From Paenibacillus sp. (GTDB taxonomy: Bacteria > Bacillota > Bacilli > Paenibacillales > YIM-B00363), in NCBI RefSeq assembly GCF_035645195.1, contig NZ_DASQNA010000039.1, positions 124,001 to 188,000 of the forward strand: a stretch of DNA of 64,000 nt, written 5' to 3'. Of the stretch, positions 1 through 64,000 are shown in pieces. Positions within the stretch are counted from its first letter, which is position 1; each line of letters begins with the position of its first letter. The notes under the pieces were generated by a model, which was given only the letters and a program-made list of their open reading frames with translations, made no database searches and was not told the DNA's origin. A program made the position numbers and the translations under genes.

Positions 1-1839
1 GATCAAGCTTCCCGGAACTCGCAGGACGCGATTTCCTTGATCCAAACGACGGAAGGCGCGCTGAACGAGACGCAAAACATCCTCCAGCGGATGCGCGAAC
101 TCGCGACGCAAGCTTCCAACGACACGAACGTCGCCGTCGACCGCGCTGAGATCCAGAAGGAAATCAACCAGCTTTCCTCGGAAATCAACCGGATCGGCAA
201 CACGACGGAATTCAACACGCAGAAGCTCCTCAACGGCGCGAAGGCGAACACGTACACGGAATTTACAGGTCTGTTCTCCAACGCAGCGGGCAGCAAGACT
301 TTCGCAGGCGCATCCGGTTTGGCTGCGGTTACGGGCATTACGATCGTGGGCTCGGGTAATTTGGTTTCCGGCACAAATACGGTGAAATTCACTCGTACGG
401 CTGTCGACCATGCTGACCAAACGGTCTCCGATGCAATGACGACGGCGGGATCGAGCGGCAATATCGGTGCGAACTTCGGCGGCGGTGTCACGATTACTTC
501 CGGTGCGGTAAACTTCGCCAACAGCGGCTTCTCCATCACGTACGACCACACTGCAAAGACGCTCACGATCTTTGGTTCCGGCGCAAGCGGCCAAATCAAC
601 GATACGATTTCAATCACCGGCGGCGTAGTCAATTATGACCAGTTCGGAGTTTCGTTCTCGTTCAACACGTCCGGTTTGACAGGCAATGGTGCGGTTGAAT
701 TCGCGAGTGGCGTGATGTCCGGTGCCAACACATACACTACGAATCAGCTTGGCTATGCAAGTACAAACTCGGGCACTAACGATTGGATGACCAATATCGC
801 GATTGGCACCCCGGCGTTGAGCAGTGGCCTTTCGGGCGCGAATGATCTTCCTCCTGTCAATATGACATGGACGATCACGCTGAAGGGAGCCAACGGCGCA
901 AGCGGCTTTACGATCTCCGGTGTTGGATCCGGTTATTCGATTACTGATACAGTGACGACTGACCTTTCCTCGGCAACTCACGCGTACACCGGTTATGGCC
1001 TGAGCTTTACGATCGGTAGCGGCACGAGCGGTAGAGACGGCGATACGGTCACTTTCACCACCACCCCTAGTTTCACTTACGCGATGAACGTGAACGGGTC
1101 GTCCACGACGATCGCATCCGGTTCTACCGGTCTTGCAGCCGGCACGTATACGGCTAATGGAATCCGAGTTACTACATCGGGAACGCAATTGACTACAGGT
1201 GTAGAGACTTCCGTAGGCTCCTTCACGGTAGTCACGGAAGGTTCCAGCGGAACGAATAATTCCGTCACGTTCCAGATCGGCGCGAACCAGAATCAGTCGA
1301 TGTCCCTCGACATCAACGACATGCGTGCCAAAGCGATCGGCGTTACGACGACGAACTCCGGCGGCGACAACGGCATCTGGGTCAACATCTCCCGGAAGCA
1401 TGACGACCTCGTTCTGAACGGCGTCATGAAATCCGGCGGCGAAGTTGGCGGCGAAGCAGGCAAGTGGTACGTCCAAGCTTGGTTCACGGCCGACACGACC
1501 GTAACGAACGGAACGGATGCAACGAATGTCGAGTATGGACTTGACATGAGCGATTCCACGAAGGCGTCTGCGGCGATCACGGTCATCAACGACGCGATCG
1601 AACGCGTATCCGCAGAGCGCGCAAAGCTTGGCGCGAACCAAAACCGCCTCGAGCACACGATCAATAACTTGGCAACTTCCGCAGAGAACCTTACGGCTGC
1701 CGAGTCCCGCATCCGCGACGTAGACATGGCGAAAGAGATGATGGAGTTCACGAAGAACAACATCCTCACGCAAGCTGCGCAAGCGATGCTGGCTCAAGCG
1801 AACCAACAGCCGCAAGGCGTGCTCCAGTTGCTCCGTTAA
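1..1839 (+). CDS. hag: Flagellin, very large, 5' end outside window
   Basis: Filament subunit exported by the flagellar secretion apparatus and assembled through paired N- and C-terminal helices. The frame is open from base 1 with typical flagellin residues (DQASRNSQDAISLIQT), so the true start lies upstream; 612 residues are visible. The N-terminal D1 motif NILQRMRELATQ and QKLLNGAK (about residue 80) are followed by some 340 residues rich in Ser, Thr, Gly and Ala. The conserved C-terminal part begins near FQIGAN (about 424) and ends MLAQANQQPQGVLQLLR. B. subtilis Hag is only about 270 residues, so this protein has a big surface-exposed D2/D3-type insertion. Its Ser/Thr richness and the downstream glycosylation genes suggest that it is the glycosylated substrate (inference). 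A TTG at base 37 is not the real start because homology continues upstream of it. Confidence 0.95.
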   Translation, partial: DQASRNSQDAISLIQTTEGALNETQNILQRMRELATQASNDTNVAVDRAEIQKEINQLSSEINRIGNTTEFNTQKLLNGAKANTYTEFTGLFSNAAGSKTFAGASGLAAVTGITIVGSGNLVSGTNTVKFTRTAVDHADQTVSDAMTTAGSSGNIGANFGGGVTITSGAVNFANSGFSITYDHTAKTLTIFGSGASGQINDTISITGGVVNYDQFGVSFSFNTSGLTGNGAVEFASGVMSGANTYTTNQLGYASTNSGTNDWMTNIAIGTPALSSGLSGANDLPPVNMTWTITLKGANGASGFTISGVGSGYSITDTVTTDLSSATHAYTGYGLSFTIGSGTSGRDGDTVTFTTTPSFTYAMNVNGSSTTIASGSTGLAAGTYTANGIRVTTSGTQLTTGVETSVGSFTVVTEGSSGTNNSVTFQIGANQNQSMSLDINDMRAKAIGVTTTNSGGDNGIWVNISRKHDDLVLNGVMKSGGEVGGEAGKWYVQAWFTADTTVTNGTDATNVEYGLDMSDSTKASAAITVINDAIERVSAERAKLGANQNRLEHTINNLATSAENLTAAESRIRDVDMAKEMMEFTKNNILTQAAQAMLAQANQQPQGVLQLLR

Positions 1840-1857
1840 TAAGAAACTCTCCGATAG

Positions 1858-1888
1858 AGGGCTCCCGCGAGGGGGCCTTCTTTCTTTT
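1858..1888 (+). terminator. Rho-independent terminator after flagellin gene
   Basis: A 9-bp stem AGGGCTCCC/GGGGGCCTT (two G-U pairs) closes a GCGA tetraloop at 1867-1870. A T-rich tail follows directly. It lies 19 bases after the flagellin stop codon and probably uncouples the abundant flagellin transcript from the glycosylation operon. Confidence 0.85.
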
Positions 1889-1935
1889 GCTTCTAATTCC
1901 CATAGGGAGAATCTATTCAGAATTTTACCCCCTTA

Positions 1936-1943
1936 ACCGATAA
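1936..1943 (+). promoter_or_regulatory. Possible sigma-D -10 element
   Basis: ACCGATAA resembles the sigma-D/sigma-28 -10 element (GCCGATAT). No clear TAAA is found 14-16 bases upstream, so the site is only suggestive. If real, it would give the downstream glycosylation operon (from 1985) flagellar-class control. Confidence 0.3.
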
Positions 1944-1984
1944 AGAATGTATAACTTGTAATTTCCAACGTGGAGGAGATCCGC

Positions 1985-2575
1985 TTGCAGGTATTGATGT
2001 TGGATGATCGGTATGAAGTCCGGACAGAGGATGCGTTGAGCGAACTGTTTGAAATACTGGACCGAAAAATGAAAGAAGCGGACTTACTAATAAGTCATAT
2101 GACAGTAGATGGTGTAGAAATATACGACGACCATTACGATGTTCTTGCGTCGAAACTAAATTCAATTAAAGAAGTAATCGTCGAGGTGCGTACGCGCGGT
2201 CAATTGATCGAGGATATGATCCATTCATCCGAGGAATATATCCAACGTGCGCTCCCCGAAGTGAAAGATTTGGCTGATGCATTTTATCGCAATGATATGG
2301 CCGGATGGGCGAAGTTGGAGCAGCTCTTCGAGGGAATGCAATGGTTGACTCAATTGAGCGAAGCTTTACGAGAAGTCTCATCCGGAGGCGGCCCAACGAG
2401 CGGGGACATGCACCAGCTATTAAGCGACTTCCAACCGCAGTGGAAAGAGATGGTGGAGGCGGTTGAACAAGGGGACAAGGCGTTGGTCGGGGACTTATTA
2501 ACGTATGAAGTAGTGCCGCTATTAGAGCGGCTCCTAATTCAGGCCAAGACATTAAAAACTAGCCGGGGTAACTAA
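1985..2575 (+). CDS. Unknown helical protein preceding the Maf glycosyltransferase
   Basis: I do not recognise a family. The protein has 196 residues, mostly predicted helix, rich in Glu, Leu and Asp, with no signal peptide or membrane segment; a Ser/Gly turn (SSGGGPTSGD) separates two helical halves. The start is taken as TTG 1985 because GGAGGAG (1972-1978) sits 6 bases upstream; the GTG at 1970 would overlap that ribosome site. It ends 2 bases before the Maf gene, so the two are very likely translated from one message. That position between flagellin and Maf suggests a cytoplasmic partner in flagellin modification or chaperoning, but nothing in the sequence proves it. Base composition is clearly more AT-rich than genes further right. 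Confidence 0.8.
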   Translation: MQVLMLDDRYEVRTEDALSELFEILDRKMKEADLLISHMTVDGVEIYDDHYDVLASKLNSIKEVIVEVRTRGQLIEDMIHSSEEYIQRALPEVKDLADAFYRNDMAGWAKLEQLFEGMQWLTQLSEALREVSSGGGPTSGDMHQLLSDFQPQWKEMVEAVEQGDKALVGDLLTYEVVPLLERLLIQAKTLKTSRGN

Positions 2576-2577
2576 GT

Positions 2578-4476
2578 ATGATTCTTATCGATAACGTACA
2601 GCTGCTAAAATCAAATTTTCAGCCCCTCTGGTCTCGGATGGAAAAAGAGCAGGCATCGTTGCAAAATGAAACTTTACAACTTGTAAACAGCCGGAGCGGG
2701 GACCCGACATTGATCTACGACAACGACAACGGAACGCCGGTGTACCTCCATAGTCGATATAATCCGCGGGAGGAAGCGGAAAAGTTCGTAGAGCAGTACC
2801 GGAATTTAGGTAACTATAAACATATATTTTTTTACGGCATTGGCTTAGGGTACCACATCGAGGCGATGCAAGCGCTCCACCCCCAAGTTGCCTATAGCGT
2901 CTATGAACCGAACGCGTCCGTATTCGTGAAGTTTCTGGAAACCCGTTTGTTCAAAGATGTGTTCCGGAGGAGACCGGATCAACTGTATATCCAGTGGAGT
3001 TCCGCGGATATCACCTCTCATGTATCGGATTTCATCAACAAAATTAAAGATCACGTGTTGTTGGTCGTCTTGCCAAGTTACGAGAGAGCATTCCAAGAGG
3101 AGTTTCGCGCATTTCAGCAAACCTTCATTAAGGCGATCTCCGGTAAACGGTCTGCTCTGAATACGAACTTTGCATTTGAAAAACGGTGGATTGTCAATGG
3201 CATGCTTAATATCAAGCATACATTGGAGTCGCCGAGCATCCTGGATAAGAAACGGCAGCATTTTGAACAGAAACCTGCGATTATCGTTTCCGCCGGACCG
3301 TCCCTCGAAGAAGAACTCGAAAATTTGCGCCAAATCAAAGAGAGCGGTACCGCATACATTTTCGCAGTGGGATCGGCGATTAACGCCTTGCTTTCGGCTG
3401 GGATTCAACCGGACGCAGCTTGCACTTATGACCCCTCGGCATTAAATCAAAAAGTCTTCGAGAAACTGGTTCAACAAAACATCGACAACATTCCGTTGAT
3501 TTATGGTACGACTGTCGGTTTTGAAACGCTGCAGCAGTATCCGGGTCCTAAGCTGCACATGATTACGAGCCAAGACTCTACTGCGGCTGTTTTTCTAAAG
3601 AAGGAAGAAGGAACGCCTTTAGAAGTCGTCAACGACGCTCCTTCCATTGCCGTTATAACGCTGCAATTGTTATATAGATTAGGATGCAATCCGATTATTC
3701 TTGTCGGGCAGAACTTATCCTACAAGGACGAACGGTTTTATTCGGCGGGTATCGAGTACTCCCACAGGCCTTCCAAACTGTCGGAAGCCGAATTGCAGAG
3801 GGCATTCCCCGTAGAAGCGGTGGACGGAAGTCAAGTGCTGACCAACAACAGTCTGAATCAGATGCGGCTGCAAATCGAACAGTATATAAAGGCTTTCGAT
3901 CCGCAAACCGTTGTCATCAATACGACGCAGGGCGGTGCGAACATCGAGGGCACGAGGTTCGAAGCGCTGCGAGATGTCATGAGCCAATATTGCAAGGAAG
4001 CCTGCGTTGAACCGGATTGGATGAAAGGTAAAGATGGAGCGTATGACGTCGAATATTTACGAAAGCAATCCATGGAAATGGAAGAAGCTTTTAAAGAGTT
4101 ATGCAGGATATTCGATCAGCTAGTCGACATTATGAGAGACCTCAAGCGTTTTGCGGATCAAGGGAATGCAAGGGCATTGGAAGGGATGTTCCCTAAGTTC
4201 GATAGGGTATTCAAACGGATGAAGACGAATCAATATCATTATCATTACATTCAACCTATGAATCGGGTTCAGTTCGAGATACTACTGAAACATACCCAAG
4301 AGATTCGGTTCCAGCGCGATCAGGTTACCAAGGCGAATATGCTGCTCGATGTCTTCGGGAAATATTTATCGCATTGCCGACGCGATTTGGAACAATCGAT
4401 CCCCGTGTTCGGTTATATGCTTCAAGCTATCCGCGAATACGCGGCATCGAAAACGGAGCTGGCTCAGTCGAGCTGA
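2578..4476 (+). CDS. maf: Maf-type motility accessory glycosyltransferase (DUF115/MptE-like)
   Basis: 632 residues. Maf proteins are cytoplasmic enzymes that in Campylobacter, Helicobacter and Aeromonas are required to attach pseudaminic or legionaminic acid to flagellin Ser/Thr before export. Family features seen are FFYGIGLGYHIEAM (about residue 84) and the central DUF115 core with PAIIVSAGPSLEEEL (about 237), IFAVGSAINALL, ILVGQNLSYKDERFYSAG and a C-terminal helical region. Length fits the family (600-700). It starts 2 bases after the upstream gene. With the complete nonulosonic acid pathway directly downstream, it is the best candidate transferase for the sugar made by this operon (inference from context plus family knowledge). 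The gene is AT-richer than the chromosome average here, which fits mobility of glycosylation loci. Confidence 0.88.
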   Translation: MILIDNVQLLKSNFQPLWSRMEKEQASLQNETLQLVNSRSGDPTLIYDNDNGTPVYLHSRYNPREEAEKFVEQYRNLGNYKHIFFYGIGLGYHIEAMQALHPQVAYSVYEPNASVFVKFLETRLFKDVFRRRPDQLYIQWSSADITSHVSDFINKIKDHVLLVVLPSYERAFQEEFRAFQQTFIKAISGKRSALNTNFAFEKRWIVNGMLNIKHTLESPSILDKKRQHFEQKPAIIVSAGPSLEEELENLRQIKESGTAYIFAVGSAINALLSAGIQPDAACTYDPSALNQKVFEKLVQQNIDNIPLIYGTTVGFETLQQYPGPKLHMITSQDSTAAVFLKKEEGTPLEVVNDAPSIAVITLQLLYRLGCNPIILVGQNLSYKDERFYSAGIEYSHRPSKLSEAELQRAFPVEAVDGSQVLTNNSLNQMRLQIEQYIKAFDPQTVVINTTQGGANIEGTRFEALRDVMSQYCKEACVEPDWMKGKDGAYDVEYLRKQSMEMEEAFKELCRIFDQLVDIMRDLKRFADQGNARALEGMFPKFDRVFKRMKTNQYHYHYIQPMNRVQFEILLKHTQEIRFQRDQVTKANMLLDVFGKYLSHCRRDLEQSIPVFGYMLQAIREYAASKTELAQSS

Positions 4477-4500
4477 TCGAAATGTATCGGAGGCGCAGCG

Positions 4501-5187
4501 ATGATCGACGGCAAAACAATATTGGCGGTCGTTCCGGCTCGGGGAGGTTCGAAGGGCGTCCCGAGAAAAAACATTCGGCCTCTGGCGGGCAAGCCGCTTA
4601 TTGCTTGGACGATCGGGGAGGCGAAGGCGTCGAAGTACATCGACCGAGTGATCGTCTCTTCGGAGGACGATGAAATTATCGAGACGGCAAGACAGTTCGG
4701 CGGGGATGTCCCCTACGTTAGGCCTGAATCCTTGGCTCAGGACGACACACCGGGGATCGACCCGATCCTTCATGCCATGGAAATGGTGCCGGGATACGAT
4801 TACGTCATGCTTCTCCAACCGACGTCCCCGCTTCGGACGGCGGGGGATATCGACGGATGCATCGAGTTGTGCCACTCTCAGCGGGCGAAGGCTTGCGTGA
4901 CGGTGACGGAGCCGGAGAAAAGTCCGTATTGGATGTATACGGTAGATGGCGAAAATAAGATGCAGTCCCTTCTGAATGTGGATGTCATCCCCAACCGGCA
5001 GCAGTTGCCGAAGGTATACGCCCTGAACGGCGCCGTCTACATCGCCGAAAGCGAGTGGCTGCGGGAGCGAAAGGCGTTCATTACCTCCGAAACGGTCGCA
5101 TACCCGATGCCGAAGGAGCGATCTTTCGACATCGACAATGAGATCGATTTTCGGTTGTGCGAGTGGATGATCACGCAGCGTACGTAA
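4501..5187 (+). CDS. legF: CMP-nonulosonic acid (legionaminate) cytidylyltransferase
   Basis: 228 residues, the size of NeuA/LegF/PtmB enzymes. It would activate the finished nine-carbon sugar with CTP, giving the CMP-sugar donor used by Maf. The N-terminal nucleotide-binding motif VPARGGSKGVPRKN is at residues 11-24, followed by AGKPLIAWTI, IVSSEDDEI and MLLQPTSPLR, all typical of the acylneuraminate cytidylyltransferase family. The C-terminal region includes YPMPKERSFDIDNEIDF, also characteristic. GGAGG at 4488-4492 precedes ATG 4501. The gene lies 24 bases after maf and starts the sugar pathway. Specificity for legionaminic rather than sialic or pseudaminic acid is inferred from the neighbouring LegB/C/G-type genes, not from this sequence. 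Confidence 0.85.
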   Translation: MIDGKTILAVVPARGGSKGVPRKNIRPLAGKPLIAWTIGEAKASKYIDRVIVSSEDDEIIETARQFGGDVPYVRPESLAQDDTPGIDPILHAMEMVPGYDYVMLLQPTSPLRTAGDIDGCIELCHSQRAKACVTVTEPEKSPYWMYTVDGENKMQSLLNVDVIPNRQQLPKVYALNGAVYIAESEWLRERKAFITSETVAYPMPKERSFDIDNEIDFRLCEWMITQRT

Positions 5188-5232
5188 CCGGCTGTTCGCA
5201 GCTTGGGCATAGATTTAGGAGGCTGGAAGTCG

Positions 5233-6243
5233 ATGGATCGCAATTCGCAAAAAGTGCTGGTTACGGGAGCCGACGGCTTTATCGGGTCCCACCTGACAGA
5301 AACGCTCGTAAGGCAGGGCTACCAAGTCCGAGCCTTCGTGCTTTATAACTCGTTCAACTCTTGGGGCTGGCTCGACCATGCTCCGGAAGATATCAAGCAA
5401 TCGATTGAAATCTTCAGCGGCGACATACGAGATCCGTTCGGGGTGAAGGAGGCGATGAAAGGCTGCGATGCGGTACTGCATCTTGCTGCCCTCATCGCGA
5501 TTCCGTACTCGTATCATTCACCCGCCACTTACGTGGACACCAACGTCAACGGGACGTTGAACGTTTTGGAAGCCGCGAAAAGCTTGGGAATCAGCAAGGT
5601 GATCCATACATCAACCAGCGAAGTGTACGGCACGGCGAGGTTCGTTCCGATTACGGAGGAGCATCCGCTGCAGGGACAATCGCCCTATTCCGCGACGAAA
5701 ATTGCCGCCGACCAACTGGCGATGTCTTATTATTACTCCTTCCAAACGCCGGTGACGATCATTCGCCCTTTCAATACTTACGGGCCGCGGCAGTCCGCTC
5801 GGGCGGTCATTCCGACGATCATCACCCAGATCGCGCAGGGGGCCCGCCAAATTAAATTAGGTGCCTTGCACCCGACGCGAGACTTCAATTTCGTGAAAGA
5901 TACGGTTGCCGGCTTTATCGCGGCGCTCGAAACGGATGCGATCGAAGGGGAAGTCATTAATTTGGGCAGCAATTACGAAATTTCGATCGGAGATACGGTC
6001 AAGGCGATCGCCGATACGATGAATGCGGAAATCGAAATTCAAACGGACGAACAGCGTCTGAGGCCCGAGAAAAGCGAAGTCGAGCGGCTGTGGGCGGACA
6101 ATGCGAAGGCGAAGCGGATACTCGGGTGGGAACCGAGATACGGGGGTTTAGAAGGTTTTAAACGGGGTCTCCAAGAGACGGCGGCTTGGTTTACGGACAA
6201 ACAAAATCTCAGCGCGTACAAGGCGGATCGATACAATATATGA
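5233..6243 (+). CDS. legB: LegB-like NAD-dependent 4,6-dehydratase (extended SDR)
   Basis: 336 residues. It probably dehydrates an NDP-GlcNAc to the 4-keto-6-deoxy intermediate, the first dedicated step of legionaminic acid synthesis. The Rossmann motif TGADGFIG is at residues 11-18, TSTSEVYG at 127-133, and the catalytic YSATK with Tyr152 and Lys156; RPFNTYGPRQ follows. The sequence is of the LegB/epimerase type, not the PseB inverting type, which is one reason to assign the pathway to legionaminic rather than pseudaminic acid. ATG 5233 is chosen because AGGAGG (5217-5222) is 10 bases upstream; a TTG at 5203 is in frame but lacks such a site. The stop overlaps the start of the next gene (ATGA-type junction at 6240-6243). 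Confidence 0.87.
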   Translation: MDRNSQKVLVTGADGFIGSHLTETLVRQGYQVRAFVLYNSFNSWGWLDHAPEDIKQSIEIFSGDIRDPFGVKEAMKGCDAVLHLAALIAIPYSYHSPATYVDTNVNGTLNVLEAAKSLGISKVIHTSTSEVYGTARFVPITEEHPLQGQSPYSATKIAADQLAMSYYYSFQTPVTIIRPFNTYGPRQSARAVIPTIITQIAQGARQIKLGALHPTRDFNFVKDTVAGFIAALETDAIEGEVINLGSNYEISIGDTVKAIADTMNAEIEIQTDEQRLRPEKSEVERLWADNAKAKRILGWEPRYGGLEGFKRGLQETAAWFTDKQNLSAYKADRYNI

Positions 6244-7406
6244 TTACGGCCGATGTCATTCAAGCCCTAGATTCTATTTTTCAGAACCGATCGGCGCCGC
6301 TTGCGCTGCACGAACCCCAGTTTTCGGGGAATGAATGGGCTTACGTGAAGGAATGTTTGGACACAGGGTGGGTGTCCTCCGTAGGCAAATACGTCGATTT
6401 GTTCGAACAGAAGCTGGCCGAGGCGGCGGGCGTGCGTCGAGCCGTCGCTGTCGTGAATGGGACCGCGGCGCTTCATATTTGTTTACAGCTTTGCGGCGTA
6501 GAGCCCGGGGACGAAGTGCTGATTCCGGCCTTGACGTTCGTGGCTACCGCTAATGCTGTCTCTTATTGCGGAGCTGTCCCCCATTTCGTGGACAGCGAGG
6601 CTTCGACGCTCGGCATCGATCCCCGAAAACTAGATAGGTATTTGGCCGACATTGCGGTATTGAAAGAAGGCGTTTGCCATAACAAGCATACCGGTCGGAG
6701 AATCAAGGCTGTCGTCCCGATGCACACATTCGGTCACCCGGTCGACCTGGACTCGCTTATGGACGTTTGCCGTACGTACGGCATCGAGTTGATCGAGGAT
6801 GCAGCCGAATCGCTGGGATCGTTCTATAAGGGCAGACACACCGGCGGGTTCGGAAAGGCGGCGGCGCTCAGCTTTAACGGCAACAAGATCATTACGACCG
6901 GGGGCGGCGGCGCGATTGTAACGAATGACGAACAATTAGCGGATCGAGCCAAACATATAACGACGACCGCGAAGCTGCCGCATCGCTGGGATTTCTTCCA
7001 TGACGAGATCGGATACAATTACCGTCTTCCTAACCTGAACGCCGCGTTAGGCTGTGCTCAGTTAGAGCAAATGCCAGCTTTTCTTGAGAACAAGCGCCGT
7101 CTGGCGGCGAAGTACGAAGAGGCGTTCCGGGACGTGCCGGGGGTTGCCTTTTTTACCGAGCCTTCGTTCGCCCGAAGCAATTACTGGCTGAATGCGCTGC
7201 TGCTGGACGATCAGTTCACCGATCAGAAAGACGACCTGCTGGCAGCGCTCCATCAATCCGGATACTTGTCTCGCCCCGTTTGGACGCTGCTGAACCGCCT
7301 CCCGATGTTTCGAGATTGTCCGGCAATGGATCTTAGCTGCGCGGAGCGGTTGGAACGGTCCATCATCAACTTGCCCAGCAGCGCGAAATTAGGCGAGGGA
7401 TTATGA
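6240..7406 (+). CDS. legC: LegC-like PLP-dependent sugar aminotransferase (DegT/DnrJ/EryC1)
   Basis: 388 residues. It transfers an amino group to C4 of the keto sugar made by LegB. Visible family features are VNGTAALHI (about residue 72), IPALTFVATANA (about 95), IEDAAESLGS with the PLP-ring Asp (about 187) and SFNGNKIITTGGGGA, in which Lys216 is the expected Schiff-base lysine. The ATG at 6240 overlaps the legB stop by 4 bases, giving translational coupling. The gene itself overlaps legG by 4 bases. Length and motif spacing match LegC rather than the shorter PseC enzymes; assignment of the exact nucleotide-sugar substrate is inferred from context. Confidence 0.87.
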   Translation: MITADVIQALDSIFQNRSAPLALHEPQFSGNEWAYVKECLDTGWVSSVGKYVDLFEQKLAEAAGVRRAVAVVNGTAALHICLQLCGVEPGDEVLIPALTFVATANAVSYCGAVPHFVDSEASTLGIDPRKLDRYLADIAVLKEGVCHNKHTGRRIKAVVPMHTFGHPVDLDSLMDVCRTYGIELIEDAAESLGSFYKGRHTGGFGKAAALSFNGNKIITTGGGGAIVTNDEQLADRAKHITTTAKLPHRWDFFHDEIGYNYRLPNLNAALGCAQLEQMPAFLENKRRLAAKYEEAFRDVPGVAFFTEPSFARSNYWLNALLLDDQFTDQKDDLLAALHQSGYLSRPVWTLLNRLPMFRDCPAMDLSCAERLERSIINLPSSAKLGEGL

Positions 7407-8572
7407 AGAGAAGGAAAATTTGTATCATTACGGGTACGCGAGCCGAGTACGGTCTTCTCTTCAAGCTGATGTCTGAAGTGCAATCCGACTCGGATCTTGA
7501 ACTACAGATCATCGCCACGGGCATGCACCTGTCTCCCGAATTCGGACTCACGTATCGGCTCATCGAGCAGGATGGTTTCCGAATCGATGAGAAGGTGGAA
7601 ATGCTCATGTCCAGCGATTCGCCGGTCGGCATCGCCAAGTCGATCGGCCTTGGGACGATTGGATTCGCTGACGCATTCCAACGGTTAGCTCCGGATGTCA
7701 TCGTAATGTTGGGAGACCGGTACGAAATTTTGGCAGCGGCTCAAGCTGCGATGACGGCACGCATTCCGATCGCTCATATCCACGGAGGAGAATTGACCGA
7801 AGGGTTGATCGATGAAGCCATCCGTCATTCCGTGACGAAAATGGCGCACCTTCACTTTACGTCCGCAGAGCCGTATAGAAGGCGTGTGATCCAGTTAGGC
7901 GAACATCCGTCGAGGGTGTATAACGTCGGCGCGCCGGGATTGGACTACATCCGAGACGCGGAATTGATGACGCGGACGGAGCTGGAACGGGAACTAGGCA
8001 TGGCACTGGATGGACGGCTGTTTCTGGTCACGTACCACCCGGTAACGCTGGCGGGCGCGGATCAGACGCATGCGTTAGAGCAGCTGCTTCAGGCGTTGGA
8101 TCATTTCCCGGAGGCGCGAATCGTATTTACGAAGTCCAATTCCGATACCCATGGGCGGGTCATCAACGAACGGCTCGAGCGGTATGCAGCCGATCGTTCC
8201 GAACGGGCGAAGGTATTCACGAATTTGGGACAACGCAGATACCTAAGCGTCCTGAAAGCCGCCGACGCGGTGATCGGCAATTCATCCAGCGGCATTATCG
8301 AGGCCCCGTTCCTCAAGACGCCTACCGTCAACATCGGCGAACGCCAAAGCGGGCGCTTGCGAGCTCCTTCTGTGCTGGATGCAGCTGACGATGCGAACGA
8401 GATCGTTCGTTGCTTACGGACGGCGCTGGACGACGATTTCCGCAGCCGCATCGAGCGGGCGGAATCGATATTCGGAGATGGCACGGCATCCCGAAAGATG
8501 AAGGAAATCTTAAAATCAGCGGAGCTGGAAGGCATCGTATTCAAGCGATTCTACGATCTGGAAGTGAATTGA
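7403..8572 (+). CDS. legG: LegG/NeuC-like hydrolysing NDP-sugar 2-epimerase
   Basis: 389 residues. NeuC/LegG enzymes remove the nucleotide and invert C2, releasing the six-carbon sugar that condenses with phosphoenolpyruvate. Family motifs present are ITGTRAEYGLLFKLM near the N-terminus, VIVMLGDRYEILAAAQAA, IAHIHGGELTEGLIDEAIRH, and in the C-terminal half VIGNSSSGIIEAP and TPTVNIGERQSGRLR. A hydrolysing epimerase of this type is found in legionaminic and sialic acid pathways, whereas pseudaminic synthesis uses PseG; no PseG-like gene is present. Start ATG 7403 overlaps the legC stop by 4 bases. Four bases separate its stop from the formyltransferase-like gene. Confidence 0.88.
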   Translation: MKRRKICIITGTRAEYGLLFKLMSEVQSDSDLELQIIATGMHLSPEFGLTYRLIEQDGFRIDEKVEMLMSSDSPVGIAKSIGLGTIGFADAFQRLAPDVIVMLGDRYEILAAAQAAMTARIPIAHIHGGELTEGLIDEAIRHSVTKMAHLHFTSAEPYRRRVIQLGEHPSRVYNVGAPGLDYIRDAELMTRTELERELGMALDGRLFLVTYHPVTLAGADQTHALEQLLQALDHFPEARIVFTKSNSDTHGRVINERLERYAADRSERAKVFTNLGQRRYLSVLKAADAVIGNSSSGIIEAPFLKTPTVNIGERQSGRLRAPSVLDAADDANEIVRCLRTALDDDFRSRIERAESIFGDGTASRKMKEILKSAELEGIVFKRFYDLEVN

Positions 8573-8576
8573 ATTC

Positions 8577-9476
8577 ATGAGGGTTGTGTTTATCGGCTGC
8601 GTCCAATTTAGCGAAACGACTTTGGAAGTACTTTTACAGCAGGAACGCGCAGAAATCGCAGGTATCGTTACGAAGGCTGCTTCCGCTATTAACGCCGACT
8701 TTCGATCGCTTGAGCCGATCGCAGCAAGAGAGAAGATCCCTTGCTTCTTATATCAACGTTCGGCGGACGTTGAACCGATGATTCGATGGATTCAAGAGCT
8801 CGCGCCGGATGTCGTCTACTGCTTCGGTTGGTCGCACTTGCTGCCTGCCGAGTTGCTTTCGGTTCCCAGGCTTGGAGTGATCGGGTACCATCCTGCCGCG
8901 TTGCCTCAAAATCGCGGGAGACATCCGATCATATGGGCACTAGCGTTAGGGTTGAAGCATACTGCGTCCACGTTCTTTTTCATGGACGAAGGGGCGGACA
9001 CCGGCGATATATTGGATCAGCGTCCAATCGCGATCGAGGATGATGACGACGCGGCAACGCTGTATTCCAAGTTGGAGAACGTCGCTAAGGAGCAAATCGC
9101 GTCATTTACAAGGGCACTTGCGGAAGGAACCTATATGAGAGTTCCTCAGGACCATACAAAAGCGAACTCCTGGCGGAAGCGGGGCAAACAGGATGGCGCC
9201 ATTGATTGGCGGATGTCCTCTGCGTCCGTTCACAACTTGGTGAGAGCATTGACGAGGCCGTACATCGGAGCGCATCTGACAGCTTCCAACGGGGAAGAGG
9301 CGAAAGTTTGGAAAACGGTTCGGGTTGACGAGCTTTACCCTGAAACGAACAATCTCGAGCCCGGCAAAGTACTTCGCGTCAACGGAACTGCTGTTGACAT
9401 CAAGTGCGGGCATGGGGTTATTCGGATTGTGGAGCATGAAATGACCCAACTTCCTTTGGAGGGGACCTATATATGA
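8577..9476 (+). CDS. Formyltransferase-fold protein, likely sugar N-acyl(formyl)transferase
   Basis: 299 residues of the methionyl-tRNA/sugar N-formyltransferase fold. The N-terminal catalytic domain has VIGYHPAALPQNRGRHP (residues 101-117) and FFMDEGADTGDIL (134-146), and a smaller C-terminal domain follows, as in 10-formyl-tetrahydrofolate-dependent enzymes. The usual triad is Asn-x-His and a later Asp. Here His105 and Asp141 are present but the Asn position is Gly103, so chemistry may differ or a neighbouring residue may substitute. This is unlikely to be the housekeeping Fmt: it sits inside a sugar operon, 4 bases after legG and overlapping the deacetylase gene by 4 bases. Inference: it acylates an amine exposed by the adjacent PIG-L enzyme. 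The ribosome site before ATG 8577 is weak, consistent with coupling. Confidence 0.78.
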   Translation: MRVVFIGCVQFSETTLEVLLQQERAEIAGIVTKAASAINADFRSLEPIAAREKIPCFLYQRSADVEPMIRWIQELAPDVVYCFGWSHLLPAELLSVPRLGVIGYHPAALPQNRGRHPIIWALALGLKHTASTFFFMDEGADTGDILDQRPIAIEDDDDAATLYSKLENVAKEQIASFTRALAEGTYMRVPQDHTKANSWRKRGKQDGAIDWRMSSASVHNLVRALTRPYIGAHLTASNGEEAKVWKTVRVDELYPETNNLEPGKVLRVNGTAVDIKCGHGVIRIVEHEMTQLPLEGTYI

Positions 9477-10147
9477 GCGTTGTTTTAGTCGTGGCGCCCC
9501 ACCCGGACGACGAAACGTTAGGTTGCGGCGGCACCCTGCTCCGACATAAGGAGCAAGGGGACGAGGTGCATTGGCTGATCGTTACCTCCATGTCGGAACA
9601 ATACGGATTCACGAAGGAAAGAATGGAAGAACGAGAGGCGGAAATTCAACGGACGAAAGACGCGTACGGGTTTGACGGCGTAACGCAGCTACAATTTCCG
9701 ACGATGCGGCTGGACGATATTCCGATGGCCGATCTGGTCGCCCGCATGAGTGCATCGTTCCAAGAAATCCGACCGAACACGGTGTACGTGCCGCACAGGG
9801 GAGACGTCCACACAGATCATGCGGCTGTGTTCGATGCGACGATATCTTGTACGAAATGGTTTCGGTACCCGTTCGTTTCGAAAATAGCGGTTTACGAAAC
9901 ATTATCCGAGACGGACTTCGGCCTAAACCCGGATAATAACGGCTTTCGTCCGAATTGGTTCGTAGACATCGCGCCTTGGATCGATCGCAAAATCGAGATC
10001 ATGAACATTTTTCGCAGCGAAATGGGAGCTTTCCCGTTCCCGAGGAGCGAAGAAGCGATCCGTTCGTTGGCGAAAGTGCGCGGAGCGGCCTCCGGCTTCG
10101 AAGCCGCCGAGGCGTTTATGGTGCTAAAGGAGACGTGGGGCCGTTGA
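9473..10147 (+). CDS. PIG-L/LmbE-family zinc de-N-acetylase
   Basis: 224 residues. PIG-L family enzymes remove N-acetyl groups from GlcNAc-type substrates using Zn2+. The metal motif APHPDDE is at residues 8-14 (His10, Asp12, Asp13), and the second motif HTDH at 113-116. It starts 4 bases inside the formyltransferase-like gene and overlaps legI by 4 bases, so it is certainly cotranslated with the pathway. Such an enzyme is not part of the standard legionaminic route; the parsimonious reading is removal of an acetyl group from a pathway intermediate or a final acetamido group so that another acyl group can be placed. Substrate unknown. Confidence 0.85.
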   Translation: MSVVLVVAPHPDDETLGCGGTLLRHKEQGDEVHWLIVTSMSEQYGFTKERMEEREAEIQRTKDAYGFDGVTQLQFPTMRLDDIPMADLVARMSASFQEIRPNTVYVPHRGDVHTDHAAVFDATISCTKWFRYPFVSKIAVYETLSETDFGLNPDNNGFRPNWFVDIAPWIDRKIEIMNIFRSEMGAFPFPRSEEAIRSLAKVRGAASGFEAAEAFMVLKETWGR

Positions 10148-11217
10148 ATCGGACGTATATTATCGCGGAAGCGGGAGTCAATCATAACGGGTCCGTAGAG
10201 CTTGCCGTCGAACTGATCGACGCAGCCGTTGAAGCGGGAGCGGACGCGGTTAAATTTCAAACGTTCAAGCCGGAACTCCTTGTCAGCGCATTTGCCGGGA
10301 AAGCGGATTATCAGAAGAAGCTTACGGATTCTGAGGAGTCGCAGTTGGACATGCTCCGCAAGCTGCAGTTGCCGGAAGAAAGTTACCCGAAGCTGCTGGA
10401 ACGTTGTCGGGCGAGGGGGATTCACTTCCTATCCACGCCGTTCGATTTGGATAGCTTGTCTCTATTAACCGAAACGTACGATATACCGACGATTAAGCTG
10501 CCTTCAGGAGAGATTACCAATCCTCTTCTTTTATATCGTACCGCGAGAACCGGCAAACCGATCATTTTGTCCACGGGCATGAGCACGCTCGGCGAAATCG
10601 AAACGGCGCTTTCGGTAATCGCGTTCGGTTATGTTGCCGCGGACGAGAAGCCTTCGCGCGATAAAATTCTCCGGGCATATGCCAGCGAGGCGGGGCAGCG
10701 CGCGCTGCGCGACAACGTAACTTTGCTCCATTGCACGACGGAATACCCCGCGCCGCTGGATGAAGTGAATCTGAATGTCATGGATACGTTAAAGCGGGCG
10801 TTCAACCTCAAGGTCGGATACTCCGATCATACGCAGGGTATCGCCATTCCGGTCGCCGCGGCGGCCAAAGGGGCGGCGGTCATCGAAAAGCACTTCACGT
10901 TGGATCGCGGCATGCCGGGGCCTGATCATCAAGCTTCGCTCGAACCGATGGAACTGAAGCAAATGGTTTCGGCCATTCGAGATGTGGAGAAGGCGCTCGG
11001 AAACCCGATCAAACATCCGACGGCTTCGGAAATCAACAATAAATTGGTCGTGCGGAAAAGCTTGGTCGCCATACGCGCGATTCGCAAGGGCGAGCCGTTC
11101 TCCGAAGAGAATCTCGCGATCAAGCGGCCCGGAACCGGCAGATCCCCCATGGAGTATTGGGAGATGCTTGGTCAGCCTGCCGATAGAGACTACGAACGGG
11201 ACGAGCCTGTGCAATGA
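10144..11217 (+). CDS. legI: Legionaminic/sialic acid synthase (NeuB/LegI)
   Basis: 357 residues. It condenses phosphoenolpyruvate with the six-carbon 2,4-diamino sugar released by LegG to give the nine-carbon acid. Diagnostic stretches are IAEAGVNHNGS (residues 7-17), AVKFQTF, FLSTPFD, KLPSGEITN, STGMSTLGEIE, LHCTTEYPAP, VGYSDHTQG and IEKHFTLDR. The C-terminal ~60 residues form the SAF antifreeze-like domain (VVRKSLVAIRAIRKGEPFSE). TTG 10144 is chosen as start: it is the first start codon before the conserved N-terminus, lies 11 bases after AAAGGAG, and gives the same 4-base overlap as the other junctions. A longer in-frame reading from 9955 merely runs through the deacetylase gene. Confidence 0.9.
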   Translation: MNRTYIIAEAGVNHNGSVELAVELIDAAVEAGADAVKFQTFKPELLVSAFAGKADYQKKLTDSEESQLDMLRKLQLPEESYPKLLERCRARGIHFLSTPFDLDSLSLLTETYDIPTIKLPSGEITNPLLLYRTARTGKPIILSTGMSTLGEIETALSVIAFGYVAADEKPSRDKILRAYASEAGQRALRDNVTLLHCTTEYPAPLDEVNLNVMDTLKRAFNLKVGYSDHTQGIAIPVAAAAKGAAVIEKHFTLDRGMPGPDHQASLEPMELKQMVSAIRDVEKALGNPIKHPTASEINNKLVVRKSLVAIRAIRKGEPFSEENLAIKRPGTGRSPMEYWEMLGQPADRDYERDEPVQ

Positions 11218-11840
11218 CCGACAAGCCGATTATTTTGCTTGGCGGAGGCGGGCATGCGAAGGTGCTGCTCGATGTGTTGAAGCGTTCCGGCCGAACGGTG
11301 ATCGGATTTACGGATCCCGAACGAACCGAGCTTACGGGAGCTCCTTATTTAGGTGACGACAAGGCGGTGCTCCAATTTGATTCCAATGCGGTCCTGCTGG
11401 TTAACGGGCTGGGCAGTACTGTATCGACGGAGCGTAGAGCGTCGTTATATCGCAAGCTGCACGATGCCGGTTACCGGTTCGCCGCGGCAGTGCACCCGTC
11501 CGCAGTCATCGCCGAAGATGTCGTCCTTGGCGACGGAGTTCAAATTATGGCGGGGGCTGTCATTCAGCCGGGTTGTCGGTTGGGGGCCAACGTGATCGTA
11601 AATACTCGAGCCTCGGTTGACCATGACTGTACGGTCGGGAACCATGTACACATTGCGCCGGGGGCTATTCTCTCGGGCGGCATCCATATCGGCGATGCAG
11701 TACATGTAGGCACGGGGGCTGTCATAATTCAAAACATTCGGATCGGAGCCGGCAGTTTGGTCGGAGCCGGGGCAGTGGTCGTCAAAGATGTGTCGGAAAG
11801 AACGAAGGTGCTGGGAGTACCCGCGAGGGAGGTCAACTGA
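11214..11840 (+). CDS. NeuD/PglD-like acyltransferase with left-handed beta-helix
   Basis: 208 residues. The N-terminal Rossmann-like half carries GGGGHAKVLLDVL (residues 9-21); the C-terminal half has hexapeptide repeats of the left-handed beta-helix type (VVLGDGVQIMAGAVIQPG, IGDAVHVGTGAVIIQN, GAGSLVGAGAVVVKDV) and ends with VLGVPAREV. Such enzymes (PglD, NeuD, LegH-like) transfer acetyl from acetyl-CoA to a sugar amine or hydroxyl. In this operon it could be the N-acetyltransferase acting on the LegC product, or an O-acetyltransferase of the finished sugar; the sequence does not decide. Start ATG 11214 overlaps the legI stop by 4 bases, and the next gene begins on the base after its stop. 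Confidence 0.85.
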   Translation: MTDKPIILLGGGGHAKVLLDVLKRSGRTVIGFTDPERTELTGAPYLGDDKAVLQFDSNAVLLVNGLGSTVSTERRASLYRKLHDAGYRFAAAVHPSAVIAEDVVLGDGVQIMAGAVIQPGCRLGANVIVNTRASVDHDCTVGNHVHIAPGAILSGGIHIGDAVHVGTGAVIIQNIRIGAGSLVGAGAVVVKDVSERTKVLGVPAREVN

Positions 11841-12887
11841 ATGAATTCATGGGAGAAAGCCGCGGTATATCCGACTACCACGATTCTTGAAACGATCGAA
11901 GCGATCGACAAAAGCACGATGCAAATCGCGATCGTCATCGACGAAAATAAGAAACTATTAGGAACCGTAACCGACGGCGATATTCGGAGAGGCATTCTGC
12001 GCAACGTTCCTTTGCACGACCCGGTCGAACGCGTCATGAATGCTTCGCCGAAATACGCGAGCATTCACGAATCGCCGGGGACGATAACTTCGCTATTGAA
12101 GAATGCGAGGCTGAAGCACTTGCCGATCGTCGATGAAGAAATGCGCGTCATCGACGTGAAGAAGCTTGAAGATATACTGAAATTGGAGAAAAGAGATAAT
12201 CCGGTCGTGTTAATGGCCGGCGGGCTAGGAACGAGGCTTCGTCCGTTGACCGAGCATTCGCCGAAGCCGCTGCTGAAGGTCGGGGAAAAACCGATTCTTC
12301 AGACGATTTTAGAGAGCTTCATTGACCATAGATTCTCAAATTTCTATATTTCCGTGAATTACAAAGCCGAGATGATTAAAGATTACTTTGGGGACGGTTC
12401 GGAGTGGGGGGTAAGCATCCGCTATATCGACGAGACGCAGCGGATGGGTACGGCCGGGGCGTTATCGTTGCTGCCCGAACCGCCGATGGAGCCGTTGATC
12501 GTGATGAACGGCGATTTATTGACGAAAGTAAACTTCGAGAATCTACTGGATTTTCATAACGAGCACCATTCCTTTGCGACGATGTGCGTGCGGGAATATA
12601 ACTATCAAGTACCGTATGGGATCGTTAGATCCAATGGGCATGCGCTTGAAGCGATCGAGGAAAAGCCGGTGCATCAGTATTTCATTAATGCAGGGATCTA
12701 TGTCTTGGCGCCCAGTGCGCTGGAAATGATACCGAGGAACCAGTTCTATGACATGCCGGATCTTTTTAAAGCGTTAATCGGACAAAACAAAACGACCAGC
12801 GTATTTCCGATTCGGGAATACTGGATGGATATTGGAAGAATGAGCGACTTCGAGCGCGCGAATATGGAATATACGCATTATTTCTAA
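11841..12887 (+). CDS. ptmE: PtmE-like CBS-domain sugar-1-phosphate nucleotidyltransferase
   Basis: 348 residues. The N-terminal pair of CBS motifs (about 8-117, with VTDGDIRRG near 43-51) is fused to a GlmU/RfbA-type nucleotidyltransferase domain: MAGGLGTRLRPL (125-136), SPKPLLKVGEKPIL, IVMNGDLLT, and a C-terminal EEKPVHQYFINAGIYV and EYWMDIGR. In Campylobacter jejuni the protein with this architecture, PtmE, makes GDP-glucosamine so that legionaminic acid is built on GDP-linked sugars rather than UDP. This suggests the same GDP route here (family knowledge plus context). CBS pairs usually bind adenosine nucleotides, which may give regulation. It is the last gene of the contiguous sugar run. 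AT-richer than the flagellar genes that follow. Confidence 0.83.
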   Translation: MNSWEKAAVYPTTTILETIEAIDKSTMQIAIVIDENKKLLGTVTDGDIRRGILRNVPLHDPVERVMNASPKYASIHESPGTITSLLKNARLKHLPIVDEEMRVIDVKKLEDILKLEKRDNPVVLMAGGLGTRLRPLTEHSPKPLLKVGEKPILQTILESFIDHRFSNFYISVNYKAEMIKDYFGDGSEWGVSIRYIDETQRMGTAGALSLLPEPPMEPLIVMNGDLLTKVNFENLLDFHNEHHSFATMCVREYNYQVPYGIVRSNGHALEAIEEKPVHQYFINAGIYVLAPSALEMIPRNQFYDMPDLFKALIGQNKTTSVFPIREYWMDIGRMSDFERANMEYTHYF

Positions 12888-12927
12888 GTGCTCATAACAA
12901 TATTTGTATATTTCCGGAATATCTTTT

Positions 12928-12955
12928 TAAATGCTATTAAACCTGCGCCCGATAT
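12928..12955 (+). promoter_or_regulatory. Sigma-D type promoter for flaG-fliDST
   Basis: TAAA at 12928-12931, a 16-base spacer, then CCCGATAT at 12948-12955. This is close to the sigma-D/sigma-28 consensus TAAA-N15-GCCGATAT. It lies about 50 bases before the FlaG start codon, in the only sizeable gap between ptmE and flaG. Confidence 0.75.
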
Positions 12956-13004
12956 TGCCGAAATACTAGAATATAGATTCTTATGCGCGCGGAGGGATAT
13001 CGTA

Positions 13005-13400
13005 ATGAGCTTTGATTTTCAAGTTGGGGGCGCGGCTCCCGTATCGAAAATTGATCCTATATTGCCGGCGACTTCCGTCAAAGGGAGCGAACACACCCAT
13101 ACGGAAAAAATCAAGCATATCTACTCCACGAAGGAACTCAAGCGCGCCGAGATGCAAGGTGAAGAGGTTTCCGTAAGCGACGAACAATTGATAAAAGCCA
13201 TCGAAAAAGCGATCAAAGCGATCCAAGGCAACAATACGTCCCTGGAGTTCGCAGTTCATAAAGAAACCAAACAAATTATGGTCAAAGTGCTCAACAAAGA
13301 GACGGGCGAGCTTATTCGTGAAGTGCCGCCGGAAAAAAACTTGGACTTCATCGCAAATATTTGGAAGATAGCCGGACTCTTCGTCGACGAGAAGCGATAA
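13005..13400 (+). CDS. flaG: Flagellar protein FlaG
   Basis: 131 residues. FlaG is a small flagellar protein usually encoded just before fliD and linked to filament length and cap assembly; its mechanism is not well defined. The conserved C-terminal part is present: LEFAVHKETKQIMVKVLNKE, then TGELIREVPPEK and a terminal helix. The N-terminus is variable, as usual. ATG 13005 is chosen because GGAGGG (12991-12996) is 8 bases upstream; an in-frame extension back to 12888 would add 39 unrelated residues and read through the sigma-D promoter. First gene of the flaG-fliD-fliS-fliT unit. Confidence 0.9.
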   Translation: MSFDFQVGGAAPVSKIDPILPATSVKGSEHTHTEKIKHIYSTKELKRAEMQGEEVSVSDEQLIKAIEKAIKAIQGNNTSLEFAVHKETKQIMVKVLNKETGELIREVPPEKNLDFIANIWKIAGLFVDEKR

Positions 13401-13426
13401 ATTCACGTAAGGTGTGATTTTCCGAT

Positions 13427-15307
13427 ATGGTAACGAGAATTAACGGCTTTTCCTCCGGTTTGGATATAGACCAGCTCGTTAGACAGCTGATGACGGCGCA
13501 GCGGCTGCCGATGGACAAGCTCGTGCAGAAAAAGCAAACGCTGGAATGGCAGCGCGAGGACTTCCGTACGCTGAACAGCCAGATCATGGACTTCCGGAAC
13601 GCCGCGTTCGACATGCGCTTGTCGTCGAGCTACTTAACCAGGAAGGCGTCTTCATCGAACGAGAACGCCGTCAGCGCTACCGCCGCGCCGGGAACGGTCG
13701 CAGGAAATTACACCGTGAAGGTCAACGCGCTTGCGAAAGCGGCCAGCATTTCGTCGGAAGGCCCTGTCGGGGCGACGTCGACGGCGGATACGCTGTCGTC
13801 CATCGGCATGGATTCGCCGGGGCCGACGGAGGTCACGATAACGGGCAAAACGGGATCGGTGTCGCTCGTGTTTAAGACGACGGACAAAATTTCGGACGTC
13901 ATCAGCCGAATCAACGCCGTGTCGACGACGACGGGCGTCGTGGCGAGCTACGATACGACGCTCCAGCGATTCTTTTTCAAATCGTCGACGACCGGAGCGG
14001 ATGCGACGGTGGATATTCGTTCGCCGGACTCCGATTTTCTCAGCGACGTTCTCCGATTGACACCGGAAAGAACCGGAAACGGCGGCTTGGTGACGGGATC
14101 CGTCGCGTTCGTTTCCGGCACGCCGGCGTCTCCGAGCACAACGAAGAAGATCAATGATTCTCTGACATCCGAGCAGACGCTTCGGATCACTTACAAAACA
14201 AAGACATACAACTTCAATATTACCAGCAGCACGTCCGTGGGGACGCTGATCAATCGAATCAACGCTTCGGGGTTAGGCAAAGAGGGCGTCTCCGCATACT
14301 TGGATAAAGACGGTCATTTCACGTTATTTAATCCGGATTCCAATGAGCAATTGGATATCCAAGATGCCACCAGCGACGGCGTCGACATTTTATCTTCGCT
14401 CGGGTTGACGGCGGGATCCACGGCCGGGACGCCGATCACTTATCACGAATACGACGGGGAAGGTCAGAATGCGTCGGTCGAGTTTAACGGCTTGACGCCT
14501 GCCGTCGAGTTCAGCTCGAATACGTTCACGATCAACGGCATCACGTTCACGGCCAAGGAGACGACGACGTCGGATGTGAATATCGCGGTCACGCAAGATG
14601 TCGATGCGGTTTTCGATAAAATTAAATCGTTCGTCGAGAAATATAATTCGATGTTAGACGCGATGAATAAGGAATTGAGCGAAGAGCGATTTCGCGACTT
14701 CCAGCCGCTGACCGACGAACAGCGGGAAGCGATGAACGAGGACGATATTAAAAAATGGGAAGAGAAGGCGCGCAGCGGCTTGCTGCGAAACGATAGCATT
14801 CTATCGGGCGCCGTCAATTCGTTCCGATACGGCATGGTGCGATCGGTCACGGGACTGCCGGCCGGTCATTTGCAGCAGATGTCGGAAATCGGCATCTCGA
14901 CCGGGGCGTACGCTTACAATGAAAAAGGGAAGCTGTATATCGACGAAGAGTTGTTGCGCGAGGCGATTTCCGACCGTCCGGAAGAAGTACTGGCGTTGTT
15001 CACCGCAGACGACAACGACAGCACCAGCTCCGAAGGCGACGGGTTGGCTCGACGTCTGCACAGCATCGCGGACAGCACGATCGATATGATTCTTCAACGG
15101 GCAGGAACGTCGACGAGCTCGTTGGATAACTACACGATCGGCCGAGAGCTGTACAATGTTAACACCAGAATTACTTCCTGGGAGCGCAGGCTCGTCGACA
15201 TGGAAAATCGCTATTACAAACAGTTTACGGCAATGGAGCAGGCGCTGGCCAAGCTTCAAGCCCAAAGCACGAATCTCATGTCCCAGTTCGGCGGTACAGG
15301 CGGCTAA
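13427..15307 (+). CDS. fliD: Flagellar filament cap protein FliD (HAP2)
   Basis: 626 residues. FliD forms the cap at the filament tip that guides flagellin insertion. The N-terminal HAP2 signature RINGFSSGLDIDQLVRQLM (residues 4-22) and a long helical stretch (KLVQKKQTLEWQREDFRTLN) are followed by variable domains. The C-terminal D0/D1 helices contain FDKIKSFVEKYNSMLDAMN, the ERRLVDMENRYYKQFTAMEQ-type helix and the end LQAQSTNLMSQF. It is somewhat longer than B. subtilis FliD (about 500), the extra residues falling in the variable middle. Twenty-six bases separate it from flaG, with AAGGTG as ribosome site. Confidence 0.95.
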   Translation: MVTRINGFSSGLDIDQLVRQLMTAQRLPMDKLVQKKQTLEWQREDFRTLNSQIMDFRNAAFDMRLSSSYLTRKASSSNENAVSATAAPGTVAGNYTVKVNALAKAASISSEGPVGATSTADTLSSIGMDSPGPTEVTITGKTGSVSLVFKTTDKISDVISRINAVSTTTGVVASYDTTLQRFFFKSSTTGADATVDIRSPDSDFLSDVLRLTPERTGNGGLVTGSVAFVSGTPASPSTTKKINDSLTSEQTLRITYKTKTYNFNITSSTSVGTLINRINASGLGKEGVSAYLDKDGHFTLFNPDSNEQLDIQDATSDGVDILSSLGLTAGSTAGTPITYHEYDGEGQNASVEFNGLTPAVEFSSNTFTINGITFTAKETTTSDVNIAVTQDVDAVFDKIKSFVEKYNSMLDAMNKELSEERFRDFQPLTDEQREAMNEDDIKKWEEKARSGLLRNDSILSGAVNSFRYGMVRSVTGLPAGHLQQMSEIGISTGAYAYNEKGKLYIDEELLREAISDRPEEVLALFTADDNDSTSSEGDGLARRLHSIADSTIDMILQRAGTSTSSLDNYTIGRELYNVNTRITSWERRLVDMENRYYKQFTAMEQALAKLQAQSTNLMSQFGGTGG

Positions 15308-15372
15308 AACGTTGCGACGCGCGTGGTATTATTGCGTTTTCATTACTACCTACCTAACTGGAGGAAACCTGC

Positions 15373-15774
15373 ATGATGCAGCAACAGCAGCAGAATAGAT
15401 ACTTGGAAATGACCGTGCAGACGGCGAACCGCGGGCAATTGCTCATCCTGCTGTACGACGGTGCGATCCGGTTTTGCAAGCTTGCCATCGAAGCGATTAA
15501 AGAGCGCAAGCTAATGGATGCGCATGAAAACCTTATGAAAGTGCAGGACATCATTCACGAATTCGAAATTACGCTGGACAAGAACTCTCCTCTCGCGAAC
15601 GACCTTCTCCGGCTGTACGATTACTTCCTTGTGCGCTTACGGGAGGCTAACATGAAGAAAGCCGCAGAGCCGGCGGAGGAAGTGCTCGGGTACCTCATCG
15701 AGCTGAAACAGACGTGGACCGAAGCGAATAAAATCGCGATGGCTAGCCAAGCGGCAGCCGCGAAGCCGCAATGA
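15373..15774 (+). CDS. fliS: Flagellin export chaperone FliS
   Basis: 133 residues, helical, cytoplasmic. FliS binds the C-terminus of flagellin to stop premature polymerisation and present it to FlhA. Motifs seen are [68 protein letters not shown] 9 bases upstream supports ATG 15373; a second ATG follows immediately and could serve instead. It overlaps the next gene by 4 bases. Confidence 0.95.
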   Translation: MMQQQQQNRYLEMTVQTANRGQLLILLYDGAIRFCKLAIEAIKERKLMDAHENLMKVQDIIHEFEITLDKNSPLANDLLRLYDYFLVRLREANMKKAAEPAEEVLGYLIELKQTWTEANKIAMASQAAAAKPQ

Positions 15775-16115
15775 ACGCCGAAGAGCTCGTCAGCCGGTTG
15801 GAACAGATGACAGCCTCGCTGCTTCAGGGCTTGGACGAAGCATCCTACGAACGGTTGAGTGAATTCGTAGACGAGCGGGGCATAATTGTTGATGAGCTGT
15901 CGCGAATCGCGATGGAAGACAGCGAACGCCTTGCCTTGCAGAGCAGAATCCGCAACGTGCTCCAGTGCGACGAAGTGATTTCGAGCCGAATGAAAGAGTA
16001 CATGGAGGAAGCGGCGAGGGAACGCCAAAAGCTCGCGGTGCAGAAGACGACGGTCGGCGCCTACGAGAACTTCGGGAACGGCGACAACAGCGTATTTTTC
16101 GATAGAAAAAAATAG
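15771..16115 (+). CDS. fliT: FliT-like flagellar chaperone
   Basis: 114 residues, entirely helical, acidic. FliT in other bacteria is the export chaperone of FliD. Sequence conservation in this family is low, so the call rests mainly on size, helical pattern (NAEELVSRLEQMTASLLQGL and DERGIIVDEL) and position: it overlaps the fliS stop by 4 bases (ATGA), the same arrangement as B. subtilis fliS-fliT. A terminator follows 10 bases after its stop codon. Confidence 0.75.
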   Translation: MNAEELVSRLEQMTASLLQGLDEASYERLSEFVDERGIIVDELSRIAMEDSERLALQSRIRNVLQCDEVISSRMKEYMEEAARERQKLAVQKTTVGAYENFGNGDNSVFFDRKK

Positions 16116-16125
16116 GTTTCAAGCG

Positions 16126-16157
16126 ATCCTCGTCCGAATCTAGGGCGAGGATTTTTT
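16126..16157 (+). terminator. Terminator of the flaG-fliDST unit
   Basis: A 10-bp stem (ATCCTCGTCC/GGGCGAGGAT, one G-U pair) closes a 7-base loop at 16136-16142 and is followed by TTTTT. Confidence 0.9.
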
Positions 16158-16456
16158 AAAATAAGAAGTTTACGCTTCACGGGATGAACTTCCTTATCTC
16201 GCAAGATAAATTAGCGCTCTAGGACGGAACCGCTCACTTGAATGCATTTCGATTTATCCCCAAGCACTATATTGCCGTTGCCAACTTGTGCACATTTCCT
16301 CCAAAACGCCTGTGGACAATGTGGACAAACCTGTGAGTAACCAATGAAAACCTGCTTTCATTTCATGCGCCGAATGGCATAGGTTGTTTGTATCAAAATG
16401 TTCAGAATACAATGCAAAAAAGGGGAAAATTTTCAAGAAAAGATCACTTGACAGAA
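16158..16456. other. Gene-free stretch with DnaA-box-like 9-mers
   Basis: No convincing coding region was found here on either strand. It contains a short inverted repeat TTATCT/AGATAA (16194-16209). It also holds five 9-mers, each one mismatch from the DnaA box consensus TTWTNCACA: TTATCCCCA 16254-16262, TTGTGCACA 16286-16294, the inverse TGTGGACAA twice in tandem at 16311-16319 and 16320-16328, and the inverse TGTGAGTAA at 16332-16340. Four of the five fall within 55 bases. The matches are seen directly; DnaA binding is inference. Confidence 0.5.
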
Positions 16457-16486
16457 TTGACTTTTGCGGGGTCAGGGTGGTATATT
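16457..16486 (+). promoter_or_regulatory. Promoter of the cold-shock gene
   Basis: TTGACT (16457-16462), an 18-base spacer and TATATT (16481-16486) form a good sigma-A promoter. An overlapping TTGACA at 16449 lies too far from the -10 (27 bases). The resulting leader of about 43 bases contains a small GGC/GCC hairpin (about 16496-16505), as cold-shock mRNAs often do. Confidence 0.75.
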
Positions 16487-16535
16487 CAAACTGTGGGCTC
16501 AGCCACGTACTTGATTATGAAGGGATCGTGTCTCA

Positions 16536-16733
16536 ATGCAAGGTAAAGTGAAATGGTTCAACGCTGAGAAGGGCTATGGCTTCATCGAAACGGAACAAGG
16601 TGGAGACGTATTCGTACACTTCTCGGCCATCCAACAAGACGGTTTCAAGACTTTAGACGAAGGCCAAGCGGTAGAATTCGACATCGTCGAAGGCGCACGC
16701 GGACCTCAAGCAGCTAACGTAACTAAAATCTAA
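16536..16733 (+). CDS. cspB: Cold-shock protein (CspA/CspB family)
   Basis: 65 residues, a single OB-fold RNA/DNA chaperone that melts mRNA structure at low temperature. Both RNA-binding motifs are intact: KGYGFIE (RNP1, residues 12-18) and VFVHFSAI (RNP2, 26-33). Start GKVKWFN and end [10 protein letters not shown] are canonical. It is monocistronic, with its own promoter at 16457 and a terminator at 16805. The paralogue letter cannot be fixed from sequence alone. Confidence 0.95.
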
Positions 16734-16804
16734 TCACATTCTGGGCTTTCCCGCCCGGGAATAGATGATTATATATTTTAGGGAACGAATAGCATCGCGG
16801 ACAC

Positions 16805-16833
16805 ACACCTCGGGAGACCGGGGTGTTTTTTTG
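16805..16833 (+). terminator. Terminator after the cold-shock gene
   Basis: A 9-bp stem ACACCTCGG/CCGGGGTGT closes a GAGA loop (16814-16817) and is followed by a run of seven T. It separates the cold-shock gene from the hpf promoter. Confidence 0.9.
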
Positions 16834-16868
16834 CGCACTTTTTGAAAACGCTAACTAGTCAGAAAATT

Positions 16869-16897
16869 TTGATATCGGCTTGTCCCTATGGTATAAT
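16869..16897 (+). promoter_or_regulatory. Promoter of hpf
   Basis: TTGATA (16869-16874), a 17-base spacer and TATAAT (16892-16897) form a near-consensus sigma-A promoter. No sigma-B or sigma-H site was recognised, although the B. subtilis orthologue uses these. Confidence 0.8.
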
Positions 16898-16930
16898 CGA
16901 GTTGAGCTTAACCAAAGGAGGCAATGCAAC

Positions 16931-17485
16931 ATGAAGTTTCTCATTCGCGGAAAGAACGTAGAAGTTACGGAAGCATTGAGGGATTATGCAGCTAAGAAAA
17001 TCGGCCGCGTCGAGCGGTATTTCGAAAGTCCGCCAACCTCCGAAGTTCATGTTACGTTAAGCGTCAACAAGAATAAACATACCGTCGAAGTGACGATCCC
17101 CGTAAGCGGCGTTACGCTCCGCGCGGAGGAGAAGTCCGAGGACATGTACGCATCCATAGACCTCGTCAGCGACAAGCTGGAGCGGCAAATTCGCAAGCAT
17201 AAGACGCGTGTCAACCGAAAGGCGCGTGCGGAAGGCACGTACCGAGCAGTGTTCAAGGAATCGTATGAGCAGGCGGCGCCCGCCCGGGCGTACGAGGAGG
17301 AGGAGCCGTTCGAGGTGGTGCGCATGAAGCGGTTCACGCTGAAGCCGATGCGCATGGAAGAAGCGATTTTGCAAATGAATTTGCTGGGACATAACTTTTA
17401 CGTCTTCTCCAACGCGGAAACGTCCGGCATCAACGTCGTGTATAAACGAGAAGACGGCCGTTACGGGTTGATCGAATCTGCGTAA
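16931..17485 (+). CDS. hpf: Ribosome hibernation promoting factor, long form
   Basis: 184 residues. Long HPF dimerises 70S ribosomes into inactive 100S particles in stationary phase. The N-terminal S30AE domain (about 1-100: FLIRGKNVEVTEALRDYA, VEVTIPVSGVTLRAEE, MYASIDLVSDKLERQIRKHK) is joined by a charged linker to the C-terminal dimerisation domain (EEPFEVVRMKRFTLKPM, EEAILQMNLLGHNFYVF). ATG 16931 is used because AAAGGAGG is just upstream; the frame is open back to 16880 but that part overlaps the promoter. Position before secA is as in B. subtilis (yvyD). Confidence 0.95.
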   Translation: MKFLIRGKNVEVTEALRDYAAKKIGRVERYFESPPTSEVHVTLSVNKNKHTVEVTIPVSGVTLRAEEKSEDMYASIDLVSDKLERQIRKHKTRVNRKARAEGTYRAVFKESYEQAAPARAYEEEEPFEVVRMKRFTLKPMRMEEAILQMNLLGHNFYVFSNAETSGINVVYKREDGRYGLIESA

Positions 17486-17499
17486 CGTCAAGAACATCA

Positions 17500-17530
17500 A
17501 GCCCTGTCCGAAACCGGACGGGGCTTTCTT
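17500..17530 (+). terminator. Terminator between hpf and secA
   Basis: An 11-bp stem AGCCCTGTCCG/CGGACGGGGCT with an AAAC loop (17511-17514), followed by TTCTTGC. The T-run is short, so some read-through is likely. Confidence 0.8.
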
Positions 17531-17623
17531 GCGTAATAGTGAATATTCGCCGGTTATTTGCGACATATATAACCAACTGATACAATGGTGTTTAATAGTT
17601 CAACCTGGAAAGGGGAACGGCTT

Positions 17624-20131
17624 GTGCTCGGCTTAGTGAAAAAGATTTTCGGGGATTCGAACGAACGAGAAATCAAACGGCTGCAACGCACCGTAGAGCA
17701 AATAAACGGCTTGGAACCTGATATGGAGAAGCTCAGCATCGAACAGCTGCGCGCGAAGACGCAGGAGTTCATGGAACGGCACGCGAACGGGGAGAGCCTG
17801 GACAGCTTGCTGCCGGAGGCGTTCGCGGTCGTCCGGGAAACTTCCAAGCGAGTGCTGGGCAAGCGTCATTACGACGTGCAGCTGATCGGCGGCATGGTGC
17901 TCCACGAGGGCAAAGTCGCGGAGATGCGGACGGGCGAAGGGAAAACGTTGGTCGGGACGCTGCCGACGTATTTGAACGCGCTCACGAAGAAGGGCGTACA
18001 CGTCGTTACGGTCAACGAATATTTGGCTCAGCGCGACGCGACCGAAATGGGGCAAATTTATAATTTCCTCGGGCTGACGGTCGGCACGAACCTCGCCGGC
18101 ATGTCGCACGCCGAGAAACAATACGCGTATGCCTGCGACATTACGTACGGCACGAACAACGAGTTCGGCTTCGATTATTTGCGGGACAACATGGTCCTTT
18201 ATAAAGAGCAGATCGTCCAGCGGCCGCTCCATTACGCGTTGATCGACGAAGTGGACTCGATCCTCATCGACGAGGCGCGGACGCCGCTCATCATTTCCGG
18301 ACAAGCCGCGAAGTCGGCCGACTTGTACTATGCGGCGGACCGGTTCGTGAAGACGCTCAAGCCGGAAGAAGATTTCACGGTCGACATTAAAGTGAAGTCG
18401 GCGGCGCTCACCGAAGCCGGCGTGGCGAAGGCGGAGCGGGCGTTCGGCATCGAGAACTTGTACGATCACGCGCACGTGCTGCTCAACCACCATATAACGC
18501 AGGCGCTCAAGGCGAACGCGATCATGCGTCTCGACGTCGATTACGTCGTGCAGGAAGGCAACGTCGTCATCGTCGACGAGTTCACGGGACGGTTGATGGC
18601 GGGACGCCGTTACAGCGACGGCCTGCACCAAGCGATCGAAGCGAAGGAAGGGCTCGAGGTTCAGAACGAGAGCATGACGCTCGCGACGATTACGCTGCAG
18701 AACTACTTCCGGATGTACCAGAAGCTTGCGGGCATGACGGGTACGGCGAAGACGGAGGAAGAGGAATTCAAGAAGATTTACGGTCTCGACGTCATCGTCG
18801 TGCCGACGAACCGTCCGATGATCCGCGTAGACAAGCCGGATGTCGTGTATAAGACGGTGGCGAGCAAATATCGGATGGTCGTCGAGGAGATCGTCGAGAA
18901 GCACAAGATCGGTCAGCCGGTGCTGGTCGGCACGACGTCGATCGAGGCGTCCGAATATTTGTCGTCGCTGCTGAAGAAGCGCGGCGTGCCGCATAAGGTG
19001 CTGAACGCGAAGTACCACGCCGAAGAAGCCGCGATCGTCTCGCAGGCAGGCCAGAAGGGCGCGGTCACGATCGCGACGAACATGGCCGGCCGCGGTACGG
19101 ACATTGTGCTCGGCGAAGGCGTGAAGGAGCTCGGCGGCCTGCATATCATCGGCACGGAGCGCCATGAGAGCCGCCGGATCGACAACCAGCTGCGCGGTCG
19201 CGCCGGCCGTCAAGGCGACCCGGGCTCGACGCAATTCTATTTGTCGATGCAGGACGAGCTGATGAAGCGGTTCGGCGCGGACAACGTGATGGGCATGATG
19301 GAGAAGCTCGGCTTCGAGGAAGACCAGCCGATCGAGAGCAAGCTCATCACAAAGTCGATCGAATCGGCGCAAAAGCGAGTCGAAGGCAACAACTTCGACG
19401 TGCGGAAGGTCGTCCTTCAATACGACGACGTCATGAACCAGCAGCGGACGGTGCTGTATAAACAGCGCAACGAAGTGCTGCATTCCGATAATATCCGCGA
19501 CATCGTGTTCGGCATGGTCGACAACGTCATCGAGCGCATCGTCAAAGCGCACTGTCCGCCGGAGGAAGTGCCGGAGGATTGGGATTTGGCGGCGATCGTG
19601 GAATACGGCAACGCCACGTTCCTGAAAGAAGGGCAAGTGTCCCCGGAACAATTGGAAGGCAAAGAGCCGGAAGAGATCATAGAATATCTCAAGGGCGTCG
19701 TGCGCGAGGCGTACGAAGAGCGCGAGAAGGAGCTCCCGCCGGAATTCATGCGCGAGTTCGAGAAGGTCATCGTGCTGCGCGCGGTCGACAGCAAGTGGAT
19801 GGACCATATCGACGCGATGGATCATCTGCGGCAGGGCATTCACCTTCGGGCATACGGCGGCACCGATCCGCTCCGCGAATATCAATTCGAAGGCTTCGCG
19901 ATGTTCGAAGAGATGATCGCCTCCATCCAGGAGGAGGTCGCGAAGTACATCATGAAGGCGCAGGTGCAATCGAACCTGCAGCGTCAAGAGGTCGCGAAGG
20001 GCCAAGCGGTCAACGCGAAGGAAGAGGTGACGAAAAAGCCGGCGAAAGCCGACAACGTCATCGGCCGCAACGATCCGTGCCCGTGCGGCAGCGGCAAGAA
20101 ATACAAACAGTGCCATGGCATGCAGGCGTAA
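17624..20131 (+). CDS. secA: Preprotein translocase ATPase SecA
   Basis: 835 residues. SecA is the peripheral motor that drives secretory proteins through SecYEG. Walker A ([10 protein letters not shown]) lies near residue 100, Walker B-type [17 protein letters not shown] near 210, and the second nucleotide-binding fold carries [17 protein letters not shown] and [14 protein letters not shown]. The helical scaffold follows ([22 protein letters not shown]), and the C-terminus ends in a zinc/SecB-binding motif [19 protein letters not shown] 17624 (giving [11 protein letters not shown]) is chosen because a G-rich ribosome site sits 8-12 bases before it and the family starts there; the frame is open to 17585 but nothing conserved precedes. 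Length is normal. Confidence 0.97.
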
Positions 20132-20148
20132 TATAACGATAAAAGGCG

Positions 20149-20173
20149 GCCCGGCGGAAGCATATTGCCGGGC
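20149..20173 (+). terminator. Inverted repeat after secA
   Basis: A perfect 7-bp inverted repeat GCCCGGC/GCCGGGC with an 11-base loop, followed by TTCCTGC. The T-run is poor, so it may be a weak terminator or an RNA-processing hairpin before prfB. Confidence 0.45.
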
Positions 20174-20218
20174 TTCCTGCATGCGCACGCGGCAATACCA
20201 ACAAGGAGAGATGTACAC

Positions 20219-21335
20219 ATGATGATGGATCCGGAGATTCGCCATCGCCTCCGCGACTCGGCGGAAAAACTCGAAGCGCTTAGGGGGTCTCTTTGACTTA
20301 GATCTGAAGCTGGAGCGCATCGGCGATTTTGAGGTGAAAATGTCGGCCCCGGACTTCTGGGACGACAACGAGCGCGCGCAGAAGACGATCGCGGAGATGA
20401 ACGCGATCAAGTCGGTCGTAGAGAAGTATCAGAAGCTGCAGACCGACTGCGACGATCTGCTCGTCATGCAGGAGCTGATCGCCGAGGAAGGCGAGGAAAG
20501 CCTCATCCCGGAATGGGAAGAGGGCGTGAGCAAGCTGGCGGAAGCGCTCGAGCAGTTCGAACTCACTCTGCTGCTCAGCTCGCCGTACGATAAATATAAC
20601 GCGATCCTCGAGCTGCACCCGGGCGCCGGCGGCACCGAGTCGCAGGATTGGGCGTCGATGCTGTACCGGATGTATACGCGCTGGGCGGAGAAGAGCGGCT
20701 TCAAGGTCGAGGTGCTCGACTATTTGCCGGGCGACGAAGCCGGGATCAAAAGCGTAACGATCGCGGTCAGCGGTTATAACGCATACGGATATTTGAAGGC
20801 CGAGAAAGGCGTGCACCGGTTGGTTCGCATTTCGCCGTTCGACGCGTCCGGACGGCGCCATACGTCGTTCGTGTCGTGCGACGTCGTGCCGGAGATCGAG
20901 GACGACAACAGCGAAATCGAAATTCGTCCGGAGGATCTGAAGGTCGATACGTACCGGTCCGGCGGCGCCGGCGGTCAGCACGTCAATAAAACGGAGTCGG
21001 CGGTCCGCATCACGCATATTCCTTCGGGCATCATCGTGGCGTGCCAGACGGAGCGTTCGCAAATTTCGAACCGCGACCGGGCGATGAAGATGCTCCGCTC
21101 GAAGCTGTTCGAGCGCCGTCTCGAGGAGCAGCAGCGAGAGCTCGCTTCGATTCGCGGCGAACAGTCGGATATCGCGTGGGGAAGCCAGATTCGTTCATAC
21201 GTCTTCCACCCGTACAGCATGGTGAAGGATCACCGCACCGGGGAGGAAACGGGCAACGTCGGCGCCGTCATGGACGGAGAAATCGATCCGTTCATCAACG
21301 CGTACCTGCGCAGCCAAATCCAAAAGAGCGAATAA
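20219..21335 (+). CDS. prfB: Peptide chain release factor 2, programmed +1 frameshift
   Basis: Translation starts at ATG 20219 (AAGGAG 20202-20207), reads 25 codons, and must slip +1 at CTT TGA (in-frame UGA at 20294-20296) to continue from GAC 20295; the product is 371 residues. An internal Shine-Dalgarno-like AGGGGG (20282-20287) sits just before the slip site, exactly as in the autoregulated prfB genes of most bacteria: low RF2 favours the shift. The protein has the SPF anticodon-like tripeptide (in RISPFDASG), specific for UGA/UAA recognition, and GGQ (residues 251-253, 20970-20978) that triggers peptide release. This is therefore not a broken gene. It follows secA as in B. subtilis. Confidence 0.96.
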
Positions 21336-21347
21336 GGCGGACGGCGG

Positions 21348-21388
21348 AAGGACCATCCTACTCCTGTTGGAGAAGATGGTCCTTTTTG
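21348..21388 (+). terminator. Terminator after prfB
   Basis: A 10-bp stem AAGGACCATC (21348-21357)/GATGGTCCTT (21375-21384), with an inner CTCC/GGAG hairpin in the loop, followed by TTTT. Confidence 0.85.
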
Positions 21389-21412
21389 CTAAGCGATAAG
21401 GAGGTGCGGCGC

Positions 21413-22306
21413 ATGAACGCGGCCGCGGAACGGCGCCGGGCGAGAAGGAAGGCGCCGCGTTTACCCGTAGGGAGCCCGGCGCATACGATATTGGAATATG
21501 CGCTTTTGCTGATCGGAGCCTTCTTGATCGCGGCGACGTTCAACTTATTTCTTGAGCCGAACGAGATCGCCTCGGGCGGGACGTCCGGCATTTCGATCAT
21601 CGTCCGGGCGCTGCTCGGGGTGACGCCGGCGGCGACGCAGTGGGCGCTCAACGTGCCGCTGTTTCTGCTCGGCGTCTGGCTGCTCGGCCGGCGCTTCGGC
21701 ATGAAGACGGCCGTCGGCACGGCGGTCATGCCGCTGTTCGTGCTGCTGACATCTAGTTGGGCGCCGCTCACGGAAAACCCGCTGCTGGCGGCGGTGTTCG
21801 GCGGACTCGGCATCGGCGCGGGGCTCGGCATCGTGTTTCGCGGGCGGGGCTCGACCGGCGGGATGGACGTCGCGGCGCAAATCGTCGCCAAGTATACGGG
21901 GGTCAGCCTCGGGCTCGCGGTGGCGATGCTGGACGGGTTGGTCATCCTGACGGCGGGCTTCGTTTTTTCCGCGGAGCAGGCGCTCTATGCGCTCATCGCT
22001 CTGTTCGTCACGACGAAGACGATCGACGTCGTGCAGCTTGGCTTTTCGCATGCGAAAGTCGCCTATATTATCAGCGAGGACGAGGAGCGAATCGCGCAGG
22101 CGGTGCTGCACGACCTCGACCGGGGACTCACCCGGCTGACGGCGCAAGGCGGCTTCACGAGGCGGGAGCGGACGGTGCTCATGGTCGTCGTGTCGCAAAC
22201 CGAAGTGACGAGGCTGAAAACGCTCGTGCAGTCGGTCGACCCGCAGGCGTTCGTCATTCTGACGGGGGCGACGGAGGTGCTCGGCGAAGGGTTCAAGGTG
22301 CAGTGA
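21413..22306 (+). CDS. YitT-family membrane protein (DUF161/DUF2179)
   Basis: 297 residues. An N-terminal membrane part (about 25-200) has five or so hydrophobic segments, e.g. YALLLIGAFLIAATFNLF, and the family motifs EIASGGTSGIS and GSTGGMD. A cytoplasmic DUF2179 domain (about 215-297) contains AYIISEDEERIAQAV, GFTRRERTVLMVVVSQTEV and VDPQAFVILTGATEVLGEGF. Function of the family is not established. ATG 21413 is set by AAGGAGG (21398-21404). The position next to prfB matches B. subtilis yvjA. The frame is open back to 21041 but only antisense-like reading of prfB lies there. Confidence 0.9.
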   Translation: MNAAAERRRARRKAPRLPVGSPAHTILEYALLLIGAFLIAATFNLFLEPNEIASGGTSGISIIVRALLGVTPAATQWALNVPLFLLGVWLLGRRFGMKTAVGTAVMPLFVLLTSSWAPLTENPLLAAVFGGLGIGAGLGIVFRGRGSTGGMDVAAQIVAKYTGVSLGLAVAMLDGLVILTAGFVFSAEQALYALIALFVTTKTIDVVQLGFSHAKVAYIISEDEERIAQAVLHDLDRGLTRLTAQGGFTRRERTVLMVVVSQTEVTRLKTLVQSVDPQAFVILTGATEVLGEGFKVQ

Positions 22307-22357
22307 GCGGGCGAGCGTCCGGCGAAGTTTGGGCGCGAAAACGGGCAAAAAATAGGG

Positions 22358-22386
22358 TTGTATCAATATGCATACCTATGTATAAT
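22358..22386 (+). promoter_or_regulatory. Promoter of the arginine operon
   Basis: TTGTAT (22358-22363), a 17-base spacer and a perfect TATAAT (22381-22386), 51 bases before the argC start. The -10 element lies within the ArgR-like operator. Confidence 0.8.
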
Positions 22387-22394
22387 AATTCATA
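22377..22394. promoter_or_regulatory. ArgR/AhrC operator (ARG box) over the argC -10
   Basis: TATGTATAATAATTCATA matches the ARG-box consensus WNTGAATWWWWATTCANW with one mismatch. Just upstream ATGCATACC and ATGTATAA make a second, weaker half-site pair, as arginine operators often come in pairs. By covering the -10 box, arginine-bound ArgR/AhrC would block transcription. The match is seen; binding is inferred. No argR gene lies in this window. Confidence 0.75.
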
Positions 22395-22437
22395 TCTTGA
22401 AACGACCGGGCAAGACGGTGCGAGAGGAGAACATTCG

Positions 22438-23496
22438 TTGAAGGACAAATTACGGGCGGCAATCGTCGGTTCGACCGGCTACGGCGGGGTCGAACTGATT
22501 CGTTTGCTCGCCAATCATCCGCAGGTTGACATCACTTCGGTCATCTCGTCGTCGAACGCAGGGGAAGCGCTCACGGCGGGCTATCCGCATTTGCAGGGCG
22601 TGCTGACGGTCGATACGCTGGACGCGGTCGATCCGCGGCTCATCCGGGAGAAGGCGGATCTCGTGTTCACGGCGACGCCGTCCGGCGTCAGCGGCAAGCT
22701 CGTGCCGCAGCTGCTCGAGACGGGCGTTCGCGTGATCGATTTATCCGGCGATTTCCGCCTGAAGGACCGCGCCGCTTACGAGACGTGGTACAAACACGAA
22801 GCGCCGCCGCAGGACGCGCTGGACGGCGCCGTATACGGTCTCTGCGAGGTGTACGCGGACCGGGTGCGCGGGGCGGCGTTCGTGTCCAATCCGGGCTGCT
22901 ATGTAACCACGGCGACGCTCGGCTTGGTGCCGGCGGTGGAGGCAGGCGCGATCGACCGCGGGACGATCATCATCGACGGGAAATCGGGCGTGTCCGGCGC
23001 AGGCAGAGGTGTCAACCTCGGCGTACATTATTCGGAGATCAACGAAAATTTCAAAGCGTATAAAGTCAACAAGCATCAGCATATTCCGGAAATCGAGATG
23101 GTGCTGAGCGACCGGGCGGGCGAGCCGGTGACGACGACGTTCACGACGCATCTGGTGCCGATGACGCGAGGCATTCTGTGCACGACCTACGCGAGCATCG
23201 CCGACGAGCGGTATATGAACGAGGACGCTTGGATCGAGCTGTACCGCAATTATTACGAAGGCCGCAAGTTCGTACGCATCCGTGACAAAGGCCAATGGCC
23301 GGCGACGAAGGAAGTGTGGGGCTCCAACTTCTGCGACATCGGCTTCGCGGTCGATCCGCGCACGCGGCGCGTCACGATCATCTCCGTCACCGACAACCTG
23401 ATGAAGGGCGCGGCGGGGCAAGCGGTGCAGAATATGAACATCATGATGGGCTGGGACGAGGATCTCGGACTCCGGTTGGCGCCGGTATATCCATAA
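22438..23496 (+). CDS. argC: N-acetyl-gamma-glutamyl-phosphate reductase
   Basis: 352 residues. NADPH-dependent third step of arginine synthesis, converting N-acetylglutamyl phosphate to the semialdehyde. The NADP motif VGSTGYGGVELIRLL is at the N-terminus. The catalytic Cys is in SNPGCYVTTATLG (about residue 150), and HKHQ-type residues follow in KVNKHQHIPEIE. The end NMNIMMGWDEDLGL is typical. TTG 22438 with GAGAGGAGA upstream is taken as start; the frame is open much further upstream but only antisense-like reading of the YitT gene lies there. First gene of argCJBDFGH. Confidence 0.93.
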   Translation: MKDKLRAAIVGSTGYGGVELIRLLANHPQVDITSVISSSNAGEALTAGYPHLQGVLTVDTLDAVDPRLIREKADLVFTATPSGVSGKLVPQLLETGVRVIDLSGDFRLKDRAAYETWYKHEAPPQDALDGAVYGLCEVYADRVRGAAFVSNPGCYVTTATLGLVPAVEAGAIDRGTIIIDGKSGVSGAGRGVNLGVHYSEINENFKAYKVNKHQHIPEIEMVLSDRAGEPVTTTFTTHLVPMTRGILCTTYASIADERYMNEDAWIELYRNYYEGRKFVRIRDKGQWPATKEVWGSNFCDIGFAVDPRTRRVTIISVTDNLMKGAAGQAVQNMNIMMGWDEDLGLRLAPVYP

Positions 23497-23551
23497 GAGG
23501 ACGCGCGGTCCAGGGCGAGGCGGACGCGGCAAGATTAGGGGAGGCAGAAGC

Positions 23552-24778
23552 ATGATCGGGCAAACAAGTTTCACCGTAGTAGCGGGGGGAACCGTCACGA
23601 CGCCGAAAGGGTTTCGCGCGGGCGGCGTTTACTGCGGCATTAAGAAAGTGGAGCGGAACGACCTCGGCGCGATTGTATGCGACGTGCCGGCGGACGCGGC
23701 GGGCGTCTTCACGACGAACGTCGTCATGGCGGCGCCGCTCGCCGTCACGAAGGAGTCCCTCGCGAAAGAGGGCAAGCTGCAGGCGATGCTCGTGAACAGC
23801 GGCAACGCGAACGCCTGCACGGGCGAGCAGGGCGACCGCGACGCCCGAGACATGCGCGCGTCGTTCGCGGCGGCGCTGGGCGTGCCGGAGCATTACGTCG
23901 GCGTTACGTCGACGGGCGTCATCGGCGTGCCGATGCCGATGGAGAAGGTGCGCGGCGGTATCGAGGATCTCGGCGGGAAGCTGAGCGCTGCCGGCGGCGA
24001 AGACTTCTGCCAAGCGATCATGACGACGGACCTCGTGAAGAAGTCGGTCTGCGTCGAGCTGACGGTGAACGGCAAGCCGGTGTACGTCGCCGGCGCGGCG
24101 AAGGGCTCGGGCATGATTCATCCGAATATGGCGACGATGCTCGGCTTCATCACGACGGACGCGGCGTTCCAGCCGGGCTGCCTCCAGTCGCTCCTCAGCA
24201 GCGCGACGGACGTCACGTTCAATATGATTACGGTCGACGGCGACACGAGCACGAACGACATGGTCGTCGCGATGGCAAGCGGCCTCGCGGGCAACGAACC
24301 GCTGAGCCCGAATCATCCGGATTGGGCGGATTACGCGGCGGCGTTCCGTTTCGTGTCGGAGACGCTGGCGAAGGAGATCGCCCGCGACGGAGAAGGCGCG
24401 ACGAAGCTCATCGAAGTGAACGTCGTCGGCGCGGGGTCCGATTACGACGCGCGGGCGATCGCGAAGACGATCGTCGGCTCGAACCTCGTGAAATCGGCCG
24501 TATACGGCTCCGACGCGAACTGGGGCCGCATCATCGCGGCGGCGGGGCGCGCGGGCGTGCCGATCAACCCGAACACGGTGGACATTCGACTCGGCGGCAT
24601 CACGGTGCTGCGGCAGTCGGCTCCGCTGCCGTTCGACGAAGCGGCGGCGAAAGCGTATTTGGACGGTAAAGAAGTGACCATACATGTAGATTTGCACGGC
24701 GGAGCGGGCAAGGCGACGGCGTGGGGCTGCGATTTGACCTACGACTACGTCAAGATCAACGCGTCGTACCGCACATAA
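23552..24778 (+). CDS. argJ: Glutamate N-acetyltransferase/ornithine acetyltransferase
   Basis: 408 residues. ArgJ moves the acetyl group from N-acetylornithine to glutamate, making the pathway cyclic; bifunctional forms also use acetyl-CoA. The precursor cleaves itself before Thr in KGSGMIHPNMATMLGF (about residue 180-195), where the new N-terminal Thr is the nucleophile; this motif is intact. Other features are NSGNANACTG and FNMITVDGDTSTND, and the C-terminal DLTYDYVKINASYRT. With argJ present and no argA or argE in the operon, the cyclic acetyl route is implied. Confidence 0.95.
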   Translation: MIGQTSFTVVAGGTVTTPKGFRAGGVYCGIKKVERNDLGAIVCDVPADAAGVFTTNVVMAAPLAVTKESLAKEGKLQAMLVNSGNANACTGEQGDRDARDMRASFAAALGVPEHYVGVTSTGVIGVPMPMEKVRGGIEDLGGKLSAAGGEDFCQAIMTTDLVKKSVCVELTVNGKPVYVAGAAKGSGMIHPNMATMLGFITTDAAFQPGCLQSLLSSATDVTFNMITVDGDTSTNDMVVAMASGLAGNEPLSPNHPDWADYAAAFRFVSETLAKEIARDGEGATKLIEVNVVGAGSDYDARAIAKTIVGSNLVKSAVYGSDANWGRIIAAAGRAGVPINPNTVDIRLGGITVLRQSAPLPFDEAAAKAYLDGKEVTIHVDLHGGAGKATAWGCDLTYDYVKINASYRT

Positions 24779-24797
24779 CGAGGGGAGAGAAACGAGG

Positions 24798-25619
24798 ATG
24801 AGCGAAGCGGGTAAAAGCAACACGTTCGTAATCAAATGCGGGGGCAGCACGCTGGCGGCGCTGCCGAACGCGTTCTTCGCGGAGCTGGCCGCGTTCCAGA
24901 AGGAAGGCAAGCAGCCGGTCATCGTGCACGGCGGGGGGCCTGCGATTTCGCAGGCGCTGAATAAGCTCGGCATTCATACGGAGTTCGTCGACGGTCTCCG
25001 CCGCACGAGCGCGGAAGTGCTCGACGTGGCGGAAATGGTGCTCGCGGGCAAAATCAACAAAGAGATCGTCCGCCGCTTGTCTCAGAACGGCGCGAAAGCG
25101 GTCGGCCTCTCCGGCACGGACGGACGGCTCCTTACGGCGGAAGCGGTCGCGAATGCGGACCGTCTCGGCTACGTCGGCGAAGTGACGGAGGTCAACACGG
25201 AACTACTGAACGCGATGCTGACGGCGGGCTACATTCCGGTCGTGGCGCCGGTCGGCCTCGGCGTCGACAACCAGCGCTATAACATTAACGCGGATACGGC
25301 GGCCGGCGCGGTCGCGTCGAGCCTCGGCGCGGGACCGTTCATCGTCGTCACCGACGTGGCGGGCATCGCGGGCACGGTGAACGGCGAGAAGCAGGTGCTG
25401 CCGACGGTGACGCCGAGCCAGATTCAAGCGATGATCGACAGCGGCGAAATTTACGGCGGCATGATTCCGAAGGTGAAGGCCGCGCTGAAATGCCTCGGCG
25501 GCGGCGTCAACGAAGTCGTCATCGTGAACGGCTCGGAGCAAGGCGTCCTCGGCAAAGTGCTGCGCGGCGAGAAAATCGGCACGACGATCGTGGCGGAACC
25601 GTCCGTCACGCCGGCGTAA
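24798..25619 (+). CDS. argB: Acetylglutamate kinase
   Basis: 273 residues. It phosphorylates N-acetylglutamate, usually the arginine-inhibited step. Amino acid kinase features are VIKCGGSTLA at the N-terminus, VIVHGGGPAISQALNKLG, GLRRTSAEVLDVAEMVLAG, NINADTAAGAVASSLG, and GGMIPKVKAALKCLGGGV near the C-terminus. The extra N-terminal helix that marks arginine-inhibited hexameric enzymes is not obvious, but a short extension precedes the first strand. AGGGGAG 9-15 bases before ATG 24798. Confidence 0.95.
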   Translation: MSEAGKSNTFVIKCGGSTLAALPNAFFAELAAFQKEGKQPVIVHGGGPAISQALNKLGIHTEFVDGLRRTSAEVLDVAEMVLAGKINKEIVRRLSQNGAKAVGLSGTDGRLLTAEAVANADRLGYVGEVTEVNTELLNAMLTAGYIPVVAPVGLGVDNQRYNINADTAAGAVASSLGAGPFIVVTDVAGIAGTVNGEKQVLPTVTPSQIQAMIDSGEIYGGMIPKVKAALKCLGGGVNEVVIVNGSEQGVLGKVLRGEKIGTTIVAEPSVTPA

Positions 25620-25638
25620 CGCGGAAGGGGGAGCGGGC

Positions 25639-26832
25639 ATGAGCACGGGCAAAGAAGCGCTGTTTCCGAATTACGGGCGGTTTCCGATCCGCCTGGTGAA
25701 AGGCGAAGGCAGCCGCGTATGGGACGAAGCGGGGAAGGAATACCTCGACTTCGTCAGCGGCATCGCCGTCACGAACCTCGGCCATGCGCCGGCGGCGGTG
25801 AAGGAAGCGCTCGTGAAGCAGCTGGGCGAGCTGTGGCACGTATCGAACTTGTTCGAAATTCCGAACCAAGAGAAATTGGCGGCGCTGCTTGCGCGTCTCA
25901 GCTGCGCGGACCTCGCGTTCTTCTGCAACAGCGGCGCCGAAGCGAACGAGGCGGCGATCAAGCTCGCGCGCCGCTATCAGCGCAAGGTGAGAGGCAACGA
26001 CCGGTACGAGGTCGTCACGTTCAACAAATCGTTCCACGGCCGCACGCTAGCGACGCTGACGGCGACCGGTCAGGAGAAAGTGAAGGACGGCTTCGATCCG
26101 CTGCCGACCGGCTTCGTCCACGTCGATTACAACGACGTCGAAGGGCTGAAGGCGGCGGTGGGCGAACGGACGGCGGCGATCATGCTGGAGTTCGTGCAGG
26201 GCGAAGGCGGCGTGAACGTGGCCCAGCCGGCGTTCCTGGAAGCGGTGAAGGCGCTGTGCGAAGAGCATGGACTGCTGCTCATCGCCGACGAAATCCAGAC
26301 CGGCATCGGCCGGACGGGCACGTTGTTCGCATACGAGCAATTCGGCATCGAGCCGGACATTCTGACGCTCGCGAAAGGGATCGGCAGCGGCTTCCCGATG
26401 GGCGCGATGCTCGGCAAGGCATATCTTCGCGAAGGCTTCACGGCCGGCTCACACGGCTCGACGTTCGGCGGCACGCCGATCGCCTGCGCGGCGGCGATCG
26501 CCACGCTCGAGACGATCGTGAACGATAAGCTCCCGGCGCGCGCGAAAGCGTTGGGCGAAGCAGGCATGGAGCGGCTGCGGAGCAAGCTGGCCGGCCACCC
26601 GAGCTTCGTCGAAGTGCGCGGCCGCGGCTTCCTCATCGGCGTCGAGCTGAAGGAGCCGGTGGCGGACATCGTCGCGAAGGCGCAGGAGGCAGGGCTGCTC
26701 GTCGTCACGGCGGGACCGAACGTGCTGCGGCTCTTGCCGGCGCTGACGATTTCGGAAGAAGAGTGGTACCGTGGACTCGATCTGCTCGCGAGCGTCATCG
26801 CGGCGGACGCGAAGAACGGCATTTACGCATAG
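25639..26832 (+). CDS. argD: Acetylornithine aminotransferase
   Basis: 397 residues, class-III PLP aminotransferase converting the semialdehyde to N-acetylornithine with glutamate as donor. Motifs are FVSGIAVTNLGHAP, FFCNSGAEANEAAIKLAR (about residue 95), FNKSFHGRT, LIADEIQTGIGRTG (PLP Asp) and LAKGIGSGFPMGAM containing the Schiff-base Lys (about residue 247), followed by GSHGSTFGGTP. Start ATG 25639 follows AAGGGGGAG. Twenty bases after argB. Confidence 0.95.
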   Translation: MSTGKEALFPNYGRFPIRLVKGEGSRVWDEAGKEYLDFVSGIAVTNLGHAPAAVKEALVKQLGELWHVSNLFEIPNQEKLAALLARLSCADLAFFCNSGAEANEAAIKLARRYQRKVRGNDRYEVVTFNKSFHGRTLATLTATGQEKVKDGFDPLPTGFVHVDYNDVEGLKAAVGERTAAIMLEFVQGEGGVNVAQPAFLEAVKALCEEHGLLLIADEIQTGIGRTGTLFAYEQFGIEPDILTLAKGIGSGFPMGAMLGKAYLREGFTAGSHGSTFGGTPIACAAAIATLETIVNDKLPARAKALGEAGMERLRSKLAGHPSFVEVRGRGFLIGVELKEPVADIVAKAQEAGLLVVTAGPNVLRLLPALTISEEEWYRGLDLLASVIAADAKNGIYA

Positions 26833-26847
26833 AGGGGAGAGGTGCGC

Positions 26848-27834
26848 GTGGAAACCGCGGCGTTGCAAGCCTCTGAAGGCAAGGATAACGCAGAATCGTT
26901 GGCGAAACCGTTCAAGGGCCGGGACTTCCTGGCGCTGGCCGACTATACGCCCGACGAAATTCGCAATTTGATTCGGCTCGGCATCGAGCTGAAGCGCAAG
27001 CAAAAGGCGGGAGAAACGTACCAGCCGCTCGCCGGCAAAACGCTGGCGATGATTTTCGAAAAATCGTCGACCCGGACGCGCGTGTCGTTCGAGGTCGGCA
27101 TGTTCCAACTGGGCGGCCATGCGCTGTTCTTGTCCAAGAACGATATTCAGCTCGGCCGGGGCGAAACGGTCGCCGACACGGCGCGCACGCTGTCTCGCTA
27201 CGTCGACGGCATTATGATCCGCACGTTCGCGCATCAGAACGTCGTCGAGCTGGCGCGCAACGCGACTGTGCCGGTCATCAACGGCTTGACGGACCTGTCG
27301 CACCCGTGCCAGGCGCTGACGGACTACATGACCGTGCTGGAGCATAAGGGCAAACTGGAAGGTCTCAAAATCGCGTACATCGGCGACGGCAACAACATGG
27401 TGCATTCGCTCATGGTCGGCGCGGCGAAGCTCGGCCTCCATATCGCGGTGGCGAGCCCGGCCGGATACGAGCCGGACCGGGAAGTCGCGGACATCGCCCG
27501 CGAAACCGCGGCGGCGACGGGCGGCAAATATACGTTCCACTACGATCCGAAAGAAGCGATCGAAGGCGCGGACGTCGTATATACGGACGTCTGGGCGAGC
27601 ATGGGCATGGAGGCGGAGCAGCAGGAGCGGGAAAAGGCGTTCCACGCGTTCCAAGTGAACGCGGAGCTGACCCAATACGCGAAACCGGATTTCGTGTTCA
27701 TGCACTGCCTGCCGGCGCATCGCGGCGAAGAAGTGAGCGCCGAGATCATCGACGGCGCGCATTCGATCGTGTTCGATCAAGCGGAAAACCGGCTGCATGC
27801 GCAGAAAGCGGTCCTTGCGGCATTGATGGGATAA
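26848..27834 (+). CDS. argF: Ornithine carbamoyltransferase
   Basis: 328 residues. It makes citrulline from ornithine and carbamoyl phosphate. The carbamoyl-phosphate loop [13 protein letters not shown], the HPCQALTD motif, and the ornithine loop [13 protein letters not shown] are all intact. Two in-frame GTG codons (26842, 26848) compete: the ribosome site AGGGGAGAGG almost abuts the first, so GTG 26848 is preferred. About 20 residues before the conserved [11 protein letters not shown] are an extra N-terminal tail. carAB genes are not in the operon, unlike B. subtilis. Confidence 0.93.
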
Positions 27835-27889
27835 AGGATACGATAGTAGTTATAGGAATTCAACGAAGCGAAGGGTGGAACGGCGGCTT

Positions 27890-29161
27890 ATGTCGAAGCA
27901 AAAGATTGTGCTGGCGTACTCGGGCGGTCTCGATACGTCGGTCATTCTCAAGTGGTTGAAAGAAACGTTCGACGCGGAAATCATCGCCTTCACGGCGGAC
28001 ATCGGGCAAGGCGACGAGCTCGACGGCTTGGAGGAGAAGGCGCTCAACACGGGCGCGTCCAAGGTGTACATCGAAGACCTGCGGGCGGAGTTCGCGCGCG
28101 ACTACATTTTCCCGATGTTCCAAGCGGGCGCTCTGTACGAGGGTCAATATTTGCTCGGCACGTCGATCGCGCGTCCGCTCATCGCGAAGCGGATGGTCGA
28201 AATCGCCCGCGCGGAAGGCGCGACGGCGATTGCTCACGGCGCGACGGGCAAAGGCAACGACCAAGTGCGTTTCGAGCTGACGGCGGCGGCGCTCGCGGCC
28301 GATCTCGACGTGATCGCGCCTTGGCGCATCGAAGAATTCCGGGCGCAGTTCCCGGGCCGCGCGGAAATGATCGAATACGCCGAGAAGCACGGCATCCCGG
28401 TCAAAGCGTCCGCGGCGAAGCCGTACTCGACGGACCGCAACCTGCTGCACATCTCGTTCGAGAGCGGCATGCTGGAGGATCCGTGGTTCGACGCGACGCG
28501 CGAAGACGTGCGCGACATGTACGTCATGTCCGTCGATCCGCAGCTCGCGCCGGATGAGCCGGAGTACATCGAGCTCGAGTTCAAGCAGGGCTGCTGCGTC
28601 GCCATCAATGGAACGCCGCTGTCGCCGCTCGAGGTCATGGACACGCTGAACGAAATCGGCGGCGAGCACGGCGTCGGCCGCGTCGACATGGTCGAAAACC
28701 GCTTCGTCGGCATGAAAAGCCGCGGCGTGTACGAAACGCCGGGCGGCGCGATCCTGTTCAAGGCGCACCGCATCATCGAATCGATCACGATGGACCGCGA
28801 AGTGATGCTGCTGCGCGACTCGCTCATTCCGAAGTACGCGCAGCTCGTATATAACGGATTCTGGTTCGCGCCGGAGCGTCTTGCGCTGCAGGCGCTCGTA
28901 ACGGAGAGCCAGAAGAACGTCGAAGGCACGGTCCGCCTGAAGCTCTACAAAGGCAACATTATGGCGGCCGGCGTGAAGAGCGACGTCAGCCTGTACAACC
29001 CGCACATCGCGACGATGGAAGCGGACCCGACGCAGGCGTACAACCAAGGCGACGCGACGGGCTTCATCCGCCTCAACGCGCTGCGGTTGAAAGTATCCTC
29101 GGCCGTGCACGGCGCCGAGGGCATCGAGCCGGCGAAGGCGCCTGCCGAGACGAACGCCTAA
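27890..29161 (+). CDS. argG: Argininosuccinate synthase
   Basis: 423 residues. ATP-dependent joining of citrulline and aspartate. The PP-loop motif [17 protein letters not shown] is at the N-terminus, then [15 protein letters not shown] and [20 protein letters not shown]. The frame is open from 27875, but ATG 27890 gives the family N-terminus [13 protein letters not shown] and has AAGGGTGG upstream. The C-terminal tail [11 protein letters not shown] is not conserved. A hairpin lies between its stop and argH. Confidence 0.95.
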
Positions 29162-29182
29162 GAAACTGCGATTGAAGGGGAC

Positions 29183-29218
29183 GGAGCCGACCAACGGACG
29201 GACGTTGGCGGCTCCTTT
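29183..29218 (+). terminator. Hairpin between argG and argH
   Basis: A long stem GGAGCCG/CGGCTCC extended by CCAACG/CGTTGG, with one bulged A (29190) and a 6-base loop. It is followed by only three T, so it may attenuate transcription into argH or stabilise the upstream message rather than stop fully. Confidence 0.6.
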
Positions 29219-29249
29219 CCTATGTACATGACGGAGGAGGACGAACAGG

Positions 29250-30677
29250 ATGTCGAAGCTGTGGGGCGGCCGGTTCACCAAAGCGACCGACGCGTTGGTG
29301 GAGGAGTATACCGCGTCCGTGTTTTTCGATAAAGAGCTGTATGAGGAAGACATTCAGGGCAGCATCGCGCATGTAACGATGCTCGGCAAGCAGGGCATAT
29401 TGCCGCAGGAGGACGTCCAGACGATCATCGGGGGCCTTACTCGCGTGCTCGAGAAATTGCGGCGCGGGGAAGTGACGTTCTCGGCGGCCGAGGAAGATAT
29501 CCATATGACGGTGGAAAAGCTGCTCATCGCGGATATCGGTCCGGTCGGCGGGAAGCTGCATACGGGACGGAGCCGCAACGACCAAGTGGCGACGGACATG
29601 CATTTGTACCTTCGCAAGCGGGTCGTCGAATTCGTCGAGCTGCTCGGCGCGCTGCAGGAGGCGCTGATCGGCCAGGCGAAGGCGCATGTGGAGACGATAT
29701 TGCCAGGGTATACGCATTTGCAGCGGGCGCAGCCGATCTCGTTCGGCCATCATTTGCTCGCGTACGTGGCGATGTTCGGACGCGACGCGGAGCGCTTGAT
29801 GGACTCGTATAAGCGCGTCGATATGCTGCCGCTCGGCGCGGGCGCGCTCGCGGGCACGACGTTCCCGATCGATCGGGCGTTCGTGGCGGAGCAGCTCGGG
29901 TTCTCGCGCATTTACGACAACTCGCTCGACGCGGTCAGCGACCGCGACTTCATCGTCGAGTTTCTGTCGAACGCGTCGCTGTTGATGGCGCATTTGTCGC
30001 GGCTGTGCGAGGAGCTCATCCTTTGGTCGAGCACCGAATTCGGCTTCGTCGAGCTCGACGACGCGTTCTGCACGGGCAGCTCGATCATGCCGCAGAAGAA
30101 AAATCCGGACGTCGCGGAGCTCGTCCGCGGCAAAACCGGCCGCGTCTACGGCAATCTGGTGGGCCTGCTCACCGTGCTGAAGTCGCTGCCGCTCGCTTAC
30201 AACAAGGACATGCAGGAAGACAAGGAAGGCATGTTCGACACGGTGAAGCACGTCGGCGGCGCGCTGCGGCTGATGGCCCCGATGATCGCGACGATGCAGG
30301 TGCGGACGGACCGGATGCGCGGCGCGGTCGACCGCGACTTCTCGAATGCCACGGACATCGCGGATTACCTGGTCAACAAGGGGATCCCGTTCCGCCAGGC
30401 GCACGAAATCATCGGCAAGCTCGTGCTGCACTGCATCGAGCGCGGCATCGTCCTCCTCGAGCTGCCGCTGGAGGAGTACAAGAAGTTCGCGCCCGAGTTC
30501 GAGGGCGACATCTTCGACGTGCTCCAGCCGGAGCACGTGGTGAACGCGCGCGCCGTGTACGGCGGCACGGCGTTCCCGCAGGTGCGCGAAGCGATTGCGC
30601 GCGCCGAGGCGTCCCTCGTCGGCTTGCAGGCGTGGACGGCGGAATACGCGGCCAAGTCGGGGCTCGCGTCGAAATAA
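29250..30677 (+). CDS. argH: Argininosuccinate lyase
   Basis: 475 residues. It splits argininosuccinate to arginine and fumarate, the last step of the pathway. Fumarase/aspartase superfamily features are [12 protein letters not shown] at the N-terminus, [14 protein letters not shown] (about residue 110), [14 protein letters not shown], and the flexible signature loop [15 protein letters not shown] (about residue 280). GGAGGAGGA precedes ATG 29250. Last gene of the operon; terminator about 20 bases after the stop. Confidence 0.95.
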
Positions 30678-30697
30678 ACAGCTTTTCAACCTTCATA

Positions 30698-30754
30698 AGC
30701 TCGAAATCGGATGCGAACGCTCATTGCGGCCGCGGACGGTTTCGGGCTTTTTTT
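30698..30754 (+). terminator. Terminator of the arginine operon
   Basis: AGCTCGAAATC (30698-30708) pairs with GGTTTCGGGCT (30738-30748) including G-U pairs, followed by a run of seven T. The loop is large (29 bases) and may hold further pairing (GCG/CGC). Confidence 0.75.
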
Positions 30755-30774
30755 CAATGTTGGAAGGAATTGGC

Positions 30775-30804
30775 TTGACGAGTAAAGTTAACTCGAGTTA
30801 ATAT
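30775..30804 (+). promoter_or_regulatory. Promoter of the TetR-DUF4188 pair
   Basis: TTGACG (30775-30780), an 18-base spacer, TAATAT (30799-30804). The spacer contains a perfect palindrome that runs into the -10 box. Confidence 0.65.
30788..30801. promoter_or_regulatory. Palindromic operator candidate for the TetR regulator
   Basis: TTAACTCGAGTTAA is a perfect 14-bp palindrome between the -35 and -10 elements. TetR repressors commonly bind such sites in their own promoters. A second inverted repeat, GATACACA (30806-30813) with TGTGTATC (30836-30843), brackets the transcription start region and the first ribosome site. Confidence 0.6.
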
Positions 30805-30913
30805 AGATACACAAGTTAATATATGGAGTGGTTGATGTGTATCTTGAAGCTGTCGTACGGTACGCCGAGGCGGGCCGGATAGTTCGGTTTCTCGCAGGCG
30901 GGCGGGAGGACGA

Positions 30914-31537
30914 ATGAAGCTGCCGTTGCGCGAGCTGAAGAAAGCCCGCTCGAAAATCGCGCTGTACGAGGCAAGCTTAGAGCTGATCGGCCGCAGCACG
31001 TTCCGGGCGGTGAAATTGGAGGACATCTGCGAGAAGGCGGAAGTGTCCAAGGTGACGTTTTTTAAGTTTTTCCCGCAGAAAGAGGACGTCCTGGTGTATT
31101 TCATGAACGTGTGGCTGCTCGAGCGGATGCTGCGCATCGAGGAGGATGGGCTGCGGGGAGCCGGCGCGGCGCGTTACCTGCTGCACAGCGTGGCGGAGGG
31201 CTCGGAGGAACGGCCGGGGTTGATGCTCAGTTTGATCGGTTTTTTGTCGGAGACGCACATGCACCCGTGCATGCCGGTGTTGTCCGACGCCGAGCTGCAC
31301 TTGTTGTTCCCGGGGCGGGAGGCACGCGCGCGGTCGACGCCGGTGGACATCTTCGCCTTGTTCCGGCGCTTGATCGACGAGGCGAAGGCGGACGGCGAAT
31401 GCCGGCGGGAAGAAAGCACGGCCGTTCTGGCGCAGTGGCTGCTCACGATCTTCTACGGCGCTTACCTGACCGCGCACATGTGCAGGCAGGACATTCGCGC
31501 GACGTACGATCGGCACCTGACCAGCATTTTCATATGA
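30914..31537 (+). CDS. TetR/AcrR-family transcriptional regulator
   Basis: 207 residues. The N-terminal helix-turn-helix (about 15-62: KIALYEASLELIGRSTFRAV, then DICEKAEVSKVTFFKFFPQK) is typical of TetR repressors; the C-terminal two thirds is a helical ligand domain with no recognised subfamily. GGGAGGA precedes ATG 30914. Its stop lies 18 bases before the DUF4188 gene, so they form one transcript and the regulator probably controls it and itself through the palindrome at 30788. Ligand unknown. A possible 15-codon leader ORF (30835-30882) lies upstream; its reality is uncertain. Confidence 0.88.
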   Translation: MKLPLRELKKARSKIALYEASLELIGRSTFRAVKLEDICEKAEVSKVTFFKFFPQKEDVLVYFMNVWLLERMLRIEEDGLRGAGAARYLLHSVAEGSEERPGLMLSLIGFLSETHMHPCMPVLSDAELHLLFPGREARARSTPVDIFALFRRLIDEAKADGECRREESTAVLAQWLLTIFYGAYLTAHMCRQDIRATYDRHLTSIFI

Positions 31538-31555
31538 AAAAGGAGGCGTCCTAGC

Positions 31556-32050
31556 ATGGCAAAGGCGGAAGCCGGCCGGTTTACGGCCGCGTACAGCGGC
31601 AGCTTGGTCGTATTCATTATCGGGATGAGCGTCAATCGTTGGTGGGCGGTGCATCGGTGGCTTCCCGTGTTTCGGGCGATGGGGCCGATGATCGCTGAGC
31701 TTTATAAGAATAAGGAGCTTGGCTTCTTGGATATGCAGTTCGCGCTCTCGCCCAAGGGGCCGATTCTGATTCAGTACTGGCGTTCCTATGACCAGCTGGA
31801 GCATTATGCGCGGCACGGCGCGAAGCATCTGAAGGCTTGGCGGGACTTTAATACGAAGGCGGCGAAGTCCCATGCCGTCGGCGTGTTTCATGAAACGTAC
31901 ATCGTCGACGAAGGCAAGTACGAATCGGTATACGTGAACATGCCGAAGTTCGGCCTCGGCCGCGTCGCCGGTTTGGCGCCGGCGACGGGACCGCGGGAGA
32001 CGGCGCGGCGCCGCTTGGGCGGACAGAACGAGCCGGCGGTTGCCGAGTGA
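31556..32050 (+). CDS. DUF4188 family protein (monooxygenase-like)
   Basis: 164 residues. Recognisable family features are VVFIIGMSVNRWWAVHRWLP (about 18-37), QYWRSYDQLEHYARHGAKHL, VGVFHETYIVDEGKYESVYV and NMPKFGLGRV. DUF4188 proteins resemble ferredoxin-like dimeric alpha/beta-barrel monooxygenases and phenylacetaldoxime dehydratase-like proteins; no reaction is established. It has a perfect AAAAGGAGG ribosome site. Being driven by a TetR gene, it may respond to a toxic small molecule (inference). The C-terminal ~25 residues are a low-complexity Arg/Gly/Pro tail. Confidence 0.8.
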   Translation: MAKAEAGRFTAAYSGSLVVFIIGMSVNRWWAVHRWLPVFRAMGPMIAELYKNKELGFLDMQFALSPKGPILIQYWRSYDQLEHYARHGAKHLKAWRDFNTKAAKSHAVGVFHETYIVDEGKYESVYVNMPKFGLGRVAGLAPATGPRETARRRLGGQNEPAVAE

Positions 32051-32096
32051 CCGTCTTTTTCATAAAATCGGAACGATAGGTATAGCGCGAAGCACG

Positions 32097-32136
32097 CGCC
32101 GTTCGTCCCCTGGAGGGGCGGGCGGCGTTTTTTATT
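32097..32136 (+). terminator. Terminator after the DUF4188 gene
   Basis: CGCCG plus CCCC segments (32097-32110) pair with GGGG and CGGCG (32115-32127) around a TGGA loop, with G-U pairs and one bulge. Six T follow. Confidence 0.75.
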
Positions 32137-32519
32137 TGCTGGGAGGGATTCTTGCCGGGGGACGTGAGCCCGGCGCTCGGCGTATGCGACCGCACGGCGA
32201 GGCGGAGCTGCGTGCGCTGGCCGCGAAAGGGGCGATTCGGCCGGCGCGGGGCTCGCAGCGGGTGCGGGCGTACGAGCTGTGCGCGGAGCGAACGGAGCTG
32301 TTCCTTGGGCTTTAATGGATAGCGGAAAGCCGTGTCCGTTATTTTGCGGGCAAGGCGGGACAACGGGAAAATAGCGGAAGACGGTGTCCGCTATTTCGAC
32401 GAAAAAGGCGTCAAACGCACGATTTCGGCCGATTAACGGACAGTCGTTTCCGCTATTGGACGGAGCGCTAGAGCGTTGTGAATATTAACGGACAGTCGGT
32501 TCCTCTAAACCTGCGAGTA
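32137..32519. other. Intergenic region without a convincing gene
   Basis: The first half (32137-32315) is very GC-rich; it contains a 43-codon open frame from ATG 32184 with no ribosome site, possibly a decayed gene remnant. The second half (32317-32508) holds four related inverted-repeat units described separately. The convergent VanW-family gene ends at 32520. Confidence 0.6.
32318..32508. repeat. Four degenerate AGCGGA...TCCGCT palindromic units
   Basis: Unit 1 at 32319-32342 (ATAGCGGA...TCCGTTAT); unit 2 at 32369-32396, a perfect 10-bp inverted repeat AAATAGCGGA/TCCGCTATTT around GACGGTG-type loop sequence; unit 3 at 32433-32456 (TTAACGGACAGTCG...TCCGCTAT); unit 4 at 32485-32508 (TTAACGGACAGTCG then TTCCTCTAA). 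Units 3 and 4 share TTAACGGACAGTCG. Similar intergenic palindromes are common in Paenibacillus genomes (general knowledge). Each could fold as a hairpin in RNA. They sit at the 3' end of the convergent VanW gene. Confidence 0.75.
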
Positions 32520-34013
32520 TCAGTCCGCCGGCGCCTTCACGCCGTCCTCTACGATCGGATCGCCGCGGTGACGCTCTTGCTCGCGATCGGACGCATCGCC
32601 GCTGTTGGAAGCGTATAATGTCGGCAGCGGCTTGTACGTGTCCTTGGAAATAAGCTCCTTGTCGACGACTTTGCCGTTCACTTTTTTGTACCGATGTGTC
32701 ACGACGACGTAACCCGGCTTGCCCCGCTGCAGCAGCTCTACGGAGCCTTTGCGTAAATGCGGGTTTTTCACGTACTTCGTCGGCGGGTCGAGCTCTTCCA
32801 GCTTCACCGATTTGATCTCGTAGGCGACGCCCGGCGGCATCGAGCCGAACAGCTTTACGGTCAGCTTCCCGTTCTCGGTGCTGGTTCGGATTAATATATA
32901 TTTCTCCGTGTTGTTACGAAATTTGAAGTTGATGTATCCGCTCGCGAAAGTAGCGTCTTGCCCGATGGGGGCGTAGCTGACCGGCAGCGAATGGTTGCGG
33001 CGTTCGACGATTTCGAGCCCGGCGCGAAGCACGGCGTTGTACAGCGTCGTGGAGACTTGGCAGATGCCGCCGCCCACGCCGGGACAGAGCTTCCCGTTCA
33101 GAATGACGGGCGCTTCCCGGAATCCGAATTTCGATTCGGTTTCTTCGATGATCTTCGCGTAGTCGAACACGTCGCCGGGCTTCAAGAGACGGTTGTGCAC
33201 GACGGATGCCGTCTTCGCGACATTGTGCCGGCGGCCCGAGCCGCTCGTGGCGAACGAGGTCGTGAACGACGAAATTAGCCGTTCGACGCCTTGCTCCTTC
33301 AGCATGGCGACCGTCACCTCCGGCTGCAGCTCGTACGTCGGCACGGTCAGCTTCAGCGGCGTCTTCGATTGGAGCGGCCCGTCCGGCTTCAGCGCGTACG
33401 GATGCGCCGCCCGGCCCGCTTTGGCCGCCGCTGCGCCGCCCTCGCCGAGCACGGCGGTCCAGATCGTCGATGTCAGCCCTTTCTCGTCGAGGCGCAGCGC
33501 CTTCCGCTCCGGAGAATAACGCACCTCGTCCTGCTCCGTGATCGAGCGGACGGCGTTGACCGGTCGAGAAGCGTACAGCTCCGGCCACGTTTGCTGCGCC
33601 GCGGCGGAGAGGGCCTTCGCGTCGAAAGCGACCCGCAGCTCCCAGGAACGGCCGTGCCATTGCCAGCGCCGCCACGCGCGCTCCCATACCGACCCTTCGG
33701 CGAACCGCCCGATTTCGGCGCGAAGCTGGTCCGCGTTCGTCTGCAGACCCAACGTTCCCAGCGTCGCTGTGCGCGTCTCCGTGCCGCCTCCGGGCATCGG
33801 GGCGGTCATGGCGACAGGCATTCGCGCAAGCTGCGCGACGCGGTCCGCGAGCCCTTTTTCGAACTCGTCCGTCCGCATGCCTCCCACGTTCCATCCGGAA
33901 ACGGACATGCCGCCCGGCAGCCCGCTATGCATTCCATACCAAGCGACGATGCCCGCCGCCGCAAGCCCGATTCCCCAGCCTATGAGAATCCAGCGAATCA
34001 ACCGTGAGTTCAT
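32520..34013 (-). CDS. VanW-family protein with G5-like C-terminus
   Basis: 497 residues on the minus strand. One N-terminal membrane segment (ILIGWGIGLAAAGIVAWYG, about 8-26) anchors it; a putative peptidoglycan-binding region (about 35-250) follows, then the VanW domain (about 270-400) with FREAPVILNG, GVGGGICQVSTTLYNAVLRA and ERRNHSLPVSYAPIG. A G5-like segment is at the end (GKPGYVVVTHRYKKVNGKVV). VanW domains occur in vancomycin-resistance clusters and in many cell-wall proteins of spore formers; the activity is unknown, and no vanA/B ligase is nearby, so this is not evidence of resistance. ATG 34011-34013 has GAGGTG upstream; the frame is open another 103 codons but without conserved sequence. 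Confidence 0.88.
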   Translation of the reverse strand: MNSRLIRWILIGWGIGLAAAGIVAWYGMHSGLPGGMSVSGWNVGGMRTDEFEKGLADRVAQLARMPVAMTAPMPGGGTETRTATLGTLGLQTNADQLRAEIGRFAEGSVWERAWRRWQWHGRSWELRVAFDAKALSAAAQQTWPELYASRPVNAVRSITEQDEVRYSPERKALRLDEKGLTSTIWTAVLGEGGAAAAKAGRAAHPYALKPDGPLQSKTPLKLTVPTYELQPEVTVAMLKEQGVERLISSFTTSFATSGSGRRHNVAKTASVVHNRLLKPGDVFDYAKIIEETESKFGFREAPVILNGKLCPGVGGGICQVSTTLYNAVLRAGLEIVERRNHSLPVSYAPIGQDATFASGYINFKFRNNTEKYILIRTSTENGKLTVKLFGSMPPGVAYEIKSVKLEELDPPTKYVKNPHLRKGSVELLQRGKPGYVVVTHRYKKVNGKVVDKELISKDTYKPLPTLYASNSGDASDREQERHRGDPIVEDGVKAPAD

Positions 34014-34178
34014 TGCGATACACCTCGTCCGAAATAGGTTGATGCAATGAATATATGATCGTTCGATACAAATTCTTCCTTCAATCGTTCGCCGAATTCG
34101 GACAAAGCTGGGCCCCGCACGAATCGACGTTCCGGACATTTTCCACGAACTTTCAGCCAATTTCGCTAGAGTCGAGTG

Positions 34179-34187
34179 ATATAATGT
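34179..34187 (+). promoter_or_regulatory. Extended -10 promoter of ftsEX
   Basis: TGATATAAT is an extended -10 element (TGnTATAAT) about 88 bases before the ftsE start. The -35 region is weak, as expected for extended -10 promoters. It lies in the 261-bp divergent region between the VanW gene and ftsE; no clear promoter was recognised for the VanW gene. Confidence 0.6.
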
Positions 34188-34274
34188 TACATAATGTTGA
34201 AAACCGTATTTCACTAGAGGATTTTCCCTAGTTTTGTCGAAATGTACCTTATGCGCAAACAGGAGTGATTCAGG

Positions 34275-34961
34275 TTGATCGAAATGCAGGACGTCTATAA
34301 GACGTATCCGGACGGCGGGCAAGCGCTCCGCGGCGTGTCCGTGCGCGTCGAACGGAATGAGTTCGTATATATCGTCGGGCCTTCGGGCGCCGGCAAGTCG
34401 ACGTTCATGAAGCTGATCTACCGCGAAGAGCGGCCGACGAAGGGCTCGATTTTCGTGAACGGGTTCAACTTAGAGAAATTAAAGCAGCGGAAAATTCCGT
34501 TCGTGCGCCGCAATATCGGCGTGATCTTCCAAGACTTCAAACTCCTGCCGAAAATGACCGCTTACGAGAACGTCGCGTTCGCGATGGAGGTCATCGAAGC
34601 GCCTTCGCGCATCATTAAGAAGCGTACTATGGAGGTGCTGGAGCTCGTCCGGCTGAAGGATAAAGCGAACGCTTACCCGAACCAGTTGTCAGGCGGCGAA
34701 CAGCAGCGGGTCGCGATCGCGAGAGCGATCGTGAACAATCCGACGGTCATCGTCGCGGACGAACCGACCGGCAACCTCGACCCCGAGACGTCTTGGGGCA
34801 TCATGAAGCTTCTGGAGGAAATCAACTTCCGAGGCGCGACCATCGTCATGGCGACCCACAACAAAGAGATCGTCAATACGATGCGCAAGCGGGTCATCGC
34901 GATCGAGAACGGTCTGATCGCCCGCGACGAGCTCAGAGGGGAGTACGGCTATGAGGATTAG
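34275..34961 (+). CDS. ftsE: Cell division ABC transporter ATPase FtsE
   Basis: 228 residues. FtsE hydrolyses ATP on the cytoplasmic face of FtsX and so switches on peptidoglycan hydrolases during growth or division. Walker [10 protein letters not shown] (35-43), Q-loop [24 protein letters not shown] signature [15 protein letters not shown], Walker [13 protein letters not shown], and H-loop ATHNKE are intact. TTG 34275 with AGGAG 9 bases upstream is the start. Its 3' end overlaps ftsX by 11 bases. Confidence 0.95.
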
Positions 34962-35868
34962 CACCATGCGCCGCCACTTCCGGGAAGGCTTCCGCAGCAT
35001 TTGGCGCAACGGGTGGATGTCCTTCGCCTCGATCAGCGCGATCTCGATCTCGCTGTTTATTTTAGGCGCGTTCCTGGCGGTCGCCATGAACATCAACAAG
35101 CTGACGCAGGACATCGAGAACGAGGTCGAAATTCGCGTCTACCTCGACGTCAGCGTCGAAAGAAGCCAGGTGCCTGAGCTGCAAAACCAAATCGGCGGCA
35201 TCGACGGCGTGAAAAAAATCGAGTTCGTCTCGAAAGAGGACGGGCTGGAGTTTCTGAAGGAACGGCTCGGAGAGGAAGGGCGCGCCCTGCTCGAAGGGCA
35301 GGAGGGCGACAACAACCCGCTGCCTGACTCGTTCACAGTAGAAGTCTACGAACCGAGGACGATTGATCTCGTAGCGGAGCGCATTCTGGCCATTAACGAA
35401 GGCCAAGAACCGCCTCCGATCTGGGAAGTGAAGTACGGCGCGGATACGGTGCGGACGCTGTTCAAAGTAACGGACATCGTGCGCAACGTCGGTCTTGTGC
35501 TCGTGGGGGGACTTGCCCTCATGTCGATGTTCCTGATCGCGAACACCATTAAAATAACGATCGTAGCCCGCCGTCGCGAAATCGCCATCATGAAGCTGGT
35601 CGGCGCGACGAACGGATTTATTCGCTGGCCGTTTTTCATCGAAGGGGCATTGCTCGGCATTATCGGGTCGGTTATTCCGACCGCTATTTTGATTTTCGCT
35701 TACGGCCAGCTCATCTCGGCTACGGAGCTGGAGCTCGGTCTGCTGCAAATCGCGCTGGTGCCGCTTGGAGAGGTCGCGAAGGTGCTGGCCGTTCTCCTCA
35801 TGGGCCTCGGCTTTATTATCGGCGTGTGGGGTAGCACGCTGTCCGTTCGAAAATTTCTGAAGGTGTAA
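34951..35868 (+). CDS. ftsX: Cell division membrane protein FtsX
   Basis: 305 residues. The protein has four membrane segments (about 25-45, 180-202, 230-255, 275-297) and a large extracellular loop between the first two (about 46-175), which in this family contacts the hydrolase or its activator. Conserved N-terminal MSFASISAISISLFILG and C-terminal GSTLSVRKFLKV are seen. It is translationally coupled to ftsE. The next gene, 24 bases downstream, is an M23 peptidase with a coiled coil, the kind of partner FtsX loops bind. Confidence 0.94.
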   Translation: MRISTMRRHFREGFRSIWRNGWMSFASISAISISLFILGAFLAVAMNINKLTQDIENEVEIRVYLDVSVERSQVPELQNQIGGIDGVKKIEFVSKEDGLEFLKERLGEEGRALLEGQEGDNNPLPDSFTVEVYEPRTIDLVAERILAINEGQEPPPIWEVKYGADTVRTLFKVTDIVRNVGLVLVGGLALMSMFLIANTIKITIVARRREIAIMKLVGATNGFIRWPFFIEGALLGIIGSVIPTAILIFAYGQLISATELELGLLQIALVPLGEVAKVLAVLLMGLGFIIGVWGSTLSVRKFLKV

Positions 35869-35892
35869 GACGAAAGCAAGGGAGGAGATTCT

Positions 35893-37110
35893 TTGAAACG
35901 GTACATTTTGCCGCTCGCGCTTGCGGTGAGCCTCGCCGCCGGTTCCGTCGTCGCGGTTCCCGGAACGGGGGTCGCGGCGAGCTCGGAGCTCGCGAAGGTG
36001 AACGCCCAGCTGGAGAAGCTGAAGAAGGAAATGGCGGCGACCGAAGCTGCGCAGAAAAAAGCGGAGCAAGAAATCGAACGCATTCGCGGCTTCAAGGAAG
36101 CGGGACTCGCGGAAATCCAGCGCTTGGAGAAGGAAATCGCGGCGACGAACCAAAAAATCGCGGCGCTCAACGAGCAAATGGCCGAAGTCGAAGAAAATCT
36201 GCAGCTTACCGTGAAGGAGTTGACGGAAGCCGAAGAACGCGTCGTCACGCGGGACGGTTTGTTGAAGTCGCGGCTGCGCTTGCTGTACGTGAACGGCTTC
36301 GTCAGCTACCTCGACGTGCTGCTCAGCTCCACCAGCTTCGTCGATTTCCTTGACCGCATCGACGCGCTGCAGTCGATCGTGCAACAGGACAAAGAGATTT
36401 TGGAATTAAACATCTTGGACAAGCAAACCGTCGAGCGGAAAAAGGCCGACGTCGAAGCGCAGCTGGAGTACGTAGCGAACTTGGTCGATCAAACGTCCCA
36501 GCTTCAGAACGAGCTTAAGGCGAACCGAGAGAAGAAGGAAGTCGCCGTTGCTTCTCTAGAAATTCAGGAGCACGAGCTCGAGGAAGTGACCGAAGAGGAA
36601 GAGCGGAAGCTGATGGAGCTGGCGGACGAGCAAGCGAAGCTGGCGAAAAAACAGCGAGAGCTGAAAAAGCAGGAAGAACAATCGAAGAAAAAGAACGTCG
36701 TTAAATATACAGGCGGTCAGCTGAAATGGCCGGTGCCGGACAGCCAGCGGATCACTTCCCAATTCGGAACGCGGACGCACCCGATCACGGGCAAAAAGCA
36801 TACGCATTCCGGCTTGGACATCGGCGCCCCCGCGGGCACCGCGATCGTCGCGGCGGCTTCGGGAGAGGTTATTCTCGCGCAATGGTACGGCGGCTACGGC
36901 AACTGCGTCATCATCGAGCATAAAGACGGCTTCCGGACGCTGTATGCGCATATCCGCAGCGGCGGCATCAAAGTGAAGGTCGGCGATATCGTAAGCGCCG
37001 GAGAGAAGATCGCGGAAGTCGGCTCGACGGGCAATTCGACCGGCAACCACCTGCATTTCGGCGTCTACGTCAACAACGCCGCCGTCGATCCGGAACCGTA
37101 TTTGCGCTGA
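35893..37110 (+). CDS. Coiled-coil M23 (LytM) peptidoglycan endopeptidase, FtsEX partner
   Basis: 405 residues. A signal peptide (1 to about 31, LPLALAVSLAAGSVVAVPG) is followed by a long coiled coil (about 33-265, rich in Glu/Lys/Ala/Leu) as in EnvC, CwlO and PcsB, and a C-terminal M23 domain (about 280-405). The metal site is complete: HSGLD (His305, Asp309) and HLHFG (His386, His388), so the enzyme should be catalytically active, unlike EnvC. Start TTG 35893 has GGAGGAG upstream. Encoded directly after ftsEX, it is likely the wall hydrolase whose activity FtsEX gates through the coiled coil (inference from family precedents). Confidence 0.9.
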   Translation: MKRYILPLALAVSLAAGSVVAVPGTGVAASSELAKVNAQLEKLKKEMAATEAAQKKAEQEIERIRGFKEAGLAEIQRLEKEIAATNQKIAALNEQMAEVEENLQLTVKELTEAEERVVTRDGLLKSRLRLLYVNGFVSYLDVLLSSTSFVDFLDRIDALQSIVQQDKEILELNILDKQTVERKKADVEAQLEYVANLVDQTSQLQNELKANREKKEVAVASLEIQEHELEEVTEEEERKLMELADEQAKLAKKQRELKKQEEQSKKKNVVKYTGGQLKWPVPDSQRITSQFGTRTHPITGKKHTHSGLDIGAPAGTAIVAAASGEVILAQWYGGYGNCVIIEHKDGFRTLYAHIRSGGIKVKVGDIVSAGEKIAEVGSTGNSTGNHLHFGVYVNNAAVDPEPYLR

Positions 37111-37148
37111 TCGCTTTCAAAATTAGTAAATAACCGGTACAGGCCTTG

Positions 37149-37170
37149 CATATACTACTCTCAGTATATG
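37149..37170. promoter_or_regulatory. Inverted repeat upstream of the S41 protease gene
   Basis: CATATACT and AGTATATG form a perfect 8-bp inverted repeat around ACTCTC. It contains a TATACT that could act as a -10 box, with only a weak -35. It may be an operator; it is not followed by T and so is not a terminator. Confidence 0.45.
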
Positions 37171-37216
37171 GGCGGAAAGGTTGCATGCGTCCGTAAGGAG
37201 AAGGCGGTGTGAACGG

Positions 37217-38686
37217 ATGATGTTTAAAGGCCGAACGGTACTGGCGTTCGTGCTGCTGGCGTTGTTCGCCGGCAGCATTGTTACGCTTACGGTCGTCGGC
37301 CCGTTGGACGACCGCTTCGTCGCGAGCTTAGGGCCGGCGGTCACGGTTTCGGGCGAGGCGAAGCCGGAAAAAGATGCGGGCGGATTGAGCGAGGAAGAAG
37401 CGAAAAAGCTGGCGGCGGTTTACAAGCTGCTGGAGCAGCGGTACGTCGAAGAGGTCGACCGGGAGCGGTTGACCGAGGGCGCCTTGGACGGGCTCGTCCA
37501 AGCGTTGGAGGATCCGTATTCCGAGTATTTGAACAAGGAAGAAGTGGAGTCGTTCTCGGAGCACATCAACTCGACGTTCACGGGTATCGGCGCGGAAGTC
37601 GTCCTGCAGGACGGCCACGTCGTCGTCGTCACGCCGATCAAGAACTCGCCCGCCGAACGGGCCGGATTGATGGCGGGGGACAAAATTTTGTCCGTCAACG
37701 GCGAATCGCTGCAAGGGCTTGAACTGACGCAGGCGGTGGAGAAAATCCGCGGTCCGAAGGGCACGCAGGCGAAGCTTGAAATTCAGCGCAAGGATTCGGC
37801 CAACGTGATCGACATTATCGTCGTTCGGGACGACATCAGCCTCGAAACCGTGGAATCGACAATGCGGCCGGACGGCATCGGCGTCATCGGCATCCGCCAA
37901 TTCGCGGTCAATACGTCGGAGCATTTCACGGAAGAGCTAAAGAAGCTGGAAGACCAGCAGATGAAAGGCCTTATTATCGACGTGCGGAACAATCCGGGCG
38001 GCGTCGTGCAGGCGGTCCAGTCGATCGCCGAAACGTTCGTGCCGTCCGGCGGGACGATCATGCACCTCGAGTACCGCGACGGCAAGCGCGAGAAAACGAC
38101 GTCGAAAGGCAAAGGCAAGACGTATCCGATCGTCGTGTTGATCAACGAAGGCTCCGCGAGCGCCTCCGAAATTCTCGCGGCGGCTATTCAAGAATCGGCG
38201 GGCGGCAAGCTCGTCGGGCAAACGACGTTCGGCAAAGGTCTCGTGCAAAGCACCGTGAAGCTGAGCGACGGCAGCGGCGTAAAGCTGACGATCGCGAAAT
38301 GGCTGACGCCGGACGGCGACACGATCCACGAGAAGGGCGTCTCGCCGGATATCGTCGTCGAGCAGACGAAGCTGTTCGAGGCGGTGACGATTCCGGACGA
38401 CAAAGAGCTCGCGTTCGATATGACAGGCGACGAGATCAAGAACGTGCAGCTGATCTTGGAGGGCCTCGGCTTTCAGCCTGGCCGGACGGACGGGTACTTC
38501 AACCAAGCGACCAAACAGGCGGTCGTCGCCTTCCAGAAGGAGCATGGGCTTCCGCAGACGGGCGTCGTGAACGCGGCGACGGCGTCGAAGCTGGAAGAAA
38601 AGGCGCTGGAGCGGCTTCTCGATCCGGAAAATGATGCGCAGCTGCATGCGGCCGTCGAACAGATCCAGAAAATGCTATCGCACTAA
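37217..38686 (+). CDS. ctpB: S41 carboxyl-terminal processing protease with PDZ and PG-binding domains
   Basis: 489 residues. An N-terminal membrane anchor (about 6-27) is followed by a helical region, a PDZ domain (about 105-190: VTPIKNSPAERAGLMAGDKI) and the S41 catalytic domain with GSASASE (Ser315) and GKGLVQ (Lys340), the Ser-Lys dyad of tail-specific proteases. A C-terminal peptidoglycan-binding domain carries VQLILEGLGF and TKQAVVAFQKEHGLPQTG. In B. subtilis the paralogue CtpB cuts SpoIVFA to activate sigma-K processing; the same position between ftsEX and minJ supports orthology, but a vegetative role is possible. Start ATG 37217 (a second ATG follows) is uncertain; an upstream ATG at 37181 is also in frame. 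Confidence 0.88.
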   Translation: MMFKGRTVLAFVLLALFAGSIVTLTVVGPLDDRFVASLGPAVTVSGEAKPEKDAGGLSEEEAKKLAAVYKLLEQRYVEEVDRERLTEGALDGLVQALEDPYSEYLNKEEVESFSEHINSTFTGIGAEVVLQDGHVVVVTPIKNSPAERAGLMAGDKILSVNGESLQGLELTQAVEKIRGPKGTQAKLEIQRKDSANVIDIIVVRDDISLETVESTMRPDGIGVIGIRQFAVNTSEHFTEELKKLEDQQMKGLIIDVRNNPGGVVQAVQSIAETFVPSGGTIMHLEYRDGKREKTTSKGKGKTYPIVVLINEGSASASEILAAAIQESAGGKLVGQTTFGKGLVQSTVKLSDGSGVKLTIAKWLTPDGDTIHEKGVSPDIVVEQTKLFEAVTIPDDKELAFDMTGDEIKNVQLILEGLGFQPGRTDGYFNQATKQAVVAFQKEHGLPQTGVVNAATASKLEEKALERLLDPENDAQLHAAVEQIQKMLSH

Positions 38687-38721
38687 GCAGGAGATTTCGG
38701 CGGTATTGTCGAAAAGGATGG

Positions 38722-38750
38722 GGAAGGTCGCGCGTCGGCCTTCCTTTTTT
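38722..38750 (+). terminator. Terminator between the S41 protease gene and minJ
   Basis: A 9-bp stem GGAAGGTCG/CGGCCTTCC with a CGCGT loop and a run of six T. The minJ-like gene therefore may need its own promoter or rely on read-through. Confidence 0.85.
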
Positions 38751-38784
38751 CTGTATCCGCACTTATGTAGGGAGAGCAGATTTC

Positions 38785-40086
38785 ATGGACATGTTCTACG
38801 ATGGGTTGCGGGCGTTCGGGGGATTGTGGACATCGCCCTTTTATTATCTAGCGATACTTTGGGTAGCTTGGCATGCGCGAAAACAGACCGCGATCGAGCG
38901 GAAGCTGTTTTCCGTCAAACTTCATACGTGGTGGCGCGAGTGGGGACGAACGGTGCTTTGGGGCGCGATCGTCGGTGTAGGCGTTTCCATCGTCTTTCTG
39001 TTTATCGGGGCGTCGGTAACCGGTTCGGCGCTGCTCTTATTGTGGATCGCGGCGCTTCTGTTGTCGGCGTTCCGCATTCGGTATTTATGCTTTGCCTACG
39101 CTGCCGGCGTGGTCGGGCTGCTCCAAGCGGCAATCGGCTTCCTCGATGCGGATTCGCTTCCGGGCGGAGCGGCGATGCTCGTTCGCGAAATCGAAGCGGT
39201 GCACATGCCGTCGGTGTTCGCGCTCGTCGGTCTGCTGCATGTGGCCGAGGCAGCGTTAGTATATGCGACGGCTGGACGACTCGCGACCCCGCTATTCTTC
39301 GAGGGCAAGCGCGGCAAACCGGTCGGCGGCTACCAAATGCAAGGCTTCTGGCCTGTGCCGCTGCTGCTGCTGACGCCGATGGCCGGCGGGGCAACGGGCG
39401 CGCTGCCGTGGCCGACGCTCTTCGGCGGCGAAGCTTCCGGTTGGGGCGCGGTCGCGTTCCCGATTCTAGTCGGGTTCCACTCGCTCGCGCTAAGCCGACT
39501 GCCGCGTGACAAGGCGCGGTCGAGCGCGTTCCGGCTGGCCGGATTCGGCGCTGCGGTGTTGTTGTGCGGGGCGGCCGTGTTTTATGTGCCGGCGTGGTGG
39601 ACCGCGGCGCTGGCGGCGCTGCTCTGCTTCGGGCTGCACGAGTGGCTTATCGTGTGGGATCGCAGGGAGGAATCGCAGAGCTCCCCTTACTTTGTGCATG
39701 ATACGCGCGGGCTCAAGGTGCTGGCGGTCGTTCCTGGCTCGCCCGCGGCCGAGCTCGGCATCGAGCCGGGCTATGTGCTCCGCCGCGTGAACGGCCAGCC
39801 GGTGCTGGACCGCGCGGAGCTGCACGCCGCCATGCGGTTGAACGCGGCGTTCACGAAGCTGGAGGTGCTCGACCATGCGGGCGAGAGCCGCTTCCTGCAG
39901 CGCGCGCTGTTCGCGAACGAGCACCATCAGCTCGGCATCGTCCTGTGTCCGGACGAACATGTGCTGCATGTCGCCGAATTCGAGGAAGGCGGGTTGTTCT
40001 CGTTCCTGCGTTCTCGCCGTTCGTCTTCGCGCGGCGCCGCTTACGGGCCTGGCGGCACGCCGTCCGATCCGTCGGCGCACATGTGA
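38785..40086 (+). CDS. minJ: MinJ-like multi-pass PDZ membrane protein
   Basis: 433 residues. Seven or more hydrophobic segments fill about residues 15-290 (for example LLLLWIAALLLSAF), followed by a PDZ domain (about 310-385: GLKVLAVVPGSPAAELGIEP). This architecture and the position after ftsEX-ctpB match B. subtilis MinJ, which links DivIVA at the poles to MinD and directs division-site selection. Sequence identity cannot be judged without alignment, so the name rests on architecture plus synteny. The C-terminal 40 residues are a Ser/Gly-rich tail. Confidence 0.8.
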   Translation: MDMFYDGLRAFGGLWTSPFYYLAILWVAWHARKQTAIERKLFSVKLHTWWREWGRTVLWGAIVGVGVSIVFLFIGASVTGSALLLLWIAALLLSAFRIRYLCFAYAAGVVGLLQAAIGFLDADSLPGGAAMLVREIEAVHMPSVFALVGLLHVAEAALVYATAGRLATPLFFEGKRGKPVGGYQMQGFWPVPLLLLTPMAGGATGALPWPTLFGGEASGWGAVAFPILVGFHSLALSRLPRDKARSSAFRLAGFGAAVLLCGAAVFYVPAWWTAALAALLCFGLHEWLIVWDRREESQSSPYFVHDTRGLKVLAVVPGSPAAELGIEPGYVLRRVNGQPVLDRAELHAAMRLNAAFTKLEVLDHAGESRFLQRALFANEHHQLGIVLCPDEHVLHVAEFEEGGLFSFLRSRRSSSRGAAYGPGGTPSDPSAHM

Positions 40087-40089
40087 GGC

Positions 40090-40118
40090 TTGTCAAACAG
40101 GCAGGTCTGTGATAAATT
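40090..40118 (+). promoter_or_regulatory. Promoter after minJ
   Basis: TTGTCA (40090-40095), a 17-base spacer, TAAATT (40113-40118). It would start a short leader that runs into the terminator at 40155. Confidence 0.55.
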
Positions 40119-40154
40119 GGGAATCAAATCTAATTACGTGCGATGGCAAAGCAT

Positions 40155-40193
40155 GCCTCGACGGCCGTGGATCCGGCCTGTCGGGGCTTTTTT
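40155..40193 (+). terminator. Strong terminator between minJ and the 40224 gene
   Basis: GCCTCGACGGCCG (40155-40167) pairs with CCGGCCTGTCGGGGC (40173-40187) with one bulged A and one G-U pair; loop TGGAT; six T follow. It serves minJ, and with the promoter at 40090 it would also end a leader RNA of about 70 bases. Confidence 0.9.
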
Positions 40194-40223
40194 GCGTTCG
40201 GACGAAAGGAGCGATGGTTAGGG

Positions 40224-40694
40224 ATGGCTGTGTCGAAGCGGAAGGCGTACGGGGGTAAAGTCGAATCGTTCGTAAAGAAATGCGAGCGCTCGCTGGCGGC
40301 TGCCGGCTGGGCGCACGGTTTGCCAGCGGCGGCCGTGGCGTTCTTGTCGCTGATCTGGGCGCCGTTGTCGAAGGGGGCGTTCCGTCATTTGCGCGCGGGG
40401 TGCCCATTGGACGGGGCGGAGGAGCTTCGCTTCGCATGCTACTTCACCTATTTCCGATGGAACCGCCGGCCGATCGTGTTCGAAATTTTGAGTCATCGGG
40501 TAGGTGTCGAGCTGACGGAGGCGGAGTACGCGCTGTTCTTGGAGCGCAGTAGGGCGCTGGAGGCGCAGGGGTTCCGGGTCGTGAGGATCACCGACGTGGA
40601 GCTCGCATACGCCCGCAAACATGTGTACGAGCGCGCGGCGTACGCTATGAGCCGGTCTGGGTGGGGCGACGAGGGCTGGGGTACAGCGATTTGA
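40224..40694 (+). CDS. Unknown protein, weakly nuclease-like C-terminal half
   Basis: 156 residues, basic N-terminus, no signal peptide. I recognise no family with confidence. The central part (IVFEIL, about residue 91) followed by LEAQGFRVVRITDVEL (about 113-128) loosely recalls the PD-(D/E)xK layout of DUF559/Vsr-type proteins (an acidic strand, then a helix, then GYxVLRI-like strand), but a full catalytic set cannot be seen. ATG 40224 has AAAGGAG 12 bases upstream. It is preceded by its own promoter-terminator leader and followed by a separate promoter for the SLH gene. Confidence 0.65.
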   Translation: MAVSKRKAYGGKVESFVKKCERSLAAAGWAHGLPAAAVAFLSLIWAPLSKGAFRHLRAGCPLDGAEELRFACYFTYFRWNRRPIVFEILSHRVGVELTEAEYALFLERSRALEAQGFRVVRITDVELAYARKHVYERAAYAMSRSGWGDEGWGTAI

Positions 40695-40718
40695 GCTTAA
40701 TTCTTCGGAAGTGGAGGA

Positions 40719-40747
40719 TTGTCAGTCGTGAGCACTTCCGGTATAAT
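40719..40747 (+). promoter_or_regulatory. Promoter of the SLH-PKD operon
   Basis: TTGTCA (40719-40724), a 17-base spacer, perfect TATAAT (40742-40747). Transcription would start near 40754, about 110 bases before the SLH start codon. Confidence 0.8.
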
Positions 40748-40778
40748 TTGGGTAACCGAATACGATCACAAGCCGGAA

Positions 40779-40823
40779 GGACCGTGCTGACAGGAGAGGA
40801 CTCCTTGTTTGCGGTCTTTTTTT
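40779..40823 (+). terminator. Terminator-like leader hairpin before the SLH gene
   Basis: GGACCG (40779-40784) pairs with CGGTC/T (40812-40817), with an inner hairpin ACAGGAG/CTCCTTGT around AGGA, then seven T. Because it sits between a good promoter and the gene, it may act as an attenuator or end a ~70-base small RNA. No known riboswitch class was recognised. Confidence 0.75.
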
Positions 40824-40863
40824 GTTTGCGCGGGGACGGCGGGATGGGGAACAGGGGGAGTTT

Positions 40864-42084
40864 ATGATGAGAAGACGATGGATATCGGCTGTCGTTGCGT
40901 TTGCGTTAGCTTTGGGGGCGCCGGTTCCGAGTGCGAAAGCTGCGGGCGGATTTACGGATATCGACAACCACTGGGCGAGGGACGTTATCACTGGAGCTGT
41001 CACGGCGGGGTATGTGAAAGGGTATCCGGACGGGACGTTCAAGCCGGACGCGAACGTAACGAGGGCGGAGTTTCTTGCCATCGTTACCCGGGCTTCGAAA
41101 TTGCCTGCCGCCGGTGTTGAGGAGCCTTTCGTCGATGTCGATGCAAGGCATTGGGCGGTAGATGCGATCGGGCGGGGGATCGGCATGGGCTTCATCTCGC
41201 CGTCCGCATTCGGCAGCCGCTTCGAGCCGGATAAAGCGCTGACGCGGGCGGAAATGGTGACATGGCTGGTCAACGGACTGGTGAAGGCCGACCCTTCGTT
41301 CGGTGACGCGCTGAAGGATACGCAGAACACGATTCTGCCATTTACGGAATACTTCCCCGGAAAGTTCAACAAACCGGACATTCCGTACATCGCCGTGGCG
41401 CGGGGTGTCGGCTTGGTTGGCGGCTTCCCGGACGGTTCGTTCGGACCGGATCGTACGACGACGCGAGCGGAGGTCGTCACGCTGTTGACCCGTTACTTGG
41501 CGGCGGAGGGAACGAAGGCTGAGGATTACAAAGCGCTGAATGAAATGCGCGAGGTCGGGCTGTATGGTACGAATGTGAAGACGATCGGGAACGCGGAGTG
41601 GTATCCGGGTAAGGGTATTCGGCGTCCATTTTATGAGGCGTTTAATGTCGAACTGAAGCCGGACCGGCCGATCGGGACGATCATCCTGCGGAAGTATATT
41701 CTGGTCGATAAAGAGCTGACTAGCGTGTACAAGGATGTGTTTTTGTCAAAGGAGCAGCAGGAGGAACTTACTACGGAATCGTTGGAACGCTTTATGCGCT
41801 TTGTAGAGGTCACCTTAATGCCTTCGAAGGATCTGGATACGCAATCTTTTCTATATGGTTTACCGGCAGTTGCAGGTACCACGTTTCAAGTTCGTGGTGA
41901 ACTAAATCAGCCTAAAAAATACGGATTTCACGCTATGACCTCAGATCAAGCGTTGACGATGTTAAAGAAAGGGCAAACGAGTACGTTTTGGAATCTATAT
42001 GGTGTGATGAAAAGTGGAATCGTGGTAATTAATACGCAAGACGGGAAAATGATTAGAATGATAGTCCGGGGTGTTGAGAATTGA
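40864..42084 (+). CDS. Three-SLH-domain surface protein
   Basis: 406 residues. A signal peptide (about 1-25, RRRWISAVVAFALALGAPVPS) is followed by three SLH repeats with the conserved TRAE motif: FTDIDNHWARDVI...TRAEF (about 28-75), FVDVDARHWAVDAI...TRAEM (about 92-140), and PYIAVARGVGLVGGFPDGSF...TRAEV (about 170-215). SLH triplets bind pyruvylated secondary cell-wall polymer and anchor proteins to the wall. The remaining ~190 residues are an unrecognised domain. ATG 40864 follows AGGGGGAG. The stop overlaps the start of the 1941-residue protein by 4 bases, so the two are made together. From about 41700 the DNA becomes noticeably more AT-rich. Confidence 0.9.
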   Translation: MMRRRWISAVVAFALALGAPVPSAKAAGGFTDIDNHWARDVITGAVTAGYVKGYPDGTFKPDANVTRAEFLAIVTRASKLPAAGVEEPFVDVDARHWAVDAIGRGIGMGFISPSAFGSRFEPDKALTRAEMVTWLVNGLVKADPSFGDALKDTQNTILPFTEYFPGKFNKPDIPYIAVARGVGLVGGFPDGSFGPDRTTTRAEVVTLLTRYLAAEGTKAEDYKALNEMREVGLYGTNVKTIGNAEWYPGKGIRRPFYEAFNVELKPDRPIGTIILRKYILVDKELTSVYKDVFLSKEQQEELTTESLERFMRFVEVTLMPSKDLDTQSFLYGLPAVAGTTFQVRGELNQPKKYGFHAMTSDQALTMLKKGQTSTFWNLYGVMKSGIVVINTQDGKMIRMIVRGVEN

Positions 42085-45000
42085 CGCGACGGAGGCGTGT
42101 GGTTGGCCTGCTTCTCCTCTCCTCGATGATCACGGAATTGGTGGCGCCGTGGGGATCTACGAAGGCTGGCGTTTATGACCAAAATGACGTGCAAGCCCCG
42201 TATTTGTTACCCGCAGCTAACGCCAATGGCGAACAAAAGCGAATTATTGAGGTGTATAACTCTAGGGAAGCGAAACCGAAAGTAGAAATGTACCAACTTA
42301 ATGATCGGAGCTTTAAAGCCGATTTTGCTGAAAAACCTAGCGAATATATTGCTTTTGGGGGATACGACGGAACGAAGGACTATCCCGAGGTATTCTCTAT
42401 CTCAAACTGGAAACTGGACATGACTCCATATAAGCCTATAACGCCGTGGAGCGATAAGACTGGGAAAGAATATTACGAAGCTGATCTTAATACGTTCGGG
42501 GTGGCCGACGCAGACTATACGCCATTCGGCAGCGTCTATATAGGCAGCAATGCGGTGCCGGACAATAAGCATCTCACGATCAACATCGAAACACAGGGGA
42601 ATAAATCTACAAGTAATGAACCGTTTAGTTCGGGCAATAGGATTACGGTGGAGCCTCACAGCGTTAAGCGCCTCGTGACATATGACATCGACATGATGGT
42701 GTACTGGAAAGGGCAAGTCATCACGACCAAGACATTGAACGCCTCGACGACAAAAACATCCCTTACGATCGGGGAAACGTCCGCATCGACGGCTACGGTT
42801 ACGACGACCGGCTACCAAGCGAGCGGCGGACCGGTGGATGTGAACAACAATACGGCAACCACGACGTGGAGCAGCAGCAACAGCGCCGTTGCGGAAGTGA
42901 ACTCGGCCAGCGGGCGGATCACGGCCAAAAGCGTGGGCTCGGCGACCATTACAGTGCGTTGGACAAGGGAGGATGAATACGGCCTAAAATGGGATGTTTA
43001 TCGTTCCTTCACTGTTACTGTCGGAAGCGGCACCGGTGGTGGTGGAGGCGAACCCCCGCCCCCAACAGGAAGCATCACAGGAGATTTCACGGTGAGTCCA
43101 AATACAATTGCCTATCGCGATTCATTTTCCGTCAAGCCAACAACGATCACCGATAATGGTTGTACCTATCTCAAGCATCATTACAAGTTTGAACGCGATG
43201 GGGCAAGCGTAGAGAAGCGCGATTACGTTGGAAAGACCTTAACAACGACCTATTCGTACAGCAATTACCCTAGCACCATTGGGGTAGGCACGGTTTACGT
43301 ATACATGAAGTTCGTCGGTACGTGCGGGGAAAGCGAGTGGATCGGACCCAAAACCTTGTCAGTCACGGGCCCGGCATCCAACAATCCACCGAGCTTTCAA
43401 ATCGGGTTTGTGAAGCCAAGTGACCCTACGGTGCCCGTATTTAAAGTTATCGAGGGAACAACGCTAAATCTCGTATACATTGTGGATCCAAGAGTGCCAA
43501 CGCCGCGGGATCCGGATGGGGACCCTCTTGAGTTTAGGGGCTTCGATTTTTCGGAGAGCAGCGCTTGGGCAAAGACGATCCCTCAAAATTATTCTCAGTC
43601 CTCCGAGGGTTATTACGGAATCGTGATGAATGGGCGAGGCTTTCATAACAATATCAAGGCGACGATGTGCGACCCGTTCGGCGCTTGCACGACCCGTACA
43701 ACGAGCATTGAAGTCGTGCCCCCGAACCCAATTCCGATCATCAATGGTCCGGATGAAGTCGTCGAGGGGCGGCCGTTGCCGAGTGAATTTTCCTCTTCTG
43801 CCAGTTACAGTCCGGTAGGGAGACCGATCGACCATTCGCGGGATGAGTGGACGAATAAGAAAAGCGTCTACACAACGCCGGGAACGGAGATCATTTCGCT
43901 GCACGTGTATGACTCTATCGGACTGAAATCGGAGCAGCCGGCCACAAAAACGTTGACGGTAAAACCGGACAGGCCGCCTGTCAACGTGCTCGAGTACAAT
44001 TCGCCGGGCGTCCGCAATGCAACGACGACGTTCAAAGATGCATCCTACTCGCCCGACGGCGATACCATTGTAAGGAGGGAAATAACGTACCGTTACGACC
44101 GGGACAACGATGGAGATTTCAACGAAGAGACAGTTTACATAGCTTCGGTGTCCAACAACACGTTTTCCATCACGCCAAACAGGGTGGGGAAATATCAGAT
44201 TCGTCTTTACACAGAAGAGAATTGGGGCAGAAACACGACCACGTACCATGTGTTCGAAGTGGTGAACGATGGTCCTTTGGTGAGCTTTGAAATCTCGTCC
44301 CAAGTGACCGAGCCGGTCCCCGTTCCGACGGTACCGATCGCCAATAGTACGTTTGTGAACTCCTCGGACTGGACGAACTCCACCATCTCGGAATCTAATA
44401 TCCCGAAGAGCTGGAAGGTGAATACTAGAACGGGCGGCTTGAGCCATATTCCGTCAATTTATAAGTACAATGCGGACATTACCGGTCCGGCGCCGGGGGC
44501 AACGGTAAACTCTCTACAATGGGAAACTGAGGACTATGTTATTTATCTCGGCGAAGGGTACTACAGGACTCCAAGCAGCGGAGTGATCGGTGCTAATCCG
44601 TATAAAGCTTTGGTTTACACTCGTAACGGCTCTGTGTACCGAACATACCGTAGAGCGGATTACTTATCGGGCGGAATGCCATTCGAAGAATCGACTGTAT
44701 GGAAAAAGCCATACCCGGTGGATAACGAAGGTTACGGTCAGTATGTCAGGTTTAGCGCGGGCAGCACAAACGCAGGGTGGCTAGATGCAGGCGCAACTTC
44801 GGATATCTCTAAACCGACAACGGGGGCATACCAAGTATTTAATTGGTATAACCACGAATCGCCTTACTACAGTTACGGTGCATCTTGGCTGGACAATAAG
44901 GTGTGGCTCGGTATGCCTGACGCTTACTTGAAATATCATTCGTTGCAAACAACCGGATTTTATACGGTATTCGACCCGGAAAACGGCCAACAATCGGAGT

Positions 45001-47906
45001 ATGCGAACCCAACCGGAGTGCATCCGAATAGCGCGCCCCGATTTTGGCCGCGGTCGGACGGAAGATACTTTTTCTACAATGGAAAAGTGTACAGCATCCC
45101 GGGAATGCAGCTCATTCAATCGCTCCCCACCGGAGGGGCTATCGGGCGATGGGGAAATTACCTGCTAGTGAATAATTACGGAAATCTGGAAGGTTACTAC
45201 TGGAATAGCAACGGCACGTTGTCCCTGCTCTGGATTATTAACAATCATAACGGCAACCTGAACTACTACTCTTATAATGCGGTAGCGAACTTAGATAACA
45301 GCGGCTATCTATACGTTGCGGATCGGGCGGACCGTAACCTGAAACGGCTCAAAATCACGAACGGGAGTTTGGAGACGGTCGGCAACCTATCGAAGGTTTG
45401 GAACACGGGATACGCGACACCCGTTCTAGCTGGTGACGGAGCTGTCATTGTGCGTGCAGAGTGGAATTATAGCCCTCGGAAGGGGCTGGTCTACGACGCA
45501 AGCAGACCGGAACTTCAAGGTGCGCTAGGATCGCAGCAGCAGCTTCTTGGGAAAGTTCATCTTCAAAATGCTGCTTATAACTTCAGGATCCAATTTAATA
45601 AGCTAACGAACGATCGGCTGTATTCTGGTTTTTCGTTCCATGCGCAAGACCACGCCAACATGTACCGGGTGGAATTGAATGGGGAACGTATCAGGTTGGT
45701 TAGGGTGCAGGGCGGAAACCGAGCCGTGTTATCCTCGGCGAATTACAGCATCGCCGAAGGAGCGCTGACAAACGTAAAGGTTCAAGTATTGGATAGAACC
45801 ATCAAGGTTTACGTGAATGGTGTGCCAGTAATTGAAAGGTACGACACGACGTTCATATCCGGGGTCTTCGGACCGTATTCCGAAATTCCGAAGACGGAGT
45901 TCTACAACGTTTCCTACACCGATTTAACGGCGCTAAGCACGGTTTCCAACGTCCAAAATGTAGCGATTGTCGGACAGTCTGTTCAGTATTCCACAACGGT
46001 AACCGATACGGAAAACGACCCGCTCGTTCCCGCCCTAACCCAGTGGACATACTTTAAGATTCAGGAGAAATTTCTTGACGCAGGGGACGGAAGGTCCGGC
46101 TGGTCGGGGCTGCACGGCCAAACCTACGTTTCGCCGCAGCTCGTGTTCGACAAGGTCGGCGTTTTCGAGGTGAGGTATACCGGAGTGGACGATCCGCATC
46201 CGGACTACCGTTACCCGTCTAGCCAATTCGGCGCCTACCGTAAAAATTCAAATACATCGACTCGGCAGGTGATTGTGCATCGAATCCCGACAGTGGATTA
46301 CGACCTCTACTTAAGGCCGGACGGAACGGTTGGATGGACGGATCGAAGTCACGACAAAGACCGATGGTTAAACGACTGGACATACTCTACGGAACCAACA
46401 GGCATTAATTACGCTGCAACGAAAGGGATCCTTGAGAAAAAGTTTTATTATGTCACGCCGTCGGGACAAACGGTGAATGAAAAGCTCGTCGTGCCCAAGG
46501 AGGGAGGGACGTTCACTGTCGGAATGGCGGTCCGGGATGAGTACGGGGCTTGGAGTCCGTTCCTAGAGCGTAGCATCACGGTACCGGGACCCGCAACGCC
46601 GAACGACCCGCCCGTCGCAGGCTTCACGGTCAGCACGTTCGGGACGCATCGAGGAGCTCCGGTAGGGATCAATTCCACGGCATGGGACAGGGAAGATGGG
46701 CCGAGGGAGAACCTAGCTCACGAATACTACATCGGAAACACGGCAGGCGGTCAAGAGACGTTGCAAAGCAACTCACGCACTTATTGGGAAAAAACATTCA
46801 ATTCTCTTGGTACGTTTAGGATTCGGCAGGTCGTAACGGACTCGTTGGGACAACTATCGCAAGCCTCGACGAACGTGACGATTTATAACCGACTGCCGAT
46901 CGTAAGCATCTCGTCGCCGGCCAGTCAAGATCCGAACAATCCGAATGTGATCGATGTGACCCGTCCGACGTTTACTTGGACGTATACGGACCCTGACGGA
47001 GACCCCCAAGCCAAGTACCAGATTCGGATTTACCGTTACGGAGGCATACTCGAATACGACTCCGGGATAAGGACGGGAACGGCAGTATCGTGGTCATCCG
47101 TTTCTGATCTCCCGGAACATACCAACTTGTACGTGCAGATCAGATCAAGTGACGGGGAAGAGAGTGCCGGCTTCGGCTGGAGCGATTGGAGCACGCCGCG
47201 CTACTTCCGCATCGTCACGAATAAGCCGCCGGTGGCCGATTTCGAGTGGACGCCAAACCCGGCTTGGGAGGGCGACACCGTGATGTTGATCGATCGGTCG
47301 ACGGATTCCGACAATCAGCCGCTCTCTTACTCGTGGAGCATCGCCGGACCTAACGGTTATACGAGAAGTTTCAGTTCGAAGGCAGCCTCGATTCAAGGAA
47401 CCGACACGCGAAACCGAACGGGTGCGTACACCGTGACTTTAACCGTAACAGATCCCTATGGTGCGGCCGATAGCGTCTCGAGAACGATCATGGTAGGAGA
47501 CTTGGACATTGTGGGACAAGTTTCGCATACCCCCGAATGGGAGGCGTACCGGCAAGCTTGGAACGAGAAATTTCCGAACCAGGCTAGGGCGCCGTCCGAT
47601 TTTTGGGCGGGCGAGGCATTCGTGCTGGGGGCGGACGTAACGAATACGGCCGGAAGCGGGACGAAGCCGACCCGCGTGACAGCGGAACTGGTGCAAACGG
47701 GGGATAAAAGGGATCTGATCTCTGGGGATCGGGTTCGGTACTCGGGAACGATGGCGGAGGAAAGACATGCAGACACGTTGAATGACGGTTCGTATACGAT
47801 GCGGTTTACGGTCGAATGGAACAACGGGCATGTAGAAATCGACGATGTGCCGTTCAACGTGCGAGGTCATATGCTTGATGTGATCGTGCAGCAGCAACGG
47901 CTGTGA
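42081..47906 (+). CDS. Giant secreted multi-domain PKD/Ig-like protein
   Basis: 1941 residues, start TTG 42081 overlapping the SLH stop. A signal peptide (1 to about 30, VVGLLLLSSMITELVA) precedes an unknown N-terminal domain (about 50-215), a BIG2-like Ig domain (about 216-315), a GGGGGEPPPP linker, and several Ig/PKD-like modules (about 333-750; DPDGDPLEF, DASYSPDGD). The middle (about 753-1126) has repeated Tyr/Asn/Gly blades reminiscent of a beta-propeller. It is followed by a concanavalin-like sandwich (about 1136-1278; YRVELNGERIRLVRVQGG), fibronectin/Ig-like modules, a clear PKD domain (about 1711-1806; PPVADFEWTPNP, TVTLTVTDPYG) and an unknown C-terminal domain. No catalytic motif or own SLH was seen; anchoring may depend on the SLH partner. 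Function unknown; adhesion or carbohydrate binding is a guess. Confidence 0.85.
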   Translation: MTRRRRVVGLLLLSSMITELVAPWGSTKAGVYDQNDVQAPYLLPAANANGEQKRIIEVYNSREAKPKVEMYQLNDRSFKADFAEKPSEYIAFGGYDGTKDYPEVFSISNWKLDMTPYKPITPWSDKTGKEYYEADLNTFGVADADYTPFGSVYIGSNAVPDNKHLTINIETQGNKSTSNEPFSSGNRITVEPHSVKRLVTYDIDMMVYWKGQVITTKTLNASTTKTSLTIGETSASTATVTTTGYQASGGPVDVNNNTATTTWSSSNSAVAEVNSASGRITAKSVGSATITVRWTREDEYGLKWDVYRSFTVTVGSGTGGGGGEPPPPTGSITGDFTVSPNTIAYRDSFSVKPTTITDNGCTYLKHHYKFERDGASVEKRDYVGKTLTTTYSYSNYPSTIGVGTVYVYMKFVGTCGESEWIGPKTLSVTGPASNNPPSFQIGFVKPSDPTVPVFKVIEGTTLNLVYIVDPRVPTPRDPDGDPLEFRGFDFSESSAWAKTIPQNYSQSSEGYYGIVMNGRGFHNNIKATMCDPFGACTTRTTSIEVVPPNPIPIINGPDEVVEGRPLPSEFSSSASYSPVGRPIDHSRDEWTNKKSVYTTPGTEIISLHVYDSIGLKSEQPATKTLTVKPDRPPVNVLEYNSPGVRNATTTFKDASYSPDGDTIVRREITYRYDRDNDGDFNEETVYIASVSNNTFSITPNRVGKYQIRLYTEENWGRNTTTYHVFEVVNDGPLVSFEISSQVTEPVPVPTVPIANSTFVNSSDWTNSTISESNIPKSWKVNTRTGGLSHIPSIYKYNADITGPAPGATVNSLQWETEDYVIYLGEGYYRTPSSGVIGANPYKALVYTRNGSVYRTYRRADYLSGGMPFEESTVWKKPYPVDNEGYGQYVRFSAGSTNAGWLDAGATSDISKPTTGAYQVFNWYNHESPYYSYGASWLDNKVWLGMPDAYLKYHSLQTTGFYTVFDPENGQQSEYANPTGVHPNSAPRFWPRSDGRYFFYNGKVYSIPGMQLIQSLPTGGAIGRWGNYLLVNNYGNLEGYYWNSNGTLSLLWIINNHNGNLNYYSYNAVANLDNSGYLYVADRADRNLKRLKITNGSLETVGNLSKVWNTGYATPVLAGDGAVIVRAEWNYSPRKGLVYDASRPELQGALGSQQQLLGKVHLQNAAYNFRIQFNKLTNDRLYSGFSFHAQDHANMYRVELNGERIRLVRVQGGNRAVLSSANYSIAEGALTNVKVQVLDRTIKVYVNGVPVIERYDTTFISGVFGPYSEIPKTEFYNVSYTDLTALSTVSNVQNVAIVGQSVQYSTTVTDTENDPLVPALTQWTYFKIQEKFLDAGDGRSGWSGLHGQTYVSPQLVFDKVGVFEVRYTGVDDPHPDYRYPSSQFGAYRKNSNTSTRQVIVHRIPTVDYDLYLRPDGTVGWTDRSHDKDRWLNDWTYSTEPTGINYAATKGILEKKFYYVTPSGQTVNEKLVVPKEGGTFTVGMAVRDEYGAWSPFLERSITVPGPATPNDPPVAGFTVSTFGTHRGAPVGINSTAWDREDGPRENLAHEYYIGNTAGGQETLQSNSRTYWEKTFNSLGTFRIRQVVTDSLGQLSQASTNVTIYNRLPIVSISSPASQDPNNPNVIDVTRPTFTWTYTDPDGDPQAKYQIRIYRYGGILEYDSGIRTGTAVSWSSVSDLPEHTNLYVQIRSSDGEESAGFGWSDWSTPRYFRIVTNKPPVADFEWTPNPAWEGDTVMLIDRSTDSDNQPLSYSWSIAGPNGYTRSFSSKAASIQGTDTRNRTGAYTVTLTVTDPYGAADSVSRTIMVGDLDIVGQVSHTPEWEAYRQAWNEKFPNQARAPSDFWAGEAFVLGADVTNTAGSGTKPTRVTAELVQTGDKRDLISGDRVRYSGTMAEERHADTLNDGSYTMRFTVEWNNGHVEIDDVPFNVRGHMLDVIVQQQRL

Positions 47907-47913
47907 TCGCGAG

Positions 47914-47942
47914 AGCCGCGCAGGGAAGCCTGCGCGGCTTTA
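47914..47942. terminator. Shared terminator between convergent genes
   Basis: A perfect 11-bp stem AGCCGCGCAGG/CCTGCGCGGCT with a GAAG loop, then TTTA. It follows the giant PKD gene and abuts the stop codon (47940-47942) of the convergent glycosyltransferase gene, so it may serve both directions, though neither T-run is long. Confidence 0.7.
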
Positions 47943-49112
47943 GTCGTTCGCGGCGCCCAATGGCTTAGGGGTGACGGACGCTTGGCCGGGAACGGGAGGC
48001 GGAGCGCTGCCAAGCGCGGCGTATCTTCTTCCTTTCGGGACCGCGCCTGAATTTACGGGCTCGTGCAGCAGCGCGGCGTACGCCTCCGCCATTCGTTCGG
48101 CGGTTAGCGGTGCGGCGTGACGCCTCGCTTGTTCGACGGCGGCGTGCACGCGCTCGAGCGGATCGTTCAGGAACGCGCGGAGGCACGCCGCGATCGCCGA
48201 TTCGCTTGAAGGGTCGAACGCGTACGGGTAGTCCGTCCCGACGATTTCGAGCAGGCCGCCTTGTCGGCTGACGAGCGGAGGGATGCCGGCGCGGAGCGCC
48301 TCGAGGGCGACGTAGCCGAACGGCTCCCAGCGGGAGGGGACGACGAGGGCGTCCAGCGAACGGAGGAAGGCGAGCTTGTCCGCCGGGCGGACGCGCCCTT
48401 CCCAACTCGCCCGGCCGCCGAGCCGAAGCCGCCCGATGTCGTCCCGCACCGATCGGGCGTATTCGGCGTCTTCTTCGCCGCAGGCGATGCGCAGCTTCCC
48501 GGGCACGGCGGCGAAAGCGCGAACGAGCTCGCGGAGCCCTTTGCGCGCGTCGGCGCGGCCGAGAAACCCGAACGTCGTGCGCCGCGGCCGGAGGCGGATC
48601 GGCTGATCCGCGAAGGCGGAGAAGCCGTTGCGGATGACGCGCGTCTTCGGCTCGAGGTCGGGGTACAACAGCAGCAGCTTGCCGCGTTCGGCGTCGGAGA
48701 CGCAGACGATGAAGCACGCCGCGTCGCACAGCCGCTCGAAGGCGCGGGCGATGCCGGCGTGACCGCCGTACGGGTCCAGCAGGCTCCAAGGCTCCGTCGT
48801 CGGCACGGAGTGAACGACGAAGACGAGCGGGCGCCCCTGCAAAAACGAGGCATCGGCCAAGTACGCGAGCGAATAGTCATGGAATACCGCCATGTCGAAT
48901 TCAAGCCGGTTCAGCACGTCCATCTCGTAGAAATCCGCGAATACTACGTCCGGTTCACGGGGGCAGGCGTTGGAGGCATTCGATCTAGGACCGAGGCAAA
49001 CGAAACCGACGTTCCGGGCGGAGCTGCGTCGAAGTTCGTCGATCAAGGTGCCGGCGCCGCCGACGGCGCGAGAGCCGAGTTCGGTGGCGAAATGGAGTAT
49101 AGTACCATGCAA
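47940..49112 (-). CDS. Family-4-like (GT-B) glycosyltransferase
   Basis: 390 residues on the minus strand. The N-terminal HFATELGSRAVGGAGTLIDEL is the usual acceptor-domain start of GT4 enzymes. The C-terminal nucleotide-sugar domain has VIRNGFSAF, FGFLGRADARKGLRELV, LRSLDALVVPSRWEPFGYVALEALRAGIPPLVS, which contains the EPFGxxxLEA motif, and a C-terminal helical region. The substrate is unknown. TTG 49112 is chosen as start, 9 bases after a GGGGGTG ribosome site; a GTG at 49124 is in frame but overlaps that site. Further upstream reading runs into antisense of uvrB. It is divergent from uvrB. Confidence 0.82.
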   Translation of the reverse strand: MHGTILHFATELGSRAVGGAGTLIDELRRSSARNVGFVCLGPRSNASNACPREPDVVFADFYEMDVLNRLEFDMAVFHDYSLAYLADASFLQGRPLVFVVHSVPTTEPWSLLDPYGGHAGIARAFERLCDAACFIVCVSDAERGKLLLLYPDLEPKTRVIRNGFSAFADQPIRLRPRRTTFGFLGRADARKGLRELVRAFAAVPGKLRIACGEEDAEYARSVRDDIGRLRLGGRASWEGRVRPADKLAFLRSLDALVVPSRWEPFGYVALEALRAGIPPLVSRQGGLLEIVGTDYPYAFDPSSESAIAACLRAFLNDPLERVHAAVEQARRHAAPLTAERMAEAYAALLHEPVNSGAVPKGRRYAALGSAPPPVPGQASVTPKPLGAAND

Positions 49113-49118
49113 GTTCGT

Positions 49119-49147
49119 TTGCACCCCCGCGAACGCAATGATATAAT
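49119..49147 (+). promoter_or_regulatory. Promoter of uvrBA
   Basis: TTGCAC (49119-49124), a 17-base spacer, TATAAT (49142-49147), 48 bases before the uvrB start. Confidence 0.75.
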
Positions 49148-49159
49148 GGAAGCAAAAAT

Positions 49160-49175
49160 GAGAACAAATATTCTC
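49160..49175. promoter_or_regulatory. LexA/DinR-like SOS box before uvrB
   Basis: GAGAACAAATATTCTC is an inverted repeat (GAGAA/TTCTC) whose core GAACAAATATTC differs by one base from the Gram-positive LexA box GAAC-N4-GTTC. It lies just downstream of the predicted transcription start, a position that would block elongation. uvrBA is SOS-regulated in B. subtilis. Confidence 0.6.
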
Positions 49176-49194
49176 TTGTTGGTCTGGTGATCCT

Positions 49195-51192
<1,998 letters not shown>

Positions 51193-51229
51193 CGCCCTCG
51201 CGGGATCCGAGGAGGAGAGAAACGAAGCA

Positions 51230-54133
51230 ATGGCACATGAGAATATCGTAATTAAAGGCGCGAGAGCGCACAATTTGAAAAATATCGACGTCACGATCCC
51301 GCGAGATAAGTTCGTCGTGTTGACCGGCCTCAGCGGCTCGGGCAAATCGTCGCTCGCGTTCGACACGATTTACGCCGAAGGCCAGCGCCGGTACGTGGAA
51401 TCGCTGTCCGCGTATGCGCGGCAGTTCCTCGGCAACATGGACAAGCCGGACGTCGATTCGATTGAAGGGTTGTCGCCGGCGATCTCGATCGACCAGAAAA
51501 CGACCAGCCGCAACCCGCGTTCGACGGTCGGCACGGTTACGGAGATTTACGATTATCTTCGCTTGCTGTTCGCCCGCATCGGGCGCCCGCATTGTCCGAA
51601 GCACGGCATCGAAATTTCGTCGCAGACGATCGAGCAGATGGTCGACCGCATCATGGAGTATCCGGAGCGGACGAAGCTGCAAATTTTGGCGCCGATGGTG
51701 AGCGGGAAAAAAGGCGAGCACGTCAAGGTGTTCGAGGACATCCGGAAGCAGGGCTTCGTGCGCGTGCGCGTCAACGGCGAAATGCGCGAAGTGAACGAAG
51801 AGTTCGCGCTGGAGAAAACGAAAAAGCATACGATCGAGGTCGTCGTCGACCGGATCGTCGTGAAGGACGATATCCAGGCGCGCCTCGCGGATTCGCTCGA
51901 GACGGCGCTCAAGCTGTCGGAAGGCAAAGTAATCGTCGACGTGCTCGACACGAAAGAGGAGCTGCTGTTTTCCTCCAATCTGGCTTGTCCGGAATGCGGG
52001 TTCAGCATGGACGAACTGGCGCCGCGCATGTTTTCGTTCAACAGCCCTTACGGCGCTTGTCCGGAGTGCGACGGCCTCGGCGCGAAAATGATCGTCGACC
52101 CGGATTTGTTGTGCCCGGATACGTCGCGGACGATCCAGCAAGGCGCGTTCGAAGCATGGGCGGGAAGCACGTCCAACTATTATCCGCAGTTTCTCGCGGC
52201 CGTCTGCGAGCATTACAATATTCCCGCCGACAAGCCGGTATGCGAGCTCTCCAAGGAGCAGATGCAAGTTCTGCTGTACGGAACGGGCGGCGAACGCGTC
52301 CGGTTCCGCTACGAGAACGACTTCGGCGTGACGAGGGAAGCGTACGTCCCGTTCGAAGGCATCGTGCCGAACCTGGAACGCCGCTACCGCGAAACGGCGT
52401 CCGACGGCATCCGCGAGCATATCGAGCAGTACATGAGCGCGAAGGCTTGCGGCACGTGCCACGGGCAGCGCTTGAAGCCCGAAGTGCTGGCGGTCACCGT
52501 CGGCGACAAAAACATCGCGCACGTGACGAGCTTGTCGATTAACGAAGCGATGGCGTACGTCGACGGGCTCAATCTGTCCGAGAAGGAAATGACGATCGCG
52601 CACTTGGTCCTGAAGGAGATTCGTTCGCGTCTTGGATTTCTTAACAACGTCGGTCTCGACTACCTGACGCTGAGCCGCTCCGCGGGCACGTTGTCCGGCG
52701 GGGAGGCGCAGCGGATCCGGCTGGCGACGCAGATCGGGTCCAGTCTCATGGGCGTGTTGTACATCTTGGACGAACCGAGCATCGGTCTGCATCAGCGCGA
52801 CAACGACCGCTTGATACGGACGCTCGAGCATATGCGCGATCTCGGAAACACGCTGATCGTCGTCGAGCACGACGAGGACACGATGCTTGCCTCCGACTAC
52901 ATCATCGACATCGGTCCCGGAGCGGGCATTCACGGCGGACGGGTCGTAGCCGAAGGCACGCCGAAGGAAATCATGGAGAACGACAACTCGCTGACGGGAC
53001 AATATTTGAGCGGGAAGAAGTTCATCCCGGTGCCGGCGAAGCGCCGTCAGCCGAACGGCAAATGGATCGAGATCGTCGGCGCGAAGGAGAACAACCTGAA
53101 GAACGTCAGCGTCAAAATTCCGCTCGGCGTGTTTACAGCCGTCACCGGCGTATCCGGCAGCGGCAAGAGTACGCTTGTGAACGAGATTTTGTACAAAACA
53201 TTGGCAAGAGACCTGAACGGGGCTCGCGTGCGGCCAGGCGCCCACAAAGAAATTCGCGGACTCGACCACATCGACAAAGTCGTCGACATCGACCAATCGC
53301 CGATCGGACGCACGCCGCGCTCGAATCCGGCGACGTATACCGGCGTCTTCGACGATATCCGCGACGTGTTCGCGGTGACGAACGAGGCGAAAATTCGCGG
53401 TTACAAAAAGGGCCGTTTCTCCTTCAACATAAAGGGCGGACGCTGCGAGGCGTGCAAAGGGGACGGCATCATCAAAATCGAAATGCACTTCCTGCCGGAC
53501 GTCTATGTACCTTGCGAAATTTGCAAAGGACAACGCTACAACCGCGAGACGCTCGAAATTAAGTGGAAGGGCAAATCGATCGCGGACATTCTCGGCATGA
53601 CGATCGAGGATGCGTGCGAGTTTTTCGCCAATGTGCCGAAAATTCAGCGCAAGCTGCAGACGCTCCTCGATGTTGGCCTCGGCTATATGAAGCTCGGCCA
53701 ACCGGCGACGACGCTGTCCGGCGGCGAAGCGCAGCGCGTGAAGCTGGCATCGGAGCTGCACCGCCGCAGCACGGGCCGGACGATGTACATTCTCGACGAG
53801 CCGACGACGGGCCTCCATATTCACGATATCGCAAGGCTGCTGGAGGTACTCCACCGCCTTGTCGATTCCGGCGAGTCGGTGCTTGTGATCGAGCACAACC
53901 TCGACGTGATTAAGACGGCGGATTGGCTGATCGACCTCGGACCGGAAGGCGGCAGCGGGGGCGGCACGATCGTCGGCTCCGGCACGCCGGAGGCGCTGTG
54001 CGAAGTGCCTGCGTCGTATACCGGCAAGTATTTGAAGCCGGTTCTCGAACGCGACCGCGCTCGGACCGAGGCGGCGGCCATGGAAGAAAGCGAGCCGAAG
54101 AAAAAGCGCAAACCGCAGAACGCAGCTGTATAA
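51230..54133 (+). CDS. uvrA: Excinuclease ABC subunit A
   Basis: 967 residues. ATPase dimer that detects bulky lesions and loads UvrB. Two ABC modules are seen: Walker [13 protein letters not shown] (about residue 31) and [12 protein letters not shown] (about 640); signatures [16 protein letters not shown] and [15 protein letters not shown]; Walker [15 protein letters not shown] and [13 protein letters not shown]. Zinc modules CPEC...CPEC (about 250-280) and CEAC...CEIC (about 740-767) carry all eight cysteines. Preceded by GAGGAGAG. The C-terminus ends in a short Lys/Arg-rich tail. Normal length for UvrA. Confidence 0.97.
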
Positions 54134-54175
54134 CGGCGGGCGGCGGTGCGAAACGGTGACAAGAAGCCAACCATA

Positions 54176-54214
54176 ACTCCCAACCCGGACGAAACGCCGG
54201 CGTTGGGAGTTTTT
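54176..54214 (+). terminator. Terminator of uvrBA
   Basis: A perfect 9-bp stem ACTCCCAAC (54176-54184)/GTTGGGAGT (54202-54210), extendable by CCGG-type pairing in the loop, followed by TTTT. Confidence 0.88.
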
Positions 54215-54277
54215 GCTTGGAGCGAAAATGGCTCTCCGTGGGAAATCTAGGAGCAAAAGCGCACGGGAGGGCCGTTC

Positions 54278-54616
54278 ATGGGAAAACGGAAATATTATGT
54301 GTCGGTACAGGCGAAAACGGTGATGGAGCACCGCGGCGACGCCGCGTATGAGCTAGAAATCGAAGCGACGCCGGAAGAGGTGCATCAGCTGCAAGAATTG
54401 TTCGAGTCGGAATCGGAGCCGGATTTTCACAACTACCTCCTGATCCACGATCCGGAAATTTTGCAGGAAGAGCTGGTGTCGAACGCGCTGATCGATCAAT
54501 ATTTGACGGCGATGTACCGCTTGATCTATAAGCTCGGCACGCCCGAAACCAAGCGGCATATCGCATCGATGAACGTGCTGCAGGGCATCCAGCATGGATA
54601 CCACAGCGATTTCTGA
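54278..54616 (+). CDS. Small conserved-looking unknown protein
   Basis: 112 residues, acidic, no signal peptide or membrane segment. I do not recognise a family. The N-terminal half is probably beta-rich (YYVSVQAKTVMEHRGD, YELEIEATPEEVHQLQELF) and the C-terminal half helical (EELVSNALIDQYLTAMYRLI, ending HGYHSDF). GGGAGG lies 9 bases before ATG 54278. It is monocistronic between the uvrBA terminator and the bidirectional terminator at 54628. Confidence 0.75.
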   Translation: MGKRKYYVSVQAKTVMEHRGDAAYELEIEATPEEVHQLQELFESESEPDFHNYLLIHDPEILQEELVSNALIDQYLTAMYRLIYKLGTPETKRHIASMNVLQGIQHGYHSDF

Positions 54617-54627
54617 TAAGGGACAGC

Positions 54628-54662
54628 AAAGCGGCCGCGCCCTCCCGGGCAGCAGCCGCTTT
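54628..54662. terminator. Bidirectional terminator
   Basis: AAAGCGGC (54628-54635) pairs with GCCGCTTT (54655-54662), with inner GCCC/GGGC pairing. A and T runs flank both sides. It lies between two convergent genes. Confidence 0.75.
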
Positions 54663-54677
54663 ACGTATGCTTGAAGA

Positions 54678-55430
54678 TTAAGCGTCTGTCGCTGCTGCGG
54701 AAGTCTCGGCGGGCGTCGTGCCGCTCTCGGAAGCCCAGCCGCGACCGCCGCCGCGCTTGCCGCCACCGAAGCCTTTGCCCATCCACTGGCTTTCGACCAT
54801 TTGCTTCGCGCGATCAGCGAGCGAGGCCTTTTGCGCGTCGTACTGCTCCTGCGTGAGGGTGCCGGCCGCCAGCTTCTCGTCGAGCTTCGCCGTCATGACG
54901 GCGACGATCGCATCGATGATCTTCTGCGCGTCGACGCCTTTCTCCGCCGCGAGCGCGGACAGCGTCGTGCCGGAACGAAGCGCTGTCTGAAGCTCTTCCG
55001 TCGTGATGCCGAGCAGACCCGCGATGTCGTCCGTGGCGATCGCTCCGCGGAAGCCGCCGTGTCCGCCGCGCATGCCGCCTTTCGAGTCCAGGATGTTCTC
55101 CGCCGTGTCGGGCGCGCTCTCCGTAATCCACTGCACGATTTGCGCTTTCATCGTCTCGCGAGAAACGCCTTGCTCTTCGGCGATTTCGGCGACAGTCGAC
55201 GACTTCAGCTTCTCCTGAAGCGCCGCTTCGTCCAGTTTCAAGTATGCGGCGAGCTTCTCGCCCATCGCGGCGATGCCGCCGAAGCCGAGCTTGTGGGCGA
55301 ACGCGGCGACGCCGGATGTCGTCGTCGACTCCTCCGCGGCTTGCGCCTGATAGCCTCCCCATAATACACAGCCTACTGCCAAAGACAACGCGAGCGCTCC
55401 TGCTGCTGCAGAAATTCTTTTTCGATTCAT
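54678..55430 (-). CDS. Secreted protein with duplicated helical repeat
   Basis: 250 residues on the minus strand. A signal peptide (1-31, ALALSLAVGCVLWGGYQAQA) is followed by two similar helical repeats: residues 61-99 (AAYLKLDEAALQEKLKSSTV... AEEQGVSRETMKAQIV) and 137-176 (AGLLGITTEELQTALRSGTT... AAEKGVDAQKIIDAIV). Between them is a Gly/His-rich linker (GGMRGGHGGFRG), and the C-terminus is Gly/Arg-rich (GFGGGKRGGGRG), which might bind metal or nucleic acid. Similar repeat proteins in Firmicutes are annotated only as hypothetical or DUF2680/YckD-like, and I cannot choose. AGGCGG lies 9 bases before the ATG at 55428-55430. Confidence 0.8.
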   Translation of the reverse strand: MNRKRISAAAGALALSLAVGCVLWGGYQAQAAEESTTTSGVAAFAHKLGFGGIAAMGEKLAAYLKLDEAALQEKLKSSTVAEIAEEQGVSRETMKAQIVQWITESAPDTAENILDSKGGMRGGHGGFRGAIATDDIAGLLGITTEELQTALRSGTTLSALAAEKGVDAQKIIDAIVAVMTAKLDEKLAAGTLTQEQYDAQKASLADRAKQMVESQWMGKGFGGGKRGGGRGWASESGTTPAETSAAATDA

Positions 55431-55777
55431 TTGTCCAAACCGCCTTTCCCTTGAGTGTGGTGTGCCTACGAAAACAAGCTTACTCAGTCAAGCTGAATCG
55501 AACATGAGGGAACGCTGAAAGTTCGCTGAAGAGGAATCCTTGCTGGTATTCCGCGCGCGAATCCCTTATAATCCTAATGGGGACGGGCGTTTGCGGCCGA
55601 TTCCACGCGAAATTGCGGCTCAAACGTGACAAATTCGTTACAGTACGAGGCTTCGGCTTGCGTTCCGGGTCGTCCGAAGGTAACATAGGGATGATATGTA
55701 GGTTTGCCAACGTAACATAGAGGATATTATTACAGAAACGGCGATAAGCCCGGTGACTTATTGAAGGAGGGTCCAGC
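55431..55777. other. Divergent intergenic region of 347 bases
   Basis: No gene seen. It should hold the promoters of the flanking divergent genes. A 9-base direct repeat GTAACATAG occurs at 55680-55688 and 55712-55720, 32 bases apart (about three helical turns), the second overlapping the spacer of the promoter for the small membrane protein. Confidence 0.5.
55704..55732 (+). promoter_or_regulatory. Probable promoter of the small membrane protein gene
   Basis: TTGCCA (55704-55709), a 17-base spacer, TTATTA (55727-55732), about 46 bases before the start codon. Confidence 0.5.
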
Positions 55778-56035
55778 ATGCTCTTGGCAGCGGCGGGAGA
55801 AGCGGCGGCGCACGGCGGCGGCGGCTTGAATTTCGATCCATTTGATATTTTCATGATTTTGTTCACGATTTTGTGTGCATTCGCGGTCATTCGCGCGAAA
55901 CAGCACAACAACAAATTCGCGTTGGGCTTCAGCACGGTCTGCTTGCTTGTGTTCTTATTCACCGATTTGGTGATGGTGCTGAACTGGTTCAACGCGCTGG
56001 ACAACGCGCTGGCAATGTTCGGCTTAGGCGGCTAA
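55778..56035 (+). CDS. Small two-segment membrane protein
   Basis: 85 residues. A Gly/Ala/His-rich N-terminus (AHGGGGLNFDPFD) is followed by two hydrophobic segments (FMILFTILCAFAVI about 25-38 and GFSTVCLLVFLFTDLVMVL about 50-68) joined by a short basic loop (RAKQHNNK). It resembles small Bacillales membrane proteins of the DUF2759 type in size and topology, but I would not assign the family. GAAGGAGGG precedes ATG 55778 at good distance, and a terminator follows, so the gene is very likely real. Confidence 0.78.
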   Translation: MLLAAAGEAAAHGGGGLNFDPFDIFMILFTILCAFAVIRAKQHNNKFALGFSTVCLLVFLFTDLVMVLNWFNALDNALAMFGLGG

Positions 56036-56072
56036 GCGAAGACAACCGAACGAAACGCATGAATAGAACGGA

Positions 56073-56100
56073 GAACGGCTGAACGAGGCCGTTCTTTTTT
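56073..56100 (+). terminator. Terminator after the small membrane protein gene
   Basis: A perfect 7-bp stem GAACGGC/GCCGTTC with an 8-base loop and six T. Confidence 0.85.
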
Positions 56101-56103
56101 CAT

Positions 56104-56136
56104 AAAAAAAACGCCCCCGACGCAAGGTCGGGAGCG
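56104..56136 (-). terminator. Terminator of the sugar isomerase-like gene
   Basis: Read on the minus strand, CGCTCCCGAC (from 56136) pairs with GTCGGGGGCG (to 56112) around a 5-base loop, followed by eight T. It lies back to back with the plus-strand terminator. Confidence 0.88.
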
Positions 56137-56149
56137 TGCGGATTGCGGA

Positions 56150-57118
56150 TTATACCCACCACATTTCGCCGAGCGGCTCGCGGATGAGCACCTGCTGCAG
56201 GTTCGCGACCGCTTTGGTGAAGCCTTCCTCGATCGACATCAAGCCGTCTTCGTGCTCGATGGATACGACGTAATCGTAGCCGACGAGACGGAGCGCGGAA
56301 ATAATGTCCGCCCATTCCTTCATGCTGTGACCGAAGCCGACCGTGCGGAACTGCCAGGCGCGGTCGAACATTTGCGTGTACGACTGCATGTCGGTGACGC
56401 CGTGCTTGTTGACGTTGCTCTGCTCGAGCGACGTGTCTTTCGCGTGGAAGTGATGGATCGCGCCGGCTTGGCCGAGGTAACGGATCGCCTGCACCGGATC
56501 GATGCCCTGCCACCACAGGTGGGACGGATCGAGGTTCGCGCCGATCGCTTCGCCCGTCGCTTCGCGGAGGCGCAGCATCGTCGCCGGCGTATGTACCGAG
56601 AAACCGCCGTGCAGCTCGAGGCCGATCTTCACGTTGCTGGACGTCGCCAGGCTGTTGATCTCTTTCCAATACGGGATCAGCTTCTCTTCCCACTGCCACT
56701 TCAGGATGTCCTGATAATCGTTCGGCCACGGCGCGACCGGCCAGTTCGGATACTTCGCGTCCTCGTGGTCGCCCGGGCAGCCGGAGAACGTATTGACGAC
56801 CGGCACTTCGAGCCGCTGCGCGAGTTCGATCGCCTTCGTCAAATCGTCGTGGAACTCTTTCGCGATCGCTTTCTGCGGATGCAGCGGATTGCCGTGCACG
56901 CTCAGCGCGCTGATGATCAGGCCGCGGGATTCCACTGCCTGTTTAAACGCTTTCAGTTTTCCTGCGTCCGCAAGAAGCTCGTCCGGATTGCAATGCGCTT
57001 TGCCCGGGTAGCCGCCGGCACCGATTTCGACGGCGCCGAGACCGCTGGCCGCGATATAGTCGAGCGCTTCTTCGAACGGCTTCTGGGCGAATAACACCGT
57101 AAATACGCCTAATTTCAA
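56150..57118 (-). CDS. Sugar phosphate isomerase/epimerase-like TIM barrel
   Basis: 322 residues, xylose isomerase-like AP-endonuclease-2 superfamily. The barrel start MKLGVFTVLFAQKPFEEAL, VEIGAGGYPGK, LSVHGNPLHP, VGLELHGGFSVHTPA (metal Glu), NLDPSHLWWQ (metal Asp/His), FHAKDT and a late SIEHED (metal Glu) give a complete divalent metal site. Homologues act on inositol, hydroxypyruvate or keto-sugars; the substrate cannot be assigned. GGAGGTG precedes the start. It is single-gene, with its own terminator and an operator-like repeat near its promoter. Confidence 0.88.
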   Translation of the reverse strand: MKLGVFTVLFAQKPFEEALDYIAASGLGAVEIGAGGYPGKAHCNPDELLADAGKLKAFKQAVESRGLIISALSVHGNPLHPQKAIAKEFHDDLTKAIELAQRLEVPVVNTFSGCPGDHEDAKYPNWPVAPWPNDYQDILKWQWEEKLIPYWKEINSLATSSNVKIGLELHGGFSVHTPATMLRLREATGEAIGANLDPSHLWWQGIDPVQAIRYLGQAGAIHHFHAKDTSLEQSNVNKHGVTDMQSYTQMFDRAWQFRTVGFGHSMKEWADIISALRLVGYDYVVSIEHEDGLMSIEEGFTKAVANLQQVLIREPLGEMWWV

Positions 57119-57137
57119 AAGACTGCACCTCCGAAAA

Positions 57138-57152
57138 ATGGTTGTACACCAT
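57138..57152. promoter_or_regulatory. Operator-like inverted repeat before the isomerase-like gene
   Basis: ATGGTTGTACACCAT contains ATGGT/ACCAT arms around a 5-base centre. On the minus strand it lies just downstream of a TATAAT at 57159-57164 and upstream of the ribosome site, where a repressor would block initiation. Confidence 0.5.
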
Positions 57153-57213
57153 CATAAATTATACCACTAACGTCATTGCGGAGAAACTAAAGAAATACGA
57201 CGTTCCCCTCGCG

Positions 57214-57242
57214 TTGTGTCGCGGGATGGACATTGATATCAT
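57214..57242 (+). promoter_or_regulatory. Promoter of the U32 gene
   Basis: TTGTGT (57214-57219), a 17-base spacer, TATCAT (57237-57242), 30 bases before the start codon. Confidence 0.6.
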
Positions 57243-57272
57243 AAGGACAAGGCCGAATCAAGGAGGACCTGA

Positions 57273-59780
57273 ATGAATCGCGCATTGCGTAAAGAAGATA
57301 TCGAATTGTTGGCGCCGGCGGGCCATTGGGATGCCATGCGGGCGGCGGTCGCGAACGGCGCGGACGCCGTGTTTTTCGGCTTGGAGAAGTTCAACGCCCG
57401 GGCGCGCGCGCAAAATTTTCATACGGAAGAACTGCCGGACATTATGTCGTTCCTGCACGCTTACGGCGTGAAGGGGTATGTCACGTTTAACATTCTCGTG
57501 TTCGAGGAAGAGCTGCATGAGGCGAAGGCGTTCGTCGAGAAATGCATCGACGCGGGCGTCGACGCGCTCATCGTGCAGGACTTAGGGCTTGTGAAAATGA
57601 TCCGCGAGATCAGCCCGGATTTCCCGATTCACGGCTCGACGCAAATGACGATCACGTCGCCGGAGGCGGTCGAGTTCACGAAGCCTTACGGTCTCGAAGT
57701 CGTCGTCCTTGGGCGGGAGAACAACCTGAAGCAGATCCGAACGATCGGCGAGCAAGCGAAGCTGCCGATGGAGGTATTCGTGCACGGCGCGCTTTGCGTG
57801 TCGTACTCGGGACAGTGCCTGACGTCGGAAATGTGGGGCGGCCGGTCCGCCAACCGCGGCGAGTGCGCGCAGGCGTGCCGTCTGCCGTACGACATGATGG
57901 TCGACGGGGAGCATCGCCCGATGGGCGACATCGCGTACCTGCTGTCCCCGAAGGACCTCGCCGCGCTCGAGCTCGTCCCCGAGCTGATCGAGGCGGGCGT
58001 TCGTTCGTTCAAAATCGAAGGGCGTCTCAAGAGCCCCGAATACGTCGCGAACGTCGTTAGCAAGTACCGGGCGGCGATCGATAAATATTTCGAAGGCGTG
58101 GATCCGGCGCCGTCGAAGGAGGAGCTGCTCGAGCTGCAGCAGAGCTTCTCTCGCGGCTTCACGCACGGCTTCCTGAAGGGCACGAACAACAAGCAGCTCG
58201 TGGAAGGCACGTTCCCGAAGAGCCGCGGCGTGTTCCTCGGCCGCGTGAAGGAAGTGACGCGCGAAGGCGTCATGTGCGAGCTGGAGGCGCCGCTGAAGCG
58301 CGGCGACGGCATCGTGTTCGACGCGGGCGACCCGACGAAGAACGAGGAGGGCGGCCGCGTGTACGACCTGAAGCAGCGCGGCGCGAAGGTCGAGGGCGAA
58401 GTGCCGGGCGGACTCGTCGAGATCGTCATGGGGCGCAACGACGTCGACCTGAAGCGTGTGCGCGTCGGCGACCGCATTTGGCGGACGAGTGATCCGGCGC
58501 TGGACAAGCGGCTCCGGCAAACGTACGAGACGGACAAGCCGTATCGCACGTTCCCAGTGTCCGTCAGCGTGTTCGGCGAGGCAGGCCAGCCGCTCGTAAC
58601 GATCTGGACGGACGAGACGAAGGGCGCGACGGTCACCGTCTCCTCCGAGCTGCCGCTCGCGGTAGCCGAGAAGCGGCCGCTCGACGAGAACGTGCTGCGC
58701 GACCAGCTCGGCCGCCTCGGCGGCACGCTGTTCGAGCTCGGCTCGCTCGACGCGCAGCTGACGGGTCCGGTCATCGTGCCGATGAGCGAGCTGAACCGGA
58801 TGCGCCGCCGGGCGGTCGAGCTGCTCGAAGCGGAGCGCCGCCGGCCGCCGGCGTATATCAAGCGCGAGATCGAGGTCGACGCCGACGCGCTGACGCCGGC
58901 GCCGCGCCCCGCGCAGCCGCGCCTCACGGCGCTGTGCCGCACCCTCGAGCAGGTCGAGGCGGCGGCGACGCGCACGGACGTGGAGTTCATCTACGCGGAC
59001 TTCGAGTTCATCAAGCAGTTCCCGGCGGCGGTCGAGGCGGTGCGCGCGGCGGGCAAAAAAATCGCCCTCGCGACGCCGCGCATCCATATGCCGGGCGAGA
59101 CGGGCTATTTCCAAAACATTCTGCGGCTGAAGCCGGACGCGGTGCTCGTCCGCAACACGGGCGCGGTGTATTGGTTCGCGCGGCATTTCGCGCAAAACCC
59201 GGGCGTCGAGCATCCCGAGCTGATCGGGGACTTCTCGCTGAACATCGCCAACCATAAGGCGGTGAATTTGTTCCTGCACGACGCGGCGCTGTCGCGCGTG
59301 ACGCCGTCGTACGACCTGAACATTCAGCAAATGATCGACCTGCTGCGCAAATCGGACACGAGCCGGCTCGAAATCGTGCTGCATCAGCATTTGCCGATGT
59401 TCCATACGGAGCATTGCGTCTACTGCACGTTCCTCAGCGAAGGAACGGACTTCACGAATTGCGGCCGGCCGTGCGAGGAGCACCGCGTCAGCCTGCGCGA
59501 CCGGATCGGCATGTCGCATCCGGTCCGCGTCGACGAAGGATGCCGCAACACGGTGTACAACGCGATCGAGCAGTCGGGCGCGGAGTATCTCGATCACTTC
59601 CTCGACCTCGGCGTGTCGTCGTACCGCATCGAATTCCTCGAGGAATCGGCGGACAAGGTCGTAGAAGTGTTGAAGCTGTACGACAAAGCGCTCCGCGGCG
59701 AAGTGAACGGCACGCAGGTATGGCGTTCGCTGAAGGCGACGAACCAGCTCGGCGTCACGCGCGGGCAGCTGGTAAAGTAA
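57273..59780 (+). CDS. U32 family protein, RlhA-like (tRNA/rRNA hydroxylation type)
   Basis: 835 residues. The U32 domain (about 8-300: ELLAPAGHWDAMRAAVANGA, VFFGLEKFNAR, IHGSTQMTITSPEAV, VFVHGALCVSYSGQC and RGECAQACRLPY) is followed by a DUF3656-type region and a second U32-like part with HCVYCTF and CGRPCEEHR near residue 715-740. The U32 families now characterised hydroxylate RNA (RlhA on 23S C2501, TrhP on tRNA wobble uridines) rather than cleave collagen. The eight or so paired cysteines suggest iron-sulfur binding. Length exceeds E. coli RlhA (about 650), the extra lying at the C-terminus. AAGGAGG precedes ATG 57273. Specific RNA target not determinable here. Confidence 0.85.
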   Translation: MNRALRKEDIELLAPAGHWDAMRAAVANGADAVFFGLEKFNARARAQNFHTEELPDIMSFLHAYGVKGYVTFNILVFEEELHEAKAFVEKCIDAGVDALIVQDLGLVKMIREISPDFPIHGSTQMTITSPEAVEFTKPYGLEVVVLGRENNLKQIRTIGEQAKLPMEVFVHGALCVSYSGQCLTSEMWGGRSANRGECAQACRLPYDMMVDGEHRPMGDIAYLLSPKDLAALELVPELIEAGVRSFKIEGRLKSPEYVANVVSKYRAAIDKYFEGVDPAPSKEELLELQQSFSRGFTHGFLKGTNNKQLVEGTFPKSRGVFLGRVKEVTREGVMCELEAPLKRGDGIVFDAGDPTKNEEGGRVYDLKQRGAKVEGEVPGGLVEIVMGRNDVDLKRVRVGDRIWRTSDPALDKRLRQTYETDKPYRTFPVSVSVFGEAGQPLVTIWTDETKGATVTVSSELPLAVAEKRPLDENVLRDQLGRLGGTLFELGSLDAQLTGPVIVPMSELNRMRRRAVELLEAERRRPPAYIKREIEVDADALTPAPRPAQPRLTALCRTLEQVEAAATRTDVEFIYADFEFIKQFPAAVEAVRAAGKKIALATPRIHMPGETGYFQNILRLKPDAVLVRNTGAVYWFARHFAQNPGVEHPELIGDFSLNIANHKAVNLFLHDAALSRVTPSYDLNIQQMIDLLRKSDTSRLEIVLHQHLPMFHTEHCVYCTFLSEGTDFTNCGRPCEEHRVSLRDRIGMSHPVRVDEGCRNTVYNAIEQSGAEYLDHFLDLGVSSYRIEFLEESADKVVEVLKLYDKALRGEVNGTQVWRSLKATNQLGVTRGQLVK

Positions 59781-59791
59781 TCGATCTCGGC

Positions 59792-59828
59792 AAAAATCGC
59801 TCTTCCCCTACGGGAAGAGCGATTTTTT
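59792..59828 (+). terminator. Terminator after the U32 gene
   Basis: A 16-bp nearly perfect stem AAAAATCGCTCTTCCC (59792-59807)/GGGAAGAGCGATTTTT (59812-59827) around a CCTA-type loop. Symmetric A and T runs make it potentially bidirectional. Confidence 0.92.
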
Positions 59829-60193
59829 GTTGCGCAAATAAATCCCCCGAGCGCGCTAGAGGAGAATCCAAAAATGGAAATCGATACATGCCCGTTTTAG
59901 TTGTTTTTTACAAAGCCCGTCGGTTTCAAATCGCTTACAAGGACAATTCGGGGGGTGGACGGTGGAATATTGTCAAAAGCAGATCGTATTTACGTATATT
60001 CGTTGGAAGGTAACATGACATAGAACTAAGAGAAAATAGTTACTATAACCGAAAAACATGCAAAAGTTTAGATGATGTGTACAATGACACATCATTTTTG
60101 CTTTGCTAGGATGTTATTAAACATAACGCACCCGCCGAAACGGGCGGGCGTCGGAAACAACGGAGCAGAGAAAACCGTGCCGGAGGTGGTGCC
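59829..60193. other. Intergenic region before the peptide transporter genes
   Basis: No gene seen. A poor promoter candidate TTGTCA (59970) with TATATT (59995) has a 19-base spacer. A strong inverted repeat ATGATGTGT (60072-60080)/ACACATCAT (60087-60095) is followed by TTTTTG and may be an attenuator, operator or terminator. About 100 bases then precede the first transporter gene. Confidence 0.5.
60072..60099 (+). terminator. Hairpin with T-run upstream of the transporter operon
   Basis: A perfect 9-bp stem ATGATGTGT/ACACATCAT around a 6-base ACAATG loop, then TTTT. It is AT-rich for a terminator in this genome and contains a GTGT/ACAC operator-like centre, so a protein-binding site is an equal possibility. 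Confidence 0.55.
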
Positions 60194-61111
60194 ATGAAGC
60201 AATACGCCTTGAAGTACTTGCTGCAAGTCATTCCTGTTTTATTTATTATTTCTACCCTGATCTTCGTGTTGATGTACATGACCGGAGACCCCGTCTCGCT
60301 CATGCTCGCGGAGTCGGCAACGCCGCAGCAAATCGCGGAGCTGAGGGAAGCGCTGGGGCTCAACCGTCCCTTCTACGTTCAGTACGGCATTTATATGATG
60401 AATCTGCTGCAGGGCGATTTCGGAACGTCGTACGTCTACCAGCAGGATGCGCTGTCTTTGGTGCTCGAACGACTCCCTCTTACGCTCCTGCTTGGCGCAG
60501 TATCGGTATTCTTCGCCATATTGATCTCCATCCCGCTCGGCATCATGTCGGCGGTCAAAAAAAACACGTTCGTCGATCTAATCATTACCGGCGTATCCGT
60601 CCTAGGCAGGGCGCTTCCGAACTTTTGGCTGGCGATTATGCTGATTCTGCTGTTCTCCGTCATGATGCCTCTGTTCCCGGTGTCGGGCCACGGCACGTGG
60701 AAGCATCTCGTTTTGCCGGCGATTACGCTCGGGAGCGGCGCGACCGCGGAAATTACGCGCCTGATCCGCTCCAGCATGCTGGACGTGTTGAGCCAAGACT
60801 ACATCCGCACGGCCAAAAGCAAAGGGGTGTCAGAGACGATCGTCGTATACCGGCACGCGTTCCGCAATTGCTTGATCCCAGTCATTACGATAATCGCTAT
60901 GCAAGTTTCGGGCATCGTCGGCGGTTCCATCATTGCCGAAACGATCTTCGCTTGGCCGGGCATGGGGCAGTTGTTAGTGAAATCTTTGAACGTGCGGGAT
61001 ATGTCGGTCGTGCAGGCGGCCGTCTTCGTCAGCGCAGTAGCGATCATTTTGATGAATTTCTTGGCGGATCTGACCTATCGGTGGATCGATCCGCGCATTA
61101 AATACGAATGA
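60194..61111 (+). CDS. Oligopeptide/dipeptide ABC transporter permease (DppB/OppB type)
   Basis: 305 residues, six membrane segments. The N-terminal YLLQVIPVLFIISTLIFVLM, GDPVSLMLAE, ALGLNRPFYVQYG and LLQGDFGTSYVYQ are typical of the B-type permease; the EAA loop that docks the ATPase is DYIRTAKSKGVSETIVVYRH, and the end is YRWIDPRIKYE. GGAGGTGGT precedes ATG 60194. First of four transporter genes. No substrate-binding protein gene lies in the window upstream, so the substrate (peptide, nickel or glycoside) cannot be deduced. Confidence 0.92.
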   Translation: MKQYALKYLLQVIPVLFIISTLIFVLMYMTGDPVSLMLAESATPQQIAELREALGLNRPFYVQYGIYMMNLLQGDFGTSYVYQQDALSLVLERLPLTLLLGAVSVFFAILISIPLGIMSAVKKNTFVDLIITGVSVLGRALPNFWLAIMLILLFSVMMPLFPVSGHGTWKHLVLPAITLGSGATAEITRLIRSSMLDVLSQDYIRTAKSKGVSETIVVYRHAFRNCLIPVITIIAMQVSGIVGGSIIAETIFAWPGMGQLLVKSLNVRDMSVVQAAVFVSAVAIILMNFLADLTYRWIDPRIKYE

Positions 61112-61126
61112 CGGGGTGGGTGGGCG

Positions 61127-62059
61127 ATGTCCGTTGACATTGGAATGGAGCAATTGATAGGGGGCAAGCAATTCGAAATCGGTCGGAAGGCGAATCCGAT
61201 CGCGAAATGGGCGAAGCTGCTTTGGCAAAGCAAAACCGGAACCGTCGGTTTCGTCGTCGTCATTCTCGCTTGCTTGACGGCCGTGTTCGCCCCGTTGCTC
61301 GCGCCGCACGATCCGACGCTGATGAACGCCCGCAACACGCTGGCGCCGCCGGTTTGGCTCGAAGGAGGCACCACGGCGCATATTTTGGGCACGGACAATT
61401 TGGGGCGGGACGTGTTGAGCCGCGTCATCTACGGTTCCCAGGTTTCATTGTTGGTCAGCGGGGTGTCGGTCGTGATCGCCGGGTTCATTGGGATTGCGCT
61501 CGGCGTCGTGTGCGGGTTTTACGGCGGCCGATGGTTCGACACGATCGTCATGCGCATCGTCGACGCGAAGCTGGCGATCCCCGGCATCCTGCTCCTGCTC
61601 GTCGTGATCGGAGTGTTCGGCACCAGTATCACGACATTGATTCTCGTGCTCGGGCTGACCGAATGGACGAATTACACGCGCCTCATCCGAGGCGAAGTGT
61701 TAAGCCTCACGCAGCGGGACTACATCCGGGCCGCGAGATCGATCGGCACGAAAGACCGAACGATCATGTTGAAGCATATTCTTCCGAACATCTCATCGAT
61801 CTGCATCGTCATCTCGACGTTGACCGTCGGGACGAACATCCTCATCGAAGCGGGAATCAGTTATTTGGGCCTCGGCATTCAGCCGCCGACCGTATCGTGG
61901 GGATACATGCTGAGCGAGGGGAGAGATCACATCGCCACAAGCTGGTGGATCGCGGCGTTTCCCGGCATCGCCATAACGATCACGGTGTTAGGGATCATTT
62001 TCTTGGGGGATTGGCTGCGCGATGTATTCGACCCGCGGGCGCAAAGCCGCCGGTCATAA
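61127..62059 (+). CDS. Oligopeptide/dipeptide ABC transporter permease (DppC/OppC type)
   Basis: 310 residues. The N-terminal cytoplasmic segment is followed by VGFVVVILACLTAVFAPLLAP, then ILGTDNLGRDVLSRVIYGSQ, the hallmark of C-type permeases, and the EAA loop DYIRAARSIGTKDRTIMLKH. The end GDWLRDVFDPRAQ is canonical. It begins 16 bases after the first permease and forms its heterodimer partner. Confidence 0.93.
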   Translation: MSVDIGMEQLIGGKQFEIGRKANPIAKWAKLLWQSKTGTVGFVVVILACLTAVFAPLLAPHDPTLMNARNTLAPPVWLEGGTTAHILGTDNLGRDVLSRVIYGSQVSLLVSGVSVVIAGFIGIALGVVCGFYGGRWFDTIVMRIVDAKLAIPGILLLLVVIGVFGTSITTLILVLGLTEWTNYTRLIRGEVLSLTQRDYIRAARSIGTKDRTIMLKHILPNISSICIVISTLTVGTNILIEAGISYLGLGIQPPTVSWGYMLSEGRDHIATSWWIAAFPGIAITITVLGIIFLGDWLRDVFDPRAQSRRS

Positions 62060-62093
62060 GTTCGCTGACGAGGCAAGCGAGGAGGGATGCGGG

Positions 62094-63122
62094 ATGTCGG
62101 TGCAGGAAACGCTGCTCGATGTGCGCGAGTTAAAAACGTATTTTTACACGGGGAACGGGGTCGTTCGTTCCGTCGACGGTGTGTCCTTCAAGATCAATCA
62201 CGGCGAAGTGCTCGGCGTCGTCGGCGAATCCGGATGCGGCAAAAGTGTCACATCGTTTTCCGTCATGGGGCTGGTAGATGCTCCGGGAAAAATCGCGGGG
62301 GGCGAAATTTGGTTCGAGGGCAAAGATTTAACGAAGCTGTCCAAGCGGGAGCTCCAGAGCATCCAAGGCGACGCGATTTCAATGATTTTCCAGGAGCCTC
62401 TCACTTCGCTGAATCCGCTGCTTACGGTCGGGTACCAAATTTACGAAAATGTGTCTTTGCACCAAGCGGTCGACAAAAAAACGGCGAAACAGCGAAGCAT
62501 CGAAATGCTAAGCAAAGTAGGCATCGCCCGTCCGGAGGAAGTGTACAACGCTTATCCGCACGAATTGAGCGGAGGCATGAGGCAGCGCGTCATGATCGCC
62601 ATCGCGCTGTCCTGCAACCCGAAGCTGCTGATCGCGGACGAACCGACGACGGCTTTGGACGTCACGATCCAGGCGCAGATTCTCCGGCTGATGCTCGAGT
62701 TAAAGCAGGATCTGAACACCTCGATCATGATCATTACTCACGATTTGGGCGTCATCGCCGAAATGGCGGATCGGGTGCTCGTCATGTACGCGGGGCAAGT
62801 CGTCGAGGAAGGGGACGTGTTCGATTTGTTTCGCTCGCCCAGCCATCCGTATACGCTCGGCTTGATGAACAGCACGCCGAAAATTCACGAAACGAAGGAT
62901 TCGCTGACCTCGATTCCCGGCGCGGTGCCCGCTCCTTCCAACATGCCGCCCGGCTGCCGGTTTCATCCGCGGTGCCCATACGCTTTGGGGAAATGCGAGT
63001 CGCAGGAGCCCCCGATTTTCGAGCTGCCGTCGGGCTCGAGGGTGCGGTGCTGGCTGCATGAACACGGGGAGGTGACGTTAGATGAGCGTTTTGCCGAGAA
63101 GCGAGCCGCTGTTGGAGGTTAA
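62094..63122 (+). CDS. Oligopeptide/dipeptide ABC transporter ATPase (DppD/OppD type)
   Basis: 342 residues. Walker [10 protein letters not shown] (about residue 43-51), Q-loop [14 protein letters not shown], signature [15 protein letters not shown], Walker [18 protein letters not shown]-loop [14 protein letters not shown], and the C-terminal oligo_HPY region ([16 protein letters not shown]) that in this subfamily may carry an iron-sulfur cluster. GAGGAGGG precedes ATG 62094; the frame is open from 62022 but overlaps the permease gene. It overlaps the second ATPase gene by 41 bases. Confidence 0.92.
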
Positions 63123-64000
63123 AGGCCTCAAAAAGCATTTCGATGTTACCAAGGGCTGGGTCGCCAAGAAGCGAAAAATCTTGAGGGCCGTGGACGACGT
63201 CAGCTTCCAAGTGTTCAGAGGGGAAACGTTCGGCATCGTCGGCGAATCCGGCTGCGGGAAATCGACCACGGGCAACGTCGTGCTGCGGCTGATCGAAGCG
63301 ACGGACGGCGAAATTCGGTTCGAGGGCGAAGATATACGCAAGCTTCCCCCGGCCCGGCTGCGCGAGAAGCGGAGAGATTTTCAAATGATTTTCCAAGATC
63401 CCTTCTCCTCCTTAAACCCGCGGTTGCGGGTGGGAGAAATTATTGCCGAACCGCTGCGGTCCCACGACTTGATGGAGGGCGGTCGCCTGAACGCCCGCGT
63501 CGCAGAATTGATGGAGATCGTCGGCTTGAGCCGTACGTTCGTCGGCCGGTATCCGCATGAATTCAGCGGAGGGCAGCGCCAGCGGATCGGCATCGCCCGC
63601 GCGCTCGCCTTGCAGCCGAAGCTGATCGTTTGCGACGAGGCCGTATCCGCCTTGGATGTGTCGATTCAATCCCAAATCTTGAACCTGCTGTCCGACCTGC
63701 AGAAGGAATTCGATCTTACGTACATCTTTATCGGACACGGCCTGCCGGCGGTGAAACATATCAGCGACCGCATCGCGGTCATGTACCTAGGGAAGATCGT
63801 GGAGATCGGGGCCAAAGAAACATTGTTTCGGTCCCCGCGGCATCCGTACACGGCAGGGCTTCTGTCCTCCATCCCGATTCCGGATCCTTCGCTGCGGCAA
63901 GAACGGCGGCGGATCATCCTGGAAGGGGACATCCCCAGTCCCACCAACCCGCCCGCGGGCTGCAAATTCCATACGCGTTGTCCTTTCGCGCAGGAGCGCT
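63082..64000 (+). CDS. Oligopeptide/dipeptide ABC transporter ATPase (DppF/OppF type), cut by window end
   Basis: The frame is open from ATG 63082 (GGGGAGG 63066-63072) through base 64000, so 306 codons are visible and the 3' end is missing. Translated directly, it has [14 protein letters not shown], Walker [12 protein letters not shown] (about residue 57-67), FQMIFQDPFSSLNPRLRVG, signature FSGGQRQRIGIARAL, Walker B LIVCDEAVSALDVSIQ, the H-loop as FIGHGLPAVKHISDR with Gly after His where Asp is usual, and the start of the HPY region (GCKFHTRCPF). It pairs with the upstream ATPase to power the permeases. Its start lies inside the upstream gene, indicating coupling. Confidence 0.92.
   Translation, partial: MSVLPRSEPLLEVKGLKKHFDVTKGWVAKKRKILRAVDDVSFQVFRGETFGIVGESGCGKSTTGNVVLRLIEATDGEIRFEGEDIRKLPPARLREKRRDFQMIFQDPFSSLNPRLRVGEIIAEPLRSHDLMEGGRLNARVAELMEIVGLSRTFVGRYPHEFSGGQRQRIGIARALALQPKLIVCDEAVSALDVSIQSQILNLLSDLQKEFDLTYIFIGHGLPAVKHISDRIAVMYLGKIVEIGAKETLFRSPRHPYTAGLLSSIPIPDPSLRQERRRIILEGDIPSPTNPPAGCKFHTRCPFAQER

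Follow-up and report, generated by a model that had tools for sequence, protein, structure and literature searches.

An SLH-repeat protein and a giant Ig/PKD protein of Paenibacillus form a matched pair, probably the outer part of a divergent Tad-type machine

The window, i.e., the whole 64,000-nucleotide stretch of Paenibacillus sp. DNA that was analysed, contains two overlapping genes, the products of which probably make up, as two matched parts, a surface fibre or adhesin that is tethered to the wall and acts as the outer component of a divergent monoderm Tad-type (type IVc) machine. Both the pairing of these proteins and their association with the machine are well supported by sequence comparison. 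The co-occurrence and linkage with the divergent Tad-type machine is the key context missed by the preliminary description of this locus. No description of the pair was found in literature searches, the reach of which did not extend to most subscription journals.

In the proposed scheme both proteins would be exported by Sec, and the first one, carrying SLH repeats, would bind the pyruvylated secondary wall polymer. The C-terminal domain of this partner could dock the giant, otherwise anchorless, by its N-terminal domain. The Ig/PKD array of the giant would form a rod projecting a CBM66-like carbohydrate-binding sandwich and a conserved C-terminal domain, so that the pair could act as the wall-side adhesin or tether of a Tad-type machine encoded on another contig.

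The SLH partner gene (40864–42084, + strand) starts with ATG and encodes 406 residues comprising a signal peptide, three SLH repeats and a C-terminal domain. The giant gene (42081–47906, + strand) starts with TTG and consists of 1941 codons with no internal stop; its product is a secreted protein. The 4-nt overlap reported earlier is confirmed by these open reading frames: the sequence TTGA (42081–42084, +) holds both the stop of the partner gene and the TTG start of the giant gene, and this arrangement makes translational coupling likely. Short gaps or overlaps between the two genes are the rule in relatives. The pair is flanked by housekeeping genes: ftsEX and the genes of an M23 peptidase, an S41 protease and a PDZ protein lie upstream, and a glycosyltransferase gene, uvrB and uvrA downstream; flank gene maps of GC-rich loci are approximate owing to the ORF caller. 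Immediately 5' of the pair lies an ORF of 183 aa (40143–40694) without a Pfam match, and two congeners (L044 and L046) have related ORFs at the corresponding position. Elsewhere in the window (37–15307), between flagellin (37–1839) and fliD (13427–15307), a gene cluster encodes MptE/Maf-like and PseB/PseC-like proteins, UDP-GlcNAc 2-epimerase, formyltransferase, PIG-L, NeuB and a CBS-nucleotidyltransferase; it is probably a flagellin nonulosonic-acid glycosylation island.

Expression of both genes from a single promoter with an attenuator-like leader had been suggested, and one good promoter-like site followed by a hairpin and a T-run was indeed found. The sigma-70-type site TTGTCA-17-TATAAT (40719–40747, +), which is a consensus match only (11 of 12 positions), has the top score of the region scanned, and the −35 and −10 regions are similar in the same two congeners. 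The hairpin with internal loops and the subsequent T-run (about 40779–40823, +) were recognized by folding (−26.1 kcal/mol, z −2.1) and by conservation. In both congeners the extended stem is kept, the internal loops are invariant, and the alignment, read by eye, contains one A-U to G-C double change in the stem. Since the hairpin is preserved there, a functional attenuator is plausible. The leader had no Rfam match even at a permissive threshold, and assignment to a known RNA element was rejected. It occurs as a single copy in the source genome, so no regulon is indicated.

The three SLH repeats of the partner (residues 28–217; 40945–41514, +) each contain a TRAE motif (VTRAE, LTRAE and TTRAE). 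They match PF00395 in three stretches (3.9e-30), and in the AlphaFold model of the protein (pLDDT 84) they form an SLH trimer comparable with those of SpaA and Sap (Z about 17–20), i.e., three repeats of the SLH fold. This agrees with the earlier placement of an anchor in the first protein and none in the giant: no SLH or other anchor domain is present among the Pfam matches of the latter. The source genome carries one PF04230 gene of the CsaB-type pyruvyltransferase family, a family of wall-polymer pyruvylation. With SpaA of Paenibacillus alvei and Sap of Bacillus anthracis this system has in common the SLH fold in three repeats and a gene of the pyruvyltransferase family. In contrast to SpaA and Sap, anchor and large surface protein are here separate polypeptides, and in a third or more of relatives a Cu_amine_oxidN1 protein takes the place of the SLH protein. 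The C-terminal domain of the partner (about residues 222–406, about 185 residues; 41527–42081, +), the putative docking domain for the N-terminus of the giant, is without a clear known fold; its structural matches (Z ≤4) show a weak likeness to small Gram-positive extracytoplasmic proteins.

The giant begins with an ordinary signal peptide, behind which lies a soluble domain, and NCBIfam contains no model for this protein. Its N-terminal domain of type 1 (about residues 30–220; 42168–42740, +) is common to DUF5704 proteins also found behind an SLH partner. Then follow a Big_2 Ig-like domain (residues 226–292; 42756–42956, +) and a conserved Ig/PKD-like stretch starting with ITGDF (residues 331–750; 43071–44330, +). 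A further series of Ig-like domains (residues 1294–1805; 45960–47495, +) includes Ig_Rha78A_N at residues 1619–1711 and a terminal PKD_4 at residues 1714–1802. Big_2, Ig_Rha78A_N and PKD_4 score above the Pfam cut-offs, in accordance with the signal peptide and Ig/PKD modules noted earlier. The protein ends with a domain that has no Pfam name (residues 1806–1941; 47496–47903, +), described before as an unknown C-terminal domain, yet conserved and well predicted (pLDDT about 80–92). Its short basic tail (47886–47903) is conserved: VQQQRL (VxQQRL) is present here and typically VHRxQ in relatives.

The model of the C-terminal half is good for residues about 1153–1500 and 1600–1935 and poor for residues 792–1150 (44454–45530, +). 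This variable region had been considered a possible propeller; that proposal is not confirmed, as the region is modelled at pLDDT about 30 and gives just a negligible FG-GAP match (E 0.43). A beta-propeller or PilY1-like head is accordingly unsupported here, a propeller being neither shown nor excluded. In four loci (L054, L059, L072 and L073) two separate genes encode the giant, the break falling close to where this unmodelled central region starts, with products of, for example, 866 + 1235 aa or 753 + 1317 aa.

The lectin-like sandwich proposed earlier is real. It is a CBM66/LamG-like beta-sandwich recognized by profile and model (residues about 1165–1280; 45573–45920, +), and its nearest relative is the CBM66 of levanase (4azz, E 1.5e-13), a homology seen at the level of the family profile; the single sequence alone found no match. 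Unlike the levanase module, that of the giant is embedded in a non-enzymatic protein. Carbohydrate binding by this module is putative, and the commonness of CBM66-like folds is counted against the main reading. The best Foldseek matches of the C-terminal half are Ig arrays in large adhesins, namely GhpA of Aureispira, SiiE and an ice-binding adhesin; this is a generic likeness with high rmsd and with no sequence-family relation shown. Ig-like modules also occur in CmoA of Paenibacillus sp. NAIST15-1 (PMC5072692), another large extracellular protein of this genus, which differs in having 1,064 aa, vWFA and IPT/TIG domains, a location in a flagellar operon and no SLH partner. The giant has no vWFA or TIG match in Pfam, and its locus adjoins minJ-like and uvrB genes; CmoA as a known homologue is ruled out by domains, size and locus.

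Of 60 genomes of the order, 47 contain a relative of the giant (E 1e-3), and in most of the 40 relative loci examined an SLH protein is encoded immediately 5' of the giant. An all-species contig scan returned 80 best loci, all from Paenibacillus, Cohnella, Thermobacillus, Gordonibacillus or other Paenibacillaceae. The start of the giant could be judged in 76 of them, and in 73 of these named genomes the partner ends −62 to +105 nt from it; these loci overlap partly with the first 40, and the sample is not fully independent. Thus, the gene-neighbourhood survey called for earlier revealed conserved linkage. By phmmer similarity to typed examples, 42 of the 73 paired loci have an SLH-type and 31 a Cu_amine_oxidN1-type partner, so the constant feature is a dedicated partner and not SLH itself. 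The role of SLH as the anchor, as initially described, therefore holds in part: the partner is nearly always a dedicated neighbour, but it need not be of the SLH type.

The variable modules of the system are the N-terminal domain of the giant (about 300–450 residues before the ITGDF-type stretch) and the C-terminal domain of the partner. Similarities in these two modules are correlated (r 0.66), and the correlation persists after control for the C-terminus of the giant (partial Mantel r 0.64, reached by 0 of 2000 permutations). Profile–profile comparison arranges the partner types into {T1,T4}, {T2,T3} and {T5}. The types of the giant N-terminus form the same two groups, and T5 is also related to T4 there. 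According to the type profiles, every classified locus agrees at the level of type superfamilies. Typing of the named loci gave 56 exact matches and three T2/T3 crossings inside one group; 14 loci had no confident partner type. A giant N-terminus of type T5 is accompanied by a Cu_amine_oxidN1 partner in 31 of 33 cases, and the other types by an SLH partner in 40 of 40. The exceptions, counted against the main reading, are two Thermobacillus loci (L177 and L180), in which a giant with a T5-type N-terminus has an SLH-type partner whose C-terminus is unclassified.

The pair of the window belongs to type T1. SLH partners of this type also precede DUF5704 proteins that share with the giant just its N-terminal domain, and for this reason that domain is the one that would dock on the C-terminal domain of the partner. 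Five loci with a window-type SLH partner before DUF5704 proteins of 1122–1228 aa (L075, L076, L077, L078 and L083) belong to genomes without the machine. The partner C-terminus and the giant N-terminus are adjacent in DNA, so joint recombination could yield their match without contact. Conserved pairing together with matched types makes the argument that conserved linkage is lacking inapplicable. Of the two-component surface structure proposed in the preliminary description, the conserved two-component unit stands by adjacency and matched types; the suggested S-layer accessory function has no specific support. SLH proteins are common in the source genome (43 matching places), which would suit a reading in which ordinary, unrelated surface proteins became adjacent by chance, although conserved adjacency and matched types in more than 70 loci contradict it and leave it very improbable.

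In the source genome the machine is encoded on one contig (C27) and the pair on another (C39); this absence of linkage is counted against the main reading. The machine comprises RcpC/CpaB, TadZ-like, TadA, TadB and TadC proteins, three small hydrophobic ORFs and two TadE/F-like genes, i.e., the RcpC/CpaB, TadZ-like, TadA-type ATPase, TadB/TadC-like, pilin-like and TadE/F-like set of the Tad (type IVc) pilus. The ATPase is of the TadA/CpaF type (PF00437, 1.4e-25); among NCBIfam models it matches that of the TadA family best, and since the score is far below the cut-off of this model, the ATPase is divergent. TadB (PF00482, 1.6e-6) and RcpC/CpaB (PF16976, 9.6e-9) exceed their cut-offs, and TadC, without a Pfam match, was assigned by position and family conservation only. 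At the position of the Flp pilin, two or three tandem hydrophobic ORFs of 45–70 aa are found, in which no canonical prepilin motif was seen, so filament formation by the machine is uncertain. At locus L095 (11152–11683), the Tad-type operon contains three such tandem ORFs of 45–59 aa, and ORFs of a similar kind occur in relatives.

The ATPase subfamily was separated from other Tad and T2SS ATPases by score in 60 relatives (at least about 200 versus at most 183 bits). The C-terminal half of the giant and this ATPase were both present in 36 of these genomes and both absent from 23; none had the giant only, and the single genome with the ATPase only is 81 percent complete. Presence agrees, therefore, in 59 of 60 relatives (Fisher 1e-15, kinship ignored). 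Among 246 genomes of the order, counted from the lists of giants and ATPases and again with kinship ignored, 150 have both, 7 the giant only, 1 the ATPase only and 88 neither. Four of the seven giant-only genomes (G033, G058, G085 and G240) represent weak PKD-type matches. The other three (G119, G139 and G225) are good genomes with the giant and without the ATPase at the threshold used, which is counted against the main reading. Within two families (f6/g14 and f10) the giant and the ATPase are present or absent in concert. The two genes lie on one strand at most 15 kb apart in at least 29 genomes (hand count). In about ten loci the pair lies immediately 3' of TadA/B/C-like and small pilin-like genes. 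The ATPase (PF00437) comes first there, then genes of two membrane proteins, several small hydrophobic ORFs, one or two genes of the TadE/F-like kind, the partner and the giant. Side-by-side genes and the near-constant presence of the machine suggest that the pair is probably its outer, sticky part.

The pair could also be an independent wall-tethered adhesin or fibre, co-occurring with Tad genes through a shared lifestyle or regulation (surface attachment) and not through shared structure. Both proteins have ordinary Sec signals, so their export needs no machine; the pair and the machine are unlinked in many genomes; and in the source genome, G001 and G004 the neighbours of the pair are unrelated (minJ-like, the 183-aa ORF, glycosyltransferase and uvrB). 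The T1 partner/N-terminus cassettes that carry DUF5704 cargo in machine-free genomes are consistent with such independence as well. It is nevertheless rather unlikely, given that the co-occurrence of the giant and the ATPase is close to one-to-one, that operon-like direct adjacency is found in many independent lineages and that several genomes contain two or three giants along with two or three such ATPases.

The Tad tips known so far consist of minor pilins of the TadE/F/G type, which carry a hydrophobic helix at the N-terminus (PMC12075869). The giant differs from them: it has a Sec signal and a wall-anchored partner and lacks a pilin helix. With a signal peptide, a soluble domain and no pilin match, its assignment to the TadG minor pilins is ruled out. 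In Pseudomonas, the periplasmic conduit is formed by RcpC, which connects to the RcpA secretin (PMC12307814). The machine under study has an RcpC-like protein in a monoderm cell without an outer membrane, and the pair, wall-linked and strictly tied to the machine, could instead of an adhesin be a collar through which the Tad-type filament leaves the wall or S-layer, in place of the outer-membrane secretin. However, the giant consists of an elongated Ig array that includes a CBM66-like module and has no ring-forming signature, and other monoderm Tad loci have been described without such a pair (PMC3244431), making a collar improbable. That survey of Gram-positive type IV pili reported tad loci of several kinds, with no mention of Paenibacillus, S-layer, PKD or adhesins. 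Deletion of two pilus loci in Paenibacillus sp. NAIST15-1 left motility unaffected (PMC5072692).

With the pair as the probable wall-side part of the machine, an anonymous gene pair becomes a testable component of a widespread, undescribed pilus-type system, the pair and machine occurring together in 150 of the 246 genomes sampled from the order (about 60 percent). More tentatively, the monoderm Paenibacillales could possess a distinct Tad-type machine, the outer part of which would be, in place of a minor-pilin tip, a separately exported Ig-array giant adhesin, held at the wall by an interchangeable SLH or Cu_amine_oxidN1 anchor with type-specific docking, i.e., a filament system with a wall-side receptor. 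The anchor/cargo docking module, with its matched types and its occurrence with DUF5704 cargo, could serve protein display on Paenibacillus surfaces. The finding bears on how the filament machine of a single-membrane, S-layered cell meets the wall.
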